Of a DNA stretch of 58,148 bases, positions 1-58,148 are shown piece after piece. The DNA is taken from NCBI GenBank assembly GCA_020630975.1, contig JAHDID010000040.1:1-58148 (forward strand), written 5' to 3'. Within the stretch, counting starts at the first letter, position 1. Every line of letters begins with the position of its first letter. This stretch comes from Verrucomicrobiota bacterium (GTDB lineage Bacteria > Verrucomicrobiota > Verrucomicrobiia > Verrucomicrobiales > DEV007). The translations under genes and the position numbers were made by a program. The notes beneath the pieces were generated by a model. That model was not told where the DNA came from, made no database searches, and saw only the letters and a program-made list of their open reading frames with translations.

Positions 1-1
1 A

Positions 2-67
2 TCCAGAGAGATAATCAGCCACTCTCTCAAGGCGCTGGAACTATGGGCAAAACACGAAGATCTGTGA
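2..67 (+). CDS. C-terminal tail of an upstream gene (partial)
   Basis: An open frame enters from the window edge and stops at TGA 65-67, giving a 21-residue helical tail ending LWAKHEDL. The stop lies 15 bases before nadD, so the two genes could be co-transcribed. Another frame is open to TAA at 70-72 but its peptide is less protein-like. The family cannot be identified from so short a piece. Confidence 0.4.
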   Translation, partial: SREIISHSLKALELWAKHEDL

Positions 68-82
68 GATAATGTCGAGGTC

Positions 83-664
83 ATGAGTCCAGACATCAGA
101 AAAAAAATCGCCATCTTTGGTGGGTCGTTTGACCCGGTACACCTGGGGCACCTCGGAATGATCAAGGCGGCGCGTGAGCAGGCTGAGCTGGATGAGGTAC
201 GGCTCATGCCCTGCTGGCAGTCACCATTCAAAGACCAGACGATCGCTACAGGAGAACAACGCTACAAGATGCTGCAGCTGGCCGTGGAGGAGCTGAGCTA
301 CCAGAGCTGGGCCAGCGTATCTCGCTATGAGATCGATCGCCCACAGCGTAGCTACTCCTGGCAGACGGTGCAGCACCTGCGCAGCGAGCAGCCCGATGCG
401 GAATGGTGCTGGCTCCTCGGTACCGACCAGTGGCAACAGATCGAGCAGTGGGCAGAGTCGGAACGTCTCAGAAACTGGCTGAAGTTCATCGTCGTCAGTC
501 GCGATGGCGAGGCTATCACATCACGCCCCGACTGGAATTACCAACAGATCACCTTCTCCCACCCCGCATCATCCACCGACATCAGGCGCGACTTCGCCAA
601 ATATTCAGATTGGGTGGCGAATTCGACTAAAGAACTCTGTGTAGATTACAAACTTTATTTATAA
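83..664 (+). CDS. nadD: Nicotinate-nucleotide adenylyltransferase
   Basis: Joins ATP and nicotinate mononucleotide to form deamido-NAD in cytosolic NAD synthesis. The N-terminus carries the nucleotidyltransferase signature GGSFDPVHLGHL (residues 13-24) with the catalytic H20-x-G-H23 motif. Near the C-terminus SSTDIRR (about 162-168) matches the family's SSTxIR phosphate-binding motif. At 193 residues it has the usual NadD length. The ATG at 83 follows a GAGG stretch and fits the family N-terminus. The gene lies just after the end of an upstream frame and is followed by structured RNA and a strong terminator, so it is probably last in its transcript. The rsfS gene often found beside nadD is not here. 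Confidence 0.95.
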   Translation: MSPDIRKKIAIFGGSFDPVHLGHLGMIKAAREQAELDEVRLMPCWQSPFKDQTIATGEQRYKMLQLAVEELSYQSWASVSRYEIDRPQRSYSWQTVQHLRSEQPDAEWCWLLGTDQWQQIEQWAESERLRNWLKFIVVSRDGEAITSRPDWNYQQITFSHPASSTDIRRDFAKYSDWVANSTKELCVDYKLYL

Positions 665-684
665 CCGGATTATGCCAGAAATCC

Positions 685-820
685 TAGCTTCACAAGCTAT
701 AAGGGTGTAGGATCTCGAAGGAAGTCGAGATGCCAGTGGTAGGTCTTGGAGGAATATCCCTGGTATCAAAACTTCTCAGGGCCTGGTGTAACTGAGGGGA
801 AGCACCAGGCCCACCTTTTT
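685..820 (+). ncRNA. Structured nadD 3' UTR or small RNA (putative)
   Basis: The stretch after nadD folds into consecutive hairpins. TAGCTT/AAGCTA (685-699) closes a 3-base loop. ATCTCGA/TCGAGAT (712-731) closes an AGGAAG loop. CCAG/CTGG (733-763) can extend with a further GG/CC and one bulged base. The strong terminator at 779-820 follows. No convincing open frame is present. It could be a 3' UTR, a processed sRNA or an independent sRNA. No conserved core of SRP RNA, 6S RNA, tmRNA or RNase P RNA is visible. Confidence 0.3.
779..820 (+). terminator. Rho-independent terminator after nadD
   Basis: A perfect 10-bp GC-rich stem, GGGCCTGGTG (779-788) with CACCAGGCCC (803-812), has a 14-base loop and is followed by ACC and five T residues (816-820). 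This is the strongest terminator in the window and acts on the plus strand. Confidence 0.85.
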
Positions 821-853
821 CTACCCGAGCCTACTCAATTGAGGCTCAGGTAG
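821..853. other. Hairpin between convergent genes
   Basis: CTACC-C-GAGCCT (821-832) pairs with AGGCTC-A-GGTAG (842-853), giving 11 bp with one C/A mismatch and a 9-base loop. It lies directly after the nadD terminator and 54 bases beyond the stop of the minus-strand symporter. No T-run follows on the minus strand, so it is a transcript-end structure or weak terminator rather than a clear intrinsic terminator. Confidence 0.5.
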
Positions 854-907
854 TTAAAGATAAGGGCTAGTAGAGCCAAGCTCACTCCCCTTAGTTAGTA
901 GCTCCGC

Positions 908-2557
<1,650 letters not shown>

Positions 2558-2678
2558 TTCTAGGCACCTACCCCAAAGACAAACTGAGCGACAGATCGAC
2601 CAGTAGCCCCCGAGATACGGTGCCGTGCAGCGCCGACCCTAGACAAAAACCTGCGAGAGATCAATCCTAATACTGACG

Positions 2679-3038
2679 CTAATATCGCGGCACATCGGGA
2701 TCGATCGTAGTCGACCAGACATCGATCCCGCCTGCCATGCTCCAGACCGATTCTATCCCCTTGTTTCTCAGGTACATAGTGGCCTGCAGCGAGCGCATCC
2801 CGTGGTGACAGTAGACGATGATCGGCCTCTCCTCAGCCCCCAGTCTGGCTGGACCAGCCTCGGCAAAAGTGGATAAGGGCACCAGCTCGGCCCCCTCGAT
2901 CCGGCAGATCGCATGCTCATCCACCTCCCGACAATCGACCAGACAGATAGCGGCAGCATCCTCGGCCAGTAGGTCTCGCACAGCCTCGGCTGTGATCTCG
3001 GGGTTCTCGATCGGTGGTAGGGACTCAGACATCGGCAC
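2679..3038 (-). CDS. Single-domain rhodanese-like protein
   Basis: A 119-residue cytosolic protein made of one rhodanese domain. The conserved LVDCRE segment (34-39) is followed by the active-site loop YCHHGMRS with catalytic C77, then the helix LRNKGI and the closing MAGGIDVW motif typical of GlpE-like sulfurtransferases. It probably moves sulfane sulfur to an unknown acceptor. The start could be the first Met (3038) or Met3 (3032). It diverges from the FmdB gene across about 106 bases and lies upstream of the symporter on the same strand. Confidence 0.88.
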   Translation of the reverse strand: MPMSESLPPIENPEITAEAVRDLLAEDAAAICLVDCREVDEHAICRIEGAELVPLSTFAEAGPARLGAEERPIIVYCHHGMRSLQATMYLRNKGIESVWSMAGGIDVWSTTIDPDVPRY

Positions 3039-3144
3039 GACCGTAGCCTCTCCGTGCTAGAATGAAATCCTGAAAATTCGATTTGAATCAGCCCATCCCC
3101 CACAGATAGTGCCACAGCAAATTTAAAAGCCTTCTCACACGACT

Positions 3145-3477
3145 ATGCCGACTTACGACTACCAGTGCCAGACTTGTGGCCACCAGTTCGAACACTTTCA
3201 GTCCATGAACGACGCCAGGCTCACCGACTGCCCTCTCGACGAGTGCGATGGCGAGGTAAAACGCCTGCTCGGCACTGGCGCGGGCATCATCTTCAAAGGT
3301 TCGGGATTTTACGAGACCGATTACAAGCGCGGCGACTCCTACAAAGCGGCAGCCAAAGCGGATAAAGCGCCAGCAGCCTCATCTGACTCTTCCTCGAGCT
3401 CGAAATCATCGGATTCCAAAAGCTCCAGCTCTTCCTCATCCTCATCGTCATCATCCTCAAAAAGCTCTTCGGACTGA
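3145..3477 (+). CDS. FmdB-type zinc ribbon protein with Ser/Lys-rich tail
   Basis: The N-terminus MPTYDYQCQTCGHQFE is the classic FmdB zinc-ribbon start, with C8xxC11 and a second pair C29-x4-C34. The family's G-F-Y-x-T-D-Y segment follows (about 54-60). From about residue 79 to 110 the protein is almost only Ser, Lys and Asp, a low-complexity tail probably disordered. The family is small and widespread, proposed to bind metal or act in regulation, with no settled function. The gene lies 43 bases upstream of the Pro-rich protein and may share its transcript. Confidence 0.85.
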   Translation: MPTYDYQCQTCGHQFEHFQSMNDARLTDCPLDECDGEVKRLLGTGAGIIFKGSGFYETDYKRGDSYKAAAKADKAPAASSDSSSSSKSSDSKSSSSSSSSSSSSSKSSSD

Positions 3478-3520
3478 TCCGAGGCACAAGCATCACCATT
3501 CACCTCTCCATCTACCTACC

Positions 3521-4678
3521 ATGTCTGACCCATCCGAAACCAACCCACCTTTACCCCCTACAGATCCACACGCCCCTGTGCCGCCATCGTCGCCAGACCA
3601 GACGGTGCCACCTGAGTACCAGCCTGTGCCACAGCAGCATACGGGGTTTCCGCCAGAGCAGCCGCCTGTGACTTCCTTTCCTCCTGAGCAGCCACCGCTC
3701 CCTGCGGTAGAGCCCGTTGCTCCAGAACAACCCAATTTCGACACCGTCAATCTGCAGCCACAGCCACAGCCACCACAGCAGGTGCCCGGCTTTGAGACTA
3801 TGCAGCTACAGGAGACTCCGCCAGTGCCTCAGGGCCAGGAGAGCCCGCCCCTACCACCTGTAGGCCTAGAGTCCGCCCCGACAATGCCGGGCCAGGCTCC
3901 ACCGCCACCAGCTCCGGCCCCCACACCTGCAGCCCCAGCCGTAGGTGCAGCAGCGGGTGCACCTAGACTCAATACCAAAGGCGGCGCCTCTCGCCGCCCT
4001 GCCACCGCCACTCGCAAAGGCGCATCCTCTCGGCGCCCAAGTGCTGCTGGTAGCCGCTACCCGACCAAATCAAAACCTGCCGACACCCTATCACCAGGCA
4101 CCGTCATCCTAGCCCTACTCGGTGCCTGCCTGCTAGCAGTGGCGATCATGGCTCTGATGCCGAAAAGCCTGATCCACATCGATGGCTACCCCGCCGATGA
4201 GATGGCGGCCAACAAAGAGCCGAAAAACCTGCTCAAAGTCGGCCAAGGTCTACTGCTGGGCGAGCGCAAAGAAGACGCCACATTCACCGAGAAGGAAGTG
4301 AACGCCTACCTCAACTATCGCCTAAACACCACTCAGACAGGCTTGCTCGGTGGTTTCATGCGTGTGAAGGGCGTCTACGTGGACCTCTCCGAGAATCAGG
4401 CCGAGATATTCATCGAGCGTTCTTTGCCAATCTTTGGTAGCACCACGATCTCCAACAAGATCGTATCTCACTTCAATGATGTGTCGCGGAAACAGGAGTG
4501 GAAAGCTGGCGGCGGCTCGATCGGCCGGATCCCGATGAAGAACAAAAGCCTGCAGCCGATCTTCAAAGCCTTTATGCGGATGGGGGCCGTCGGTAGAGAC
4601 GAGATCGATCTGATGAACTACATGGCCGACATCAAGATCGGCGAGGATAAAGTGACTCTCGACTCCTCGCTGAGGTAG
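3521..4678 (+). CDS. Pro-rich single-span membrane protein, unknown function
   Basis: A 385-residue protein in three parts. Residues 1-135 are very rich in Pro, Gln and Glu with repeated PPEQP/PEQPP units. Residues 136-185 are a basic Ala/Arg/Ser linker. One hydrophobic segment (about 191-213, VILALLGACLLAVAIMAL) is followed by a folded C-terminal domain of about 170 residues with the motif FTEKEVNAYLNYRL. The topology suggests a cytoplasmic Pro-rich arm and a periplasmic C-terminal domain, or the reverse. I do not recognise the C-terminal domain. It follows the FmdB gene and ends at a bidirectional terminator. Confidence 0.8.
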   Translation: MSDPSETNPPLPPTDPHAPVPPSSPDQTVPPEYQPVPQQHTGFPPEQPPVTSFPPEQPPLPAVEPVAPEQPNFDTVNLQPQPQPPQQVPGFETMQLQETPPVPQGQESPPLPPVGLESAPTMPGQAPPPPAPAPTPAAPAVGAAAGAPRLNTKGGASRRPATATRKGASSRRPSAAGSRYPTKSKPADTLSPGTVILALLGACLLAVAIMALMPKSLIHIDGYPADEMAANKEPKNLLKVGQGLLLGERKEDATFTEKEVNAYLNYRLNTTQTGLLGGFMRVKGVYVDLSENQAEIFIERSLPIFGSTTISNKIVSHFNDVSRKQEWKAGGGSIGRIPMKNKSLQPIFKAFMRMGAVGRDEIDLMNYMADIKIGEDKVTLDSSLR

Positions 4679-4693
4679 ATCCCCCCTGCAAAG

Positions 4694-4735
4694 AAAAATC
4701 CCGCAGGCCACGTAGTAGGACGCTGCGGGATATTT
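4694..4735. terminator. Bidirectional terminator
   Basis: A perfect 9-bp stem, ATCCCGCAG (4698-4706) with CTGCGGGAT (4723-4731), is flanked by A residues at 4694-4698 and TATTT at 4731-4735. Read on the minus strand it gives a GC-rich hairpin followed by TTTTT, a good terminator for the small lipoprotein gene. On the plus strand the T-run is shorter. It separates two convergent genes. Confidence 0.8.
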
Positions 4736-4786
4736 CAAAAAAGTAGGTAATACTCGATAGACCTATCGAGTGAATTATCTACCTCC

Positions 4787-4960
4787 TCAGCCCGTATTAC
4801 ACGGTGCCGCTGCGGTACCTCCACCGGAGCTGTAGTAGGCATTGGGTGAGGCGGTAGGGGCCTGGTAGCTGCCGGAGGATTGATTGCAAGATGTGAATGC
4901 CAAGGCTGCTAGTGCAGCACAGGCAAACGCCGATATGGTCTTTAGTGCGTTCTTTTTCAT
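4787..4960 (-). CDS. Small secreted lipoprotein
   Basis: From ATG 4960 the product is 57 residues: MKKN, a hydrophobic stretch rich in Ala and Leu, then the lipobox-like LAFTSC and a short Ser/Gly/Ala-rich mature part. The frame is also open from ATG 4972, but the 4960 start gives a normal n-region. The Cys after LAFTS is the likely lipidation site, so the mature product would be a roughly 30-residue membrane-anchored peptide. It diverges from the ECF sigma gene across about 100 bases and could share its regulation. Function unknown. Confidence 0.65.
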   Translation of the reverse strand: MKKNALKTISAFACAALAALAFTSCNQSSGSYQAPTASPNAYYSSGGGTAAAPCNTG

Positions 4961-5020
4961 AGGAATGGTCATGGGCGAAATCGCCTGTTAACGGAAACAG
5001 ACGGTGCCCTCAGTGAAAGA

Positions 5021-5037
5021 TTACGTCAAATTTACGT
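5021..5037 (+). promoter_or_regulatory. TTACGT direct repeat upstream of the ECF sigma gene
   Basis: TTACGT occurs at 5021-5026 and 5032-5037, an 11-base period (one helical turn), 26 bases before the sigma factor ATG in the region shared with the small lipoprotein gene. The spacing suits an activator or repressor half-site pair. No ECF-type promoter could be assigned with confidence. Confidence 0.25.
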
Positions 5038-5062
5038 TAACCTAAGCCACAGATAGGGCAGT

Positions 5063-5629
5063 ATGTCTGTAGTGAAGGATACGAATCCAAGCAATAATAG
5101 GGAGGAAACCGAGGCTGCGCACCTCGAGTTCGTCCAGCTGCTCACCGAGCACCAGACGGCTCTGCGCCTATACGTGCACTCGCTGCTACCCGGCGATGCC
5201 AATGCCGCCGACGTGGCCCAACAGGCCAACACCGCCATCTGGAAAAAGCGTGATAATTTCGAGCTCGGCACCAATTTCAAAGCCTGGATCTACAGCATCG
5301 CCCGCTACGAAGTGCTCAACTATCGCAAACAGCAGGCCCGCGACTCACGCCTAGTCTTCGGCGATGAGCTGATCGAAATCTTTTCTGAAGAGCTGCCAAA
5401 ACTTTCCGACGACATGGATGAACGCCAGTCGGCTCTGCGAGGCTGTCTGGAAAAACTCAAAACTGCAGAGCGAGAGCTGATCACCCACCGCTACTTCACC
5501 GATATGCCACTGGACGACTACGCCGCCCAGACTGGCCGGAGCCCGGGAGGACTGAAGGTCTCTCTACACCGTATCCGCACCAAGCTACAATCCTGCATCG
5601 AGCACAAACTCGCCCAATCCGCCAGATGA
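5063..5629 (+). CDS. ECF-type RNA polymerase sigma factor
   Basis: A 188-residue sigma-70 family protein. Region 2 spans about residues 25-95, with the core-binding and promoter-melting helices ending FKAWIYSIARYEVLNYRKQ. Region 4 spans about 120-180, with its helix-turn-helix including YAAQTGRSPGGLKVSLHRIRTKL. Regions 1.1 and 3 are absent, as in ECF factors. The sequence resembles the Rhodopirellula/Verrucomicrobium ECF subgroup. The TGA stop overlaps the ATG of the FecR-domain gene (ATGA at 5626-5629), so the two are probably translationally coupled as sigma factor and membrane partner. Confidence 0.9.
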   Translation: MSVVKDTNPSNNREETEAAHLEFVQLLTEHQTALRLYVHSLLPGDANAADVAQQANTAIWKKRDNFELGTNFKAWIYSIARYEVLNYRKQQARDSRLVFGDELIEIFSEELPKLSDDMDERQSALRGCLEKLKTAERELITHRYFTDMPLDDYAAQTGRSPGGLKVSLHRIRTKLQSCIEHKLAQSAR

Positions 5630-7185
5630 TGACTCGCCAATCGCTACTAGAACTCATCGACGCGACACTAGACGGAGCAATCAGCGAGGCTGATTTTCTC
5701 CGACTAGAGGCCCAGCTACACGTCGATGCAGAGGCTCGCCAGCTGTACTACGACCGGCTCAAACTACACACCGCTCTCGGCGAGGAAAAAGCGGCCAGCC
5801 TATCACCCCAGCCTGCCGCCCGCCCCACTCGTCGGCTACTCCCCCTGACAGGCAGCTTGCTCTTCGGTGGGCTGACCATCCTCCTACTGGCGACCGCTAT
5901 CTGGCTCGCCAAAGCCCCAGAGCCTGCTCTACCTGAGATGGCTAGCAGCGAACCCACCGCCGAGGGATTTGGCGTGGTGATCGACTCGATCGATGCGCAC
6001 TGGGCCAGCACCAGCTACAGCCACGGCCAACTGATCGCCGGAGAGAAACTCTCCCTGCAGTCTGGTATCGCCCACATCGAGCTTTTCAGCGGAGTCGCAC
6101 TGGTCCTCGAGGGTGGAGCCGATTTTCAGCTGCACTCAGATATGGAGATGACTCTCCACACTGGCAGACTGCGCGCTACGGTACCACCACCGGCACGAGG
6201 CTTTCGGGTGCGCACTAGCACGGGCGATGTGGTCGATCTCGGTACCGAGTTTGCCATCGATGCCAGAGCCGAGCGAGCCGATGTACACGTACTAGATGGC
6301 GAGGTAGAGTGGCACCCCACCACTGCCGATACCCATCAGCTACGCGATGGCCAGTCACTCGGCTGGACTAGAGATGGCGTGGTGCAGCCGACCTCTGTAG
6401 CCAGCGAATTCACTGGGCTTGAGCACCTCTCCGCAGAGCGCAGCCAGCGCCAGCAGCGCTGGCAGGAGTATAGCCAGCAGCAGCTCTGCAAAGACTCACG
6501 CCTGCTCGCTTACTTCCCGATAGCCGACCGGCCATCGCACCGGCGCCAGCTGCGCGACACCTCTGCTGCAGGCCGCCACGGCACCATCGTCCGAGCTCAG
6601 CCAGCCACCGATCGCTGGGGCGGCGACCAGGCGCTATCCTTTAGCCCGACAGGTAGCCGAGTCCGCATGGAGGTACCCGGTTCGCACAGCGCCCTCACAC
6701 TTAGCTGCTGGGTACGCATCGATAGCCTCGACCGTTGGTACAATTCTCTATTCCTCACCGATGGTCACGAGCTGGGCGAGCCCCACTGGCAGATCATGGA
6801 CGATGGGCGACTATTCTTTTCAGTAAAGCGCCGCACAGCCACCAAAGATCTGAGCGACAAACAAATCGCCTACTCCCCACCGATCTGGACTCCCGCGCTC
6901 AGCGGCCAGTGGCAGCACATCGCCACCAGCTACGATAGCCAGACCGGCCAGATCACTCACTACCGCGATGGCCTACCCATCAGCCAAGAGCAGCTCACCG
7001 ATGACTACATCGTCGATCAGATCAATATCGGCACCGCCTCCATCGGCAACTGGAGCGACCCCATGCGCGCCGATCCCCACTTCGCCGTGCGCAATCTCAA
7101 TGGCGCTATCGATGATTTTGCTCTCTACAGCACAGCTCTCACGAGCGAAGAGATCAAACAGATCTACGAACTAGGCCGCCCGTAG
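5626..7185 (+). CDS. FecR-domain membrane protein with C-terminal LamG domain
   Basis: A 519-residue single-span protein. Residues 1-69 are the cytoplasmic part, expected to bind the sigma factor. A transmembrane helix runs from about 71 to 95. A FecR-type domain (about 155-235) holds the motif DVVDLGTEFAIDA. A LamG/concanavalin-like domain (about 320-515) closes the protein and includes LTLSCWVRIDSL and AIDDFALYSTALTSEEI. FecR proteins transmit a cell-surface signal to an ECF factor; the LamG domain would be the outside sensing or carbohydrate-binding part. It overlaps the sigma gene by four bases. This fusion recurs in planctomycetes and verrucomicrobia. The signal is unknown. Confidence 0.85.
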   Translation: MMTRQSLLELIDATLDGAISEADFLRLEAQLHVDAEARQLYYDRLKLHTALGEEKAASLSPQPAARPTRRLLPLTGSLLFGGLTILLLATAIWLAKAPEPALPEMASSEPTAEGFGVVIDSIDAHWASTSYSHGQLIAGEKLSLQSGIAHIELFSGVALVLEGGADFQLHSDMEMTLHTGRLRATVPPPARGFRVRTSTGDVVDLGTEFAIDARAERADVHVLDGEVEWHPTTADTHQLRDGQSLGWTRDGVVQPTSVASEFTGLEHLSAERSQRQQRWQEYSQQQLCKDSRLLAYFPIADRPSHRRQLRDTSAAGRHGTIVRAQPATDRWGGDQALSFSPTGSRVRMEVPGSHSALTLSCWVRIDSLDRWYNSLFLTDGHELGEPHWQIMDDGRLFFSVKRRTATKDLSDKQIAYSPPIWTPALSGQWQHIATSYDSQTGQITHYRDGLPISQEQLTDDYIVDQINIGTASIGNWSDPMRADPHFAVRNLNGAIDDFALYSTALTSEEIKQIYELGRP

Positions 7186-7284
7186 AGCGTGCACAGCGTC
7201 AGACGGCTGTAAACTCTTGCCTGCCGCCAACTTCTCAAAAGTAATAATATTATTGGTAATTTTATAAGTTTTTGAAAAAGCAAT

Positions 7285-7313
7285 TTGCAGATCTGCGGAT
7301 CATAAGTTATGAT
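7285..7313 (+). promoter_or_regulatory. Candidate sigma-70 promoter for the 103-residue protein
   Basis: TTGCAG (7285-7290) and TATGAT (7308-7313) are separated by exactly 17 bases in an AT-rich leader. The -10 matches five of six consensus positions, the -35 only three. Transcription would start near 7320, about 22 bases before ATG 7342. A 12-base palindrome, AATAATATTATT (7243-7254), lies upstream. Confidence 0.45.
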
Positions 7314-7341
7314 ATTTATTATAAATACAAAAATTAAGACT

Positions 7342-7653
7342 ATGAGCCTATCCGATTTCCAAAACGACGCCGTCCAGAATGCCGCAGAAGTACTAGGTGG
7401 CAGAGTCAACTTCACCACAGAGATCCGAAACCTTTTCGGCGAAACCGCAGCCAATGAGTGGAAGCACTACCGCAAGCACACGCTCGGCATGTCTACCCAC
7501 GACAAATGGAGCGGCGCAGAGACTTACTCCTGGAAGAAAGTCTGGGCGTTCAACGAGTTCGCCAAGGCCACCGCTGACAAGTACCCCGGCCTACTCGACA
7601 AGGTCAACTTTCCTCACCGCAATGAGGAGGCCTACCAAAACATTTTTAGCTAA
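7342..7653 (+). CDS. Conserved-looking small protein, unknown function
   Basis: A 103-residue soluble protein starting MSLSDFQNDAVQNAAEVLGG. The frame opens earlier (7309), but those codons overlap the candidate promoter, and the sequence becomes protein-like only at 7342. It is rich in aromatic and charged residues, with several WK/KW pairs (EWKHYRKH, SWKKVWAF). There is no signal peptide or membrane segment. I do not recognise the family. It has its own AT-rich promoter and a hairpin downstream, so it is a single-gene unit between the FecR gene and the SecA-like module. Confidence 0.6.
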   Translation: MSLSDFQNDAVQNAAEVLGGRVNFTTEIRNLFGETAANEWKHYRKHTLGMSTHDKWSGAETYSWKKVWAFNEFAKATADKYPGLLDKVNFPHRNEEAYQNIFS

Positions 7654-7671
7654 TTTGCAAAACGAGACAGC

Positions 7672-7703
7672 CTTCTCTCCGACTCCTCTGGAGCGGAGGG
7701 AGG
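7672..7703 (+). terminator. Long hairpin after the 103-residue protein gene
   Basis: Bases 7672-7686 pair with 7690-7703 around the loop TCT, giving about 14 pairs including two G-T pairs and one bulged A at 7682. The inner part is CTCC/GGAG and CTCCG/CGGAG. A pyrimidine-rich tail ending CTTTATTTCCTT follows at about 15 bases, so termination is plausible but not classical. Confidence 0.5.
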
Positions 7704-7796
7704 CGCCCCTCTCCCCGCCTTTATTTCCTTAAAAAGAGCGATAGCCTCTCCTCCTAAACGCTGCCTCCTGCTCCCCTTCGCTTCATTCCCGGCGAT

Positions 7797-7828
7797 TGTA
7801 CCCTATTCAGTCGAAACTGTACCCTATT
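7797..7828 (+). repeat. TGTACCCTATT tandem pair, left copy
   Basis: TGTACCCTATT occurs at 7797-7807 and again at 7818-7828, a 21-base period. The same pair with the same period is found in inverse orientation at 57481-57512. The inner copy here and the outer copy there share a 17-base identical string. TG at the outer edge and repeated internal motifs resemble the ends of IS21/Mu/Tn7-type elements. Alternatively this is an operator, since both pairs point towards the start of a nearby gene, here the SecA-like gene. Confidence 0.7.
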
Positions 7829-7840
7829 GAATTGGCCCAC

Positions 7841-7863
7841 AATTGGGCTGAAAAGACCCAATT
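7841..7863 (+). other. Hairpin in the SecA-like gene leader
   Basis: AATTGGG (7841-7847) and CCCAATT (7857-7863) form a perfect 7-bp stem with a 9-base loop. It lies just inside the TGTACCCTATT pair and 55 bases before the GTG start of the SecA-like gene. It may be a leader structure or part of an element end. Confidence 0.4.
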
Positions 7864-7918
7864 TACCCCATAAATTTCTGCTATCGCCAAAACAGAGCGG
7901 ATCGTTTATAGTTCCAAA

Positions 7919-9871
7919 GTGAGTTCTCCCCGATTCAGTTCCCAGTATGACCGAGGTGCCTACTTCCAGAGTGTCGTAAAAGGCAAGTGGAATGCTGCAG
8001 TCAATCCTAAGCAATACCGCTCCGACGAAGCTCGGCTCAAGCGGATCAATGAGCTAGAGCCAACCTACCAAGCTCTGTCCGACCAAGAGATCCGCGACCT
8101 GGTCACCAGCTGGAAGGCCCAGGTGAAAAGCGGCGAGGCAGAGATCTACGATTTCGTAGAGGAGGGCTTTGCTCTACTCCGCGAGGCCACGCGCCGAGCG
8201 CTGGGCATGTTTCACTACGACTCACAGATCCTCAGCGGGCTGGCTCTGGTGCGGGGCGGAGTGGCAGAGATGGCTACGGGCGAGGGCAAAACTCTAGCGG
8301 TCAGTCTGCCGTGTTTTATCTTCTGCCTAGCCGGTAAAGGCGTACACGCGGTGACGGTAAACAGCTATCTCGCCGAGCGTGATTACGAGTTTTCCAAACC
8401 CATTTTCGACTTCCTCGGCATCACCATAGCCTTTCTACCCGAGGGCGGCAGTACCGAGGAAAAGCGCGAAGCCTATGCCCAGGAGATCACCTACGGGGTG
8501 GGTTACGAGTTCGGCTTCGACTACATGCGCGATCAGCTGGCCATCATGCGCCACCCATCCAGTGGACCCGGAGAGGAACTGCGCCTAGCCATCCTGCGTC
8601 GGGAGAAACCAGAGCCCGATACCTGCCAGCGAGGCCTGGCCTACGCCATCATCGACGAGGTGGACAGTGTGCTAATCGACGAGGCAGGCAGCCCACTACT
8701 GATTTCCGAGGCATCGCAGAGCGGCTTCAGCGATGAGCCATTTCGCGTGGCGATGGAGCAGATCGAGGAGCTCATCGAAGACGAGCACTACAGTCTCGAC
8801 ATGCAAAAACGCAAAGTCGAGCTGACCTCGGCCGGGCGAAAAGCCATCTTTCGCGAAAATGGCCGCATCCCCTGGAACTCGCTGCGCCGCCCGTGGGAGA
8901 CCTATATCCTGAATGCGCTGCGTGCCAAATACCTGTTCCTCGCCGACGAGCAATACGTGGTGGAGGACGACAAGGTGATGATCGTCGATGAGTTCACTGG
9001 GCGCCGATTCGAGGATCGCAGCTGGCGAGAGGGCCAGCACCAGGCAGTCGAGGCCAAAGAAGGCGTCGAGATCCGTCCCGAGAGCGATTCCGCCGCCAGT
9101 ATCACCCGACAGCGATTTTACGCCCTGTATGATACCATCTGCGGTCTCACAGGCACCGGTGCCGAGAGCGCGGGAGAATTTTGGCGATTCTTCAAAATGC
9201 CCGTCACCGGCATCCCCTTGCACCGCCCCTCGCAGCGCAACGTGCTCGATGAGCGTGTCTTCATCGATCACGAGTCGATGGACGGTGCCATCATCGCCGC
9301 GATCAAAGACTCCATCAAGCGCGGCCAGCCGACTCTAGTCGGCACACGTACGATCCGCGACAGCGAGCGCCTGTCTCGCCAGCTCAAAGAACACAAGGTC
9401 GAGCACCTAGTGCTCACCGCCAAACAGGATGCAGAGGAAGAAGAGATCGTCCACAGTATGGGCGAGTGCGGCAAAGTGCTCATAGCCACCAATATGGCCG
9501 GTCGCGGCACCCACATCGGCCTTTCCGATGAAGCTAAAGACGCCGGCGGCCTGCATGTGATCCAGGTCGAGCGAAACGACTCCGCCCGGATCGATCGCCA
9601 GCTGATCGGCCGTGGTGCTCGTCAGGGTCAGCCAGGCTCAGCCCAGTCATTCGTGAGCGCCGATGACTATATGCTCACCACCTACGCGCCCGAGGTGCAG
9701 GACCAACTGCGCCGCACCAAAGCCGACGATAAAGGCGAGCTCCCAGGGCGACTCACAGCGGTCTTTGACCGCGTGCAAGCCGAGGTCGAAAAATCTCGCT
9801 ACGAGATGCGAGTACGCATGGCCGAGCACGATCTATGGCAGGAAGACACCAAAGAATCTCTTTCCACCTAA
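7919..9871 (+). CDS. SecA-like ATPase lacking most of the C-terminal region
   Basis: A 650-residue relative of the preprotein translocase motor. Walker A is ATGEGKT (about 118-124). Walker B and neighbours read DEVDSVLIDEAGSPLLIS (from about 243), where SecA normally has EARTPL. The preprotein cross-linking domain follows (VVEDDKVMIVDEFTGR). The second motor domain has ATNMAGRGT and the arginine-finger motif GRGARQGQPGS. After SADDYML only about 60 residues remain: part of the long scaffold helix (DRVQAEVEKSRYEMR) is present, but the helical wing, the two-helix finger and the zinc-binding tail are missing. Start is GTG 7919; no other usable start is near. It is followed at 29 bases by a periplasmic adaptor gene. 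It may drive a specialised export step, but the partner is unknown. Confidence 0.85.
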   Translation: MSSPRFSSQYDRGAYFQSVVKGKWNAAVNPKQYRSDEARLKRINELEPTYQALSDQEIRDLVTSWKAQVKSGEAEIYDFVEEGFALLREATRRALGMFHYDSQILSGLALVRGGVAEMATGEGKTLAVSLPCFIFCLAGKGVHAVTVNSYLAERDYEFSKPIFDFLGITIAFLPEGGSTEEKREAYAQEITYGVGYEFGFDYMRDQLAIMRHPSSGPGEELRLAILRREKPEPDTCQRGLAYAIIDEVDSVLIDEAGSPLLISEASQSGFSDEPFRVAMEQIEELIEDEHYSLDMQKRKVELTSAGRKAIFRENGRIPWNSLRRPWETYILNALRAKYLFLADEQYVVEDDKVMIVDEFTGRRFEDRSWREGQHQAVEAKEGVEIRPESDSAASITRQRFYALYDTICGLTGTGAESAGEFWRFFKMPVTGIPLHRPSQRNVLDERVFIDHESMDGAIIAAIKDSIKRGQPTLVGTRTIRDSERLSRQLKEHKVEHLVLTAKQDAEEEEIVHSMGECGKVLIATNMAGRGTHIGLSDEAKDAGGLHVIQVERNDSARIDRQLIGRGARQGQPGSAQSFVSADDYMLTTYAPEVQDQLRRTKADDKGELPGRLTAVFDRVQAEVEKSRYEMRVRMAEHDLWQEDTKESLST

Positions 9872-9900
9872 CAGGAACACAGCCGAAACTAACAAACATT

Positions 9901-10767
9901 ATGAAAGCGAGGACCCTTCTTTTACTTCTCACACTCTGTCTCACGACAGCTCAGGCTGCGATGGCTCAGGGCGACTACCGCAAGGTGCTAGGCTACCTAG
10001 AGCCCTACCGAAATATCAATATGACCACCGTGGAGGCAGGCATCATCTCCGAGATCTATGTGGCCGAGGGCAGCTATGTCGAGCAGGGTGCTCCTGTGAT
10101 CTCGCTAGATCACTCCGTACTCAAAGCCCAGCTCCGCGTCGCAGAGATCCAGGCCAATAGTAATGCCAACATCGCCGTCGCTACCGCTGACTACACTATC
10201 GCTAACGATAAGTACAACAAGCTGCTAGAAAAATCCCGCTCGACCACACAGATGGAGCGCCAGCGTGCAGCAGCCGAAGTGAAAAAGGCGGAAGCTCGCA
10301 TGCAAATGGCCAAAGAAGAACAAGCCATAGCCACCCACCGTATGGCCGAGATACAGGCCCAGATCGAGCGACGCATCCTGCGCAGCCCGATCAATGGTAT
10401 CGTACTGGAAGTGAATCGCGATGTCGCTGAGTCGGCCTCGGTATCTGAGAAGCCTGGCGAAAAAGAAGCCGCCCTAGTCAGAGTCGCTCAGCTCGATAAA
10501 CTACTCCTAGTCGTGCATCTACCAGATGATAGCATCGGCAGTCTCAAGACTGGCGATAGCATCCAGGTGATGGTGCTAAAGGAAAACAGTCTGATCGCAG
10601 ATCGCGACGGAGCCATCATCTCCGGTACTATCGATTTTATGTCTCCCGATGTCGATCCCTCTAGCGAGACTCGCCGGACCAAGATCGTGATCGACAATAA
10701 CAGCCAGCAGTATCGCAGTGGCTCTCACGCCTATGCTCTACTACCCAAAGTGGGCAGACAATACTAA
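9901..10767 (+). CDS. Periplasmic adaptor (HlyD/RND membrane-fusion type)
   Basis: A 288-residue exported protein. The frame is open from 9835, but ATG 9901 gives a clean signal peptide, MKARTLLLLLTLCLTTAQAAMAQ. The first half of a lipoyl-like domain follows (about 35-75, including EAGIISEIYVAEGSYVEQGAPV), then a helical hairpin rich in Ala, Glu and Gln (about 80-165), then the returning lipoyl half (ILRSPINGIVLEVNRDVAE) and a beta-barrel part. Such adaptors connect an inner-membrane pump to an outer-membrane channel. No ABC, RND or MFS pump or TolC-like gene lies beside it; its upstream neighbour is the SecA-like ATPase. Confidence 0.82.
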   Translation: MKARTLLLLLTLCLTTAQAAMAQGDYRKVLGYLEPYRNINMTTVEAGIISEIYVAEGSYVEQGAPVISLDHSVLKAQLRVAEIQANSNANIAVATADYTIANDKYNKLLEKSRSTTQMERQRAAAEVKKAEARMQMAKEEQAIATHRMAEIQAQIERRILRSPINGIVLEVNRDVAESASVSEKPGEKEAALVRVAQLDKLLLVVHLPDDSIGSLKTGDSIQVMVLKENSLIADRDGAIISGTIDFMSPDVDPSSETRRTKIVIDNNSQQYRSGSHAYALLPKVGRQY

Positions 10768-10827
10768 CCGCCACTGTCGTGGTAATAGACCTTTCCCAAC
10801 AACAACAACAAACCAAAGAACAAATAA

Positions 10828-11178
10828 ATGAGCCAATTCATTTCCACCACTAATGGCAAGATCATCAATGTCTCGAGCATTGCTTTCCTCACCTCTCGAA
10901 ACAATCCCAAATCAATCCGCCGTGGTAAGTCTAAAGATGGCGGTGCGATGGTCAGCTACCGTGTCAAAGGTGTCGTCCCTGTGCAGCTCGTCGTAGCCTT
11001 TGCCGCAGCTGCAGAGAGCAAAAATGGCATGATCCCTCTCTCTCTCGTACTCGAGGGCGATGAGGCCATGGACTTCCTCGATCAGCTGGCTGGGCACGGA
11101 GTCGATGTGGCATCGATCAAGGCCAAAGTCTCTCCTGCGGCTCCAGAGGAAGACGAAGAAGAGGCTGCAGAGAGCTAG
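10828..11178 (+). CDS. Small acidic-tailed protein, unknown function
   Basis: A 116-residue soluble protein. Residues 1-95 look folded, with beta-strand-like segments (KIINVSSIAFLTS, VVPVQLVVAF, MIPLSLVLEG) and a helix DEAMDFLDQLAGHG. The last 17 residues are nearly all Glu, Asp, Pro and Ala. There is no signal peptide. It lies 60 bases behind the adaptor gene, and its leader contains a run of AAC units (10797-10811) with no Shine-Dalgarno motif, an unstructured leader that could favour initiation. Family not recognised. Co-direction with the SecA-like and adaptor genes suggests one transcript. Confidence 0.65.
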   Translation: MSQFISTTNGKIINVSSIAFLTSRNNPKSIRRGKSKDGGAMVSYRVKGVVPVQLVVAFAAAAESKNGMIPLSLVLEGDEAMDFLDQLAGHGVDVASIKAKVSPAAPEEDEEEAAES

Positions 11179-11211
11179 GCCTATACTTTATCAATTTCAC
11201 CTACTAGATGG

Positions 11212-11242
11212 GTGGCAGAGTTCCTCGATCGAGCTCTGCCAC
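11212..11242. terminator. Hairpin between convergent genes
   Basis: GTGGCAGAG (11212-11220) pairs perfectly with CTCTGCCAC (11234-11242). It lies between the small acidic protein gene and the SDR gene on the other strand. A pyrimidine-rich stretch follows on the plus strand but no T-run on either side, so it is a probable but non-classical terminator. Confidence 0.5.
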
Positions 11243-11261
11243 ACCACTACTCTCTCTCCCT

Positions 11262-12062
11262 TTATTCCAAATCGGCTGTCAGATCGCGCAGAGCATCGAC
11301 CAGTCGCTTATTTTTCGCTTCGTCCAGCGCATCCGGATGCGGCTCTGCCAATCGCTGCTGATCGTTGTCGTAATACTGCCCAGAGGCATCGGCGAACTCA
11401 TCGGCTATCGCTGCCCGAATCAAAATATCGGCACCGATACGCAGATCTCCGCCCGGCACACCAAAGGCTTCCTTCACCATCTTGCTACCCAGCAGCGAGC
11501 CCGGATTGACAGCTAGATACACCGGCCCTGCAGGAGCCGACTGCGCAGCATAGCGAGACCACATAGTGATGGCGAGTTTACTCTGAGAGTAGGCCTCCAT
11601 ATCGCCCAGCTGTACCCTGCCCGCCAGTGCATCGAGATCCACAGGAGCCTGTGCCGCAGAGGATACATTCACGACTCGGCTAGTCTCTGCCAATGTATCC
11701 GCTAGCGTCTCTGTCAGCACGTAGGGTGCCAGCGTATTGACGACGAAGCGGATATCTAAACCATCTGCCGTAGTCGTCTGCTGGGTATTTAGCACGCCAG
11801 CATTATTGATGATAGCATCTATATGATCGTGCACCGCAGCGACTTCACCGGCCAGTGCTTTGACATCGGACAGATCGGAAAAATCTGCGACATAAGTTTC
11901 TACCAGAGCCCCCTCGTGCTCTGCCTTTATCTCGCTCTCGGCTCGAGCTAGCTTTTCCGCACTGCGCCCATGTAAAAGGAGACGATGCCCCATGCCTGCC
12001 AGTAGACCGGCGGCCACTCGGCCTATACCATCGGTAGCACCAGTGAGTAAGATCGTTTTCAT
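11262..12062 (-). CDS. Short-chain dehydrogenase/reductase
   Basis: A 266-residue classical-type SDR. The nucleotide-binding motif is TGATDGIG (7-14), followed by NNAG (86-89), the catalytic Ser in NVSSAAQ (about 134-135) and Y158-S-Q-S-K162. HGRS at 31-34 suggests NADP preference, because an Arg follows the second strand. The substrate is unknown. It is the last gene of a minus-strand set with the LLM flavin oxidoreductase (22 bases) and the MDR dehydrogenase, divergent from the LysR gene. The set looks like a small redox or detoxification operon. Confidence 0.88.
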   Translation of the reverse strand: MKTILLTGATDGIGRVAAGLLAGMGHRLLLHGRSAEKLARAESEIKAEHEGALVETYVADFSDLSDVKALAGEVAAVHDHIDAIINNAGVLNTQQTTTADGLDIRFVVNTLAPYVLTETLADTLAETSRVVNVSSAAQAPVDLDALAGRVQLGDMEAYSQSKLAITMWSRYAAQSAPAGPVYLAVNPGSLLGSKMVKEAFGVPGGDLRIGADILIRAAIADEFADASGQYYDNDQQRLAEPHPDALDEAKNKRLVDALRDLTADLE

Positions 12063-12084
12063 CGCTATTTGTTATAACATCTAT

Positions 12085-13065
12085 TTATTGGTGAAAGTGA
12101 GGTAATACCTCAGTAGCCAAACGCTCCATAGCCGTCGGCACACCCGACTGAAATCGTAGATTCAGCGCCACATGATTCACTCCTATCTGGCGGACCTCCT
12201 GTAGATATTCCATCAAATAGTTCACTCCTGTACGAAACCCTAGGTGAATCGGTGTCGGCGGGCAGTCATCATCATCGACCAGGTCGATATACAGCGGCTG
12301 CATTGCGGGCGCTGGCAGTCGACCTAGCTCTTTGCGGCGCTCTCGCCAGCTATCAATGACACCGGCCTGTAGATCGGCACTGCGCGGATAGAGCATCCAG
12401 CCATCGCCGTGACGCGCGATCCACTCTGGGCTCTGCTGGCTGCTCCCCGTGATCAGTAGCGGCAGTCTACCGGCCGAGGGTTTCGGTAGCATATCCATAT
12501 CGCCCTGCGGTTGGCCAAATGTATTATCGAAACAGGCCGAGGGCTCACTCATCCTGCGGATATAGGCATAGCTATCGCGAAATGACTTACCGCGATCTTC
12601 GAATGAGACATTCATAGCCGGATACTCATCTGGACGATCACCAGAGGCGACACCCAGGATGACCCTGCCCCCAGAGAGGACATCGGCACTCGCAGCAGCT
12701 TTGGCCACATGCGCTGGGTGGCGCAGTGGCAGTATCGCACTCGCCACACCTAGCGCGATATCCTTTGTCTGACCAGCCAATAGGCCTAGGTAGACAAAAG
12801 GATCAAAAATCTGGCCAGCATCGCCGAACGCTGGGACATTAAACGGAACATCACGTAACCAGATGGCCCGAAAGCCCAACTGCTCGGCGAGCTGGATTCT
12901 CTCGATGTGCTGCTCTAAAGCAGGCACAGGCCCCGCAGCATACTGCTCCACAGGAGCGACCAAACCCAGACTAAGCTTCCCAAATGTGAAGACAGAATCG
13001 TAGCCTGCATTGATCGACTCAAACATCGGTATCTCTACACTTGCAGAGTGCTTGCTTTGAGTCAT
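12085..13065 (-). CDS. LLM-class flavin-dependent oxidoreductase (luciferase-like)
   Basis: A 326-residue luciferase-like TIM barrel. Typical parts are the first strand KLSLGLVAPVE, then AEQLGFRAIWLRDVPF, the ALGVASAILPLRHP segment and the family motif LSGGRVILGVASGDRPDEY (about 130-150). It resembles the BA3436-type subgroup of FMN-dependent enzymes. Reduced flavin may come from a separate reductase. The ATG at 13065 is used; Met14 is an alternative, since the first 13 residues are polar and unlike the family. It lies between the MDR and SDR genes on the same strand and is probably co-transcribed with them. Confidence 0.85.
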   Translation of the reverse strand: MTQSKHSASVEIPMFESINAGYDSVFTFGKLSLGLVAPVEQYAAGPVPALEQHIERIQLAEQLGFRAIWLRDVPFNVPAFGDAGQIFDPFVYLGLLAGQTKDIALGVASAILPLRHPAHVAKAAASADVLSGGRVILGVASGDRPDEYPAMNVSFEDRGKSFRDSYAYIRRMSEPSACFDNTFGQPQGDMDMLPKPSAGRLPLLITGSSQQSPEWIARHGDGWMLYPRSADLQAGVIDSWRERRKELGRLPAPAMQPLYIDLVDDDDCPPTPIHLGFRTGVNYLMEYLQEVRQIGVNHVALNLRFQSGVPTAMERLATEVLPHFHQ

Positions 13066-13119
13066 CGCGGGTTCGAGAGATAGAGGGGAGGGATCAGCTA
13101 AAATATGGCAAACGGTTCT

Positions 13120-14109
13120 CTACTCATTTTCGATCACTACTTTACCCATTGCTTTTCCACTAAGTAGTCTGGCATACGCCTGATCTACCGTCTCGAGGGA
13201 GAAATGCGAATCATCGACGACAGGCTTCAGACCTCCTGCCTCGGCGATAGCAGCCATATCGGCAAGTATCGCCCCATGATGCTCTCGATGAAAATCATGC
13301 AACATCGGGATGAGCATGAATACCACATGCAAGGACAGGCCTTTGAAATGAGCCAAAGTCAGATCGAGCTCACAGAGAGACACCGTCGAGGCCACGTGCC
13401 CATTGAGCGCTGCTGCCTCAAATGAGTTGAGCATATTCGCCCCACCGACCGAATCGAACACCACATCGAAACCAGCCCCACCGGTGTGCTGCGCCACATA
13501 GTCGGCTACGGTCTCGGTCTTGTAGTTGATCGGTGTCGCACCGAGCTCGCGGATCAACTCGAGCTGAGGCTCGCCGCCGCCAGTGGAGTAGACATCGGCA
13601 CCGAAATGCTTGGCCAACTGCAATGCCACGTGCCCCACTCCGCCAGAGCCGCCGTGCACCAATACCTTTTGCCAAGCACCGATCCCTGCACGCTTCAGTC
13701 CCTCGTAGGCTGTGATACCCACGAGAGGCAGGGCTGCCGCCTCGCGCATGCTCAGATTCTTCGGCTTGCGAGCGATCAGCCGACTGTCGGCCAGCATGCT
13801 ATCAGCTAGGCTACCGGGCAGGTCAGCCAGACCTCCAGCGCAGCCATAGACCTCGTCGCCCACCGCAAAATCGCTGACACCCTCCCCTACCGCCTCGACG
13901 GTACCGGCGAAATCCATGCCTAAGATAGCTGGCGTATCAGGAGACAGAGGTAGCTCTTTGCCCATACTGCGAATCATGGTGTCGACCGTGTTCACACTAG
14001 AGGCCGCCACCTTTACCCTGACGTGCCCTGGGGTCACATCTGGGACCGGCACATCTGCCGTCTCAAAGACCGCGTCTTCACCATAGCTGAGTAGGACCAT
14101 TGCTTTCAT
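13120..14109 (-). CDS. Quinone oxidoreductase-like MDR dehydrogenase
   Basis: A 329-residue zinc-free medium-chain dehydrogenase. The N-terminal GroES-like domain contains LGMDFAGTVEAVGEGVSDFAVGDEVYG. The Rossmann domain carries VHGGSGGVGHVALQLA (about 151-165). The cysteines and histidines that hold catalytic zinc in alcohol dehydrogenases are absent, which favours an NADPH:quinone or enone reductase. It is the first gene of the three-gene redox set and faces the LysR gene across 164 bases, the usual arrangement for a LysR-controlled target. Confidence 0.86.
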   Translation of the reverse strand: MKAMVLLSYGEDAVFETADVPVPDVTPGHVRVKVAASSVNTVDTMIRSMGKELPLSPDTPAILGMDFAGTVEAVGEGVSDFAVGDEVYGCAGGLADLPGSLADSMLADSRLIARKPKNLSMREAAALPLVGITAYEGLKRAGIGAWQKVLVHGGSGGVGHVALQLAKHFGADVYSTGGGEPQLELIRELGATPINYKTETVADYVAQHTGGAGFDVVFDSVGGANMLNSFEAAALNGHVASTVSLCELDLTLAHFKGLSLHVVFMLIPMLHDFHREHHGAILADMAAIAEAGGLKPVVDDSHFSLETVDQAYARLLSGKAMGKVVIENE

Positions 14110-14273
14110 AAAATTATTCGATCAGCGGATGCTGTATTTTTTCGAGGTAATGTTTTTTAGGTTCTTTGGATACAGTGCCGCCTTATCCATTTGCGAAACT
14201 CATGAATGGCAGCATATCTATCACCGAACTGTGCCAGGTGAGTTTTGTAAAATTGGCAATCGAAATACAATCC
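14110..14273. promoter_or_regulatory. Divergent control region, MDR operon / LysR gene
   Basis: An AT-rich 164-base region between divergent starts. CATT at 14188-14191 and AATG at 14205-14208 form an inverted pair with a 13-base gap, close to the size of a LysR T-N11-A site. No promoter hexamers are clear. The role is inferred mainly from gene arrangement. Confidence 0.35.
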
Positions 14274-15161
14274 ATGAGCGAACCCAATAGATCCCCGTTT
14301 AAACTGGAAACCGACCTCCTCAGCCTGCGTACCCTGATAGCCGTCGTCGAGGAGGGTGGCTTCTCTGCTGCCGCCGGACGTGTGAACCGCACGCAGTCTG
14401 CGGTGAGCCTGCAGATCGCCAAACTGGAAGAGCGCCTAAATGTGAAACTGCTCGACCGCACGAGCCGCTCACTATCAGTGACTCCCGCTGGAGAAAAATT
14501 CGTCAACTACGCCTACCGCATCCTCGAAATGGCCGACGAGGCTATCCTCGCTGTGACCTCTCCAGACGAGCCCACGCTGCTCCGGGTCGGCTTCACCGAG
14601 TACCTCGCGCCCCAGCATCTGCACACGCTTTTGGCCAGATTTCGCCGCGCCCATCCGAACTGCGACTTGAGCCTAGTACTCGGCATCGGCCCCGAGATGC
14701 TAGACAGCCTAAACCAAGGCAAGCTCGATGTCGTCTTTGCTGGTCCTGAAGCGACCAATGGCGAAGTGCTCTGGGAAGAACCACTGGTCTGGACTGGGAC
14801 TATGAATCAGGAGCAACCCGACGATCCCGTAGAATTGGTCACCTTTCCCCAGCCCTGTAGCTATCGGCAACTCGCCTTTGAAAGCCTGAGTAAAGCCGGG
14901 AAACAGTGGAAACTCTCCATCGAGGCAAACTCCGTCCAAGCCATCCAGTCGGCTATCAAAGCAGGGCTAGGCCTGAGCGTACTACCCCGATCGACTATCC
15001 AGGAAGGGATGCCAATCCTAGGCGATGACGCCCTCCCCAGTCTGCCGACGACTCCCGTAATGAGCTATATGGGAGCTGATACAGCCAATCCCTATGCCCA
15101 ACGTTTCATCGACTACCTAGTCGCCTCAAAGGGAGAAGGGCTAGCTGCTGTGGCTGCCTAG
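14274..15161 (+). CDS. LysR-family transcriptional regulator
   Basis: From ATG 14274 the product is 295 residues. The frame is open from 14166, but the first 36 codons are not family-like. The winged helix-turn-helix (about 15-76) reads LRTLIAVVEEGGFSAAAGRV and QSAVSLQIAKLEERL, ending LLDRTSRSLSVTPAGE. A type 2 periplasmic-binding-like effector domain follows (from about 100). It probably regulates the divergent MDR-LLM-SDR set and itself. Its stop overlaps the stop of the convergent symporter gene within the four bases CTAG (15158-15161). Confidence 0.9.
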   Translation: MSEPNRSPFKLETDLLSLRTLIAVVEEGGFSAAAGRVNRTQSAVSLQIAKLEERLNVKLLDRTSRSLSVTPAGEKFVNYAYRILEMADEAILAVTSPDEPTLLRVGFTEYLAPQHLHTLLARFRRAHPNCDLSLVLGIGPEMLDSLNQGKLDVVFAGPEATNGEVLWEEPLVWTGTMNQEQPDDPVELVTFPQPCSYRQLAFESLSKAGKQWKLSIEANSVQAIQSAIKAGLGLSVLPRSTIQEGMPILGDDALPSLPTTPVMSYMGADTANPYAQRFIDYLVASKGEGLAAVAA

Positions 15162-16726
15162 GGCTTCCTGGAGAATAAAGCGCCGACGAGACCACAAACT
15201 AAAGTCAGGCCAGCATTCAGCGGGAAAAACCACTCAGACGCCAATTTCGGACGCGAAGCGATCACCGACTTTGCCCATTCGGCTTTGCCGGAGAGCTCCA
15301 GAATACTAATCAACTCAGGCCGGAACCAAGCGACGAGTAAGATCGACATACCTGTGCCCACCAGCAGACCAACTGAACTCACCCGCCACGGTATGAGGGA
15401 AGCCAGCAGCACCCCTAAAAGTGGTCCGTAGGTGTAAGCCACCATGCCAAAGGCCAAACCAATCAGGTCGCTGTCTTCATTTTGCGATCGGATATACCAG
15501 AGCAACAGAGCCGCTAGGGTCAGAATCACGCCCCAGATGAGCACGGCTATCCTGGATATCGCGACCATCCGTTTCCCCTGGCCTTCTTCCTCGAGTTTCT
15601 CCTGCCCATAGATCACCGAAAGGCTGGTCTGCGATAGCGCCGCCAGGATAGAATCGAGACTGGATATCGCCGCCGCAAAGGCTGCAGCCAAAATAAGCCC
15701 CGCCAAGCCCGTAGGCACCTCGCGCACGATCCATGCGGGGAAGACATTGCTCGGGTCTTTGGCAAACTTAGCGGCAAGCTCAGCGCTAGGCGGATTGGTC
15801 TGATACCAAGCGAACAGACCTGAGCCCACTGCCAACATAAGAATCGTGATGAGCAGCGATACAGAACTCCAGCACATCGCCTTTCGAGCATCGCTGACCG
15901 AACCACAGCAAAACATGCGCTGGGTATTCAACTGATCGACACCAAAAGCGGTGAAGTTTTGGAACGGCATCGCCAACAGGCCCACCCACAAGGTGTAGCG
16001 CAAAGTAGGATCCTGAAATGGCGTCGTTAGGTCTAGCCAGCGCATCTTACTCACCGATTCACCCGCATCATTCACATATTGATTCGCCGCTACGATCTCT
16101 CCCCAGCCCAGACCTTTCACCAGCAAGAAAAGCGCTAGCAACCCACCAAAGATAAACAAGACAAACTGCATGACGTCTGTCCAGATCACCGTCTGCATCC
16201 CGCCCATCAAAGTCCAACCGATAGCCACCAGGCCAATGATGACGATACAAATCCACGGATCCATCCCCGTCACTTCTTTCAGGATGATAGCTGTCACCAG
16301 CACCCGTACACTCTGCCCCAATATAGACCCCAGTGAGAACAGCGCCGTGACCAGCACTCGAGCTAGCTCACCCAGCCGGTGCCCCATAAAGTCGTAGGGA
16401 CTATAAATCTCTTTCTCATAGTAAAGAGGCACCAACCACCAAGCCACCAGAAACCGAGCAATCATCGAGCCCAAGCCCCACTGCAGATAAGTCCAGTCGC
16501 CTGTCAGACCAAAGACAATACCTGGCACCCCGATAAACGTCAGCGCACTGATCTCTGTCGCGATCATCGAGCCACTCACCGACCACCACGGCAGGCGGCG
16601 TCCGCCGAGGAAGAAATCCTTTATCGTCCCCTGTTTGCCACTCATCTTGTGACCTACCCAGGTGGTGAGCAATAAATAGGCGACTAGCACCACCCAATCA
16701 GTCGGAGCAAATAAGACTTTTTCCAT
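15158..16726 (-). CDS. Sodium:solute symporter (SSS/SLC5 family), second copy
   Basis: A 522-residue polytopic transporter when read from ATG 16726. The frame is open up to 16852, but that would overlap the hom start and add 42 non-hydrophobic residues. The N-terminus MEKVLFAPTDWVVLVAYLLLT is a normal first helix. FFLGGRRLPWWSVSGSMIATEIS and FIGVPG are SSS hallmarks. It differs clearly from the first symporter in the window. Substrate unknown; sugars, sialic acid or carboxylates are all possible. Its promoter region is shared with the divergent hom gene. Confidence 0.88.
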   Translation of the reverse strand: MEKVLFAPTDWVVLVAYLLLTTWVGHKMSGKQGTIKDFFLGGRRLPWWSVSGSMIATEISALTFIGVPGIVFGLTGDWTYLQWGLGSMIARFLVAWWLVPLYYEKEIYSPYDFMGHRLGELARVLVTALFSLGSILGQSVRVLVTAIILKEVTGMDPWICIVIIGLVAIGWTLMGGMQTVIWTDVMQFVLFIFGGLLALFLLVKGLGWGEIVAANQYVNDAGESVSKMRWLDLTTPFQDPTLRYTLWVGLLAMPFQNFTAFGVDQLNTQRMFCCGSVSDARKAMCWSSVSLLITILMLAVGSGLFAWYQTNPPSAELAAKFAKDPSNVFPAWIVREVPTGLAGLILAAAFAAAISSLDSILAALSQTSLSVIYGQEKLEEEGQGKRMVAISRIAVLIWGVILTLAALLLWYIRSQNEDSDLIGLAFGMVAYTYGPLLGVLLASLIPWRVSSVGLLVGTGMSILLVAWFRPELISILELSGKAEWAKSVIASRPKLASEWFFPLNAGLTLVCGLVGALFSRKP

Positions 16727-16841
16727 AACCCTCGTATTCTTAACTAATCTTAATCTTTCCGAATTTCCATAACTTTCTGTCACCCTGCATTGGGCGAAAA
16801 GATTCCTTGCCAGATGCCCCGTAAACGACGTTTTTTGCGGC

Positions 16842-18143
16842 ATGCCATCCACCGCTCCTCTAAAGATCGGACTCGCGGGCTTCGGAAACGTCGGAGCAGG
16901 AGTCTACAAAAACTTGATCAAGAACCGTGACCTCCTACGAGAGCGCACGGGACGCGAGATCGAGGTGCATCGCATCGCCGTACGCGACCTGTCAAAGAAG
17001 CGAGAAATCGCTCTGCCAGAGGAGCGTGTCACCACAGACCTGAGCGAACTCATCAATGACAACGAGATCGAACTGATCGTCGAGCTGATCGGTGGGATCG
17101 ACCGTGCTGCAGAATTCGTCAAAGCCGCTCTAGAGGCCGGAAAATCCGTCGTCACTGGGAATAAAGCCCTGCTCGCCGAGCGCGGCCGCGAGCTATTCGA
17201 AGTGGCTCAGGCCAATGGCACGCACATCTACTACGAGGCCGCAGTAGCCGGTGGTATCCCCATCATCAAGACCGTGCAGGAATCTCTAATCGGCAACCAC
17301 ATCCAGTCGGTGGCCGGTATCATCAATGGCACCTGCAACTACATCCTGACTCGGATGACGGATGCTGGCCTGCAATACCCAGACGCTCTGGAGGAGGCAC
17401 AGCAGCTAGGCTACGCCGAGGCAGACCCGACTCTGGATGTGAACGGCTGGGACGCCGCTCACAAAGCCATCATCCTCGCCTCACTCAGCTACGGCTGCTG
17501 GGTACCATGCGACAGTATCCACGTCGAGGGTATCGAGCGTGTCACCAAGCCTGATATCGATTTTGCCGACCAGCTCGGCTACACCATCAAACTGCTGGCC
17601 ATCATCAAACTCCACGAAGAGGACGGAGCCATCGAGGTGCGCGTGCAGCCATCGCTCGTACCCAAAGACCACATCATCTCCTCGGTCCGCGGTGTCTTCA
17701 ATGCTATCCTCGTGACAGGTGACGTCGTAGGCGAGACTCTTTTCTACGGCTCTGGCGCCGGTCAGGACCCGACCTCTAGCTCAGTGATCGGCGACATCGC
17801 AGATGCTGTCGCTCGCGCTGGGCAGGAGAGCAGCCAGGGCTTCGTCACCCACGAGCTTTACGGCCAGCCACTCCCAGTCGAGCAGAGCGTGTCGAAGTAC
17901 TATCTCCGGGTGCAAGTGGCCGACCAGCCTGGCACCCTGGCTCAGATCGCCTCGATCTTGGGCGATCACGACATCGGCATTCTGTCGATGATGCAACCGG
18001 AGGAGGAAGAAGCCGGTGCTGCGACTGTAGCGATCACCCTGCATTTTGCGCCATTTGGAAAGATGCAGGAGGCGCTGGCCAAGATATCGGCTCTCGACTG
18101 CGTGCAAGAGGAGCCTGTGTTGATGCGGGTGGAGAGTATTTAG
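16842..18143 (+). CDS. hom: Homoserine dehydrogenase with C-terminal ACT domain
   Basis: A 433-residue NAD(P)-dependent enzyme converting aspartate semialdehyde to homoserine in threonine and methionine synthesis. The nucleotide-binding loop is GLAGFGNVGAG (10-20). VVTGNKALLAERG, AAVAGGIPIIKT and GIINGTCNYILTRM are the catalytic-domain landmarks. The ACT regulatory domain (about 350-425, beginning YYLRVQVADQPGTLAQIA) suggests feedback inhibition, usually by threonine. This is the stand-alone form, not the bifunctional ThrA; the aspartokinase is separate at about 48 kb. It lies four bases before the HTTM frame. Confidence 0.95.
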   Translation: MPSTAPLKIGLAGFGNVGAGVYKNLIKNRDLLRERTGREIEVHRIAVRDLSKKREIALPEERVTTDLSELINDNEIELIVELIGGIDRAAEFVKAALEAGKSVVTGNKALLAERGRELFEVAQANGTHIYYEAAVAGGIPIIKTVQESLIGNHIQSVAGIINGTCNYILTRMTDAGLQYPDALEEAQQLGYAEADPTLDVNGWDAAHKAIILASLSYGCWVPCDSIHVEGIERVTKPDIDFADQLGYTIKLLAIIKLHEEDGAIEVRVQPSLVPKDHIISSVRGVFNAILVTGDVVGETLFYGSGAGQDPTSSSVIGDIADAVARAGQESSQGFVTHELYGQPLPVEQSVSKYYLRVQVADQPGTLAQIASILGDHDIGILSMMQPEEEEAGAATVAITLHFAPFGKMQEALAKISALDCVQEEPVLMRVESI

Positions 18144-18147
18144 GTGA

Positions 18148-19845
18148 TTGGGGAAGCTGATTTATTATAAGTTTGATAATTATAATAAATTAAGTTATCC
18201 TTCCTTTTCATCCAAACACTCAATCTTCCGCACGAAAACACTCATTCCACGCCTGACTTCTCTGTTCAGACTCGACTACCGATCACTCGCTCTGCTGAGG
18301 ATCGGTCTAGGAGTCCTGATCTTCGTCGACCTGCTGATCCGCAGCACAGACCTGACTGCTCACTACACGGATAAAGGTGTGCTGCCTAGATCTGCCCTGC
18401 TGTCCGAATTTCTGCACAGCGATTGGATTTTTTCCATCCACCTGCTCAGCGGCAAGGAGCATTTCCAGGCGCTACTGTTTGCCATAGCCGGTATTTTCGC
18501 CCTTGGGATGGCGATCGGCTACCGTACCCGATTCTGCGTGATCGCCTCGTGGATCTTTCTGATCTCTATCCAATCGAGAAATCCCATGGTGCTACAGGGC
18601 GGCGATGGCGTGTTTCGCCTACTCGTCTTTTGGGCCATGTTTCTACCTCTAGGGGAAAGGTGGTCGATCGACAGTTGGCTGAAAGGCTCGAAAACCACTG
18701 AGCCATCAACATCCTCGGCACACTGCTCGATGGCATGTGTGGGCCTACTCGCCCAGCTGTGCATCGTCTACATGGTCGACGCGACACTAAAGACAGATGC
18801 CATCTGGAAGAGCGACTTCACTGCTCTCTACTACACACTGAGTATCGATCAATTTGCCACACCTCTAGGCTCCTACCTGGTGCAATTCACTAGCCTCACG
18901 AAGCTACTGACCGCTATCACTATTTTGCTCCAAGCATTTGGATTCTTTCTGCTGTTGATTCCCTATTTCAAACACTGGTTCCGCCTGGCAGCCATCGTCC
19001 TCTACTGCGGATTTCATCTGGGTACAGCTGTCACCATGGAGCTAGGATTATTTCCCTATATCTGCTGTGTCGGCTGGTTAGTGGTATTTCCCACCAAGAT
19101 CTGGGACTGGCTAGAACCCAAGATCCACGCCATCAAACCCAACCAAAGATTTTGGCAAGGCTTGGAAAACTGGGCCACCAAATACCAGCTCAAAGAAAGG
19201 CTGGCACCGACTCCACGTACCAAAAGACTGGAGCCACTTTTCCCCGGTGCAGGCAAATGGATATTTCGCTCGCAACAAGCTGTTCTCACCCTACTGATCG
19301 CCTACACCGTGCTGTGGAATCTAAGGGAGATCGACTACGACAAACATGTGAAGCGCTTACCAGCCAGTACCGACTGGATCGGCTGGGTCCTGCGCCTCGA
19401 CCAAAGGTGGGATATGTTTGCCCCTAGACCTATGGTAGACGATGGCTGGTATGTGATAGCCGCCCAGAGAATCTCTGGCGAAGAGGTCGATCTATTCACC
19501 CAGTGCCAACCTACCACCTACGACAAACCTGCTGTCGTCTCAAAGACCTACAAGAATCAGCGTTGGCGCAAGTATCTGATGAATCTGTGGATGAGCAGCA
19601 ACGAGCGCCATCGCCTCTACTTTGGGCAGTATCTCACTCGGGGCTGGAACTCTCAGCTCAGCGGGTCGAAGCAGATCAAAACCTTTCAAATCGTCTTCAT
19701 GAAGGAGGTAACACCTCCTCTAGGGCAGCCCATGCCCGAACCGGAAAAGGTCGTCATCTGGAATCATCGCTGCTTCGACGAGACCGAAGCAGAAACCGAA
19801 GTGGAAAAGCAAAAACCGGAAACCACCGAGATCGCAGCAAACTAG
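18148..19845 (+). CDS. HTTM-domain (gamma-carboxylase-like) membrane protein
   Basis: A membrane protein of up to 565 residues. The HTTM signature starts near residue 46 (LALLRIGLGVLIFVDLLIR) and continues with GGDGVFRLLVFWAMFLPLGERW, as in bacterial homologues of vitamin K-dependent gamma-carboxylase. About eight hydrophobic segments are followed by a C-terminal soluble part (from about 410) rich in Trp, Tyr and Arg. The C-terminus is Glu/Thr-rich. The start is uncertain: the only start codon before the domain is TTG 18148, four bases after hom, and the first 30 codons look non-coding and contain a 10-bp inverted repeat. Its biochemical role is not known; homologues lacking the catalytic Lys are common. 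Confidence 0.75.
   Translation: MGKLIYYKFDNYNKLSYPSFSSKHSIFRTKTLIPRLTSLFRLDYRSLALLRIGLGVLIFVDLLIRSTDLTAHYTDKGVLPRSALLSEFLHSDWIFSIHLLSGKEHFQALLFAIAGIFALGMAIGYRTRFCVIASWIFLISIQSRNPMVLQGGDGVFRLLVFWAMFLPLGERWSIDSWLKGSKTTEPSTSSAHCSMACVGLLAQLCIVYMVDATLKTDAIWKSDFTALYYTLSIDQFATPLGSYLVQFTSLTKLLTAITILLQAFGFFLLLIPYFKHWFRLAAIVLYCGFHLGTAVTMELGLFPYICCVGWLVVFPTKIWDWLEPKIHAIKPNQRFWQGLENWATKYQLKERLAPTPRTKRLEPLFPGAGKWIFRSQQAVLTLLIAYTVLWNLREIDYDKHVKRLPASTDWIGWVLRLDQRWDMFAPRPMVDDGWYVIAAQRISGEEVDLFTQCQPTTYDKPAVVSKTYKNQRWRKYLMNLWMSSNERHRLYFGQYLTRGWNSQLSGSKQIKTFQIVFMKEVTPPLGQPMPEPEKVVIWNHRCFDETEAETEVEKQKPETTEIAAN
18161..18189. other. Perfect AT-only inverted repeat after hom
   Basis: TTTATTATAA (18161-18170) is the exact complement of TTATAATAAA (18180-18189), with a 9-base spacer. 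It lies 17 bases beyond the hom stop, inside the annotated start of the HTTM gene. It could be a protein-binding site, an AT-rich promoter element or an mRNA hairpin. Confidence 0.55.
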
Positions 19846-19865
19846 CTTGCGATCGGCTGGCTAAG

Positions 19866-20834
19866 ATGGTAACCAGCACAGGCATGCTCGCCATATTCAT
19901 CGATGTATGCCTACCTCTACTACTCGTCATCGGTATAGGTTGGGCCCTGGACCGAAAGTTTGATTTTGACCTACGCTCACTGGTCAAACTGAACATCTAC
20001 CTGTTTGTCCCCGCCTTTATCCTAGTTCGAGTATCGACTTCTACCATATCAGGCAGCACGGCGGCTATGGTGGTAGGCTTCACACTCTGCATTTCTCTAT
20101 CCATGGGTGTTATCTCCTGGCTGGTATCAAAACTACGTGGCGATGACGCCATCGAACGTGCCGGCCTACAGCTAGGCACGATGTTTTACAACTCGGGCAA
20201 CTGGGGACTCCCCCTGCTGACCCTCGCCTTTCCCGGCGAAGGCGGAGTGATCCAACTTTTCGTCCTCGCTACTATGAATCTGAGTGGGTTCACAGCAGGG
20301 GTCTATCTGGCCAATGCGACCAACGAGAAGAAAAACACCGCATTGCAGAATGTGATCGCGATCTTCAAACAGCCATCCGTCTATGCGATAGCAGCAGCCG
20401 TCGCCTTGCGAGCGATGGGCAACCCTCTAACCGAAATCGAGTTTATCTGGCTACCGCTAAACCATCTATCCGACGCTCTCATTGCATTTGCCCTGCTTAC
20501 GCTAGGTGTGCAACTATCGAAGACGAAGCCCCCTAAACCCGTCGGCCGCCTCGGATGGGCCCTAGGTATTCGCCTGCTGGGAGGCCCACTCATCGCCATG
20601 CTACTCACTTGGGTATTCGGCATCGAGGGCATCCTAGCTGCTATCTTGATCGTCGGCGCGGCCTCCCCCACTGCAGTCAATACCGCCCTACTTGCCTATG
20701 AGTTTGGGTCCGATAGCCGCTTTGCAGCGGCTACCGTCTACTACTCCACTCTCTGTGCGACGCTAGTGGTCACCTTACTGCTGACTCTACTTAATTATGG
20801 CTTCATACCGTGGGCTATCCCTACTATTCCCTAG
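19866..20834 (+). CDS. AEC-family (auxin efflux carrier-like) transporter
   Basis: A 322-residue inner-membrane protein with about ten hydrophobic segments. The frame is open from 19503, but that part is a shadow of the HTTM gene. ATG 19866, 20 bases after the HTTM stop, gives a normal first helix (IFIDVCLPLLLVIGIGWALDR). The family pattern of a split membrane domain is seen in YNSGNWGLPLLTLAFPGEGG and near the end in GAASPTAVNTALLAYEFG. Bacterial members are linked to export of carboxylates such as malate; the substrate here is unknown. ATG 19884 is an alternative start. It ends six bases from the convergent PcfJ-like gene. Confidence 0.85.
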   Translation: MVTSTGMLAIFIDVCLPLLLVIGIGWALDRKFDFDLRSLVKLNIYLFVPAFILVRVSTSTISGSTAAMVVGFTLCISLSMGVISWLVSKLRGDDAIERAGLQLGTMFYNSGNWGLPLLTLAFPGEGGVIQLFVLATMNLSGFTAGVYLANATNEKKNTALQNVIAIFKQPSVYAIAAAVALRAMGNPLTEIEFIWLPLNHLSDALIAFALLTLGVQLSKTKPPKPVGRLGWALGIRLLGGPLIAMLLTWVFGIEGILAAILIVGAASPTAVNTALLAYEFGSDSRFAAATVYYSTLCATLVVTLLLTLLNYGFIPWAIPTIP

Positions 20835-20840
20835 AGGCAC

Positions 20841-22142
20841 CTAAAGGTCTGCCCACTTGCTTATCTCCAAGTTATTTACCTCGGCCCATTTCTTTACGAC
20901 TGCTAGCGAGTTGGCATGCGCACTCCGATTGTTCCATGCTTTGATCTGCCATATTTCCGAACTCTCTGGCCACACTTCTATCGTCAGGTCTCGGTCCATC
21001 ACTGACTCCCCTTCTTTACAGCTCCATAGACTATAGATCGAAGTTTCGCCTAATTTGCATTCGCTAAAGTAAGAGCCGACACAGTGATTCATATCAGCCC
21101 CCTCAGCGGCTAGATCACGAAGCGTCGTCAACTCGACGATGCGCCACTTCCACCCTTTGTAGGCACACTGGTACTCAGGCAGACCCAAAGCCGATTCCCA
21201 TCGACTATGCGAAACCGAAGCGATCTCTTTTCGTGTCTGCGGTGACATGATATCAATCGCCTTCCGCTGACCTTCCTGTTTCACCATCGAAGCCACTAAG
21301 GACAGGTAAGCTTTTCGCGCGCTACTCACCAGCTCTTCCCATGGCCTACTGGGCTTACAAGAGAAAGCTACGCCACTACCTCTTTGTAACGCAATCCAAT
21401 CACAAATCAAATGTAACTCACTGACTGATCGCTGGCCACCAGCAAAAGCCTGCAGCAGAGGCAGCCATATCCAATCATGAGCAAAATCAATACCAACAGG
21501 CATTTGATCCACATCTGCAAACGACAACCTTGTATCGATCGACTGGACTTGAGCATGCCGAATTGCCTCCTTGAGCGAATAGTCTTCTGAAGATAATTGA
21601 GGCACAATCGCAGCCCCGCGTTTGGTCAAGACAGGTATCCCGGGCGCGGAACGCAAACTCCCGCCCTGGGCCACATGACAATACCAGTCCCTCTCTACGC
21701 ATTTTAATTTACCATCCACAAACCAAGCTTGCTCAAATATCTCCGGCACCTCGTACCGGGCTAGCAAGTGAGCGATCAGTGACAACAGAAGCCGTCTCGG
21801 ATCATCGATTACCTCATTGGGACACCACGTCTCAGGATCGCGGATCCAGAGTTCGCTATAACCAGCTAACCGAGTCAAAATCGGTATGATAGGTAGCCGA
21901 GAGTGACCAACCTCTGTCAATAGATCACTTCGTTTCTCTACTATAGGTATCAGCCGCAGACATGGCTCTCGAAGAGACTCGGCGATTGGGTTTTGTCTAG
22001 AAAACTGCCGAGCTAAAATACGACAGTGATTTTTTAATATAGGATTTTTGTAAATCGAAGCACGCCACGTCCCTCCAGCTATCAACCGCTGGGTAATAGA
22101 GTGCACTGCCTCGATCTCCTCTACATGAGAAGATAAGCTCAT
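20841..22142 (-). CDS. PcfJ-like domain protein
   Basis: A 433-residue soluble protein. The C-terminal part carries the PcfJ-like signature: LRDLAAEGADMNHCVGSYF at about residues 340-358, then SIYSLWS and the DRDLTIEVWPES strand pair. The N-terminal 300 residues are mostly helical and not recognised. PcfJ was named from an enterococcal conjugative plasmid but the domain is widespread in chromosomes and its biochemical role is unknown; the conserved His-Cys hints at catalysis or metal binding. No conjugation genes lie nearby. It converges on the AEC gene and diverges from the sulfatase gene. Confidence 0.72.
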   Translation of the reverse strand: MSLSSHVEEIEAVHSITQRLIAGGTWRASIYKNPILKNHCRILARQFSRQNPIAESLREPCLRLIPIVEKRSDLLTEVGHSRLPIIPILTRLAGYSELWIRDPETWCPNEVIDDPRRLLLSLIAHLLARYEVPEIFEQAWFVDGKLKCVERDWYCHVAQGGSLRSAPGIPVLTKRGAAIVPQLSSEDYSLKEAIRHAQVQSIDTRLSFADVDQMPVGIDFAHDWIWLPLLQAFAGGQRSVSELHLICDWIALQRGSGVAFSCKPSRPWEELVSSARKAYLSLVASMVKQEGQRKAIDIMSPQTRKEIASVSHSRWESALGLPEYQCAYKGWKWRIVELTTLRDLAAEGADMNHCVGSYFSECKLGETSIYSLWSCKEGESVMDRDLTIEVWPESSEIWQIKAWNNRSAHANSLAVVKKWAEVNNLEISKWADL

Positions 22143-22222
22143 AATTCGTAATGAATAAGAATGAGTCAGCCACGACGAAGCTCAGACGAGAGCACGCCAT
22201 GCAAACATAATAACAGGTAAAA

Positions 22223-22280
22223 ACTAGCTACGACAGTCCTCAATAGGCGCCCTGAAAACGGGGTGCGAGGGATAGCTAGT
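22223..22280. other. 58-base rod-like hairpin upstream of the sulfatase
   Basis: ACTAGCTA (22223-22230) pairs perfectly with TAGCTAGT (22273-22280). Inside, TCCTC (22237-22241) pairs with GAGG-g-A (22267-22272, one bulge). The core GCGCCC (22247-22252) pairs with GGGTGC (22261-22266) around a TGAAAACG loop. In all, 19 pairs are separated by internal bulges. It lies 152 bases before the sulfatase ATG and 81 bases before the divergent PcfJ-like start. It is a candidate leader RNA, sRNA or short mobile palindrome. No known riboswitch core is visible. Confidence 0.5.
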
Positions 22281-22431
22281 CAATCAAAACGACTACACCG
22301 ATCAATAATGGTGGGAAGTGAACATAATGGACTAATCGACTACTAAACGCACATAGCAAGCCAGTTTTTCAACCGAATTGCTCCACCTGATCTATCCTGA
22401 CAAAACGGTGATTATCCCTATAGTCCCTACC

Positions 22432-24888
22432 ATGAAAGCACTTCTACTGGGTATCTTAGCCACGGCTTCCCTCAGTCATCTGGCTTGGTCCAAGCCTCAC
22501 GTCGTATTCCTCACTCTAGACGACCTAAGCCGCAGCAGTGTCGGAGTGTATGGCTGCACCCTACCAGAAATCACCCCAAATCTCGACCGCATCGCTCAGG
22601 AAGGCATGAGATTTGATCACTTTCACATGGTGGCGACCAACTGCACCCCCTCCCGCAGCCATATGATGACCGGTCAGTACCAACAGAAAAACCTGGTCCT
22701 GTCGCTGGGTAAAGAAGGCGCAGGTAACCACGCTAATCGCTTTACTATGCCTGCCATCTTTCGAGACGCCGGATACCACACAGGCATTATGGGCAAAAAC
22801 TCTCACCAAATGCCATTCGAACCGCACAGCGCTTGGGACATCGAATATGGCTCCTATGGCTCGACCCGCGTACCCGAGGCGATCTACGAGCAAGTGAAGG
22901 CTGCAATCGCCAATGCTGAAGAGCAAGGCAAGCCACTGTTTTTCAACCTCAACCTCTACGATCCCCACACCGACTTGTATGGCTGGAATGGTCAAACCGG
23001 CCCCAAAGAGGAAAAGACCAATCACCCAAGTCGAATCTACCAGGCAGACGAGATTGCCTACCCCGACTTTTTTCCACCCATCCCCAAAGCGGCAGAAACC
23101 GGCACCACTCGTGGCGGCACGCCCAACATCAGTATGCGGCAAGAACTGGCTGCTTATTTTAATAGTGTGAAACGCGCAGACGACTCTGTCGGAGCCATGA
23201 TCCGAGCTTTTGGGGAAGCAGGTATACTCGACAACACAATGATCGTCGCCATCTCCGATCACGGCATGCAACAGCCCGGTGCCAAGACCACCCTGTACCA
23301 CGAGGGCACGGTGTCCCCGCTCATGGTTCGCTGGCCAGGTAACGTCGCCGCCGGATCGATCGAAGGTCGACATATGGTCAGTGCGCTAGACTTGCTACCG
23401 ACCTTCTGTGAAGTCTTAGAGGTGCCAATCCCGGCAGATCTCGATGGCCGCTCCTTTTTACCCATGCTCAAAGGTGAGCAGCCTCAGCAGTGGCGAGACT
23501 TTGTCTATATGCAGCAAAATGATCGCAATAAAGGTCGCGCCATCCAAACTACCGACTGGCTATACACCATCAACCCATGGTCCGACGGAACTACCAAGTT
23601 TGGCAGTGTCTCGACAGGTATGCACTGCTGGAAACTTCTCAAAGAAGCCAGTGAGCGCCCAGATGCTAGCGACCTACTGAAGCAATGGACTCACCGCATC
23701 GAGTACCGATCACCCGAAGAACTTTTCGATATCAAAAACGATCCCCAATGTCTGCACAACCTGGCAACTGATCCCAACCACAAAGAAACCAAGCTCAACA
23801 TGCGAGCCAAGATGCTCGCCGAAGCAAAAATCAGCAACGACCACTGGGTGATCGACTGCATAGAAAACCCAACCGATCCAACCATCCAAGCACAAACGGT
23901 AGCAGCCATTGAAGACTTTCGTGAGAACCGCTCTTCCTTGCCCACAGCCAGCCGCCTCGTCCACTACGATCCACACGATGGCTGGATGGAAATCAACAAC
24001 ACGCTCTTCGAAGACGGCGATAAGTGGGGGATCTGGACACCTTCCAACGAAGATGCCGCTATGAAAGCCAACCACGGTGCCGAAGGCTGTGGTCAACATG
24101 CGATCCTCTTTACCCAAGCCGGAGCTATCGAAACTCACACGGCTATCGATGCCTCTGTATTCTCTAAACTAAAGATCCAGTTTCTCGTACCCAAAGGCCA
24201 AGAAGCGAAAAACAAGCGCCAGAAAAGCAAACCTGGCCCCGTACTCGGCAGAACATCCAGCCTCCTCGTCGAATACGCCGGACCTAATGGCGACTGGCAC
24301 CTGGCGGCTAAACTCAATCACAAACAACTATCTCAACCTGTCGAACTTATCATTCCTGCTCCGAACGAAGGCTTCCCAGAGTCCACAAAGGTCAGACTCC
24401 GAGCAGCATTAAAAGAAGGTGAAAGCTTTGCCCTCGACGGCCTACGCTTCACTGGCCAACAGGATTGGCAAATCGTCAACACAGGCCGAGCTAGAGCCTT
24501 CTGGAAGGCGGCAAAAGACACGGCATTCCAAGGCAGAGCCTTCACACTCACTACGGGAGACGGCAACGAGGTCGTGCAAAAACAACCCTTGGCCAATGGC
24601 GATATTGGAGAGTTGGAAATTCGCTACCAATTCGAAGCGAAAGACATAGGAACTAACGATCGCTTAATATTAGAAACCCACGCGGACGGTCATTGGACCA
24701 CTCTCGCAGCTCACGATTACTCTTATATCCTGCTACCAGAAAAACACTACTCACATCTCGTCACCCTTTCAGTAGACTATATCAATCGCATGCAGCCTTC
24801 CCAGTTTCGCTTCCGCTTTGAAGCCGATGACGATACCGCACAAGTCTCTATTACAGACTTCACTTTGAAAACACGGAAACCCTTCTAA
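22432..24888 (+). CDS. Sulfatase with long C-terminal extension
   Basis: An 818-residue exported type I sulfatase. ATG 22432 gives a signal peptide (MKALLLGILATASLSHLAWS); the frame extends upstream to TTG 22378 without support. Metal-binding D30-D31 lie in LTLDDLSRSS. The formylglycine motif is C71-T-P-S-R, so maturation by an FGE-type enzyme is expected. A second metal site is DHGMQQPG. The sulfatase fold ends near residue 480. About 320 further residues contain beta-rich segments (DGWMEINNTLFEDGDKWGIW and others) that resemble carbohydrate-binding or jelly-roll domains. Sulfated polysaccharide is the likely substrate, in the periplasm or outside. Confidence 0.88.
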   Translation: MKALLLGILATASLSHLAWSKPHVVFLTLDDLSRSSVGVYGCTLPEITPNLDRIAQEGMRFDHFHMVATNCTPSRSHMMTGQYQQKNLVLSLGKEGAGNHANRFTMPAIFRDAGYHTGIMGKNSHQMPFEPHSAWDIEYGSYGSTRVPEAIYEQVKAAIANAEEQGKPLFFNLNLYDPHTDLYGWNGQTGPKEEKTNHPSRIYQADEIAYPDFFPPIPKAAETGTTRGGTPNISMRQELAAYFNSVKRADDSVGAMIRAFGEAGILDNTMIVAISDHGMQQPGAKTTLYHEGTVSPLMVRWPGNVAAGSIEGRHMVSALDLLPTFCEVLEVPIPADLDGRSFLPMLKGEQPQQWRDFVYMQQNDRNKGRAIQTTDWLYTINPWSDGTTKFGSVSTGMHCWKLLKEASERPDASDLLKQWTHRIEYRSPEELFDIKNDPQCLHNLATDPNHKETKLNMRAKMLAEAKISNDHWVIDCIENPTDPTIQAQTVAAIEDFRENRSSLPTASRLVHYDPHDGWMEINNTLFEDGDKWGIWTPSNEDAAMKANHGAEGCGQHAILFTQAGAIETHTAIDASVFSKLKIQFLVPKGQEAKNKRQKSKPGPVLGRTSSLLVEYAGPNGDWHLAAKLNHKQLSQPVELIIPAPNEGFPESTKVRLRAALKEGESFALDGLRFTGQQDWQIVNTGRARAFWKAAKDTAFQGRAFTLTTGDGNEVVQKQPLANGDIGELEIRYQFEAKDIGTNDRLILETHADGHWTTLAAHDYSYILLPEKHYSHLVTLSVDYINRMQPSQFRFRFEADDDTAQVSITDFTLKTRKPF

Positions 24889-25281
24889 ATCAAAATCAGC
24901 CTTGTAAAGGAACACCCTACAACAGCCTTGATAAACAATATTAGGATTCGATGATTCGAATCTACGAGTCATCACACTCCCAAATATTCCAAACCTTAGC
25001 GACAGTGTGAGCAAAATTTTGACATTGCGAGTCACCACTACCAAATCATACTCAACCGCAGGGAGTCAAAGCTGACAATTCTTCAAAATGCAACGTTGTG
25101 CTCCTGACAGAGACAATGAAAATCGATCAGCGTACTGGGAGCGGCGGTTTGTAACCGCTGGGCAACCAGAGCCGAAGTGATTGGCCGGTGCATTGGCCGA
25201 GCTAGCCCGGCGGTTGCAAAGCGCCGCACCGGCCACCTAGGGCGCGTGCCACCTAAAGGACCTTCCTGCCAAAACAATCAC
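24889..25281. other. Intergenic region with palindromes, no gene
   Basis: This 393-base gap lies between the convergent ends of the sulfatase and giant surface protein genes. It holds a GATTCG/CGAATC hairpin (24945-24962), two loosely similar CGAGTCA-CAC segments near 24965 and 25029, and the palindromic element at 25144-25234. No credible coding frame was found. A 64-codon minus-strand frame (25083-25277) is low-complexity and not protein-like. Confidence 0.6.
25144..25234. repeat. Palindromic extragenic element (REP/MITE-like, putative)
   Basis: Three inverted repeats are packed in 91 bases. GCGGTT/AACCGC (25144-25158) closes a 3-base loop. GGCCGGTGC (25183-25191) pairs perfectly with GCACCGGCC (25226-25234). 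Inside that lies CGGCG/CGCCG (25208-25226). Base composition is much richer in G+C than the sequence to its left. CACCTA is repeated just outside. No T-run follows on either strand, so it is unlikely to be only a terminator. Confidence 0.5.
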
Positions 25282-28200
25282 CTACAAACTCACACTCAAT
25301 CGCATAAATTCTTTATCCAACAGAGCAGGCTTTCTGATGGTCACCCTAGTCCGATTATTGCCCATGTCCTGAGATGATAGCTCTGCATGATCCGGTGCGT
25401 AAACTGTCCAAGGCCCGAGTGAGTCGTCGGCGGTTTCGAGCGTAATTGTGACATCCGACGCGCTAGTGCTCACCTGGTATATCACCTCAAAAAATAGGGC
25501 TCCACCATCCTCAACCACTGCGATTGACTCAAAGACATCGCCGTCTCCGACCAGCGGGTCTCTCCCGTAGGCATATTCTTCAAGATTGGACAATCCATCG
25601 CCATCGGAATCGCCCTCAGGACTGATATCATCGCCAAACCTCCAGGCCGTCTGACTGACCCAATTGCCGAAACCGGTGGTAGCCGCTACATTGATGCGGA
25701 TACTGGCCCGATCCGTAGCACCTGCACTATCTTCGACCTCCACGACGACATCATAAAAATCAGGTCCAGAAACCGATAGCGATTGAGCCAAACTCAGTTC
25801 ACCCGAACTGGAAACCGCAAACAGCTCAGAGTCTTCGCCCTGGACTATCGAGTAAGCCAGCCCACCGGCACCGGCTGAAGATAAAGTCGGACTGCCTATC
25901 ACACTATCTGCCGCTGCTGGCCGACTGAGTGAAAAAGTCCCATCATTGATGTCTGGAGCATTGCGCAACTGATACACAGAAGCCACTTCCGTATCGCTGA
26001 GTGGGCGCGACCACATCATAAACTCGTCTAGATCACCATCAAACAGCCAGGCTCCACCTCGGTTTCGGCCTAGGTTCAATCGATTAAAGGCAGTCATCCC
26101 TGTAACCACATCTTCTGAAATTTTGACCCCATCGTAGTAGAGAATCGCATGGGTGCCGTCGTATACTAGAGCGATGTGCTTCCAATCCAGACTGACTTGG
26201 CCAAAGTTGTAGTCCGATCCTTTGGCTAGCTGATAATTACCAGGATTCCCTCCATTGGTCTGTATTTGGAATCCGGTACTACCATTGTAGTTGCTAAAGA
26301 CACTTTCGTTATTGGTGGTATTGACCGAATCGATTTTGGCCCAGAGCGCTATGGTGTAGGCCGGTATGTTGGTCGTCTCGGAGTAGAGGATGTGGTCGTC
26401 GACACCATCGAATGTCACGCCGCCACCGCGCGCGCCATTGCCCCAGGTAGGGCCATTGGTGAGTGTGCCATGGCGCTCGTTGCCCGAGGAATCGACGGCA
26501 GTCGTGCCAGCGCCCTCCTCCAGTCGCCACCAGGCGTAGAGGTCGCTGTAGAGCGCCCCTGGTGTCACATTGGGATCCATGGGGTCGACTAGCAGGGCGG
26601 CCTCTAGCGCATCTTTGTAGCCATCTCGGTCGGTATCCTCTAGAGTCGCATCGGTGATGGTGATCGTAATGGTACCACTGGTCGCCAGATCGCCGCTATC
26701 GACGACACTGACTAGTAGCTGATGGCTAGTGGCAGTCTCGTAGTCTAGGTAGGCTGTCGTGGAGATCGTGCCGCTATCATCTATCGCAAATAGGCTAGCA
26801 CCACTGCCGCCAGTGATCGATACCGAGTAAATCTCCCCAGGCGTGTGGTCCTGGATGCCGATATGTCCGATAATCGTACCAATATCGATCGCCTCCGAGG
26901 CAGATAACGAAGTCTGGGTAATACTAGGAGTCGAGTCGAGGATATCGATCGTAGCCGTAGCGGTAGTACTGAGTGGAGTGCTGGCATCGTCTGTCGCCTC
27001 TACCTCTAGCTGATACTGATTACCCGCCTCTACTGCTAGTGAACCGACGATGGTAATCTGTCCGCTAGCCGAATCGATGGCAAATAGGCCAGCATCGTTT
27101 CCCGAGAGGATCTGGTAGCTCAGAGTATCGCCGCTATCAGGATCGATTGCTGCCATGGCACCGACAGTGCCGCCGACCGCCGCCTGCTGTGTGGTAGAGA
27201 ATAACTGATCGCCCATGAGTGGTGCGCCATTGCTACTGCCATCGCCGCTGGTGCCACCCGCATTGCTATTATCTCCGATATCTTCGTCGGATATTGCATG
27301 ATTGTAGGCGGCAAAGGCGTAGATACCTGTATCGGCATCATCGCGTAGCGACGAGTAGCCGAGCGTCACTCCAGCTACTGAGAAATTTGGGATGTTGCCT
27401 ATATTGCCCACGTGGGTGCCATTCACATACATCCTAGTCTGATTATTTACCGAGTCCTGCACAAACACCAAATGGGTCAGCGCGCCGTATGGCGAAGCCA
27501 CAGACTGACCATCGACCGGGCTAAAGGTGTAGTCATTCCAGCCATAGCGAGTCACGCCTAGGACATTTCGATTATTCCACTGCTCAAAACGCAGTGACCA
27601 GCCATTCCCATCGAGTAAATGAGTGGCCGACTGCCCCAGGTCCTCCGCATCGACAAAAAACTCAAAGGTAGCATCACCCTTGAGGGCAGAGAGGTCCACT
27701 GTGCGAGTCTGATTACCAGGAAGCGGATCGAGAGTATAAAATAGTGGCGGATTCTCTTCCAGCTGGCGCTTCCAGTTTTCAAATCGCGAATCGACTTGTG
27801 GGTGTAGTCGTAGTAAAGCCTCTTCCGAATTGCTCAGACCATCATTATCGGGATCGTCGGCACCACTGAAGCTCAGGTTGCCGAGATAGGTCACCTCCCA
27901 CCAGTCGTCGAGACCATCGGCGTCGAGATCGGGGTAGCGCTCTAGCTGCTGCCCGTCGATCAGTGCCGGAGTAGCGGCACCTGGCAGGGTCCATGCTACC
28001 GAGACGTGATCGCCACCACCACCCTCGGCATGAAGCACCTCATAGTAGTAGCGCTGCCCGGCCTGTAGGGCGATGGCAGCACTGCTATTTCGAGAAAAGT
28101 CCTGATAGCCACCATACCCTACTAGCTCGACCTGCTTGCTGGCATTCGCAGCTGAGTCGTCCGTACTCAGGTGAAATTCGCTACTATCATCGGACGAAAT

Positions 28201-31200
28201 GTGGAAATGGTACTCACCAGTCATCGGAGCCACCAACCAGCCGCGTACTCGCCGTCCGAAGTTACTTTTGCCGACATCGCCAAAGTCCAAGGCGTTGACC
28301 TCTTGATAACGAGCTAGATCAGGTGCGTCAGGGTATTTGGCATTGCCTGTCAGATCAGTCACTCCACCCGAGGCGATTCCATCGAACTGCTCTTCGTATA
28401 GAATACCAGATCCCTCGACATCGATGGTGATGATGGTATCAGTCGACTTAGCGGGAGATCCGGAATCTGTAACACGCACTTGTAGAAGGTATTGGCTATT
28501 GCGAGCTTTACTGAGTGGCTTTTCCAGAGTCAGCTCACCAGTGTCTGCATTAATACTCCAGTCACTGCCCGCGTCGCCAGAGAGGATCTGCCAAGTATAA
28601 GTTTCGTTGGACTCGTTTTGACTGTTTAGCACAGGCTGAAAGAGAGGGTAGCCAGGTAGCGCGGCTTCTCCGGCGTAAAACCGCTGGGCATCGATTCCCG
28701 GAGGGCGGTTTTCATCTTGGATGACGATCCGTAGCGAAAATGCCACAGGCTGATTCACCCCATCGCTGACATGGACAGGGATCAGTGACAGGCCATTACC
28801 TTCATTGATCACGGGGAGGTCGCCAGTGAGAGTTATCTTACCATCGCTCGCCACTGCGGTGTAGCCGTTGTTGTAATTGTTTTGCACAGTGAAACTGAGC
28901 ACATCGTGATCTGGATCTGATATGATGGACGCGAGATCGGCGATCTGTGTACCACTAGCCGCCAACTCCAGCACTGGTATATCGACCACTTGCGGAGCTG
29001 TAGGCGGCTGATTTTCGGTAGTGATGGTGAAAGTCAGGTCGGTGGACTTACCATCGCCGTCGGTAGCCCGAACGGTAACCGTAGACGAGCCACTAACACC
29101 GTTGGCAGTGACTAAAGAAAAATTAGCCGGGTCGGCGATTGTGCCGGTCGGATCACTGGCAAACAGCGAACTGTCGCTAACACCGAGGATAGAGAAGGTC
29201 AATCCGCTATCTACTGTCTCGCCATCGTCGAAAGCGGTGAAAAGATCAACCGAGTGCGTACCACCGGTGTAAGTATAGATATCCTCGATACCATTTCCCA
29301 CAGGTGCAGTCGATGCCCCATGGTAATCGATCGTGAAATCGCGAGCGGTCTTGTTGAATCCATCGTCGACGACTAGTCGCAGGAGATAGCTACCTGAGGT
29401 AGGAAAGGTCACTTCAGTATCTAAAGCTGTCGCATCGGCAAAACCGGCACTGCCAGGGCCAGACACTTGCCTCCACTGGTAAGTGAGCGCCGCAGGCTGC
29501 GAGCCATAGGCATCTAGCTCGAGCAGCACTAGGCTATTAGTCGCACCAGGAGCCACTTCGATGCGCAGCTGCTTGACCATAATACCAGCAGGTATCGCAT
29601 CGAAATGGTGAAAATCGGTATTATCCAGTGTGGTCTGCCAGGTCGGATTACCACCGGCATCGAGCGCGGTCAACGTGCGGTTGGCAAAAGAGCTCTGGAA
29701 CAGCATGGTGACAAACTGTAGCTCGCGCTCTTCTGGTAGGTCTAGTAGCCACCAGTCGTCGGCTGCAGATTCATCGGTGGCAGAGCGATAGCGAGACACG
29801 GCGTAGCTGATACCGTCGATCGCTTTCCAGGCATCGTAGTCGGTAGAGTCGAGCAGAGTCGTGGACTGACTAGGAGTGGCGCCTATCGTCAGATCTGCCA
29901 TATCGGCATGGCGACCGATCGCGCGAACTTGCACGACCTGAAAGCGCGAAGCCTGGGCATCCTTAGTCAGGCGTAGCTTGCGCACACCCGGCCCACCGCC
30001 CCCCTTGTGGTAGGGCACCCGCACACGGTGGCTATACACATCGACATTCTGCGGCTGACTAGTCTGTAGCACGGTATCGTCATCGGCTAAAAACTCTAAA
30101 GTGTAGCCGAGCATCGCCGACTCGAATATCAAAATCAAGTCGACCCAAGCTAGCTCACGCTCGCCACCAAAGTCCAACTCCCAGACCAGCTCCGAACCCA
30201 CACCCACACTGCTGTAGGATGGTGAGGCATGCGGGCGGCTCAGCCGATGCGCATCGTAGCCAGCGTCGCCGACTACCCAACTAGCCGTACCCAGTGGTGC
30301 TAGATCGACCAGATTGGCAAAGCCATCGTCGTCCGCCACGATCCCAAATCGACTGGTATCGACTCGACTATCATTCCAGCCTGCCAGAGCTGTCTGACTG
30401 GCATCGATCCATGGTGCTAGCTCACTACCACCCTCGTAGGGCGCTCCGATATCCTCTACCATCACCCATCGCTCGATGGTTTTGGTGTGTCCATTATCAG
30501 TCGCCTCTAGGCGTAGTCGGTACCGGCCAGGTAGAGAAAAGCGGGCCAGCGCCTGCGCACTTGTGGCATTCTCCAGCGTCACTTGGCTACCGATTGGTTT
30601 ATTGACTACCGACCAGCTCAGAGTCGAAGTGCCGGAAAACTCCACCCCGCTAGCAGGTAGCTGTTGGGTCTCTAGTAGCAGAGACATATCGCGGCGCAGA
30701 ATGGTGTAGTCGCGTGCTGGGCTAGTCACCTCGGCTATACCTACTAGTATCCGCGATGTGCCGCTATACACAGTACCGTCGGAGTCCTCTGCTGTGTAGG
30801 AAATATCTGCATAGCCACTCGCCCCTGCAGCTGGAGTAAAGATCAGAAACCCCGTAGGCGACATGCCCCAGGTACCATCGGGATAGACACGGTGCGAGCG
30901 CTCGATATCTAGCGTGCCCATGCTGGGGGTATCGAGAGTCGCTGATAGTAGGCGATACTCGCGAGCGTAGTCAGTGATCTTATCGGTAGCGGTATCCAAG
31001 CTCACCGCTCCGAGTCGACTGATGTTGTAGTCGAGGCGCAGGTGGCCAGCGACTTCGTCATTGCCGAGCGGATTGAAGCGCAGCCTCTTGCTACCATCAG
31101 TGGAGCGCAGGTCATCGATTGCACTGCGGCCCGCCCCCGAGTAGTTTACCGTCAGGGTGTAGGGATTGCCCTTTACCGAGCCGGTCAGCACCTCGCTGCC

Positions 31201-33267
31201 CGTGGCATCGGGGTGCGCACGCAGTAGCATGCGCCAGCCGTTGATGTTTTGCGATGCCATCGTCGGGTAGTCGAAAGAATTGATCGTCCCAGAAAACCAA
31301 ATCCAGCGATCCTCGCCTGGTGCCAGAGTCACGCTAGTCGGATCGGACTCTGCATTACCTACCGTCACAGTGACGGGAGCACGAGTCAGCCAGCCGCGGC
31401 CATTATTACCCACGCTGCCGCGCAGGGTGTAGTTAAAAAAAGCGCCACCCTCGAAGCCGCTGGCAGGGGTGAAACGCAGCTGCCGCCCGCTATCGATGAT
31501 CTCTACTGTGCCAGCCCCATTGGGCACGACTCGACCGACCTCCTCGATGAGTAGGTCTTCATTGTAGAAATAACTATAGGGAGTGCGGCGGTCGTCATTG
31601 CTCAGTGGGTCGAATTCCACTGGCGTATCGATAGCTGTGGTAAAGGCATCCTTATTCGCATAGGCCATCTCCACCGGATTTCGCAGGTGAAAGCCCTTGG
31701 TATCATTTCCATGACCGACATTGTCCGATAGTCCATCTAGCGTCTCAGCGGTATCGACGATTCCCGCACGGAAGATCTGCTTTTTCATCAGCCGCTGGTA
31801 TAGCGTGTGCGCCGAGGTGCCCGTGCTATTGCCCCAGGTCCCCCAAAAATGCTGGGGACCTCCGGCAGGCCCCATCAGACCATTGCCATTGGTGTGGCCG
31901 ATACCCAGGATGTGCCCCAGCTCGTGAGCGATACCGACGACCCAAGAGGAGATATTGAAAAAACTACCCGACGCGTAGCCGCCACCACCCCAGCCGTAGA
32001 TCACCCCATGGGCGAGGATCTTGTCGTAGCCACCTCGATTGTTTTTCACATCGCCGATGCCGATCTCGCCGGTGGTATCATTGGTGCGCACCACTAGCTC
32101 TGCGACCTGCATCTCGACACCTGCATTGCGCTCGTAGATCTCATTTACCGATTCGAGCGAGAGCAGCAGGCGACAGAGCATGGAGGAAATATCTTGCTCA
32201 GTCGGATTGTCTCCATCGGTCAGCAGCCCAGGACCAGAGTCACACACATAGGTGAGCTGCTGCAGGCTGGCATGGTACTTTTCACCAAAAGGTGGCGGGT
32301 AGGGTAGAAAGTCTTGATTGTTGCGCGAGGCCTCGGAGCCGGGATTGGTCTCGATAGCCATCAGCTCTACCCCATCGAGAGGCTGCCACTCATTATATTT
32401 TTCCTGCATCGCAGGATCGACCGCGGCCTCGCTTTTGGCGACAAATTCCTCAAATGCCTCACCAAACAAATCGTCGCTCGTCGGTCGCAGATCGGTATCG
32501 CTCGCCTGAGCCTGGCATTGACCAAAGTCCGTTTGCATCATCTCGCGCGGCTCGTAGCGCATCTCCATCGCCGAGGTCTCGGGATTGCGGCGCAGCAGGA
32601 TGCGATCGTGATCATCATTACTCAGCGCCATCACCATCTGATCGCCGATGATGGATAGATTCGATACTGTGGCGTCGAATCCAGCGAGCAGTTGCTCTCC
32701 CGTCAGCCCTGATTCAGGTATGGCAGAATCGGCTGCGGTGTCGGTAGCAGTCGTGATCTCACTCTGTCCTGCCCGGCTCGGATCGGGCGCTACCGCTGCC
32801 ACGCTACCGGCGAAGACATGCACATCGCGATGGGGATCGAGCAGCACAGAGCCATCTCGCAGGCGGATAGCAGCCTGATCGGCAAACACACGCCGTGGGC
32901 TCAACGATAGGCGCAGTGCCGATCGCGATCCGATGGATAGGTCCACTGGCCTTCCCTCACGAAAAGCATCCACTATCCTAGCGTTGCTATCGCGGGCAAT
33001 CGATGTGACACCGCTAGGCCGTAGCGAAGCAAACTCCGATAACTGAGACTTCAGCTCTCCAGCACCTTCGAAACCCAACTCTTCAGAATTTGCCAACTCA
33101 ACTGAAGAAGGCTCCCCTCCCTCTGAAAAATGACCGAATACAGGCGGAACTCTGAGGCCACGCCTTTTCGAGTCTTCTCCCACTCTAGGAAAAAGAATAA
33201 ACAAAAGAACAAGGGCTAGCAGCAGCAGGACAGAGACCTGTGGGATTAGACTGCGAAGACGAAACAT
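25282..33267 (-). CDS. Giant surface metzincin with LamG, PA14, discoidin and cadherin-like repeats
   Basis: A 2661-residue exported protein. A signal anchor spans about 8-27. A metzincin protease domain (about 320-500) has zinc motif HELGHILGIGH (448-458). Ig/cadherin-like segments (about 565-930) follow. Two discoidin-like domains come next (about 940-1113 and 1125-1255), then a PKD-like segment (1260-1310), cadherin-like repeats (1325-1600) and a PA14 domain (1620-1778). Thrombospondin type 3 calcium repeats lie at about 1780-1825, 2209-2235 and 2550-2580. LamG-like domains lie at about 1830-1990 and 2238-2430, with cadherin-like repeats between. The C-terminal 80 residues are beta-rich, with no PEP-CTERM or LPXTG anchor. 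Likely role: surface adhesion and protein or glycan breakdown. Confidence 0.85.
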   Translation of the reverse strand: MFRLRSLIPQVSVLLLLALVLLFILFPRVGEDSKRRGLRVPPVFGHFSEGGEPSSVELANSEELGFEGAGELKSQLSEFASLRPSGVTSIARDSNARIVDAFREGRPVDLSIGSRSALRLSLSPRRVFADQAAIRLRDGSVLLDPHRDVHVFAGSVAAVAPDPSRAGQSEITTATDTAADSAIPESGLTGEQLLAGFDATVSNLSIIGDQMVMALSNDDHDRILLRRNPETSAMEMRYEPREMMQTDFGQCQAQASDTDLRPTSDDLFGEAFEEFVAKSEAAVDPAMQEKYNEWQPLDGVELMAIETNPGSEASRNNQDFLPYPPPFGEKYHASLQQLTYVCDSGPGLLTDGDNPTEQDISSMLCRLLLSLESVNEIYERNAGVEMQVAELVVRTNDTTGEIGIGDVKNNRGGYDKILAHGVIYGWGGGGYASGSFFNISSWVVGIAHELGHILGIGHTNGNGLMGPAGGPQHFWGTWGNSTGTSAHTLYQRLMKKQIFRAGIVDTAETLDGLSDNVGHGNDTKGFHLRNPVEMAYANKDAFTTAIDTPVEFDPLSNDDRRTPYSYFYNEDLLIEEVGRVVPNGAGTVEIIDSGRQLRFTPASGFEGGAFFNYTLRGSVGNNGRGWLTRAPVTVTVGNAESDPTSVTLAPGEDRWIWFSGTINSFDYPTMASQNINGWRMLLRAHPDATGSEVLTGSVKGNPYTLTVNYSGAGRSAIDDLRSTDGSKRLRFNPLGNDEVAGHLRLDYNISRLGAVSLDTATDKITDYAREYRLLSATLDTPSMGTLDIERSHRVYPDGTWGMSPTGFLIFTPAAGASGYADISYTAEDSDGTVYSGTSRILVGIAEVTSPARDYTILRRDMSLLLETQQLPASGVEFSGTSTLSWSVVNKPIGSQVTLENATSAQALARFSLPGRYRLRLEATDNGHTKTIERWVMVEDIGAPYEGGSELAPWIDASQTALAGWNDSRVDTSRFGIVADDDGFANLVDLAPLGTASWVVGDAGYDAHRLSRPHASPSYSSVGVGSELVWELDFGGERELAWVDLILIFESAMLGYTLEFLADDDTVLQTSQPQNVDVYSHRVRVPYHKGGGGPGVRKLRLTKDAQASRFQVVQVRAIGRHADMADLTIGATPSQSTTLLDSTDYDAWKAIDGISYAVSRYRSATDESAADDWWLLDLPEERELQFVTMLFQSSFANRTLTALDAGGNPTWQTTLDNTDFHHFDAIPAGIMVKQLRIEVAPGATNSLVLLELDAYGSQPAALTYQWRQVSGPGSAGFADATALDTEVTFPTSGSYLLRLVVDDGFNKTARDFTIDYHGASTAPVGNGIEDIYTYTGGTHSVDLFTAFDDGETVDSGLTFSILGVSDSSLFASDPTGTIADPANFSLVTANGVSGSSTVTVRATDGDGKSTDLTFTITTENQPPTAPQVVDIPVLELAASGTQIADLASIISDPDHDVLSFTVQNNYNNGYTAVASDGKITLTGDLPVINEGNGLSLIPVHVSDGVNQPVAFSLRIVIQDENRPPGIDAQRFYAGEAALPGYPLFQPVLNSQNESNETYTWQILSGDAGSDWSINADTGELTLEKPLSKARNSQYLLQVRVTDSGSPAKSTDTIITIDVEGSGILYEEQFDGIASGGVTDLTGNAKYPDAPDLARYQEVNALDFGDVGKSNFGRRVRGWLVAPMTGEYHFHISSDDSSEFHLSTDDSAANASKQVELVGYGGYQDFSRNSSAAIALQAGQRYYYEVLHAEGGGGDHVSVAWTLPGAATPALIDGQQLERYPDLDADGLDDWWEVTYLGNLSFSGADDPDNDGLSNSEEALLRLHPQVDSRFENWKRQLEENPPLFYTLDPLPGNQTRTVDLSALKGDATFEFFVDAEDLGQSATHLLDGNGWSLRFEQWNNRNVLGVTRYGWNDYTFSPVDGQSVASPYGALTHLVFVQDSVNNQTRMYVNGTHVGNIGNIPNFSVAGVTLGYSSLRDDADTGIYAFAAYNHAISDEDIGDNSNAGGTSGDGSSNGAPLMGDQLFSTTQQAAVGGTVGAMAAIDPDSGDTLSYQILSGNDAGLFAIDSASGQITIVGSLAVEAGNQYQLEVEATDDASTPLSTTATATIDILDSTPSITQTSLSASEAIDIGTIIGHIGIQDHTPGEIYSVSITGGSGASLFAIDDSGTISTTAYLDYETATSHQLLVSVVDSGDLATSGTITITITDATLEDTDRDGYKDALEAALLVDPMDPNVTPGALYSDLYAWWRLEEGAGTTAVDSSGNERHGTLTNGPTWGNGARGGGVTFDGVDDHILYSETTNIPAYTIALWAKIDSVNTTNNESVFSNYNGSTGFQIQTNGGNPGNYQLAKGSDYNFGQVSLDWKHIALVYDGTHAILYYDGVKISEDVVTGMTAFNRLNLGRNRGGAWLFDGDLDEFMMWSRPLSDTEVASVYQLRNAPDINDGTFSLSRPAAADSVIGSPTLSSAGAGGLAYSIVQGEDSELFAVSSSGELSLAQSLSVSGPDFYDVVVEVEDSAGATDRASIRINVAATTGFGNWVSQTAWRFGDDISPEGDSDGDGLSNLEEYAYGRDPLVGDGDVFESIAVVEDGGALFFEVIYQVSTSASDVTITLETADDSLGPWTVYAPDHAELSSQDMGNNRTRVTIRKPALLDKEFMRLSVSL

Positions 33268-33391
33268 GGTAGATGTGTCGGAAAGCTAAACAATAATGTC
33301 ACATTTAGCAAATTAGAGATGACTCTCAATTCCGACGTTCAGAACATAAATTGATTGCGCCTGACTCGAAACTGTTTTTAAATACAGTGAA

Positions 33392-34141
33392 ATGTGGAAC
33401 AGCCCAAAAGTAGAAAACGGCCTTGGCAAGCGGTACCAGGTGGAAGATTTAGCAGTGCTCATCACGCCTATGACAATACTGTTTGATAGTCGCTACCTAA
33501 CCCCACTCAAAGATATGGCTAGCGAAGCCATTTTAGGCAGTCTGGACGATGAGGAATTTATCTTCGCTTGGTATCAGGTGTTTCAGGCTTTGCTCGAAGA
33601 CATTCCAGTCCCCGCAGAGGGCCACACCGGCATCCAAGAGGCTATCGTAGCTGACCTCCTGACTAACTGCTGTGAGCAAGCCATAGATGAGACCAGCTTC
33701 GCAGATGGCCTCGACCTCTTTCGACAGTCGGCTTGGCAGAGCATCGAGCGCCTGTTGATTTCGAACAATGGCCAAGAGATGCCCAGCGTCTTGGAGAAGA
33801 TTGGCTTCAATCCTGCACAGGAGCATCCCCACCTCTCTCCCCTGCTCACTCGCGACGTGTGGCATCAACTGATCCTAGGCGATGGCGGCCTGTTCGATGA
33901 ATTCTTTTGGGACACAGACTGGCGGCTAGGAGGCATCATGGACCTCCCACCAGACGAAGCCCATAAACTCGCCAAACTCACCGGTATTGATTTAGATGTG
34001 ACCCACGGTCTAGCCCATACCCCAAGCCCCGAAGAGTTCGCCACAGCAGAGAAATACATCATCGGTCTGATTCACTCACGTGAGCCCGATAGCCAGCCCT
34101 CAGGTATTTCCGATGCCGATGATGAATCGATCCCCTTTTAG
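33392..34141 (+). CDS. Hypothetical protein, 249 residues
   Basis: A soluble, acidic and mostly helical protein with no signal peptide or membrane span. Recognisable segments include LGSLDDEEFIFAWYQVFQAL, LTRDVWHQLILGDGGLFDEFFWDTDWR and a C-terminal DADDESIPF. I do not recognise the family. The first ATG (33392) is used; Met27 (33470) is an alternative. It diverges from the giant surface protein gene across about 124 bases and converges on the secreted protein gene at 34.3 kb. Confidence 0.65.
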   Translation: MWNSPKVENGLGKRYQVEDLAVLITPMTILFDSRYLTPLKDMASEAILGSLDDEEFIFAWYQVFQALLEDIPVPAEGHTGIQEAIVADLLTNCCEQAIDETSFADGLDLFRQSAWQSIERLLISNNGQEMPSVLEKIGFNPAQEHPHLSPLLTRDVWHQLILGDGGLFDEFFWDTDWRLGGIMDLPPDEAHKLAKLTGIDLDVTHGLAHTPSPEEFATAEKYIIGLIHSREPDSQPSGISDADDESIPF

Positions 34142-34234
34142 TTGAGCTTATACCTAAGATCGAGAACCATCGAAATTCTGAAGTGTCGTTGAGATTGAGA
34201 TTCTAAGTTGACCGCAATCATAAGAAATCCCAAC

Positions 34235-34249
34235 ACCTCCCCCGGAGGT
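34235..34249. other. Short hairpin between convergent genes
   Basis: ACCTCC (34235-34240) and GGAGGT (34244-34249) form a perfect 6-bp stem around CCC. No T-run follows on either strand. It may help end transcription of either convergent gene. Confidence 0.3.
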
Positions 34250-34282
34250 CAAACCCTCTTGAAATGAAAGAAATTACAAAAT

Positions 34283-34852
34283 TCACTTAACAACACTGGC
34301 CACACCCATTTCTAAACGCTCGATCAGACCATCGCGAAAATAAATTGATCGCCAAGTGGTTTTCAGGTCGCTGTGAGTATCAATCGTTAGGTTGTCTATA
34401 TTTGCCCCGATCTTAGATGGCGAAAGATCAATCCACGATATACATCTCGTATTGGGAATACGAGTCCCAACCTGATAACCATTAATTGCACCACTATGCA
34501 TGACGTACTTCTTATACACGCTTTCAGACCTATCATATTCCACCACCATTAAGTATTTAGGCCCCGGACCTTCAGGTAGAATTTCTGAAACAATATATTT
34601 TCCCGCCACCCACTTTTCATTAGCCCTAGCCTTAGCTCTAAACTCTTTCCCTTCTGGAGTGCTCAACGTTACCTCGATATCATATTGCCTAGCCTTGGGG
34701 TACACCTGAAGCTCTGCAGGCAAAGCAGTGTCGTCATGCTCCGAGGCAATAATCTCTTCGAGTCTCTCTAGAGACAGTGGCTCAGCACTGAGACAAAATG
34801 GAAGTAATAGGTTCGCTAGCAGTAGTACATAGGTTTTGATGGAGATATTCAT
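34283..34852 (-). CDS. Secreted hypothetical protein, 189 residues
   Basis: The N-terminus MNISIKTYVLLLANLLLPFCLSA is a signal peptide with likely cleavage after LSA. The mature part is beta-rich, with alternating strands such as YDIEVTLSTPEGKEFRAKA and KYLMVVEYDRSESVYKKYVMH. It may be a lipocalin-like or DUF1579-like barrel, but this is a guess from pattern only. Codon choice is more A/T-rich than in its neighbours, which could mean recent gain. It lies 86 bases from the 3' end of the DUF1080-cytochrome gene, on the same strand. Confidence 0.65.
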   Translation of the reverse strand: MNISIKTYVLLLANLLLPFCLSAEPLSLERLEEIIASEHDDTALPAELQVYPKARQYDIEVTLSTPEGKEFRAKARANEKWVAGKYIVSEILPEGPGPKYLMVVEYDRSESVYKKYVMHSGAINGYQVGTRIPNTRCISWIDLSPSKIGANIDNLTIDTHSDLKTTWRSIYFRDGLIERLEMGVASVVK

Positions 34853-34938
34853 AGGACTCTTAGATACGTCTTCGATTAGCTAAAGACTAACCCCAAAAGG
34901 GTCAACCTCCAACTAATCAGCAAGATAATCCTCTCGCC

Positions 34939-37900
34939 CTACTTAGCAAACATCTCGTGCTCCTCATCCCCACCACTAAGGATATAGGCCAGCAGATCCA
35001 GCACTTCGTCCTCTTTCAGCATCATCAGCAGGTTCGGCGGCATGGGAGATACCTTGGACACTTCGATACTCTCTACCTCAGTACGGTCGATGTTAGCCCG
35101 CTGGTTGGGATTGGTCAGGTCGGTATTCAATACCACGTTGTTACCATTTAGATTCACGACTACACCACTGACGGTCGAGCCATCTTTCTTGGTGACGACG
35201 ATCGGGGCAAACTGCTCGTTGATCTCCTTGCTCGGGTGAATGATCGAGTCGAGTAAATCGTGTGGGCTATAGCGGCCGCCAGCTCCAGTGAGGTCCGGGC
35301 CATTCATTCCGCCCGCATTACCGAAGCGGTGACAAGCATAACAGGCTGCTGCGGTAAACATCTGGCGACCAGTATCGTAGTCGCGCCCCGTCATGCCATC
35401 GCCCTGGGCTGCGGCGCTGAGCTCCTCGAGAGTCCACATCTTAGGCGTGCGTCCAGCGAAGATCTCGCCGAGGTTTTCGATGGCGCTTTTGATCACTGGC
35501 TTTTTGGCGATGAGCTCGGCATGAGTCGCCTTTTCCTCATCGGTATAGGTAGCAAGGCTGTCATTGCGGATGAATTCGATAAACTTGGTAAAACTAGCTC
35601 CACCCTGGTAGTTGGCCGCCTTGAGAAACCAATTCAACTGAGCCTCGCGCAGCTCAGGAGTCCAGCCAGCTTTCAGCATGCGTAGGCTGCGAGCATACTC
35701 CATCTGTGGCTCCTGGCTAGCGGCCTCGGCGATCAGCGCCATGCCTTTGGCTGCAGTATCGGGGTGCTGCAGGTAGACTAGCGTCTCGCAGAGTAGCCAG
35801 TTCAGCTCGAATGTATCAGCAGGAAATGCAGCATTGAGCGTATCACCTATCTGGGTGAGCAGCGACTCGCTAGGATCGCCAAACCGGTGTAGCGCGATCT
35901 GTACCAAACGCACGTAGGCGAGCTGCATCTCGTCGCTGAGCTGAGCCCAATCGATCGCAGCACAAGCAGTAAAGATACGATCGCGATAGGTAGTATCTGC
36001 CTCCTCACCCTCAGCACGCTGAGTCTCGCAGGTGCCGGTGACCAGTGTCAGACCGATGAGAGCCTCGATCTGCTTGGTGGCATCGCTCTCAGCCAGCGCG
36101 CGGGCAGCCCACTGATCGACAGGCTGGTGCTGCAGCGCCACGCGCGCGGCAAAACGGATGAAACGATCGCTGTGGCTAAGGTGTGGCCAGACCGCATCGA
36201 CTGCAGCCGCGTCCTGAACACCGTGATATTTCTCGATCTCGTGACGCAGGTCGCGCAATGGATTTGGCAACGATGTGGCATTGACCGGCTCGGTCGACTC
36301 GTCTCCGGCATAGGTGAGACGGTACAAACCCGACTGAACCGCACGCCCCCCGATAGCGAAGTACATCGCGCCATCCGCAGGATGAATGAGCGCATCAGTC
36401 ACAGGCAGTGGTGCACCACTGATGAAGTCTTCTTTTACCCCGGTGTAGGAGGCGCCATCCTCCTCGAGGTGCACGGCGTAGACCTTGCCCCAGCTCCAGT
36501 CGAATATATAGAAAGCTTTTTGGTATTTCGCGGGCCACTTGGCTCCATAGCCAAATGTCGTGCCTGTCGGAGAGCCTGGACCGATATTCACTGCAGCCGG
36601 TAGATTATCGGCATAAAATTCAGGATACTTGCCCGCTCCGTTTCGCCAGCCATACTCAGAGCCACTGACCACGTGATTCACACGAGTCGGACGATACCAA
36701 GGAGTATTGAAATCGTACTCCATATCAGCATCGTAGGTGAATAGCTCGCCATCAGCATTGAGCGAGGCGTCGTAGATATTTCTATAGCCCGAGGAGAAAG
36801 CCTCGAACGTTTTGCCATCTGGAGACACTTTGTAGATGATACCGCCGGGAGCTAGGCGGTGGCGATTGTGCCCTCGACCATCTGGCATGCGCGGTAGTAG
36901 CAGATCGTCGCCCCATACCTGCGAGACTGGCGAGGAGTCGACGATCTCAGTGGGCTCAGTATTGTTACCAGTGATCAAGTAGAGACCGGTACCATCTTCG
37001 GTAGGTAGCACCGCATGCACTCCGTGGTCGCCTTTTGCCTCCATAGCCCTCAGCAGCTCCACTTTGTCCAGCTGATCATCACCATCGGTGTCGGAGATTT
37101 TATATAGACCGCTATCGATCTCCTGCTGGTAGTCATTCACACCCACATAGAGCGCATCGAATGCCCAGACCATGCCATTGATGGCGCGAATATCGACAGG
37201 CACCCTCTCGACATCGCTCTCCTGTAGCTGCTCACCTGCGGCAGGTGGAGTGAAGCGGTAGAGCACGCCATACTGATCGCTAGCATAGATGCGACCCTGC
37301 GGGTCGTCGCACAGTGCTACCCATGAGCCCTGTGTCTCACCCGGCACCGAGTAGACCAGCTCTATCTCAAATCCCTCAGGCACTCGGATCCGCTCGATCG
37401 GTGTGGCTTTGTTTTCCCCGACTCTAGCGCCCACGGCCGTGCTACGCTTGCTCTTTTTTTTAACAGGAGCTTTGGCCGGTGCAGGGGGCGCTTTTGCCTG
37501 CCCCTTAGCTTTGCCTTTCGCTTTGGACTTGCCCTTTGTAGCCGGCTTCTTCTTCTCGATCAGCTGGGCATCGGATGGGACATTGGCATCCTCAAATGAA
37601 GTCACGCCGCCATCGGGCAAAATCTTTAGCTCCACGGACTGGATATGTACCTCCATCGGCTCGCCTCTATGGATCTGGATTCCGATATGCCCAGCTAGCG
37701 CGCGATTTGCCTCATCGTAGTCACTCAGCTCGACGGTCATCTGCCCATCGAGCTTGTGGGTGATGTGGTTGCCCTGAGCAATGATCGTGTACTCGTGCCA
37801 CTCGGTGATGTCGGTACCGATCGGATCGCGCTCGGCGACCAGCCACTTGCCGCCCTGCTTGTCGGTGATCACACTCTGGCCATTCTGCACCATGATGCCT

Positions 37901-38310
37901 CGCCCCTTTTCATGATAAACCATCGAAGTGAAGGGAGGATTTGGGTGGATATCGCACTGGTAGCCACCTACCACCCACTCACCAATCTCGGGCAGCAGCT
38001 TGCTGCGGTATTGGACCCCAGAGTTGTTTTTGCCCAGCACCTTGATTTTCGCTCGCAGCTCGAAGTTTTTCACCTCGCCACCCTGCCAGAGGAGAAATTC
38101 ATTGTACTTCAGGTCTTCTTTCGACTCGGTCTTGCCGACGATCACCCCATCCTTCACCGACCACAGCTTGGGATTGTAGTCCCAGCCAGTCAGGTCGGTA
38201 CCATTGAAAAGCTGCTGAAAGCCTGACTTATCCTGTGCACCCAGAGGCAGCACGACAAGCAGGCACGAGGATAAAAACAAGAATACGCGGGATCTCATAG
38301 GCATCATCAT
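34939..38310 (-). CDS. DUF1080 / beta-propeller / cytochrome c fusion (PVC type)
   Basis: A 1123-residue exported protein with four parts. A signal peptide (about 5-25, RSRVFLFLSSCLLVVLPLGA) leads into a DUF1080 (3-keto-disaccharide hydrolase) domain (about 28-230, starting FQQLFNGTDLTGWD). A Lys/Ala/Pro-rich linker (about 250-295) follows. The PVC-type propeller domain begins RIRVPEGFEIELVYSVPGE (about 305-690). After a helical segment comes a class I cytochrome c with haem motif C990-YAC-H994 and a likely axial Met in SPMPPNLLMML. Such fusions are typical of planctomycetes and verrucomicrobia and are linked to periplasmic oxidation of sugars. The start could be any of four Met codons (38310-38298). 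Confidence 0.85.
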   Translation of the reverse strand: MMMPMRSRVFLFLSSCLLVVLPLGAQDKSGFQQLFNGTDLTGWDYNPKLWSVKDGVIVGKTESKEDLKYNEFLLWQGGEVKNFELRAKIKVLGKNNSGVQYRSKLLPEIGEWVVGGYQCDIHPNPPFTSMVYHEKGRGIMVQNGQSVITDKQGGKWLVAERDPIGTDITEWHEYTIIAQGNHITHKLDGQMTVELSDYDEANRALAGHIGIQIHRGEPMEVHIQSVELKILPDGGVTSFEDANVPSDAQLIEKKKPATKGKSKAKGKAKGQAKAPPAPAKAPVKKKSKRSTAVGARVGENKATPIERIRVPEGFEIELVYSVPGETQGSWVALCDDPQGRIYASDQYGVLYRFTPPAAGEQLQESDVERVPVDIRAINGMVWAFDALYVGVNDYQQEIDSGLYKISDTDGDDQLDKVELLRAMEAKGDHGVHAVLPTEDGTGLYLITGNNTEPTEIVDSSPVSQVWGDDLLLPRMPDGRGHNRHRLAPGGIIYKVSPDGKTFEAFSSGYRNIYDASLNADGELFTYDADMEYDFNTPWYRPTRVNHVVSGSEYGWRNGAGKYPEFYADNLPAAVNIGPGSPTGTTFGYGAKWPAKYQKAFYIFDWSWGKVYAVHLEEDGASYTGVKEDFISGAPLPVTDALIHPADGAMYFAIGGRAVQSGLYRLTYAGDESTEPVNATSLPNPLRDLRHEIEKYHGVQDAAAVDAVWPHLSHSDRFIRFAARVALQHQPVDQWAARALAESDATKQIEALIGLTLVTGTCETQRAEGEEADTTYRDRIFTACAAIDWAQLSDEMQLAYVRLVQIALHRFGDPSESLLTQIGDTLNAAFPADTFELNWLLCETLVYLQHPDTAAKGMALIAEAASQEPQMEYARSLRMLKAGWTPELREAQLNWFLKAANYQGGASFTKFIEFIRNDSLATYTDEEKATHAELIAKKPVIKSAIENLGEIFAGRTPKMWTLEELSAAAQGDGMTGRDYDTGRQMFTAAACYACHRFGNAGGMNGPDLTGAGGRYSPHDLLDSIIHPSKEINEQFAPIVVTKKDGSTVSGVVVNLNGNNVVLNTDLTNPNQRANIDRTEVESIEVSKVSPMPPNLLMMLKEDEVLDLLAYILSGGDEEHEMFAK

Positions 38311-38456
38311 TTGGGGGAGAATGGCTCCGATCCCGGAAAATTACCAGAGACCGACTGACCGTAAATGTGGCAAAAACAAAACGGCAGATACTGGAATCGA
38401 CTCAGCTAGCCCGAACTTGAGAGAATGTGATTGTTGCGCTAGCTTCTACCAATCAG

Positions 38457-38651
38457 ATGGACAGTGAATCTGAAAGAAATGACCTGCGGGAGCCTGTGAA
38501 AAAAGTTCTAGGTAAGCCCTTGTCCACCAATAAAAGCCCTCTTGAGCGATTAGCCGCTCTACAGAGGAATGCCGACGCTATCCTAGGTCGCAGTTGGCGG
38601 GGAAAAGACGATGGAACCCTCATTCGAAAAGTTGTTGGTAAGCCTTTCTAA
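38457..38651 (+). CDS. Small hypothetical protein upstream of nucleotidyltransferase remnant
   Basis: A 64-residue, charged product starting MDSESERNDLREPVKKVLGK; the frame is also open from 38427. It has an internal near-repeat, KKVLGKPL and RKVVGKPF. It overlaps the nucleotidyltransferase fragment by 41 bases in another frame, an arrangement like small partner genes of MNT/AbiEii-type nucleotidyltransferases. Whether it is expressed is doubtful if its partner is broken. Confidence 0.4.
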   Translation: MDSESERNDLREPVKKVLGKPLSTNKSPLERLAALQRNADAILGRSWRGKDDGTLIRKVVGKPF

Positions 38652-38733
38652 GGCAGAGATCGATTTTGTGCTGGTCGGCGGACTAGTCATCAGACCGAAT
38701 CGATATCTCCGCGATGCAGCAACGCATCGATAA
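38611..38733 (+). pseudogene. Truncated nucleotidyltransferase (MNT/AbiEii-like) remnant
   Basis: A 40-codon frame reads MEPSFEKLLVSLSKAEIDFVL and continues VGGLVI, the start of the small nucleotidyltransferase family where VLVGG is normally followed within about ten residues by a His-Gly and the catalytic DxD. Here it breaks after GGLVI and ends at TAA 38733 with no DxD. Another frame stays open to 38782, so an internal deletion and frame change are likely. It lies against the 3' end of the DUF1552 gene on the other strand. Confidence 0.5.
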
Positions 38734-38757
38734 TCCCAATACTTTCGATTCAGCATA

Positions 38758-40008
38758 TCAAGCCACGATTTCTGAAATCTGATTTCTTCCCGTCTTGAAT
38801 GACTGGGCGCTAGCATCGAACGATCGCAGTATCGTATACCACAGATCACAGACATCCGTCTTGTGGCTGGGCAGGATGACATTTTGTCCCTGCCTGAAAT
38901 CACCACCACCATGACCAGCGATAATCATCGGCACATCTCGCGTGCCATGCCCGTGGCGAACCCCTGCACCGTAGGAGGCGATGGTGTGATAGAGCAGATC
39001 TTTGCCATCTGGAGTCTCCATCTGTTTCAGATTTTTCAGGAAATGGGCTAGCAACTCGCTGTTTTTCAAATCCCGATCATGAGCTGTCTGCGACTTAGGC
39101 GCGTGGCTCATGGCATGGTTACTGATCGGAGCCCCCATCTCGGTGAGAATACTCGTGGTCGGGAGCGCATACGTTATCACCCGTGTTAGGTCATACTTCA
39201 GCGCCAAAGCCATCAGATCATAGGTCAGTTTTACCTCCTCAGTCGCCGCAGGTTCGGTATCGGGCTGTGGGTATTTGGTCTTCGGATAGGGTATATCGCT
39301 CCACTTGATCGCATGGCTGAGGTGCTTCTCCAAATCTCGCACGGAATCCGCGTACTCTTCGAGTATATCTTGACTCGAGGCGGCAATCGTAGACTTCGCC
39401 CGTTTCATCTCGGTGTGATAGTAATCGAGTACACTTTTCTTGTTCTCCAAATTCTGGCGTATCTCTTCTGGATCGAGGCTATGCTTGCCGAATAGGTAGT
39501 TAAACAGGCTAAACGGCCCTCTGATACCCGGCACATAGCGCCCCGACCAGCCCACAGATAGCGAGCTGACACCTGCACCGTGGCCATAGTCGTCCTTAGA
39601 CTGATCAGAAGCCAGCGATAGAGACGGAAAACGGCATTCGTCCGCTAGCAGCCCCGCGATCATCTGATCGCAGGACACACTATTTTGCACACTACCAGGC
39701 ACTCGATAGATATTCTCTCCCGTCAGATAGATCGTCGATGCGTAGTGCGGATTGTACCGCTGCATAAATGACAGATTCTGCACAAACGAGATGTCATCTC
39801 GAAACGGCTGTAGAGGCGCTAATGAAGACGACAGACTAAGATCATCAGTCCGCTGCTCGGGAAACCAGGTCGAATTCACCCCGAAACCCATAGCCATAAA
39901 TACTGCCCGCTTGGGGACAGGCCGCTCGATCTCGCGCGCCATCAGATCGGGTAGAAAGAGCACTCCTGCGGAGCTCTGTAGCGCAAAGCGTCTGGTCACA
40001 TACATCAT
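38758..40008 (-). CDS. DUF1552 protein, Tat-exported (operon A)
   Basis: A 416-residue DUF1552 protein. The N-terminus MMYVTRRFALQSSAGVLFLP has the twin-Arg and hydrophobic stretch of a Tat signal. Family landmarks include AVFMAMGFGVNSTWFP, NPHYASTIYLTG, SVSCDQMIA, FSLFNYLFG and VITYALPTTS. DUF1552 proteins are almost always paired with DUF1592-type cytochrome proteins in planctomycetes, verrucomicrobia and myxobacteria; their reaction is unknown. Its ATG overlaps the stop of the DUF1592 gene by four bases (40005-40008), so the pair is translationally coupled. It is a paralogue of the gene at 45.8 kb. Confidence 0.88.
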   Translation of the reverse strand: MMYVTRRFALQSSAGVLFLPDLMAREIERPVPKRAVFMAMGFGVNSTWFPEQRTDDLSLSSSLAPLQPFRDDISFVQNLSFMQRYNPHYASTIYLTGENIYRVPGSVQNSVSCDQMIAGLLADECRFPSLSLASDQSKDDYGHGAGVSSLSVGWSGRYVPGIRGPFSLFNYLFGKHSLDPEEIRQNLENKKSVLDYYHTEMKRAKSTIAASSQDILEEYADSVRDLEKHLSHAIKWSDIPYPKTKYPQPDTEPAATEEVKLTYDLMALALKYDLTRVITYALPTTSILTEMGAPISNHAMSHAPKSQTAHDRDLKNSELLAHFLKNLKQMETPDGKDLLYHTIASYGAGVRHGHGTRDVPMIIAGHGGGDFRQGQNVILPSHKTDVCDLWYTILRSFDASAQSFKTGRNQISEIVA

Positions 40009-42401
40009 TTTCTAAAGAGGTCGGATCTCACGTAGTGGTATACCAAATCTCGCAGTCGATAGCCACGCTCTTCTGCCGCAGCGATGATCGCCTCCACAGT
40101 CTGGGTATCGCCAAAACCAGAATGGCGTCCCAAAGAATAGCCCATGACCGCTTTCACGAAAGCCCGAGCCATGCGATCCTCGTGCTGTAGCAACATTTTC
40201 TTAAAGCCCTGATAATTAGTAAACGCTGTATCACCATAGTAGCCTGGCACATCCAACTGAGACACATGATAAACCTGACCAGTCTGCTCATCCATACGCC
40301 GCTCCTGAGTTCGCCAACGCCCAATCGGATCAAAGTTCTCCAATCCGAACCCGAGATTATCGATCTTTCTATGGCAGCTAGCACATTGAGCGAGCTGGGT
40401 ATGCGCTTTGAGAATCTCACGCGCCGGTTCGCGACCAGGCGTCGCGTCCTCGATCATCGGCACATTCGGCGGCGCAGGAGGTGGAGGATCATCGAGAAAC
40501 TTACGCAACACAAATGCCCCCCTCTCGACAGGTGATGTACGATTGCCATTCGCCGTGCTCACCGAGATCGCCCCTTTCGACAGCAAACCGCCATACCTCC
40601 GGCCATCTTTGCCCAGGTTCACTTTCTGAAATTCACTGGAAAGACCTCCCGGCTCCGCATCCAGACTGTAATGCCTAGCCAACAAGTCATCTGCAAAGGT
40701 ATAGTTCGAATCCACAAAATGCCTGATCGGATGATTGGCCTGTAGCATATGTTTAATATAGAGATAGACCTCTTCCTTCATGCTGCGGACATAGGGCTGA
40801 TAGACCTCGAAATCAGGGAACAGCTTGGTGTTGTACTGAATGGTATCGATCCGATCGAATTCAAACCACTGGTGAACAAAATTCCTCACGAAGCGTTCAA
40901 TCTTCTCATCATCTTCAAACATGCGATTAAACTCTCGCCGAAACACCTCTGCCTCGAGCAATTCGCCGCTAGCCCCCAACTCCATCAGTCGGCTATCTGG
41001 CTGGCTACTCCAGAGAAAACGTGCCATGCGCTGTGCTAGCTGAGTGCCCTCGCTACCACTAGCCTCGCTCTGGTACAGAAAGGTAGGCGAACTGAGCAAT
41101 GTCGACAGCGGTAGGTACACCGCTTCCCAAAAGCCCTTACCCTGGCGCCGTTTGCTTTCAAATAACCGCACCAGACTGTCGCGATGGGAATCACTTATCG
41201 CAGTCGAGTGTAGTGCCTGATAAAATTGCCCAATCAAATCGCCTGCCATCTCATCAGCCGGGTAGCTCTCGGTCGGCGTTTGTTGCGACCTCTTACCCTT
41301 ATCTCGACTCTGGCTGATGTACTTTCCAGGATCACCTGGAGGCTGGTAACTCAGCCATTCATCGCCAAATGCCTGCCGAACCTTACTATTATCGACCTCG
41401 ACGACCATCTCTGCACTCTCGACCACCAGATACGGTGCCGTGATTTTCTCTGAGTTGTCGTAGCCACCACTTGTGCGTTGATTGAGGTATTTGGGGAAAT
41501 TGTCCGGATCGAAGTAGGATAGCGCTGGATTAAGCTTGATCACCAGCTGTCCACGAAAGCCCGCCATACGGTCGCCCACTCCACCATCATTGTAGTACTC
41601 ATACTCGATCCACTGTGGCTGTTCTTCAGTGCCCGTTATCAGGGTATTCTCACTCAAATCCCCCATGTAGTAGACATACAGATTGGCCCGACCATCTGCA
41701 TTCTTCACATAGGTTTTCAGCCTCATGGTATGATGCCCTGTCGGCACCCTCATACGAGCTTTCACGTAGTAGGTCTGCCTGTCCTCTGTCATAAAGGAAG
41801 ACACCTCCTGTTGCTTGCGATACTCGCCCGGCCCCTGATAGTATCGAGTAAAAATCCGATCGACTGCCGACAGCGCAAACTCCTCGTAAGCCTGCAGGTG
41901 AAAACTACTCACTGGCAAGCTCTCGGCTAGGGTATCGAACTCACCGCCACCATCGTCGATGAGCAGCTTGGTATCCATCTTGATACCGAACTTGTCGTCG
42001 AGAATATTTACCAACTCGCGGTTATTGATACGGCGGACCACACTCTTCGAGGAATGGCTAAAAAACTCCCGCGAATGCTTGGTAGCTGTGTATAGCGCAT
42101 CGAGCACCGCCTCGAGCTCTTCTGGCGTCGGCTGAGGCTCATCCTCAGGTGGCATATCGAGGCTATTCATGGCGTCGATCGCATCCTGTAGATCCGAGGC
42201 ATGGAGATCAGTCTCTATCTCGCCATTGGGAAATTCATCAAACCGAATCCCTCCTTTATCCTTATCAGGCCCGTGGCAATCGATACAATAGGCTTCGAAA
42301 AAAGGTAACACTTTGGTTTCGTAGTCTGGGATCTTTGGATTTGCCCCTACCAGCTCCAAGCCAGAGAAGAATGCCAACACCCACAAAACACAAAGTCTCA
42401 T
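40005..42401 (-). CDS. Planctomycete-type cytochrome / DUF1587-1592-1588-1585 protein (operon A)
   Basis: A 798-residue exported protein. A signal peptide (1-20) is followed by a cytochrome domain with haem motif C39-IDC-H43. DUF1587 contains VVRRINNRELVNILDD (about 120-135). A beta-rich carbohydrate-binding-like segment (about 200-345) precedes DUF1592 (from about 400), DUF1588 and DUF1585. DUF1588 holds a second CxxCH, CASCHRKIDNLGFGLENFD. The C-terminal YRLRDLVYHYVRSDLFRK is typical of DUF1585. Proposed role: periplasmic haem protein in polymer or sugar oxidation. It overlaps its neighbours by four bases at both ends (40005-40008 and 42398-42401). Confidence 0.88.
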   Translation of the reverse strand: MRLCVLWVLAFFSGLELVGANPKIPDYETKVLPFFEAYCIDCHGPDKDKGGIRFDEFPNGEIETDLHASDLQDAIDAMNSLDMPPEDEPQPTPEELEAVLDALYTATKHSREFFSHSSKSVVRRINNRELVNILDDKFGIKMDTKLLIDDGGGEFDTLAESLPVSSFHLQAYEEFALSAVDRIFTRYYQGPGEYRKQQEVSSFMTEDRQTYYVKARMRVPTGHHTMRLKTYVKNADGRANLYVYYMGDLSENTLITGTEEQPQWIEYEYYNDGGVGDRMAGFRGQLVIKLNPALSYFDPDNFPKYLNQRTSGGYDNSEKITAPYLVVESAEMVVEVDNSKVRQAFGDEWLSYQPPGDPGKYISQSRDKGKRSQQTPTESYPADEMAGDLIGQFYQALHSTAISDSHRDSLVRLFESKRRQGKGFWEAVYLPLSTLLSSPTFLYQSEASGSEGTQLAQRMARFLWSSQPDSRLMELGASGELLEAEVFRREFNRMFEDDEKIERFVRNFVHQWFEFDRIDTIQYNTKLFPDFEVYQPYVRSMKEEVYLYIKHMLQANHPIRHFVDSNYTFADDLLARHYSLDAEPGGLSSEFQKVNLGKDGRRYGGLLSKGAISVSTANGNRTSPVERGAFVLRKFLDDPPPPAPPNVPMIEDATPGREPAREILKAHTQLAQCASCHRKIDNLGFGLENFDPIGRWRTQERRMDEQTGQVYHVSQLDVPGYYGDTAFTNYQGFKKMLLQHEDRMARAFVKAVMGYSLGRHSGFGDTQTVEAIIAAAEERGYRLRDLVYHYVRSDLFRK

Positions 42402-43081
42402 GGCGATACCTCCCCTTCAGATGCTAATAGGGTGATGCGTAAATTTCGGTAATAATTGTTAAATCCCCACAGCGCAATATTACCCGATTTATTTTTGCCA
42501 AACATATCGTCCATCTCCAGACACGGCTGCTCAGCACCTCCTATATAAACCGCTAGACTCTTTCCGTGGATCACCAGCTTGATAGAAGTCCAGCCTGACA
42601 GATCAAAATGTGGTGAAGCCGCGTTATACTTACCGACAAAATCGCGAATGTTTTTGTAGTAGCCCTTACTGCCTTCTACAGTGGTGTAGCGAATGGCATT
42701 CATTCCATTTTTCTTGTCCTCGGAGGTATCGGGGACGGTCGGTGAGAAGAACACACAATCGAACGACTTTTCATCCGTCGCTCGGAAAGCAATCCCCCCA
42801 CTGACGCCACTGCCAGTAGGCTTGCGCTCAAATGCCATCTCAACCTCGATGATCCCATCGCTAAACTCAGTCCCCTCGATGATAGCGATATTCTCACCAC
42901 CCTCATAGTGGAGAGCAGGCTCCCCCTGATAGTCCAGCACTGTGGCAAAGGGGGCGAGAGTCAGGAACTGTGCCGCCCGCAAATCGATCTCGATAGTCTG
43001 ATCCACATCAGCTCCCGCACAGCATAGCCACCCCGCCAAGCAGGTGAGAGCTAAAATATGTCGGAGTGACGCTAACATCAT
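42398..43081 (-). CDS. Secreted DUF1080/LamG-like protein (operon A, first gene)
   Basis: From ATG 43081 the product is 227 residues. The frame is open to 43180 but those residues are not signal-like. The start MMLASLRHILALTCLAGWLCCAGA is a signal peptide. The mature part is a beta-sandwich of the DUF1080/LamG type (DGIIEVEMAFERKPTG, GGIAFRATDEKSFDCVFFSP, SIKLVIHGKSLAVYIGG, GNIALWGFNNYYRNLRI). It may bind or hydrolyse a glycan. It overlaps the DUF1592 gene by ATGA (42398-42401), so three genes form a tightly coupled operon. The divergent operon B has no such gene. Confidence 0.75.
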   Translation of the reverse strand: MMLASLRHILALTCLAGWLCCAGADVDQTIEIDLRAAQFLTLAPFATVLDYQGEPALHYEGGENIAIIEGTEFSDGIIEVEMAFERKPTGSGVSGGIAFRATDEKSFDCVFFSPTVPDTSEDKKNGMNAIRYTTVEGSKGYYKNIRDFVGKYNAASPHFDLSGWTSIKLVIHGKSLAVYIGGAEQPCLEMDDMFGKNKSGNIALWGFNNYYRNLRITLLASEGEVSP

Positions 43082-43257
43082 AAAAAGCCGAACGAGAAAG
43101 TCCCAAAAACCGGTCTCCCAGACTATACACGGTGCCCTCCAGTGGGCGTGGATAAATGTGGCGCAAAAGGGTGATTGCACGTGGCCTCTGACACATGCGC
43201 ATAGACGGACTAGGTTAGATAAGAAGACAGAGGTTACACTCTGGAACGTTTTTCATC

Positions 43258-45816
43258 ATGATGCTGCGCTCTCCACACGCTATCGGTCTCTGGCTCCCAT
43301 CCCTCCTGGTCTGCGGAAGCCTCTTCTGGACCTGGAAAACAGCAGCGTCCTCCACAGTGGAAATCCACCCCCGTGTGCAAACCTTTGTCGGACAGTATTG
43401 CCTCGATTGCCACAGCGCGGAGAAAGAAAAAGGCGACCTGAATCTGGAAGACCTCAGCTTCGCCCTAGACGATACCAGCACCGCCCAATACTGGCAGGAT
43501 GTGCTAGACGTGCTGAATCTCGGAGAAATGCCGCCCGAAAACAAGCCCCAACCGACGCTAGAGGAGATGACTCAGGTGCTGGAAGATCTGACCCACTCTC
43601 TACTCGACGCTCGTAAAGCCATGGCCGATACCGGCGGCCGCCCGGTAAGCCGACGGCTGAATCGGCGCGAGTACAGCCGCTTCGTCGGCGATCTGCTCGG
43701 TGTCGATGTGGATGAGAATCTACTACCCGATGATGATACCTACGAGGGATTCGACACCGTCGGCGCATCGCTCTCGCTAACGGGCTTTCACATCGACCGC
43801 TACCTCCAGACAGCCCGCGATGCCCTGACCAAACTTCAGCCCGAGCAACCTGCCTCCCCCATCGAACGCACCGACGTGACTCACCGAGGCGGTGCCCGCC
43901 GCATCGAGGAAGCCTACCAAAAGTACAAGCAACTCTACGAATCGGGCGAGATCGCTCACCCCGACCTAGACGCCGAGACCTACCGGCGCATCACGCCGAC
44001 CAATCGGCGCACCTATAAACAGCACTATCTGACTGCCAAAAACCTATACCACAACTTTGAAAAATTCGACGAAGGCTGGGTGATCATCGATCCTCGCGCA
44101 GGGCACTCGGTAGTCATCGATATGGCTGATAAACCAGCAGGCCGATACCTGCTGAGGACACGTATCGCCGCAGCAGGCAAAAATCAGGAGAAAGGCCGAT
44201 ACCTCGGTCTACAGCGACGCTCGGAGTCGGAAGATGCTCTAAATGGCACGATGGCCTACTCCCACGTCCGCGGCACCATGGCCGCACCTGAGATCCTAGA
44301 GATACCGATCGAGACGCATGGCTTCGATACCAATTTCGTGATGCGCTGTCGCCAGCCAGAGGAGCCCGAGTCTGCGGATTTCGAGGATTATATCCGACCC
44401 TTTCAACCGACCCGCAAAATCACCTGGTATGAACAAGGGGTCTGGGTCGATTGGGTAGAGGTGATCGGTCCTATCTCGCCCAATAAAAATCGCTACGCAG
44501 AAATCTTTCCCCAAGGCACCACTCCGACCGCATCGGAAGCTGATGCCTACGCTCAATCGATACTCCAGCGCTTTGGCCAGCGCGCCTTTCGCGGCCAAGC
44601 ACCCGACCCTGCGGATATCTCTAGCACGCTACAATTTTATCACTTGGCAGAGGAGAATGGTCGCGACTTTGAGTCTGCAGTGAAAGAAGCCATGGCCTAC
44701 ATGATGATCAGCCCACGCTTTCTGTACGCCATCGAGCCAGGGGGAGAAAAGATCACCCAACTAGACGCCAGAGGCCTAGCCAATCGACTCGCCCTATTCC
44801 TGTGGAGCGGCGTACCAGATGCCGCACTCCTCGCTACAGTCTCCGATCGATCGATCCTCAGCGATGAGGTGCTCACCGCTCAGGTCGATCGCATGCTAAA
44901 GCATCCGAGAGCAGAGGCATTTTACGACAACTTCATGGACCAATGGCTGAGCTTGCACGAGATCGAGAGTGTCGCCTTTCCAGAGGAATACAAAAAAGTA
45001 ACTCTCGCTTCCGCCAAACGCGAACCCGTAGAGACCTACAAGTATCTTATGCGAGAAAATCTAAGCTTGATCAATCTGATTCGGTCCGACTTCGTCGTAG
45101 TGAATGCTCTACTCGCCGAGTTCTACGGACTCCCCGACGTGATAGGCAATGACTATCGGCCAGTGCCCGTACCTGGCGATTCCATCCGTGGCGGCCTGCT
45201 CGGCATGACGGCGATCCTCGGTATGGGCGGTGATGGTGAAAAATCTTTACCCATCAAACGAGGCGCTTTCGTAGCGGCCAAGATCATCGATCGCCATCCG
45301 CCATCGCCACCACCGAATGTGCCACTGATCAAAGTCGATGGCAGACAGTCCACGCGGGCTTTATTCGAAGCGCACTCCGACAAAGCATCCTGCGCCTCAT
45401 GCCACCAGCGGTTTGACTCCTTCGGCTTCGCCCTAGAGAGCTTCGACGAGCTAGGCCTATGGCGCGACACCGAGCTGCTGAGGTGGAAAACCGTAGTTAA
45501 TAATGACGGTACCGAAAAATTGGTAAAACTCAAAGAACCCACAGCCGTACCTATAGAAACTCACGGTGTATTGGAGGATGGCAAAACTCCATTCGCCAAC
45601 TACCACGAAATGGTTGAACTATTATCCGCCCAAAAAGGCGACCAATTCACTACCGGTATGGTGAAAGGACTGATCAAATACGGAATCGGCAGACCAGTCA
45701 GTTTTACCGATACAGAAATGATCGAGCAACTCGTCAGCGAGAGTGCACAAAATGACTACCGCGCCCGCGATCTGGTGAAAGCGTTTGTGCTGAGTCGAGC
45801 GTTTAGGAGTAAGTAA
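43258..45816 (+). CDS. Planctomycete-type cytochrome / DUF1587-1592-1588-1585 protein (operon B)
   Basis: An 852-residue paralogue of the gene at 40-42.4 kb. After an N-terminal membrane segment (about 8-30) comes the haem motif C48-LDC-H52. DUF1587 includes VSRRLNRREYSRFVGDLLGV. A longer insert follows (about 200-400). DUF1592, DUF1588 and DUF1585 are complete, with a second CxxCH in CASCHQRFDSFGFALESFDELG. The C-terminus ends YRARDLVKAFVLSRAFRSK. It begins 176 bases from the divergent operon A and is followed after 11 bases by its DUF1552 partner. Confidence 0.88.
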   Translation: MMLRSPHAIGLWLPSLLVCGSLFWTWKTAASSTVEIHPRVQTFVGQYCLDCHSAEKEKGDLNLEDLSFALDDTSTAQYWQDVLDVLNLGEMPPENKPQPTLEEMTQVLEDLTHSLLDARKAMADTGGRPVSRRLNRREYSRFVGDLLGVDVDENLLPDDDTYEGFDTVGASLSLTGFHIDRYLQTARDALTKLQPEQPASPIERTDVTHRGGARRIEEAYQKYKQLYESGEIAHPDLDAETYRRITPTNRRTYKQHYLTAKNLYHNFEKFDEGWVIIDPRAGHSVVIDMADKPAGRYLLRTRIAAAGKNQEKGRYLGLQRRSESEDALNGTMAYSHVRGTMAAPEILEIPIETHGFDTNFVMRCRQPEEPESADFEDYIRPFQPTRKITWYEQGVWVDWVEVIGPISPNKNRYAEIFPQGTTPTASEADAYAQSILQRFGQRAFRGQAPDPADISSTLQFYHLAEENGRDFESAVKEAMAYMMISPRFLYAIEPGGEKITQLDARGLANRLALFLWSGVPDAALLATVSDRSILSDEVLTAQVDRMLKHPRAEAFYDNFMDQWLSLHEIESVAFPEEYKKVTLASAKREPVETYKYLMRENLSLINLIRSDFVVVNALLAEFYGLPDVIGNDYRPVPVPGDSIRGGLLGMTAILGMGGDGEKSLPIKRGAFVAAKIIDRHPPSPPPNVPLIKVDGRQSTRALFEAHSDKASCASCHQRFDSFGFALESFDELGLWRDTELLRWKTVVNNDGTEKLVKLKEPTAVPIETHGVLEDGKTPFANYHEMVELLSAQKGDQFTTGMVKGLIKYGIGRPVSFTDTEMIEQLVSESAQNDYRARDLVKAFVLSRAFRSK

Positions 45817-45827
45817 AGAAGCAAGAG

Positions 45828-47096
45828 ATGACCACTAAAGTGAAAAGAAGAACCTTCCTAGCATCGTCGGGCGCCTTTATGGCCCTACCCAAGATGGAAT
45901 CTCTCGCTGGAGAAGCCGTGGCGCAGGCCGACGCGAAAAAGCTAGTCTACCTAGGCTTTAACTTCGGCTGCAGCCCCAACTGGTGGGAGGACAATACTGG
46001 GGACTACTTTTACAAAAAATTGAAGGTGCTAAAGAACCACCAGAAAGAAGTATCCATACTGCGCAACTTCGATGCCTCCAGCGCTGGCAATCCCCACTGG
46101 GGCACCTCGACTCTACTGACCTGTCACGATGTGCATAGCACTCCGGGTAAGTCCTTTCAAAATGCGATCTCCTGCGATCAGGTAGCCGCCCGTGAGCTGG
46201 GCCAAGCCTACCGCTACCCATCTCTCGTGCTATCCAGCCCCAACTCATCAGGCTCTGGTGATGGTGGCTGGGGGCCGGGGCACTCCCTCTCGTGGAATGA
46301 GCGAGGCGATGCCATCCCTGCTATGACCAGTCCTCTCGATCTGTATCACGCCCTATTCGGCGGGGGCAAGGTGAGCAAAGAGGAGCAAGTCTATCGCCTC
46401 AAACAAAAGCGTAGCATGATGGACTCGCTAGTCAGCGACATCAAAAGGCTCAACCGCCAGCTGATCCCTGAAGATCGAGAGAAAATGGAACAATACACCA
46501 GCTCCATCCGCCAGATCGAGCTAGACATAGCCCGTGCCGAGAAGTGGATCGATACGCCTTTCCCAAAAGCTACCGTCGATAAGCCAGGCCCTCATATCGT
46601 ATCCGGATCGCCCGAGGAGCTAGACCTGATGTATTCGCTGATCACTGCGGCTTTACAGAGCGGCTCGACGCGAGTCATCACCTACCGCCAATCGACCGAC
46701 GGTATACTCCGAAAGCTCAACTTCGCCTCCGAGTCCCATAGTCTGAACCACCTGCGTGGTGACGAAAGCTTGAAACTAAACGACAGCCGCGACAAGCTGC
46801 GCCTACAGGCACTGGGCCGATTCTTTGATCGAATGAAGGCAGTGACCGAAGCCAACGGCAAATCGCTATTCGACAACACCATCAGCAGTTTTGCCTGCAA
46901 TATCGCCTACGAGCACCGCATCAAAGACATACCGGCAGTGGTAGCTGGAGGCAGCCTAAAGCATCGCAGCGTGATCCATGACAAAGATCATACCCGCAAG
47001 AGTGCCGATATCTGGCTGACGACTTTGCAAGCAGCAGGTTGTGAGGCGGAAAGCTTCGCTGGTAGCAGCACGGTAGTCGGCGATCTGATAGGATGA
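45828..47096 (+). CDS. DUF1552 protein, Tat-exported (operon B)
   Basis: A 422-residue DUF1552 protein starting MTTKVKRRTFLASSGAFMAL, a clear Tat signal (KRRTFLA). Family landmarks are LVYLGFNFGCSPNWW, NPHWGTSTLLT, AISCDQVAARELG, LDLYHALFGG and TRVITYRQSTDG. The ATG follows AAGAG. It is 11 bases behind the DUF1592 gene and is a paralogue of 38758-40008, so the two operons mirror each other. The tRNA gene lies 44 bases beyond its stop on the other strand. Confidence 0.88.
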   Translation: MTTKVKRRTFLASSGAFMALPKMESLAGEAVAQADAKKLVYLGFNFGCSPNWWEDNTGDYFYKKLKVLKNHQKEVSILRNFDASSAGNPHWGTSTLLTCHDVHSTPGKSFQNAISCDQVAARELGQAYRYPSLVLSSPNSSGSGDGGWGPGHSLSWNERGDAIPAMTSPLDLYHALFGGGKVSKEEQVYRLKQKRSMMDSLVSDIKRLNRQLIPEDREKMEQYTSSIRQIELDIARAEKWIDTPFPKATVDKPGPHIVSGSPEELDLMYSLITAALQSGSTRVITYRQSTDGILRKLNFASESHSLNHLRGDESLKLNDSRDKLRLQALGRFFDRMKAVTEANGKSLFDNTISSFACNIAYEHRIKDIPAVVAGGSLKHRSVIHDKDHTRKSADIWLTTLQAAGCEAESFAGSSTVVGDLIG

Positions 47097-47139
47097 CCAG
47101 CTGCCTGCCCGAGGCTTGAGGGGAAAAAAGAAGGGAAAA

Positions 47140-47213
<74 letters not shown>

Positions 47214-47228
47214 TTTTCATTCCCTAGT

Positions 47229-47272
47229 AAAAAACCGGGGCGAAAGTATCGCCGATTCTTCGGCTTTGGCAA
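47229..47272 (-). promoter_or_regulatory. Candidate tRNA-Arg promoter overlapping lysC transcript end
   Basis: On the minus strand TTGCCA (47272-47267) and GATACT (47250-47245) are separated by 16 bases and would start transcription about 25-30 bases before the tRNA. The same DNA can form alternative hairpins, GCCGA/TCGGC (47251-47264) or GGCGA/TCGCC, the latter followed by six T residues (47234-47229). It could thus also end the lysC transcript. Confidence 0.4.
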
Positions 47273-47286
47273 GTATCGGGAAAAGC

Positions 47287-48519
47287 TTACTGAGCCAAGT
47301 TGAACGCGCTGTGCACGACGTTGGCAGCTTCCTCGATCTGATCTTCGGCTACGGTCACCGTGATTTTGATCTCGGAGGTGGAAATCATCTCGATATTCAC
47401 ACCTGCACTGGACAGTGCGGCAAACATCTCTGCAGCGACACCGCTGTGACTCTTCATTCCGATACCGACGACGCTGAGCTTGGCGATACCATCTCTGGCT
47501 TCGACCTTCACTCCATCGCCGATCTCGCTCAGGACAGGCGCTAGCGCCGCCTCTGCTTTGGCGATGTCGTTTTTGTGCACGGTGAAAGAGATGTCTGTCG
47601 TGTCGCACTTGGAGACCGAGACATTCTGCACGATCATGTCGACATTGATATTGGCATCCGAGATAGCTCCAAAGATCTTACCCGCCGTGCCTGGCTGATC
47701 GCCGACACTGGTGATGGTGACTTTGGCCTGCTCTCTCTCGAGGCTGACCCCGCGGATGACTACGGATTCCATGCTCATGGTTTCTTCTCGTACAGTGGTA
47801 CCGGGATTGTTGTTTAGACTGCTGCGGACTTGAAAAACGACGCCAAACTTTTTGGCAAATTCAACTGATCGGCTCTGCATGACCTTGGTGCCGGAGCTGG
47901 CCATCTCGAGCATCTCGTCGTATGAGATCTCATCGATCTTTTGAGCATCTTTTACCACGCGTGGATCACAGGTGTAGACGCCATCGACATCGGTGTAGAT
48001 CTGGCAGAGATCAGCATCGATCGCCGCAGCCATAGCGATAGCTGTCAGGTCTGAGCCTCCACGGCCGAGCGTGGTGATCTTGCCATCGGGTGTCTGCCCC
48101 TGGAAGCCTGCTAGGATCACGATATTGCCATCGTCCAGCAGCCGGTGGACCTCCTCTGGTGAAATGGTAGAAATGCGCGCTTTGGTGTGCACCCCATCAG
48201 TGGTGATACCTGCCTGAGCGCCCGTCAGCGAGACTGCTTTTGAGCCCATTGAGTTCAAGCACATCGCAGTGAGAGCGATCGTGGTCTGCTCGCCGGTAGA
48301 GAGGAGCACGTCCATCTCACGCTCGGTAGGATCTGCCTCCTCACCCGTCACAGCAGCTGCCAGCTCGATGAGTTTATTGGTGACTCCCGACATAGCGGAT
48401 ACCACAGCCACCACCTGGTGCCCAGCCTGCTGAGTCTCCAGGATACGCTTTGCGACATTGCGGATCCGCTCCGGTGTCCCCACCGAAGTTCCCCCGTATT
48501 TTTGCACGATTAAGCTCAC
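47287..48519 (-). CDS. lysC: Aspartate kinase
   Basis: A 410-residue aspartokinase catalysing ATP-dependent phosphorylation of aspartate, the first step to lysine, threonine and methionine. Landmarks are KYGGTSV (7-13), VVSAMSGVTNKL, STGEQTT, LGRGGSDLTA and IYTDVDGVYTCDPR. Two ACT domains fill the C-terminus from about residue 265, giving the allosteric part. The start is GTG 48519 with no clear Shine-Dalgarno motif. It stands alone between the secretin and tRNA-Arg genes. No lysine riboswitch is visible in the 138-base leader; an A/T tract (48535-48550) and a GCCCGTACGGGC palindrome lie there. Confidence 0.96.
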   Translation of the reverse strand: MSLIVQKYGGTSVGTPERIRNVAKRILETQQAGHQVVAVVSAMSGVTNKLIELAAAVTGEEADPTEREMDVLLSTGEQTTIALTAMCLNSMGSKAVSLTGAQAGITTDGVHTKARISTISPEEVHRLLDDGNIVILAGFQGQTPDGKITTLGRGGSDLTAIAMAAAIDADLCQIYTDVDGVYTCDPRVVKDAQKIDEISYDEMLEMASSGTKVMQSRSVEFAKKFGVVFQVRSSLNNNPGTTVREETMSMESVVIRGVSLEREQAKVTITSVGDQPGTAGKIFGAISDANINVDMIVQNVSVSKCDTTDISFTVHKNDIAKAEAALAPVLSEIGDGVKVEARDGIAKLSVVGIGMKSHSGVAAEMFAALSSAGVNIEMISTSEIKITVTVAEDQIEEAANVVHSAFNLAQ

Positions 48520-48626
48520 GGCGGCATATATCGGCCTTTTTTAAAAAAAGTCTACTCACAAACCGCATCGAGAACATCTCTCTTAGTCTTTATCGTAATC
48601 CTCCGCAGATTCGCGACCAGCAGCTA

Positions 48627-48638
48627 GCCCGTACGGGC
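48627..48638. other. GCCCGTACGGGC palindrome between secretin and lysC
   Basis: A perfect 12-base palindrome, 20 bases beyond the secretin stop and about 108 bases upstream of the lysC start. It could be a regulator site for lysC, or part of the secretin transcript end. No T-run follows on the minus strand. Confidence 0.35.
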
Positions 48639-48657
48639 ACTTCAAACAGAAAAACCG

Positions 48658-51240
48658 CTACTTTTGATAACCACCACCTGCAGAACTAGGCACGGTATAA
48701 ATCGGCGTGGGCACAGACTGGGGCGGGTTCCCTGACTCAGGTGGAAAAGCATTCCCATCATACTCACCTGAGAGCGGACTATTCAAGGGCTGGCCACCTG
48801 GATCGACCACTCTGACTGACAGAAAGATAAGAAAACCCTGCTTTTGATGACTTTCGCGCTGATTTCTAAAGGCAGCCCCCACCGCCGGTAAATCACCCAG
48901 TACAGGGATCTTATCTTCAATATCTTCGACTGTGTGCCCAAAGTAGCCACCTATCGCGATCGTATTACCATCCCATACAGTGACACTCGTCGTCTCCTTC
49001 ACCGCCTCGAAAACCGGCATCAAAATCTCGTTTTCGGTAATAACTGGTAACTGCCCGTTCCCCTGAATACCTAGTGTAGCATCTCGAATCGGCGTGCCGT
49101 AATTAATGAACCCCACGAACTCAGACATATCGACCAAGACATCGACCGTCACCTTCTTGTTGGTCGCATCCACAGTAGGAGTCACCTCCAAGACTTTGCC
49201 CAACTTGCGCATCTCAAATGCCGTAGGAGTAGCCGGAGTAGCTGGAAATCCAGCCCCTGATGTGGAGCCTGCACTGATGATATTCCCAAAGATATCGGTA
49301 ACAACGAATGTTGTCGTAATAAAATCGTTTGGGATCTCTGGGGGATCATACTCAGTCGGGTAGATGAACTCTCTACCCACCTCCATCAAAGCTCGCTGAC
49401 CTGGGACCACGTATACTTTTGATTCGCACAAACTATCGACGCCCTTAATATTCTCAAGCATCCGGACTGTGGCCTGAAAACTCGGATCCGTGAAAATGCC
49501 TGCCACTGAGAATACAGCTGGGTCGAGACCATCCGATGTATCCACTCCATTATTCAGAACCTCATCAATCGTTTGCAACGCTCCTGAAGACCCAGTGCGC
49601 AAGCCCGAAGTGACAGGAGCACCCACGGCTCCAAACGTAAAATCACTACCCAGACTCGGCGTCACAGAGTTACCATCGGTACCTCCCCCAATAAACGTTC
49701 TGGGAGTTGGCCCGATATTACTAGGCCCCAGCATCAAATCCAAACCTTTCGACTTGGCGATCTCCTCAGAGACGCGCAAGATTTTAACACCGACTTCCAC
49801 GACCTTGCTGCCAGCCTCACGAGTGGCATTCACCAGCGAATCAATCAAATCCAATGCTTCTGGGGTGTTGCGCACCATCAAAGTACTGGTGGCTGCCACA
49901 AAATTGGCCGACGCCCCTGGGCCAAAATCGACGCCATTTTCCTCAAGAAATTCCTGAGGCGTCTTTTTCTTCACCAGCCCACCTCCAGCATCATCCGCTG
50001 GAGCGGCAAAAGGATCCACAGGACCAGCAGCGGCAGCAGCACCACCACCAGAGATAAAACCTGGAGGCACGGTCCACGTGCGGGTATCCAGCACGCGCTG
50101 GGAGCCCGCTACTTTGGATACGATCATGATGCTGTACTGATCCACGCGATAGGCCACACCAGCTAGCTGAGTGACATAGCCGAGCACAGCTGCTAGCGGC
50201 GCATTGACGATCTTAAACGTCACCGGTATTGCACCAGGATTCTCACCCGCGCCGAAAGTTCCCGTATCGAGGACAAAGTTCAGCCCCTTACCCTCTGGAT
50301 CTAGCTCAGCAGCTCGCTGGTCCAAAAAGATCAAGACATCTGCCAGAGGTGTGTCGTCGAACTCGATCGACGGCACTATGATGGTGTTCAACTTATTCTG
50401 AGTGACAGCACGCGGATCTTCACCTATTCGACCTGCCTCTACCGAGATATCGGCAGCGCCAAGCCGAGGCACTGGCAGCTCCCACTCTTGGGCCACTTCA
50501 CGCATCTTGGTGGCCCGAGTCTGATCATAGGCCACCTCGTAGTAGTTCAGCCGATGTCTCTCGACCTGCTCCATACCACGACGTGCTGCAGCATTGGTAG
50601 GATCGATGTTCAATACCTGGATGAAAGCCTTCTCCGCTTGATCGAACTTACCATACTCAATAGCCCCTTGGCCTAGCTTGAGCAGACGCTTCACCTTATC
50701 GACATTCTCGAGATGCCTTGGTGTGATCGCCTGAGTGTAGTAGTCGGGATCGTCCAGCTGCTTGAGCAGTCGAGACAGCCCAGGGTCCAGAGACGATGGC
50801 GGCATATCCGCCTGTGCCCCTAGCTTCATCGCCTGGGTGATCGAGCGCCTAGCCTCGGGCCACTGAGCCCCATCGATCATCTGCTGGGCGTACTGTGCCG
50901 TAGCCGACTGGTAGCGGCGATACACCGTGCGACGCAGAGCATCGGTAGCCCTGCTGTCAGGCAGCGCCTCGAATGCCGCCTGGAAAAAATCCATCGCCTC
51001 GCCATAGGAGCGATCTGCCTGAGCGACAGCGCCAGCCTCGACCAGCTTTTGCGCCTGCTGCACCATCTGCTGGCGTCGCATCACCTCGCTCGTAGCGATA
51101 TCCGATACCGAGCCCTGCTGCCCTAGTGCGCAGCCCAAAGCACAGAGAAGCGAGACCAAAGTGATCCCACTCTTCCGAAAAACTTGGGTAGAATATGTAT
51201 CGTGCCTAAACAAAGCGTGTGCGTCGTGTCGACCTTTCAC
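48658..51240 (-). CDS. Secretin, Amuc_1098-like type IV pilus outer-membrane protein
   Basis: An 860-residue outer-membrane secretin. After a long n-region the signal core reads ITLVSLLCALGCALG (about 26-40). Two or more TPR-like helical repeats (about 65-250) are followed by STN/N-domain segments (about 285-400, FDDTPLADVLIFLDQ). A Gly/Ala/Pro linker comes next, then the secretin domain (about 480-820) with VGVKILRVSEEIAKSKG and the closing VPVLGDLPAVGAAFRNQ. The C-terminal tail is Pro-rich. It resembles the Akkermansia Amuc_1098 pilus secretin. That gene normally lies with pilM-, pilN- and pilO-like genes; here none are beside it. The only Met before the signal is at 51240. Confidence 0.82.
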   Translation of the reverse strand: MKGRHDAHALFRHDTYSTQVFRKSGITLVSLLCALGCALGQQGSVSDIATSEVMRRQQMVQQAQKLVEAGAVAQADRSYGEAMDFFQAAFEALPDSRATDALRRTVYRRYQSATAQYAQQMIDGAQWPEARRSITQAMKLGAQADMPPSSLDPGLSRLLKQLDDPDYYTQAITPRHLENVDKVKRLLKLGQGAIEYGKFDQAEKAFIQVLNIDPTNAAARRGMEQVERHRLNYYEVAYDQTRATKMREVAQEWELPVPRLGAADISVEAGRIGEDPRAVTQNKLNTIIVPSIEFDDTPLADVLIFLDQRAAELDPEGKGLNFVLDTGTFGAGENPGAIPVTFKIVNAPLAAVLGYVTQLAGVAYRVDQYSIMIVSKVAGSQRVLDTRTWTVPPGFISGGGAAAAAGPVDPFAAPADDAGGGLVKKKTPQEFLEENGVDFGPGASANFVAATSTLMVRNTPEALDLIDSLVNATREAGSKVVEVGVKILRVSEEIAKSKGLDLMLGPSNIGPTPRTFIGGGTDGNSVTPSLGSDFTFGAVGAPVTSGLRTGSSGALQTIDEVLNNGVDTSDGLDPAVFSVAGIFTDPSFQATVRMLENIKGVDSLCESKVYVVPGQRALMEVGREFIYPTEYDPPEIPNDFITTTFVVTDIFGNIISAGSTSGAGFPATPATPTAFEMRKLGKVLEVTPTVDATNKKVTVDVLVDMSEFVGFINYGTPIRDATLGIQGNGQLPVITENEILMPVFEAVKETTSVTVWDGNTIAIGGYFGHTVEDIEDKIPVLGDLPAVGAAFRNQRESHQKQGFLIFLSVRVVDPGGQPLNSPLSGEYDGNAFPPESGNPPQSVPTPIYTVPSSAGGGYQK

Positions 51241-51314
51241 TGCGACCCTAGCAGGGGATACAGGGTGAAAGCAAGTGGAACCCCACGTATTTCAGCTTCG
51301 CTTTTCCTGATTAC

Positions 51315-52871
51315 TTAGGCCTTCTTACCCTTGGTCTTTTTCTTCTTTTCCGGTTTCACCGGCATCAGCCCTGTGTCATCGGCGGGCACTTGGTAGTACT
51401 CGCGCAGACGAGACAGCTCTTTCTCCAGATCCTTCTGCACCTGATCGTAGTCAGTCTGCCCATGCACCGAATTCATCTCATTCGGATCCTTTGCGAGGTC
51501 GAAAAGCTCCCACTCATTCAGCTGGTAGTAGTGGATCAGTTTGTGCTGACCATTCGTCACGCCATAGTGGCGAGCCACACTGTGAGCTCCGGGAAATTCA
51601 TAGTAATGGTAGTAGAAAGACTGGCGCCAATCTTTCGGCTGCTCACCTTTGAACAGCGGCACTAGGCTCTCGCCCTGCATATCGCTAGGGGAATCCACAC
51701 CCGCGATATCGAGAAAGGTCTGCGCAAAATCCAGATTCGATGCGATATGATCGCACTCCGATCCCGGCTTTACCACACCTGGCCAGCTGACTAGCAGTGG
51801 AGTACGCAGCGACTCCTCGTACATCCAGCGCTTATCAAACCAACCGTGCTCGCCCAGATACCAGCCCTGGTCACTGGAGTAGATCACCACGGTATTCTCC
51901 GCTAGGCCAGACTCCTCGAGGTAATCGAGTACATCGCCCACAGAGTCGTCCACCGACTTCACACAGCGCAGGTAGTCCTTCACGTAGCGCTGGTACTTCC
52001 ACTGGATGATCTCTTTCTCAGTCATCGAGTCCTTTTTAGCCAGATAAGCTTCATTCTTGGGATCGTAGGCCGCATCCCAGGCGGCTTTTTGCTCTGGAGT
52101 CAGATTGTTTGGCGCCTGGAGCTTCAGATCGCGTACATTGAGGTGCGTCTTGATTTCCATGGTCTGATTCGCAGCCGGGCTGGCACGATTGCTGTAGTCA
52201 TCGAAAAGCGTCTCTGGCTCGGGGATGGTCTTGTCATCCAGCCAGGTCAGGTACTTCGGCCCTGGCTGCCAGTTACGGTGCGGCGCCTTGTGCTGAAACA
52301 TCAGCATAAAAGGCTTCTCTTCGTCCCGATCCTCTTTGAGCCAGGCCAGTGCTTTATCGCGGATGATATCAGTCGTGTAGCCAGTGTTCTCCTCTTTCGT
52401 GGGCTCGGCTTTGATATCGCCAGTCAGCATCGGCGGATTGTAGTAAGGCCCTTGGCCGATCAACACATCGAAATGATCAAACCCCTGTGGCGTCGACTTG
52501 AGGTGCCACTTTCCGATCACCGCCGTCTGATAGCCGACCTCACGCAGGAGCTTGGGGAAAGTTTGCTGACTACCATCGAAAGTATTGCCATTGCGGACGA
52601 ATCCATTCAAATGGCTGTGCTTACCCGTCTGGATCACAGCACGGCTAGGACCACAGATGCCATTGGTCACATAGCACTTGGTGAACTTCATGCCCGTCTT
52701 CGCGATCCGGTCCAGATGCGGGGTCGACATACGGCTATCATCGTAGGCACTGAGCGCCTGCTCACAGTGATCATCTGTGAAGATGAAGACAATATTCGGC
52801 CTCTCTGCTGCTACAGCCGACAGAGAAACGCAGATCGAAAGAAAACTAATCCAAGAAAACAGACGTATCAT
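51315..52871 (-). CDS. Sulfatase (formylglycine type)
   Basis: A 518-residue exported sulfatase. Signal peptide 1-22 ([22 protein letters not shown]). Metal ligands D33-D34 lie in FIFTDDHC. The formylglycine site is C73-G-P-S-R, followed by AVIQTGKHS. Further family motifs are VIGKWHL, the calcium-site [17 protein letters not shown] and [10 protein letters not shown]. The C-terminus is Lys-rich. The family includes N-sulfoglucosamine and other glycan sulfatases; the exact substrate is not readable. It precedes the secretin gene by 74 bases on the same strand and diverges from the small cytochrome gene. Confidence 0.9.
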
Positions 52872-53008
52872 GATTCAGTGTCGGCAACGATTTCCCACTG
52901 ACAACCGGCAAATATGCGTGATCTTTTAAAGGAAAGTGTTGCCGTTTATCGATTTTTTTGAAACATCGAAGTCGACACCCGTCATACCACTACCCAGACT
53001 TTACTCTT

Positions 53009-53614
53009 ATGATGGCATTATCGCGATATTGGCTAATAGGCACGGTAGCTTGCTCGATCACGTTTTCGGCAGCTGCACTGGCACTCGATTTTGAAAAGGA
53101 CATTCAGCCGATCCTGAAGGATCACTGCTACAAATGCCATAGCGGCCCCAACGCCAAGCGCAAAATCCGCTACGACAATGTACGCTACCTCAGCAAAGTC
53201 ATCGGTAACGAGGAGCACAGCGTGATCGTGCCCGGCCACCCCGAGAAAAGCCTCTTAATGGAGCTGGTATCCCTAGCTCCAGACGATACCAACGCCATGC
53301 CACCACCACGCCGCGGCAAGCCTTTGAACATCACTCAAAAGGCCATGATCCGTAAATGGATCGAAGCAGGCGCTAGCCTCGAGCCCGGAGCCGCCGCCCC
53401 AGCAGCAGCAGCAGCACCCGCATCAACAGGCCCCGATAAAAATGCGGTCCAAGAGTGGAGCAACACAGCTGGCAAGAAATTGAAAGCTATCTTCGTAGCT
53501 GTGAATGGCGATCAGGTCACCTTCCGCAAGGAAGACGGTTCACAGTTCAACTACCCCTACGCCAACCTTTCGAAAGAAAGCCAGGAGATGGCGAAGGAAT
53601 TCGCCCAGCAGTAG
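53009..53614 (+). CDS. Small c-type cytochrome with SHD1-like domain
   Basis: A 201-residue exported protein when read from ATG 53009 (53012 is equally possible). The frame is open from TTG 52958, but those codons are not signal-like. The signal peptide is followed by DFEKDIQPILKDHCYKCHSG, a planctomycete-type cytochrome domain with one CxxCH. An Ala/Pro-rich linker leads to a C-terminal domain (about 150-200: WSNTAGKKLKAIFVAVNGDQVTF as two blocks, then NLSKESQEMAKEF) that matches the SHD1 pattern common in PVC bacteria. It probably carries electrons in the periplasm and binds a partner or surface through SHD1. It ends at a strong hairpin. Confidence 0.82.
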   Translation: MMALSRYWLIGTVACSITFSAAALALDFEKDIQPILKDHCYKCHSGPNAKRKIRYDNVRYLSKVIGNEEHSVIVPGHPEKSLLMELVSLAPDDTNAMPPPRRGKPLNITQKAMIRKWIEAGASLEPGAAAPAAAAAPASTGPDKNAVQEWSNTAGKKLKAIFVAVNGDQVTFRKEDGSQFNYPYANLSKESQEMAKEFAQQ

Positions 53615-53687
53615 AGTTTCACAGCCCACATAGAAGCGAAGGTCTTACAATCTAATCTCCGCTCTATTTTCTCAGCCTGTCGGTCAG

Positions 53688-53722
53688 CTGAAGGCTGCCC
53701 CCTACGTAGGATCAGCCTTCAG
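53688..53722. terminator. Bidirectional hairpin between cytochrome and ppc genes
   Basis: CTGAAGGCTG (53688-53697) pairs perfectly with CAGCCTTCAG (53713-53722). The loop contains a second palindrome, CCTACGTAGG. It lies between the convergent cytochrome and ppc genes. The T-run is weak on both sides. Confidence 0.65.
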
Positions 53723-53752
53723 TTCCCTCCTACAAGCCGTAAATCCTACTTA

Positions 53753-56464
53753 CTACCCTGTAGTCCGCAGGCCACTAGCTATCGCACTGATCGAGAATAC
53801 CAACTCATCCGGCAGTGGCTCATCGGTTCCGCGCCATTGGCGCAGTAGCTCGACCTGCTGGTGATGCAGCGTATTCAGCGGCTCCTCGCGGATCTCCAGA
53901 GTCTTGGCGTAGCGCGGACGACGCTTGGAGATCGGGTCGGGGAAAAGCTCAGCTAGGTGCTTGGCAGCCTTGGCGTATTCCGCCTCGATCATCCCCATGA
54001 AGCGAGAGCGGATCTTTTCATCCGTCACCAGAGACGCATACTCTTTCATCAGCTCGGGATTACAGCTCATCAGATTGGTCTCGACTCCGGTGAACACATA
54101 GCGCGCCAGAGTCGACTGGCCGATATCGCTGCACAGTCGCGCGTAGTCATCTGGCGACTCACTCTGTAGCTCGGCCAGCGCCGAGCCCACACCATACCAG
54201 CCAGGTAGATAAAAGCGCGCCTGAGTCCAGCTAAACACCCATGGGATCGCACGCAGATCATCGAGTGTCGCAGTACCCGTGCGGCGCGATGGACGTGAGC
54301 CCATCTGATTTTGCTCGAGCGCATCGATCGGCGTGACCTGACGGAAAAAAGCAATGAAGTCATCGGCCTCCAGCAGCTCACGGTAGGCCTTGGTACTGGT
54401 CTGTGCGAGACGCGGCATCAGATCGATAGCCGGATCTTCCTCCTTGTTGTCGCGAGTGTTTACCACAGCGGTAAAGCTGACACAGGCCGCCAGGCTCTCC
54501 ATGTTGTAGCTAGCATTCTCGGGGTAAGCATACTTCTTGGCGATGGTCTCGCCCTGCTCCGTCATCCGAAAATCGCCAGTCATCGAGCCATGTGGCAGCG
54601 CTCGCATGAACCAATTGGTCGGGCCAGCGCCTCGACTGATCGTACCTCCACGACCGTGGAAAAAACGTAGCCTTACCCCATGCTGCTCGCCGATAGCCGT
54701 CAGCTCGCTCTGCGCCTGGTGTAGCCCCCACTGACTCGCGAGGATACCGGCATCTTTATTCGAGTCACTGTAGCCCAGCATCAGCTGCTGAGTGCGCGGC
54801 CTATCGCCGCACGATAGATCCAGCGTAGCCTGGCTGATCGGGTGGTTCAGATAGGCATCGACGATGGCTGGCGCTGCGACCAGATCATCCAATGTCTCAA
54901 ACAATGGCACCACCTGCAGCGGGCAAGCTAGCTGCCCCTCGCTATCCTCGACCATCAGACCCGACTCGCGGGCAAACAGGTGCACCAGCAGCAGATCCGA
55001 TAGCTGACGCGTCATACTGACAATCAGTGAGCCCACACCACCGCCATAGCGCTGACGATGCTCATGGATCACGCGATAGCAGGAGCGGATCGCGTCGGCC
55101 TCCTTGCCAGCTGACTGGTCGAAATGGAGGAACGGGCGATTCGACTGTAGCTCCTCGCTGAGAAACTCGACTCGGCGCTCCTCAGGCCAGTCAGCGAAAG
55201 ACTCGCCATCCTCGACACCGGCTGCTACGAGTAGCTGTGCCGCACCTCGATCGTGGAAATCACTATTCTGGCGGATATCCAGCTCCGCCAGATGTAGGCC
55301 AAACACCTCCAGCTTGCGCAACAGTGGCTGCACATATTGCTCGGCCAGACGCGAGGCACCGATCTCCTCCAGAGAGCCTAGCAGCAGCTCTAGGTCCTGG
55401 CGAAAAGCGGGCACCGATATCTCCGGCTGCTGACGCAGGTAGCCACGCAGCAGATAGGCAAAACATCGCCACGGCTCTTCAGGATTTCGCTCCTGGATGG
55501 TCTGTCCCTCCTCACCGAGAGCTTCGGCCAGCTCGGCGATCCGCCCAGCTAGAGTATCGGGCACGGGATGAGACTTTTCAGACACCGACAGATGATCAGC
55601 CGCCTCGGCCAGCTCCCTAGAGTAGAGCTTCAGCGCTTGGCTACGCAGTTCAGCCAGAGTATCGCGAGTGACGTCCGAGGTCACAAATGGGTGGCCATCG
55701 CGATCGCCACCGATCCACAGGCCAAATCGCATTTCAGGTCCACCGCCTGCAGCGGCCAGAGCCTCGGGCTCAAATCCGACATGCTGCCACGACCACTTCA
55801 GATGACGATCGAGGTGCTCCAGCGTGCGTGGAAAGACTTCGCGCAGGTAGAAAAGCACATTGCGCAGCTCTTTCTCCACCGTCGGCTTCTCCACATGGAT
55901 CTCGCCCGTCAGCCACAGAGCCTCTAGAGACGCCAGTAGATCATCCTTCGCCCGATCCTTTTCCTGAGCACTGTAGCTAGGGCTCTCTAGACGACCGAGC
56001 AGATCGTAAAGCTCGCGATGACGCTCGCGTACACTGGGCCGCTTGGCCTCAGTCGGGTGCGCGGTGAAGACTGGCTCCACGCGCACGTTTTTCATCACCT
56101 CCGCGATCTCTTCGCCAGTAAAACCATGGTCGCGCAGCGAGGCCAGCTTTCTCGGCCACAGACCTTTCTCCGCCTCGGCCCCATGCAGGCTCTCACGCTC
56201 GCGGCGAGTCGCCAGTGCTACCTGATCCTCGATCATATCGAGCAGCTGAAAAGAAATGGAGTATGCCTGCGCGGTACTCGCGGGATCGAGATCTTTATTC
56301 GACTTTTGCCCCAGCCATGGTAGCGCATCGGCCAGCTCTGGGCGCGAGCTCTGGGCGAGCACCTCCTGTAGGCAGGAGATGATCTCCACCACTTCTTTCT
56401 GCAATGTCTCAAGTCCGCCAGACACGAGGCCGGCGCTGGATGATGACGGGTCTTTTTGGCTCAT
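53753..56464 (-). CDS. ppc: Phosphoenolpyruvate carboxylase
   Basis: A 903-residue enzyme adding bicarbonate to PEP to form oxaloacetate. The catalytic His136 is in VFTAHPTEAKRPSVRERH. GYSDSNKDAGILASQWGLH and FFHGRGGTISRGAGP (about residue 600) are the other active-site signatures. RLRTTG-like ending: the family usually ends RNTG, here it is LRTTG, a conservative change at the C-terminal tail that contacts the active site. Length is normal. It starts 51 bases after the lipase gene and could be co-transcribed. Its product feeds aspartate, the substrate of lysC in the same window. Confidence 0.96.
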   Translation of the reverse strand: MSQKDPSSSSAGLVSGGLETLQKEVVEIISCLQEVLAQSSRPELADALPWLGQKSNKDLDPASTAQAYSISFQLLDMIEDQVALATRRERESLHGAEAEKGLWPRKLASLRDHGFTGEEIAEVMKNVRVEPVFTAHPTEAKRPSVRERHRELYDLLGRLESPSYSAQEKDRAKDDLLASLEALWLTGEIHVEKPTVEKELRNVLFYLREVFPRTLEHLDRHLKWSWQHVGFEPEALAAAGGGPEMRFGLWIGGDRDGHPFVTSDVTRDTLAELRSQALKLYSRELAEAADHLSVSEKSHPVPDTLAGRIAELAEALGEEGQTIQERNPEEPWRCFAYLLRGYLRQQPEISVPAFRQDLELLLGSLEEIGASRLAEQYVQPLLRKLEVFGLHLAELDIRQNSDFHDRGAAQLLVAAGVEDGESFADWPEERRVEFLSEELQSNRPFLHFDQSAGKEADAIRSCYRVIHEHRQRYGGGVGSLIVSMTRQLSDLLLVHLFARESGLMVEDSEGQLACPLQVVPLFETLDDLVAAPAIVDAYLNHPISQATLDLSCGDRPRTQQLMLGYSDSNKDAGILASQWGLHQAQSELTAIGEQHGVRLRFFHGRGGTISRGAGPTNWFMRALPHGSMTGDFRMTEQGETIAKKYAYPENASYNMESLAACVSFTAVVNTRDNKEEDPAIDLMPRLAQTSTKAYRELLEADDFIAFFRQVTPIDALEQNQMGSRPSRRTGTATLDDLRAIPWVFSWTQARFYLPGWYGVGSALAELQSESPDDYARLCSDIGQSTLARYVFTGVETNLMSCNPELMKEYASLVTDEKIRSRFMGMIEAEYAKAAKHLAELFPDPISKRRPRYAKTLEIREEPLNTLHHQQVELLRQWRGTDEPLPDELVFSISAIASGLRTTG

Positions 56465-56515
56465 AGCTTATCAGATGTCAGAACGGTAAGATACGACACC
56501 CAACTCGCCTAAAAG

Positions 56516-57469
56516 CTAGCCTTTTTCTGCAGTGACTGCGTGATGGATAGCTGAGCAATACCGGCTCATCCGATGATCGGTGATCCAGCTGGGCGGCAGA
56601 CCAGGCTTATCATGCTCGGCTAGCGACCGAAAAATCTCAGGTATCGTCGCAGGCGTCGACTCGGGCGGCTCGAGCCACATCTGCTCCCCCACCTGGCAAA
56701 ACTCCCGTGCCCCCAGATCGATATCATTGGTCGGTAGATGAGGGACCAGATCGCGACCATGGACATAGCGATAGATAGGCAGTGCCTCATCGAGCAACTG
56801 GCAGAATGCCTCATTACCCACTTTCGGCGAGCCATAGGTCACCACCTTGTCGGCCTTGGCGACGTGTCCGGCGATGATGGCCAAGGCTCCTCCCAGCGAA
56901 TGACCAGTGAACAACCACGGCCTAGGCTGATCCTCCAGCATCGGCCAGACCACCGGCCAGACCCGCTTAAACACCGCGTAAAAACCACTGTGCACATAGG
57001 CCGAGTCCACCTCCCCCGGCTGACGATATCGGCGCCAGCGATGCGGGCGCACCGTGGCATTGAAGAGCCACTGCACCAGCTTAGACGTGCCACGAAAACA
57101 CACGATAGTCGGGCAGCCTGCTGTACTCCGGTAGATGGATATGTGATTGCCGATCGCGTGGGCAGAGCGGTATTCGCACAAAGGGGCCGCCACACTATCC
57201 AGCACTTCCTGGCGCTTCAGCCGATTGGCATTCCACAGACGAGCCTCCTCTTTATCATCAGGTGTGTAGGCGATACGGCACAGATTCGCCAGCCACCAGG
57301 CCTCGCCATCGCAGCGATCGGCGGTGAAAGCCTGTGGGTATGGCACATCCTCCGCCCCTACGAAATAATCCTCCGCCTGCCGTGGTCGCAGCAGATCATC
57401 CCACTCAGCCAGTTCCGTCTGAAATCTGGCCTTGGCTAAATTCGCGAGCTTAGCCGGGAGATCGGGCAT
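56516..57469 (-). CDS. Class 3 (fungal-type) lipase family protein
   Basis: A 317-residue alpha/beta hydrolase. The nucleophile elbow GHSLGGALA holds S191. The strand before it is RPWLFT, and the following VVTYGSPKVGNEAF with Asp and HGRDLVPHLP supplies the likely acid and His region. TIVCFRGTSKLVQWLFN (about 110-130) is the oxyanion-loop segment of the Lipase_3 family. There is no signal peptide, so it is probably cytoplasmic. It starts 12 bases from the TGTACCCTATT pair, whose outer copy overlaps a possible promoter (TTGACG at 57529-57524, TATTGA at 57505-57500, 18-base spacer). Confidence 0.82.
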   Translation of the reverse strand: MPDLPAKLANLAKARFQTELAEWDDLLRPRQAEDYFVGAEDVPYPQAFTADRCDGEAWWLANLCRIAYTPDDKEEARLWNANRLKRQEVLDSVAAPLCEYRSAHAIGNHISIYRSTAGCPTIVCFRGTSKLVQWLFNATVRPHRWRRYRQPGEVDSAYVHSGFYAVFKRVWPVVWPMLEDQPRPWLFTGHSLGGALAIIAGHVAKADKVVTYGSPKVGNEAFCQLLDEALPIYRYVHGRDLVPHLPTNDIDLGAREFCQVGEQMWLEPPESTPATIPEIFRSLAEHDKPGLPPSWITDHRMSRYCSAIHHAVTAEKG

Positions 57470-57480
57470 GGAGTATTTTC

Positions 57481-57512
57481 AATAGGGTACAGAAAAAATT
57501 CAATAGGGTACA
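57481..57512 (-). repeat. TGTACCCTATT tandem pair, right copy
   Basis: AATAGGGTACA occurs at 57481-57491 and 57502-57512, the reverse complement of TGTACCCTATT, again with a 21-base period. It is inverted relative to the pair at 7797-7828. The outer edge ends GTACA, so the two pairs together have the TG...CA outline of a transposon. It lies directly upstream of the lipase start, so an operator or promoter role is also possible. Confidence 0.7.
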
Positions 57513-57563
57513 GGCATGTAAGTCGTCAAGAGTCACCCCTTAAATTTTCTTCATGTTTTTGTT

Positions 57564-58148
57564 CTATGCAGAAGTGATTGGCAGAGCCCAGTTCACCTTC
57601 TCAAATAGGTGATCCACGCAGCCTTTTGCTTTAGAGGGGAGACCTAGCTGCTCGCGTCCAGCTTTGCCGATGTCCCCTGATAGCTTGTAAAATTTGCGCC
57701 GCAGTGGTGCTTCCTGCTCGGCTAGGTCCGACTCCCGGCCTGATAAGATGTAAAAGAGGGCTGTCGCCAGTCGCCTAGCGATGGCTACGACTGCGATGTT
57801 GCGGTTACCCTTGCGAGCAAAAAGGCGAAAGCCCCACTGTGAGAGCTTGTTCTTATTCTTGCTGCGCTGGGCTTGGTTTAGCACGCACTGAGCGGCTTGG
57901 ATCAAAAGGCCACGCATATCACCTCTGCCGCGCCCGCCAGTGCCTTTCTTTTCATCCTTACCTTTGCCACTCTTTTTTCGCCCTGGATTGAGCCCGAGAT
58001 AGCTGACTAGTTTCTTGGCATTAGCAAAGCGCTGCACATCCCCCACGATCGCTACGATGGCAAAAGCATTGATCATACCGATGCCGACGATACGCAGGCA
58101 CTTGAGCATGTCTCGATGCTCGAGCACTTGATCGGCGATCAGGCGGTA
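57564..58148 (-). CDS. IS110-family transposase, C-terminal part (runs off window)
   Basis: An open frame entering from the window edge, at least 194 residues. It contains the IS116/IS110/IS902 (Transposase_20) pattern: LRIVGIGMINAFAIVAIVGDV, FANAKKLVSYLGLNPGRKKSG and RGDMRGLLIQAAQC, followed by a Lys-rich helix. The GTG at 58127 is internal to the frame, so the gene is taken as continuing upstream. The DEDD-type RuvC-like N-terminal half would lie beyond the window. IS110 elements have no long terminal repeats and use a bridge RNA encoded in flanking non-coding DNA; the 51 bases to the repeat pair are too short to judge. Confidence 0.82.
   Translation of the reverse strand, partial: YRLIADQVLEHRDMLKCLRIVGIGMINAFAIVAIVGDVQRFANAKKLVSYLGLNPGRKKSGKGKDEKKGTGGRGRGDMRGLLIQAAQCVLNQAQRSKNKNKLSQWGFRLFARKGNRNIAVVAIARRLATALFYILSGRESDLAEQEAPLRRKFYKLSGDIGKAGREQLGLPSKAKGCVDHLFEKVNWALPITSA

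Follow-up and report, generated by a model that had tools for sequence, protein, structure and literature searches.

The window analysed here is a 58,148 nt stretch of a Verrucomicrobiota genome (contig JAHDID010000040.1, positions 1 to 58,148 of the forward strand). Three neighbouring genes on its plus strand encode a SecA-like motor, a periplasmic adaptor and a small protein, with the following features.

7919..9871, plus strand: SecA-like ATPase, 650 aa, with nothing past the position of E. coli SecA residue 661 (Pfam, NCBIfam, solved-structure matches, alignment and tree)
8270..8293, plus strand: Walker A, MATGEGKT, residues 118-125 (alignment to E. coli SecA)
8654..8689, plus strand: Walker B region, DEVDSVLIDEAG, residues 246-257 (alignment to E. 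coli SecA)
8741..9052, plus strand: preprotein cross-linking domain, residues 275-378 (Pfam SecA_PP_bind, 1.2e-24)
9599..9631, plus strand: arginine-finger segment, QLIGRGARQGQ, residues 561-571 (alignment to E. coli SecA)
9901..10767 (open frame from 9835), plus strand: HlyD/CusB-type periplasmic adaptor (Pfam, sequence, and its place adjoining the SecA-like gene in relatives)
10828..11178, plus strand: lineage-specific small protein, 116 aa (alignment with five relatives)

The motor gene starts with a GTG codon. In addition to SecA_PP_bind its product matches the Pfam families SecA_DEAD (3.4e-89) and P-loop_SecA (2e-42), and the segment TNMAGRGTHIG is also kept in the alignment to E. coli SecA. 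The four elements that a sequence-only reading of this DNA had ascribed to the motor (Walker A, Walker B, the preprotein cross-linking domain and the arginine finger) are all found by Pfam and alignment. That reading was also correct that the motor ends early and has lost most of its C-terminal region. Forty residues align to E. coli SecA 621-672 and none to 673-901, whereas the genome's own full-length SecA has 212 residues aligned to the latter section. Because the alignment stops at residue 661 the motor lacks the wing and the two-helix finger, the region by which SecA engages SecY. Searching the frame with Pfam (E<=0.01) found no wing/scaffold family; Pfam has one such family, SecA_SW (Kamneva, Poudel and Ward 2015, PMC4452313). 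An AlphaFold2 model of the motor had a mean pLDDT of 51.5 on 8 sequences and was set aside.

The genome encodes two further SecA copies outside the window, the full-length SecA and a second truncated SecA-like paralogue (C54). In the tree all 58 SecA-like rows fall on one side of a branch with a support of 100, apart from the housekeeping SecA. A 1018-aa frame from Ignavibacteriaceae (L068) resembles an ordinary SecA and was therefore not counted as SecA-like. A search for a full-length secA elsewhere and a phylogeny of the motor had been proposed as checks on the sequence-only reading; the full-length gene is there, and the motor falls apart from housekeeping SecA. A second SecA homologue beside a housekeeping one is equally a property of accessory SecA2, and the motor might be such a protein, handing special preproteins to SecYEG while HlyD, M50 and OEP have a later role or a different substrate. 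Its homology to SecA is clear, with the preprotein cross-linking domain and both nucleotide-binding parts kept, and related motors have been placed next to actinobacterial SecA2 (Kamneva et al. 2015, PMC4452313). Nonetheless we think this unlikely. The alignment ends at residue 661 with the wing and finger missing, whereas a Lactobacillus SecA2 aligns 154 residues beyond 672, and in the tree (from which actinobacterial SecA2 was left out) the motor is not grouped with the one Lactobacillus SecA2. No secY family was found in a non-exhaustive scan of neighbouring genes, and the candidate cargo proteins examined (see below) carry no Sec-type signal.

The adaptor frame matches HlyD_D23 (1.9e-13) and HlyD_3 (9.7e-10) in Pfam. 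Its likelier start is the ATG at 9901, since a stretch resembling a signal peptide comes directly after it. The adaptor had been described as an orphan with no pump or channel gene. None adjoins it, but it is no true orphan, because other contigs of the genome carry a candidate outer-membrane channel and two GAF-HlyD/M50-HlyD modules. The third product has the size and the Glu/Asp tail attributed to it, but the acidic tail is absent from all five aligned relatives. The small protein is present in 8 of 36 genomes searched, in five of them beside HlyD. Its AlphaFold2 model (mean pLDDT 78.9) found no match in the PDB at E<=0.001, and no relationship with the DUF3467 proteins of the plasmid loci was detected (hhalign probability 0.1%).

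In relatives the genes are ordered OEP/TolC, SecA-like, HlyD, and in some cases the small protein. An envelope partner (HlyD, GAF-HlyD, M50-HlyD or OEP) lies within 8 kb at 48 of 53 SecA-like loci, compared with 0 of 21 full-length SecA loci. HlyD is found at 36 of the 53, OEP at 33, M50-HlyD at 30 and GAF-HlyD at 27. In one relative (G012) GAF-HlyD, M50-HlyD, a LEPR-XLL giant, OEP, SecA-like and HlyD genes follow in a row on a single contig. No ABC transporter was found among the neighbouring genes scanned. The sequence-only reading had proposed a dedicated export machine, against which a lack of linkage in other Verrucomicrobiota, or of a second, full-length SecA, would have argued. Neither was found, since the linkage is kept in relatives and a separate full-length SecA exists, and the proposal is supported on both counts.

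The window holds a split copy of this locus, with its partners dispersed over other contigs: the OEP homologue is at C81, and the GAF-HlyD/M50-HlyD modules are at C39 and C16. Neither a LEPR-XLL match nor an M50-HlyD gene was found on the window contig. An M50-free 'compact' variant was considered and dropped because these modules turned up on other contigs. The closest OEP in the genome is flanked by the genes that adjoin the intact locus of G004, G006 and G007, and the window copy stands apart from it, and a paralogue exists at C54. Both would fit a decaying, displaced remnant without function. We regard this as highly improbable, given that the three open frames are intact, that the ATPase motifs of the SecA-like gene are conserved, and that the genome has every type of component as well as 18 LEPR-XLL matches. 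Moreover it is the C54 paralogue, in the stretch examined, that is without HlyD, and not the window copy.

The pairing of energiser and adaptor had been suggested to be new, but a 2015 study described truncated SecA with HlyD adaptors as the 'secondary SecA_DEAD' loci, which also include M50-HlyD and GAF-HlyD proteins, with OEP at some loci, and for which a type I-like exporter with an unnamed cargo was proposed (PMC4452313). The window motor has three properties of that class, a SecA_DEAD domain, no wing/scaffold and a clade apart from housekeeping SecA. Of the partner proteins only HlyD adjoins it, GAF-HlyD and M50-HlyD being encoded on other contigs; partners of secondary SecA_DEAD may sit elsewhere in the genome, according to the same study (PMC4452313). 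The window locus differs in being split over contigs; within its clade the SecA-like gene lies between OEP and HlyD, with GAF-HlyD and M50-HlyD usually apart. A further difference is the cargo class proposed here.

The M50-HlyD protein contains HExxH in all 42 M50 proteins when searched with a wider regular expression; an apparent loss in some was seen only with a narrower one. Residues 21-414 of one M50-HlyD protein match the Daptide-type intramembrane metalloprotease (NCBIfam NF041824; 1.8e-53, 182 bits) below the cut-off of 300, and the protein differs further in its fused HlyD part and its link to giants. In some relatives M50-HlyD bears a PqqD-family annotation. The M50 proteins of the window's own genome are distant, with 27-30% identity.

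The cargo of the locus is likely to be giant proteins that have no Sec signal peptide and carry an N-terminal LEPR-XLL motif, an assignment that is well supported. These likely cargo proteins, encoded outside the window, are what is new here. Among 387 Verrucomicrobiota genomes, compared by Fisher tests uncorrected for descent, a LEPR-XLL match is present in 23 of the 26 that have the SecA-like gene and in 6 of the 361 that lack it, where all six matches are in short frames. The corresponding values are 26/26 and 21/361 for M50-HlyD, and 22/26 and 233/361 for exosortase as a control. Within the genus, M50-HlyD occurs in 16/16 genomes with the SecA-like gene and 0/7 without, and LEPR-XLL in 13/16 and 0/7. 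The association has exceptions in both directions. The SecA-like gene occurs without a LEPR-XLL match in G117, G219 and G322 of the phylum set and in G002, G006 and G016 of the genus set; G026, G032 and G033 among the relatives have a match and no SecA-like gene. Twenty of the 21 genomes with M50-HlyD and no SecA-like gene also lack LEPR-XLL. A LEPR-XLL start lies within 20 kb on the same contig at only 20 of 53 SecA-like places. The association extends to a second phylum, where all eight of the alphaproteobacterial plasmids examined that carry the locus (four similar-looking matches, H4, H7, H13 and H19, being left out) have a LEPR-XLL giant too. OEP models matched none of the eight plasmid loci, though one plasmid protein is annotated as TolC. 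Of nine giant N-termini scanned, eight exceed the curated cut-off of 17 bits for the LEPR-XLL domain (NCBIfam NF012209), and a strongly hydrophobic stretch is absent from all 37 examined, with no Sec-type signal found. The giant at one locus (L156) has 5349 aa.

We conclude, with a probability of about 0.65, that the three window genes belong to a type I-like secretion machine with scattered genes, which serves the LEPR-XLL giants and in which the truncated SecA-like ATPase replaces the ABC transporter. This is based upon the observed sequence relationships, gene order, co-occurrence and M50 catalytic motifs, and the absence of a Sec-type hydrophobic signal from the giants examined. The components would act as one complex. 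The hydrophilic leader with LEPR-XLL at the start of a giant would be recognized in the cytoplasm at the M50-HlyD membrane protein, and the unfolded chain pushed by the SecA-like motor through an inner-membrane and periplasmic passage formed or gated by M50-HlyD and GAF-HlyD. The window HlyD adaptor would couple this to the TolC/OEP channel, and the HExxH site of M50 may cut the leader near LLSA. As in the type I system (ABC transporter, HlyD and TolC) there is an HlyD-type adaptor (in the window) and a TolC/OEP channel (at C81), and export would probably be a single step, driven by the SecA-like ATPase instead of an ABC protein; the candidate leader is N-terminal. The motor is of a soluble type that lacks any membrane portion and the giants are very long, so it might alternatively serve as a cytoplasmic unfoldase or holdase, with a separate exporter moving the giants. 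The envelope proteins that neighbour it in the 53 loci argue against this, and we find it very unlikely.

LEPR-XLL could be a cleavable N-terminal address tag for a one-step pathway across both membranes, a proposal whose prospects we judge to be evenly balanced. A SecA-derived motor without the SecY-engaging parts would drive giant proteins, thousands to more than ten thousand residues long, by way of an M50 protease-HlyD component of the inner membrane and a TolC-type channel, by the same machine in Verrucomicrobiota and Alphaproteobacteria. In the literature searched the SecA-related locus has no assigned cargo, and no exporter is named for the LEPR-XLL proteins; linking them gives each a testable function. 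This bears on how giants that lack signal peptides may leave bacterial cells, and on how SecA may have found a use away from the Sec translocon.

The motor gene of the window and the two genes that follow it are:

7919-9871, forward strand: SecA-like motor, with SecA_DEAD, SecA_PP_bind and P-loop_SecA matches
9901 (or 9835)-10767, forward strand: HlyD/CusB-type periplasmic adaptor (HlyD), from domain matches
10828-11178, forward strand: small protein of 116 amino acids

The motor matches solved SecA structures with E values down to 1.5e-120. In an alignment to E. coli SecA the Walker A, Walker B and arginine-finger segments are all kept, and the C-terminal end falls at the position of residue 661. 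Since the sequence stops there, it lacks the three parts of E. coli SecA that lie beyond (wing, two-helix finger and C-tail), and the sequence-only reading of an ATPase without most of the SecA C-terminal region holds. A separate full-length SecA, whose presence that reading had left to be checked, is found in the same genome on contig C130. A second truncated paralogue, 59% identical to the window motor, is located on C54. Just upstream of the motor (5063-7185, forward strand) lie a Rhodopirellula/Verrucomicrobium-family ECF sigma factor and then a FecR-LamG protein, and the gap from the latter to the motor holds a frame of 114 amino acids having no Pfam or NCBIfam match (7309-7653, forward strand). 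The region 34939-42401 of the window (reverse strand) encodes two further proteins, one a 3-keto-disaccharide hydrolase/cytochrome c protein and the other of the planctomycete PSD/PSCyt type.

In a tree of 85 sequences (58 SecA-like, including the window and eight from plasmids, 21 Verrucomicrobiota SecA and six reference SecA/SecA2, none of them an actinobacterial SecA2), built by a quick method with some long branches, one branch with a support of 100 divides the 58 SecA-like sequences from the 27 SecA/SecA2 sequences. The clade of the window has 19 members, comprising loci of the same genus, one locus (L069) of a different family in the order, and L070 and L071. The last two have an intermediate gene order, in which GAF-HlyD, M50-HlyD (HlyD parts joined to GAF and M50 domains), SecA-like and HlyD genes adjoin.

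SecA-like matches were listed at E ≤ 1e-30 for 36 genomes (that of the window and its relatives), and among the matches listed a truncated gene at E ≤ 1e-80 is present in 18. The order in relatives of the same genus is OEP (an outer-membrane TolC-type channel, assigned by Pfam), SecA-like, HlyD; four of these loci continue with the small protein. An alternative order, exemplified by L050, is OEP, HlyD, GAF-HlyD, M50-HlyD, SecA-like, giant protein. Within 8 kb of the 53 whole-genome SecA-like loci (window included) HlyD is found at 36, OEP at 33, M50-HlyD at 30 and GAF-HlyD at 27. The linkage in relatives that had been proposed as a check is thus observed, with at least one of these partners within 8 kb at 48 of the 53 loci vs none of 21 full-length SecA loci; the window and 20 more of the 53 supplied the sequences for the partner models, so that the count is circular for these, and the other 32 are independent. 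None of the four partners lies within 8 kb at L034 (the paralogue in the genome of the window), L049, L084, L090 and L093, but a missing partner is weak evidence because contig ends cut many loci.

The adaptor had been read as an orphan. There is indeed no channel gene beside it in the window; however, the closest OEP of the genome is on C81, 64% identical to the SecA-adjoining OEP of the relative G004 and flanked by the two genes that also flank its counterparts in G004, G006 and G007, so that OEP and the SecA-HlyD-small protein group lie apart in this genome. C39 carries HlyD, GAF-HlyD and M50-HlyD, and C16 carries GAF-HlyD and M50-HlyD; every component type is therefore present in the genome, in scattered form. 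The window HlyD may work with the C81 OEP and the modules of C39 or C16. The M50 proteins of this genome belong to a distant branch, a point against the exporter proposed below. The small protein is found in eight of the 36 genomes, all with a SecA-like gene. In five (that of the window, G004, G006, G007 and G019) it adjoins HlyD, and in the remaining three it is on a different contig. A PDB search with its predicted fold gave no match at E ≤ 0.001, and it is treated here as a lineage-specific accessory.

The giant proteins beside SecA-like loci, the proposed cargo, carry the LEPR-XLL motif (NCBIfam NF012209) and have no obvious signal peptide at their start. Eight of nine N-termini scanned exceed the curated cut-off of NF012209, the ninth being a weak match. 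A LEPR-XLL start lies within 20 kb of the SecA-like gene at only 20 of 53 places, which counts against the cargo reading. In one genome (G012) a single contig has GAF-HlyD, M50-HlyD and a LEPR-XLL giant directly before OEP, SecA-like and HlyD.

Among 387 genomes of the phylum, SecA-like genes (E ≤ 1e-80) occur in 26, LEPR-XLL (E ≤ 0.01) in 29 and both in 23 (Fisher p = 1.8e-28, kinship ignored); the 26 span 12 families and the 23 pairs 11. In the six genomes with LEPR-XLL and no SecA-like gene the matches lie in open frames of only 138-636 amino acids. On requiring a frame of at least 1000 amino acids, a cut set after the data were seen, 23 genomes are left, and all 23 have a SecA-like gene. 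M50-HlyD (E ≤ 1e-60) is present in 47 of the 387, including all 26 with a SecA-like gene; its match in 21 without one counts against the reading. The control exosortase, an unrelated sorting enzyme, is found in 255 of the 387 and in 22 of the 26 (p = 0.05); the genome of the window has no match to it at E ≤ 1e-15. In the genus of the window (23 genomes, some incomplete) M50-HlyD is present in 16/16 with a SecA-like gene vs 0/7 without, and LEPR-XLL in 13/16 vs 0/7, descent being ignored here as in the phylum. Also against the reading, LEPR-XLL matches are absent from three of the 26 SecA-like genomes of the phylum and three of the 16 of the genus, and in the reverse case G026, G032 and G033 have a match with no SecA-like gene.

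At E ≤ 0.05, LEPR-XLL is matched 18 times in the genome of the window, never on the window contig. Seventeen are in open frames of 2179-9621 amino acids, and the remaining one is in a 64-residue frame broken by a stop. One giant of 4157 amino acids has cadherin-like and bacterial Ig domains. Contig C144 (L142, L143) has three of the matches in forward orientation, at approximately 9.6, 25.5 and 38.5 kb. In a sample of 37 matches drawn from the phylum genomes and from the 36 genomes of the window and its relatives, the median distance from protein start to match is 25 residues (measured on 35 of them), starts being chosen by rule so that some may be off. Mean hydropathy over 15 residues reaches 1.8 in none of the 37 giants, vs 22 of 37 OEP and 34 of 42 HlyD frames. 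In contrast to the LEPR-XLL giants, a cadherin/LamG/PA14 protein of 2661 amino acids in the window (25282-33267, reverse strand) is probably exported by Sec, because it has a hydrophobic N terminus and lacks LEPR-XLL at its start.

The SecA-like query matched 125 plasmid records, many of the 40 listed being ordinary SecA, and eight alphaproteobacterial records with a secondary-looking SecA were chosen for study. In every one, GAF-HlyD, M50-HlyD and a long open frame lie next to the motor, and all eight have a LEPR-XLL match, in frames of 8199 to 12957 amino acids; two were already so annotated. The annotated start of the Alisedimentitalea giant lacks the motif and is straddled by the match, and was probably placed too far downstream. 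Four of the six annotated records have a DUF3467 gene beside the giant or GAF-HlyD (L180 7421-7741, L182 6386-6691, L183 7557-7838 and L184 7425-7769). In Pseudosulfitobacter (L179 10962-11783) the gene of a SapC family protein separates M50-HlyD from the SecA-like gene, and in Alisedimentitalea (L188 1158-1301) a second SapC family protein neighbours the giant.

A literature search for LEPR-XLL led to PMC9611531 and to a passage on a Vibrio giant protein (PMC10868602); passages of PMC3482391, found in searches on the SecA-HlyD pairing, do not bear on it. A search without preprints and most subscription papers found no published link between the SecA-like locus and LEPR-XLL. Kamneva et al. proposed SecA_DEAD as the ATPase and M50 as a candidate pore, leaving the broader role unknown; their text through the Results makes no mention of LEPR (PMC4452313). 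The HExxH and downstream Asp motifs are kept in all 42 M50 proteins aligned, making protease activity plausible. Together the components would constitute a type I-like exporter with a SecA-derived motor.
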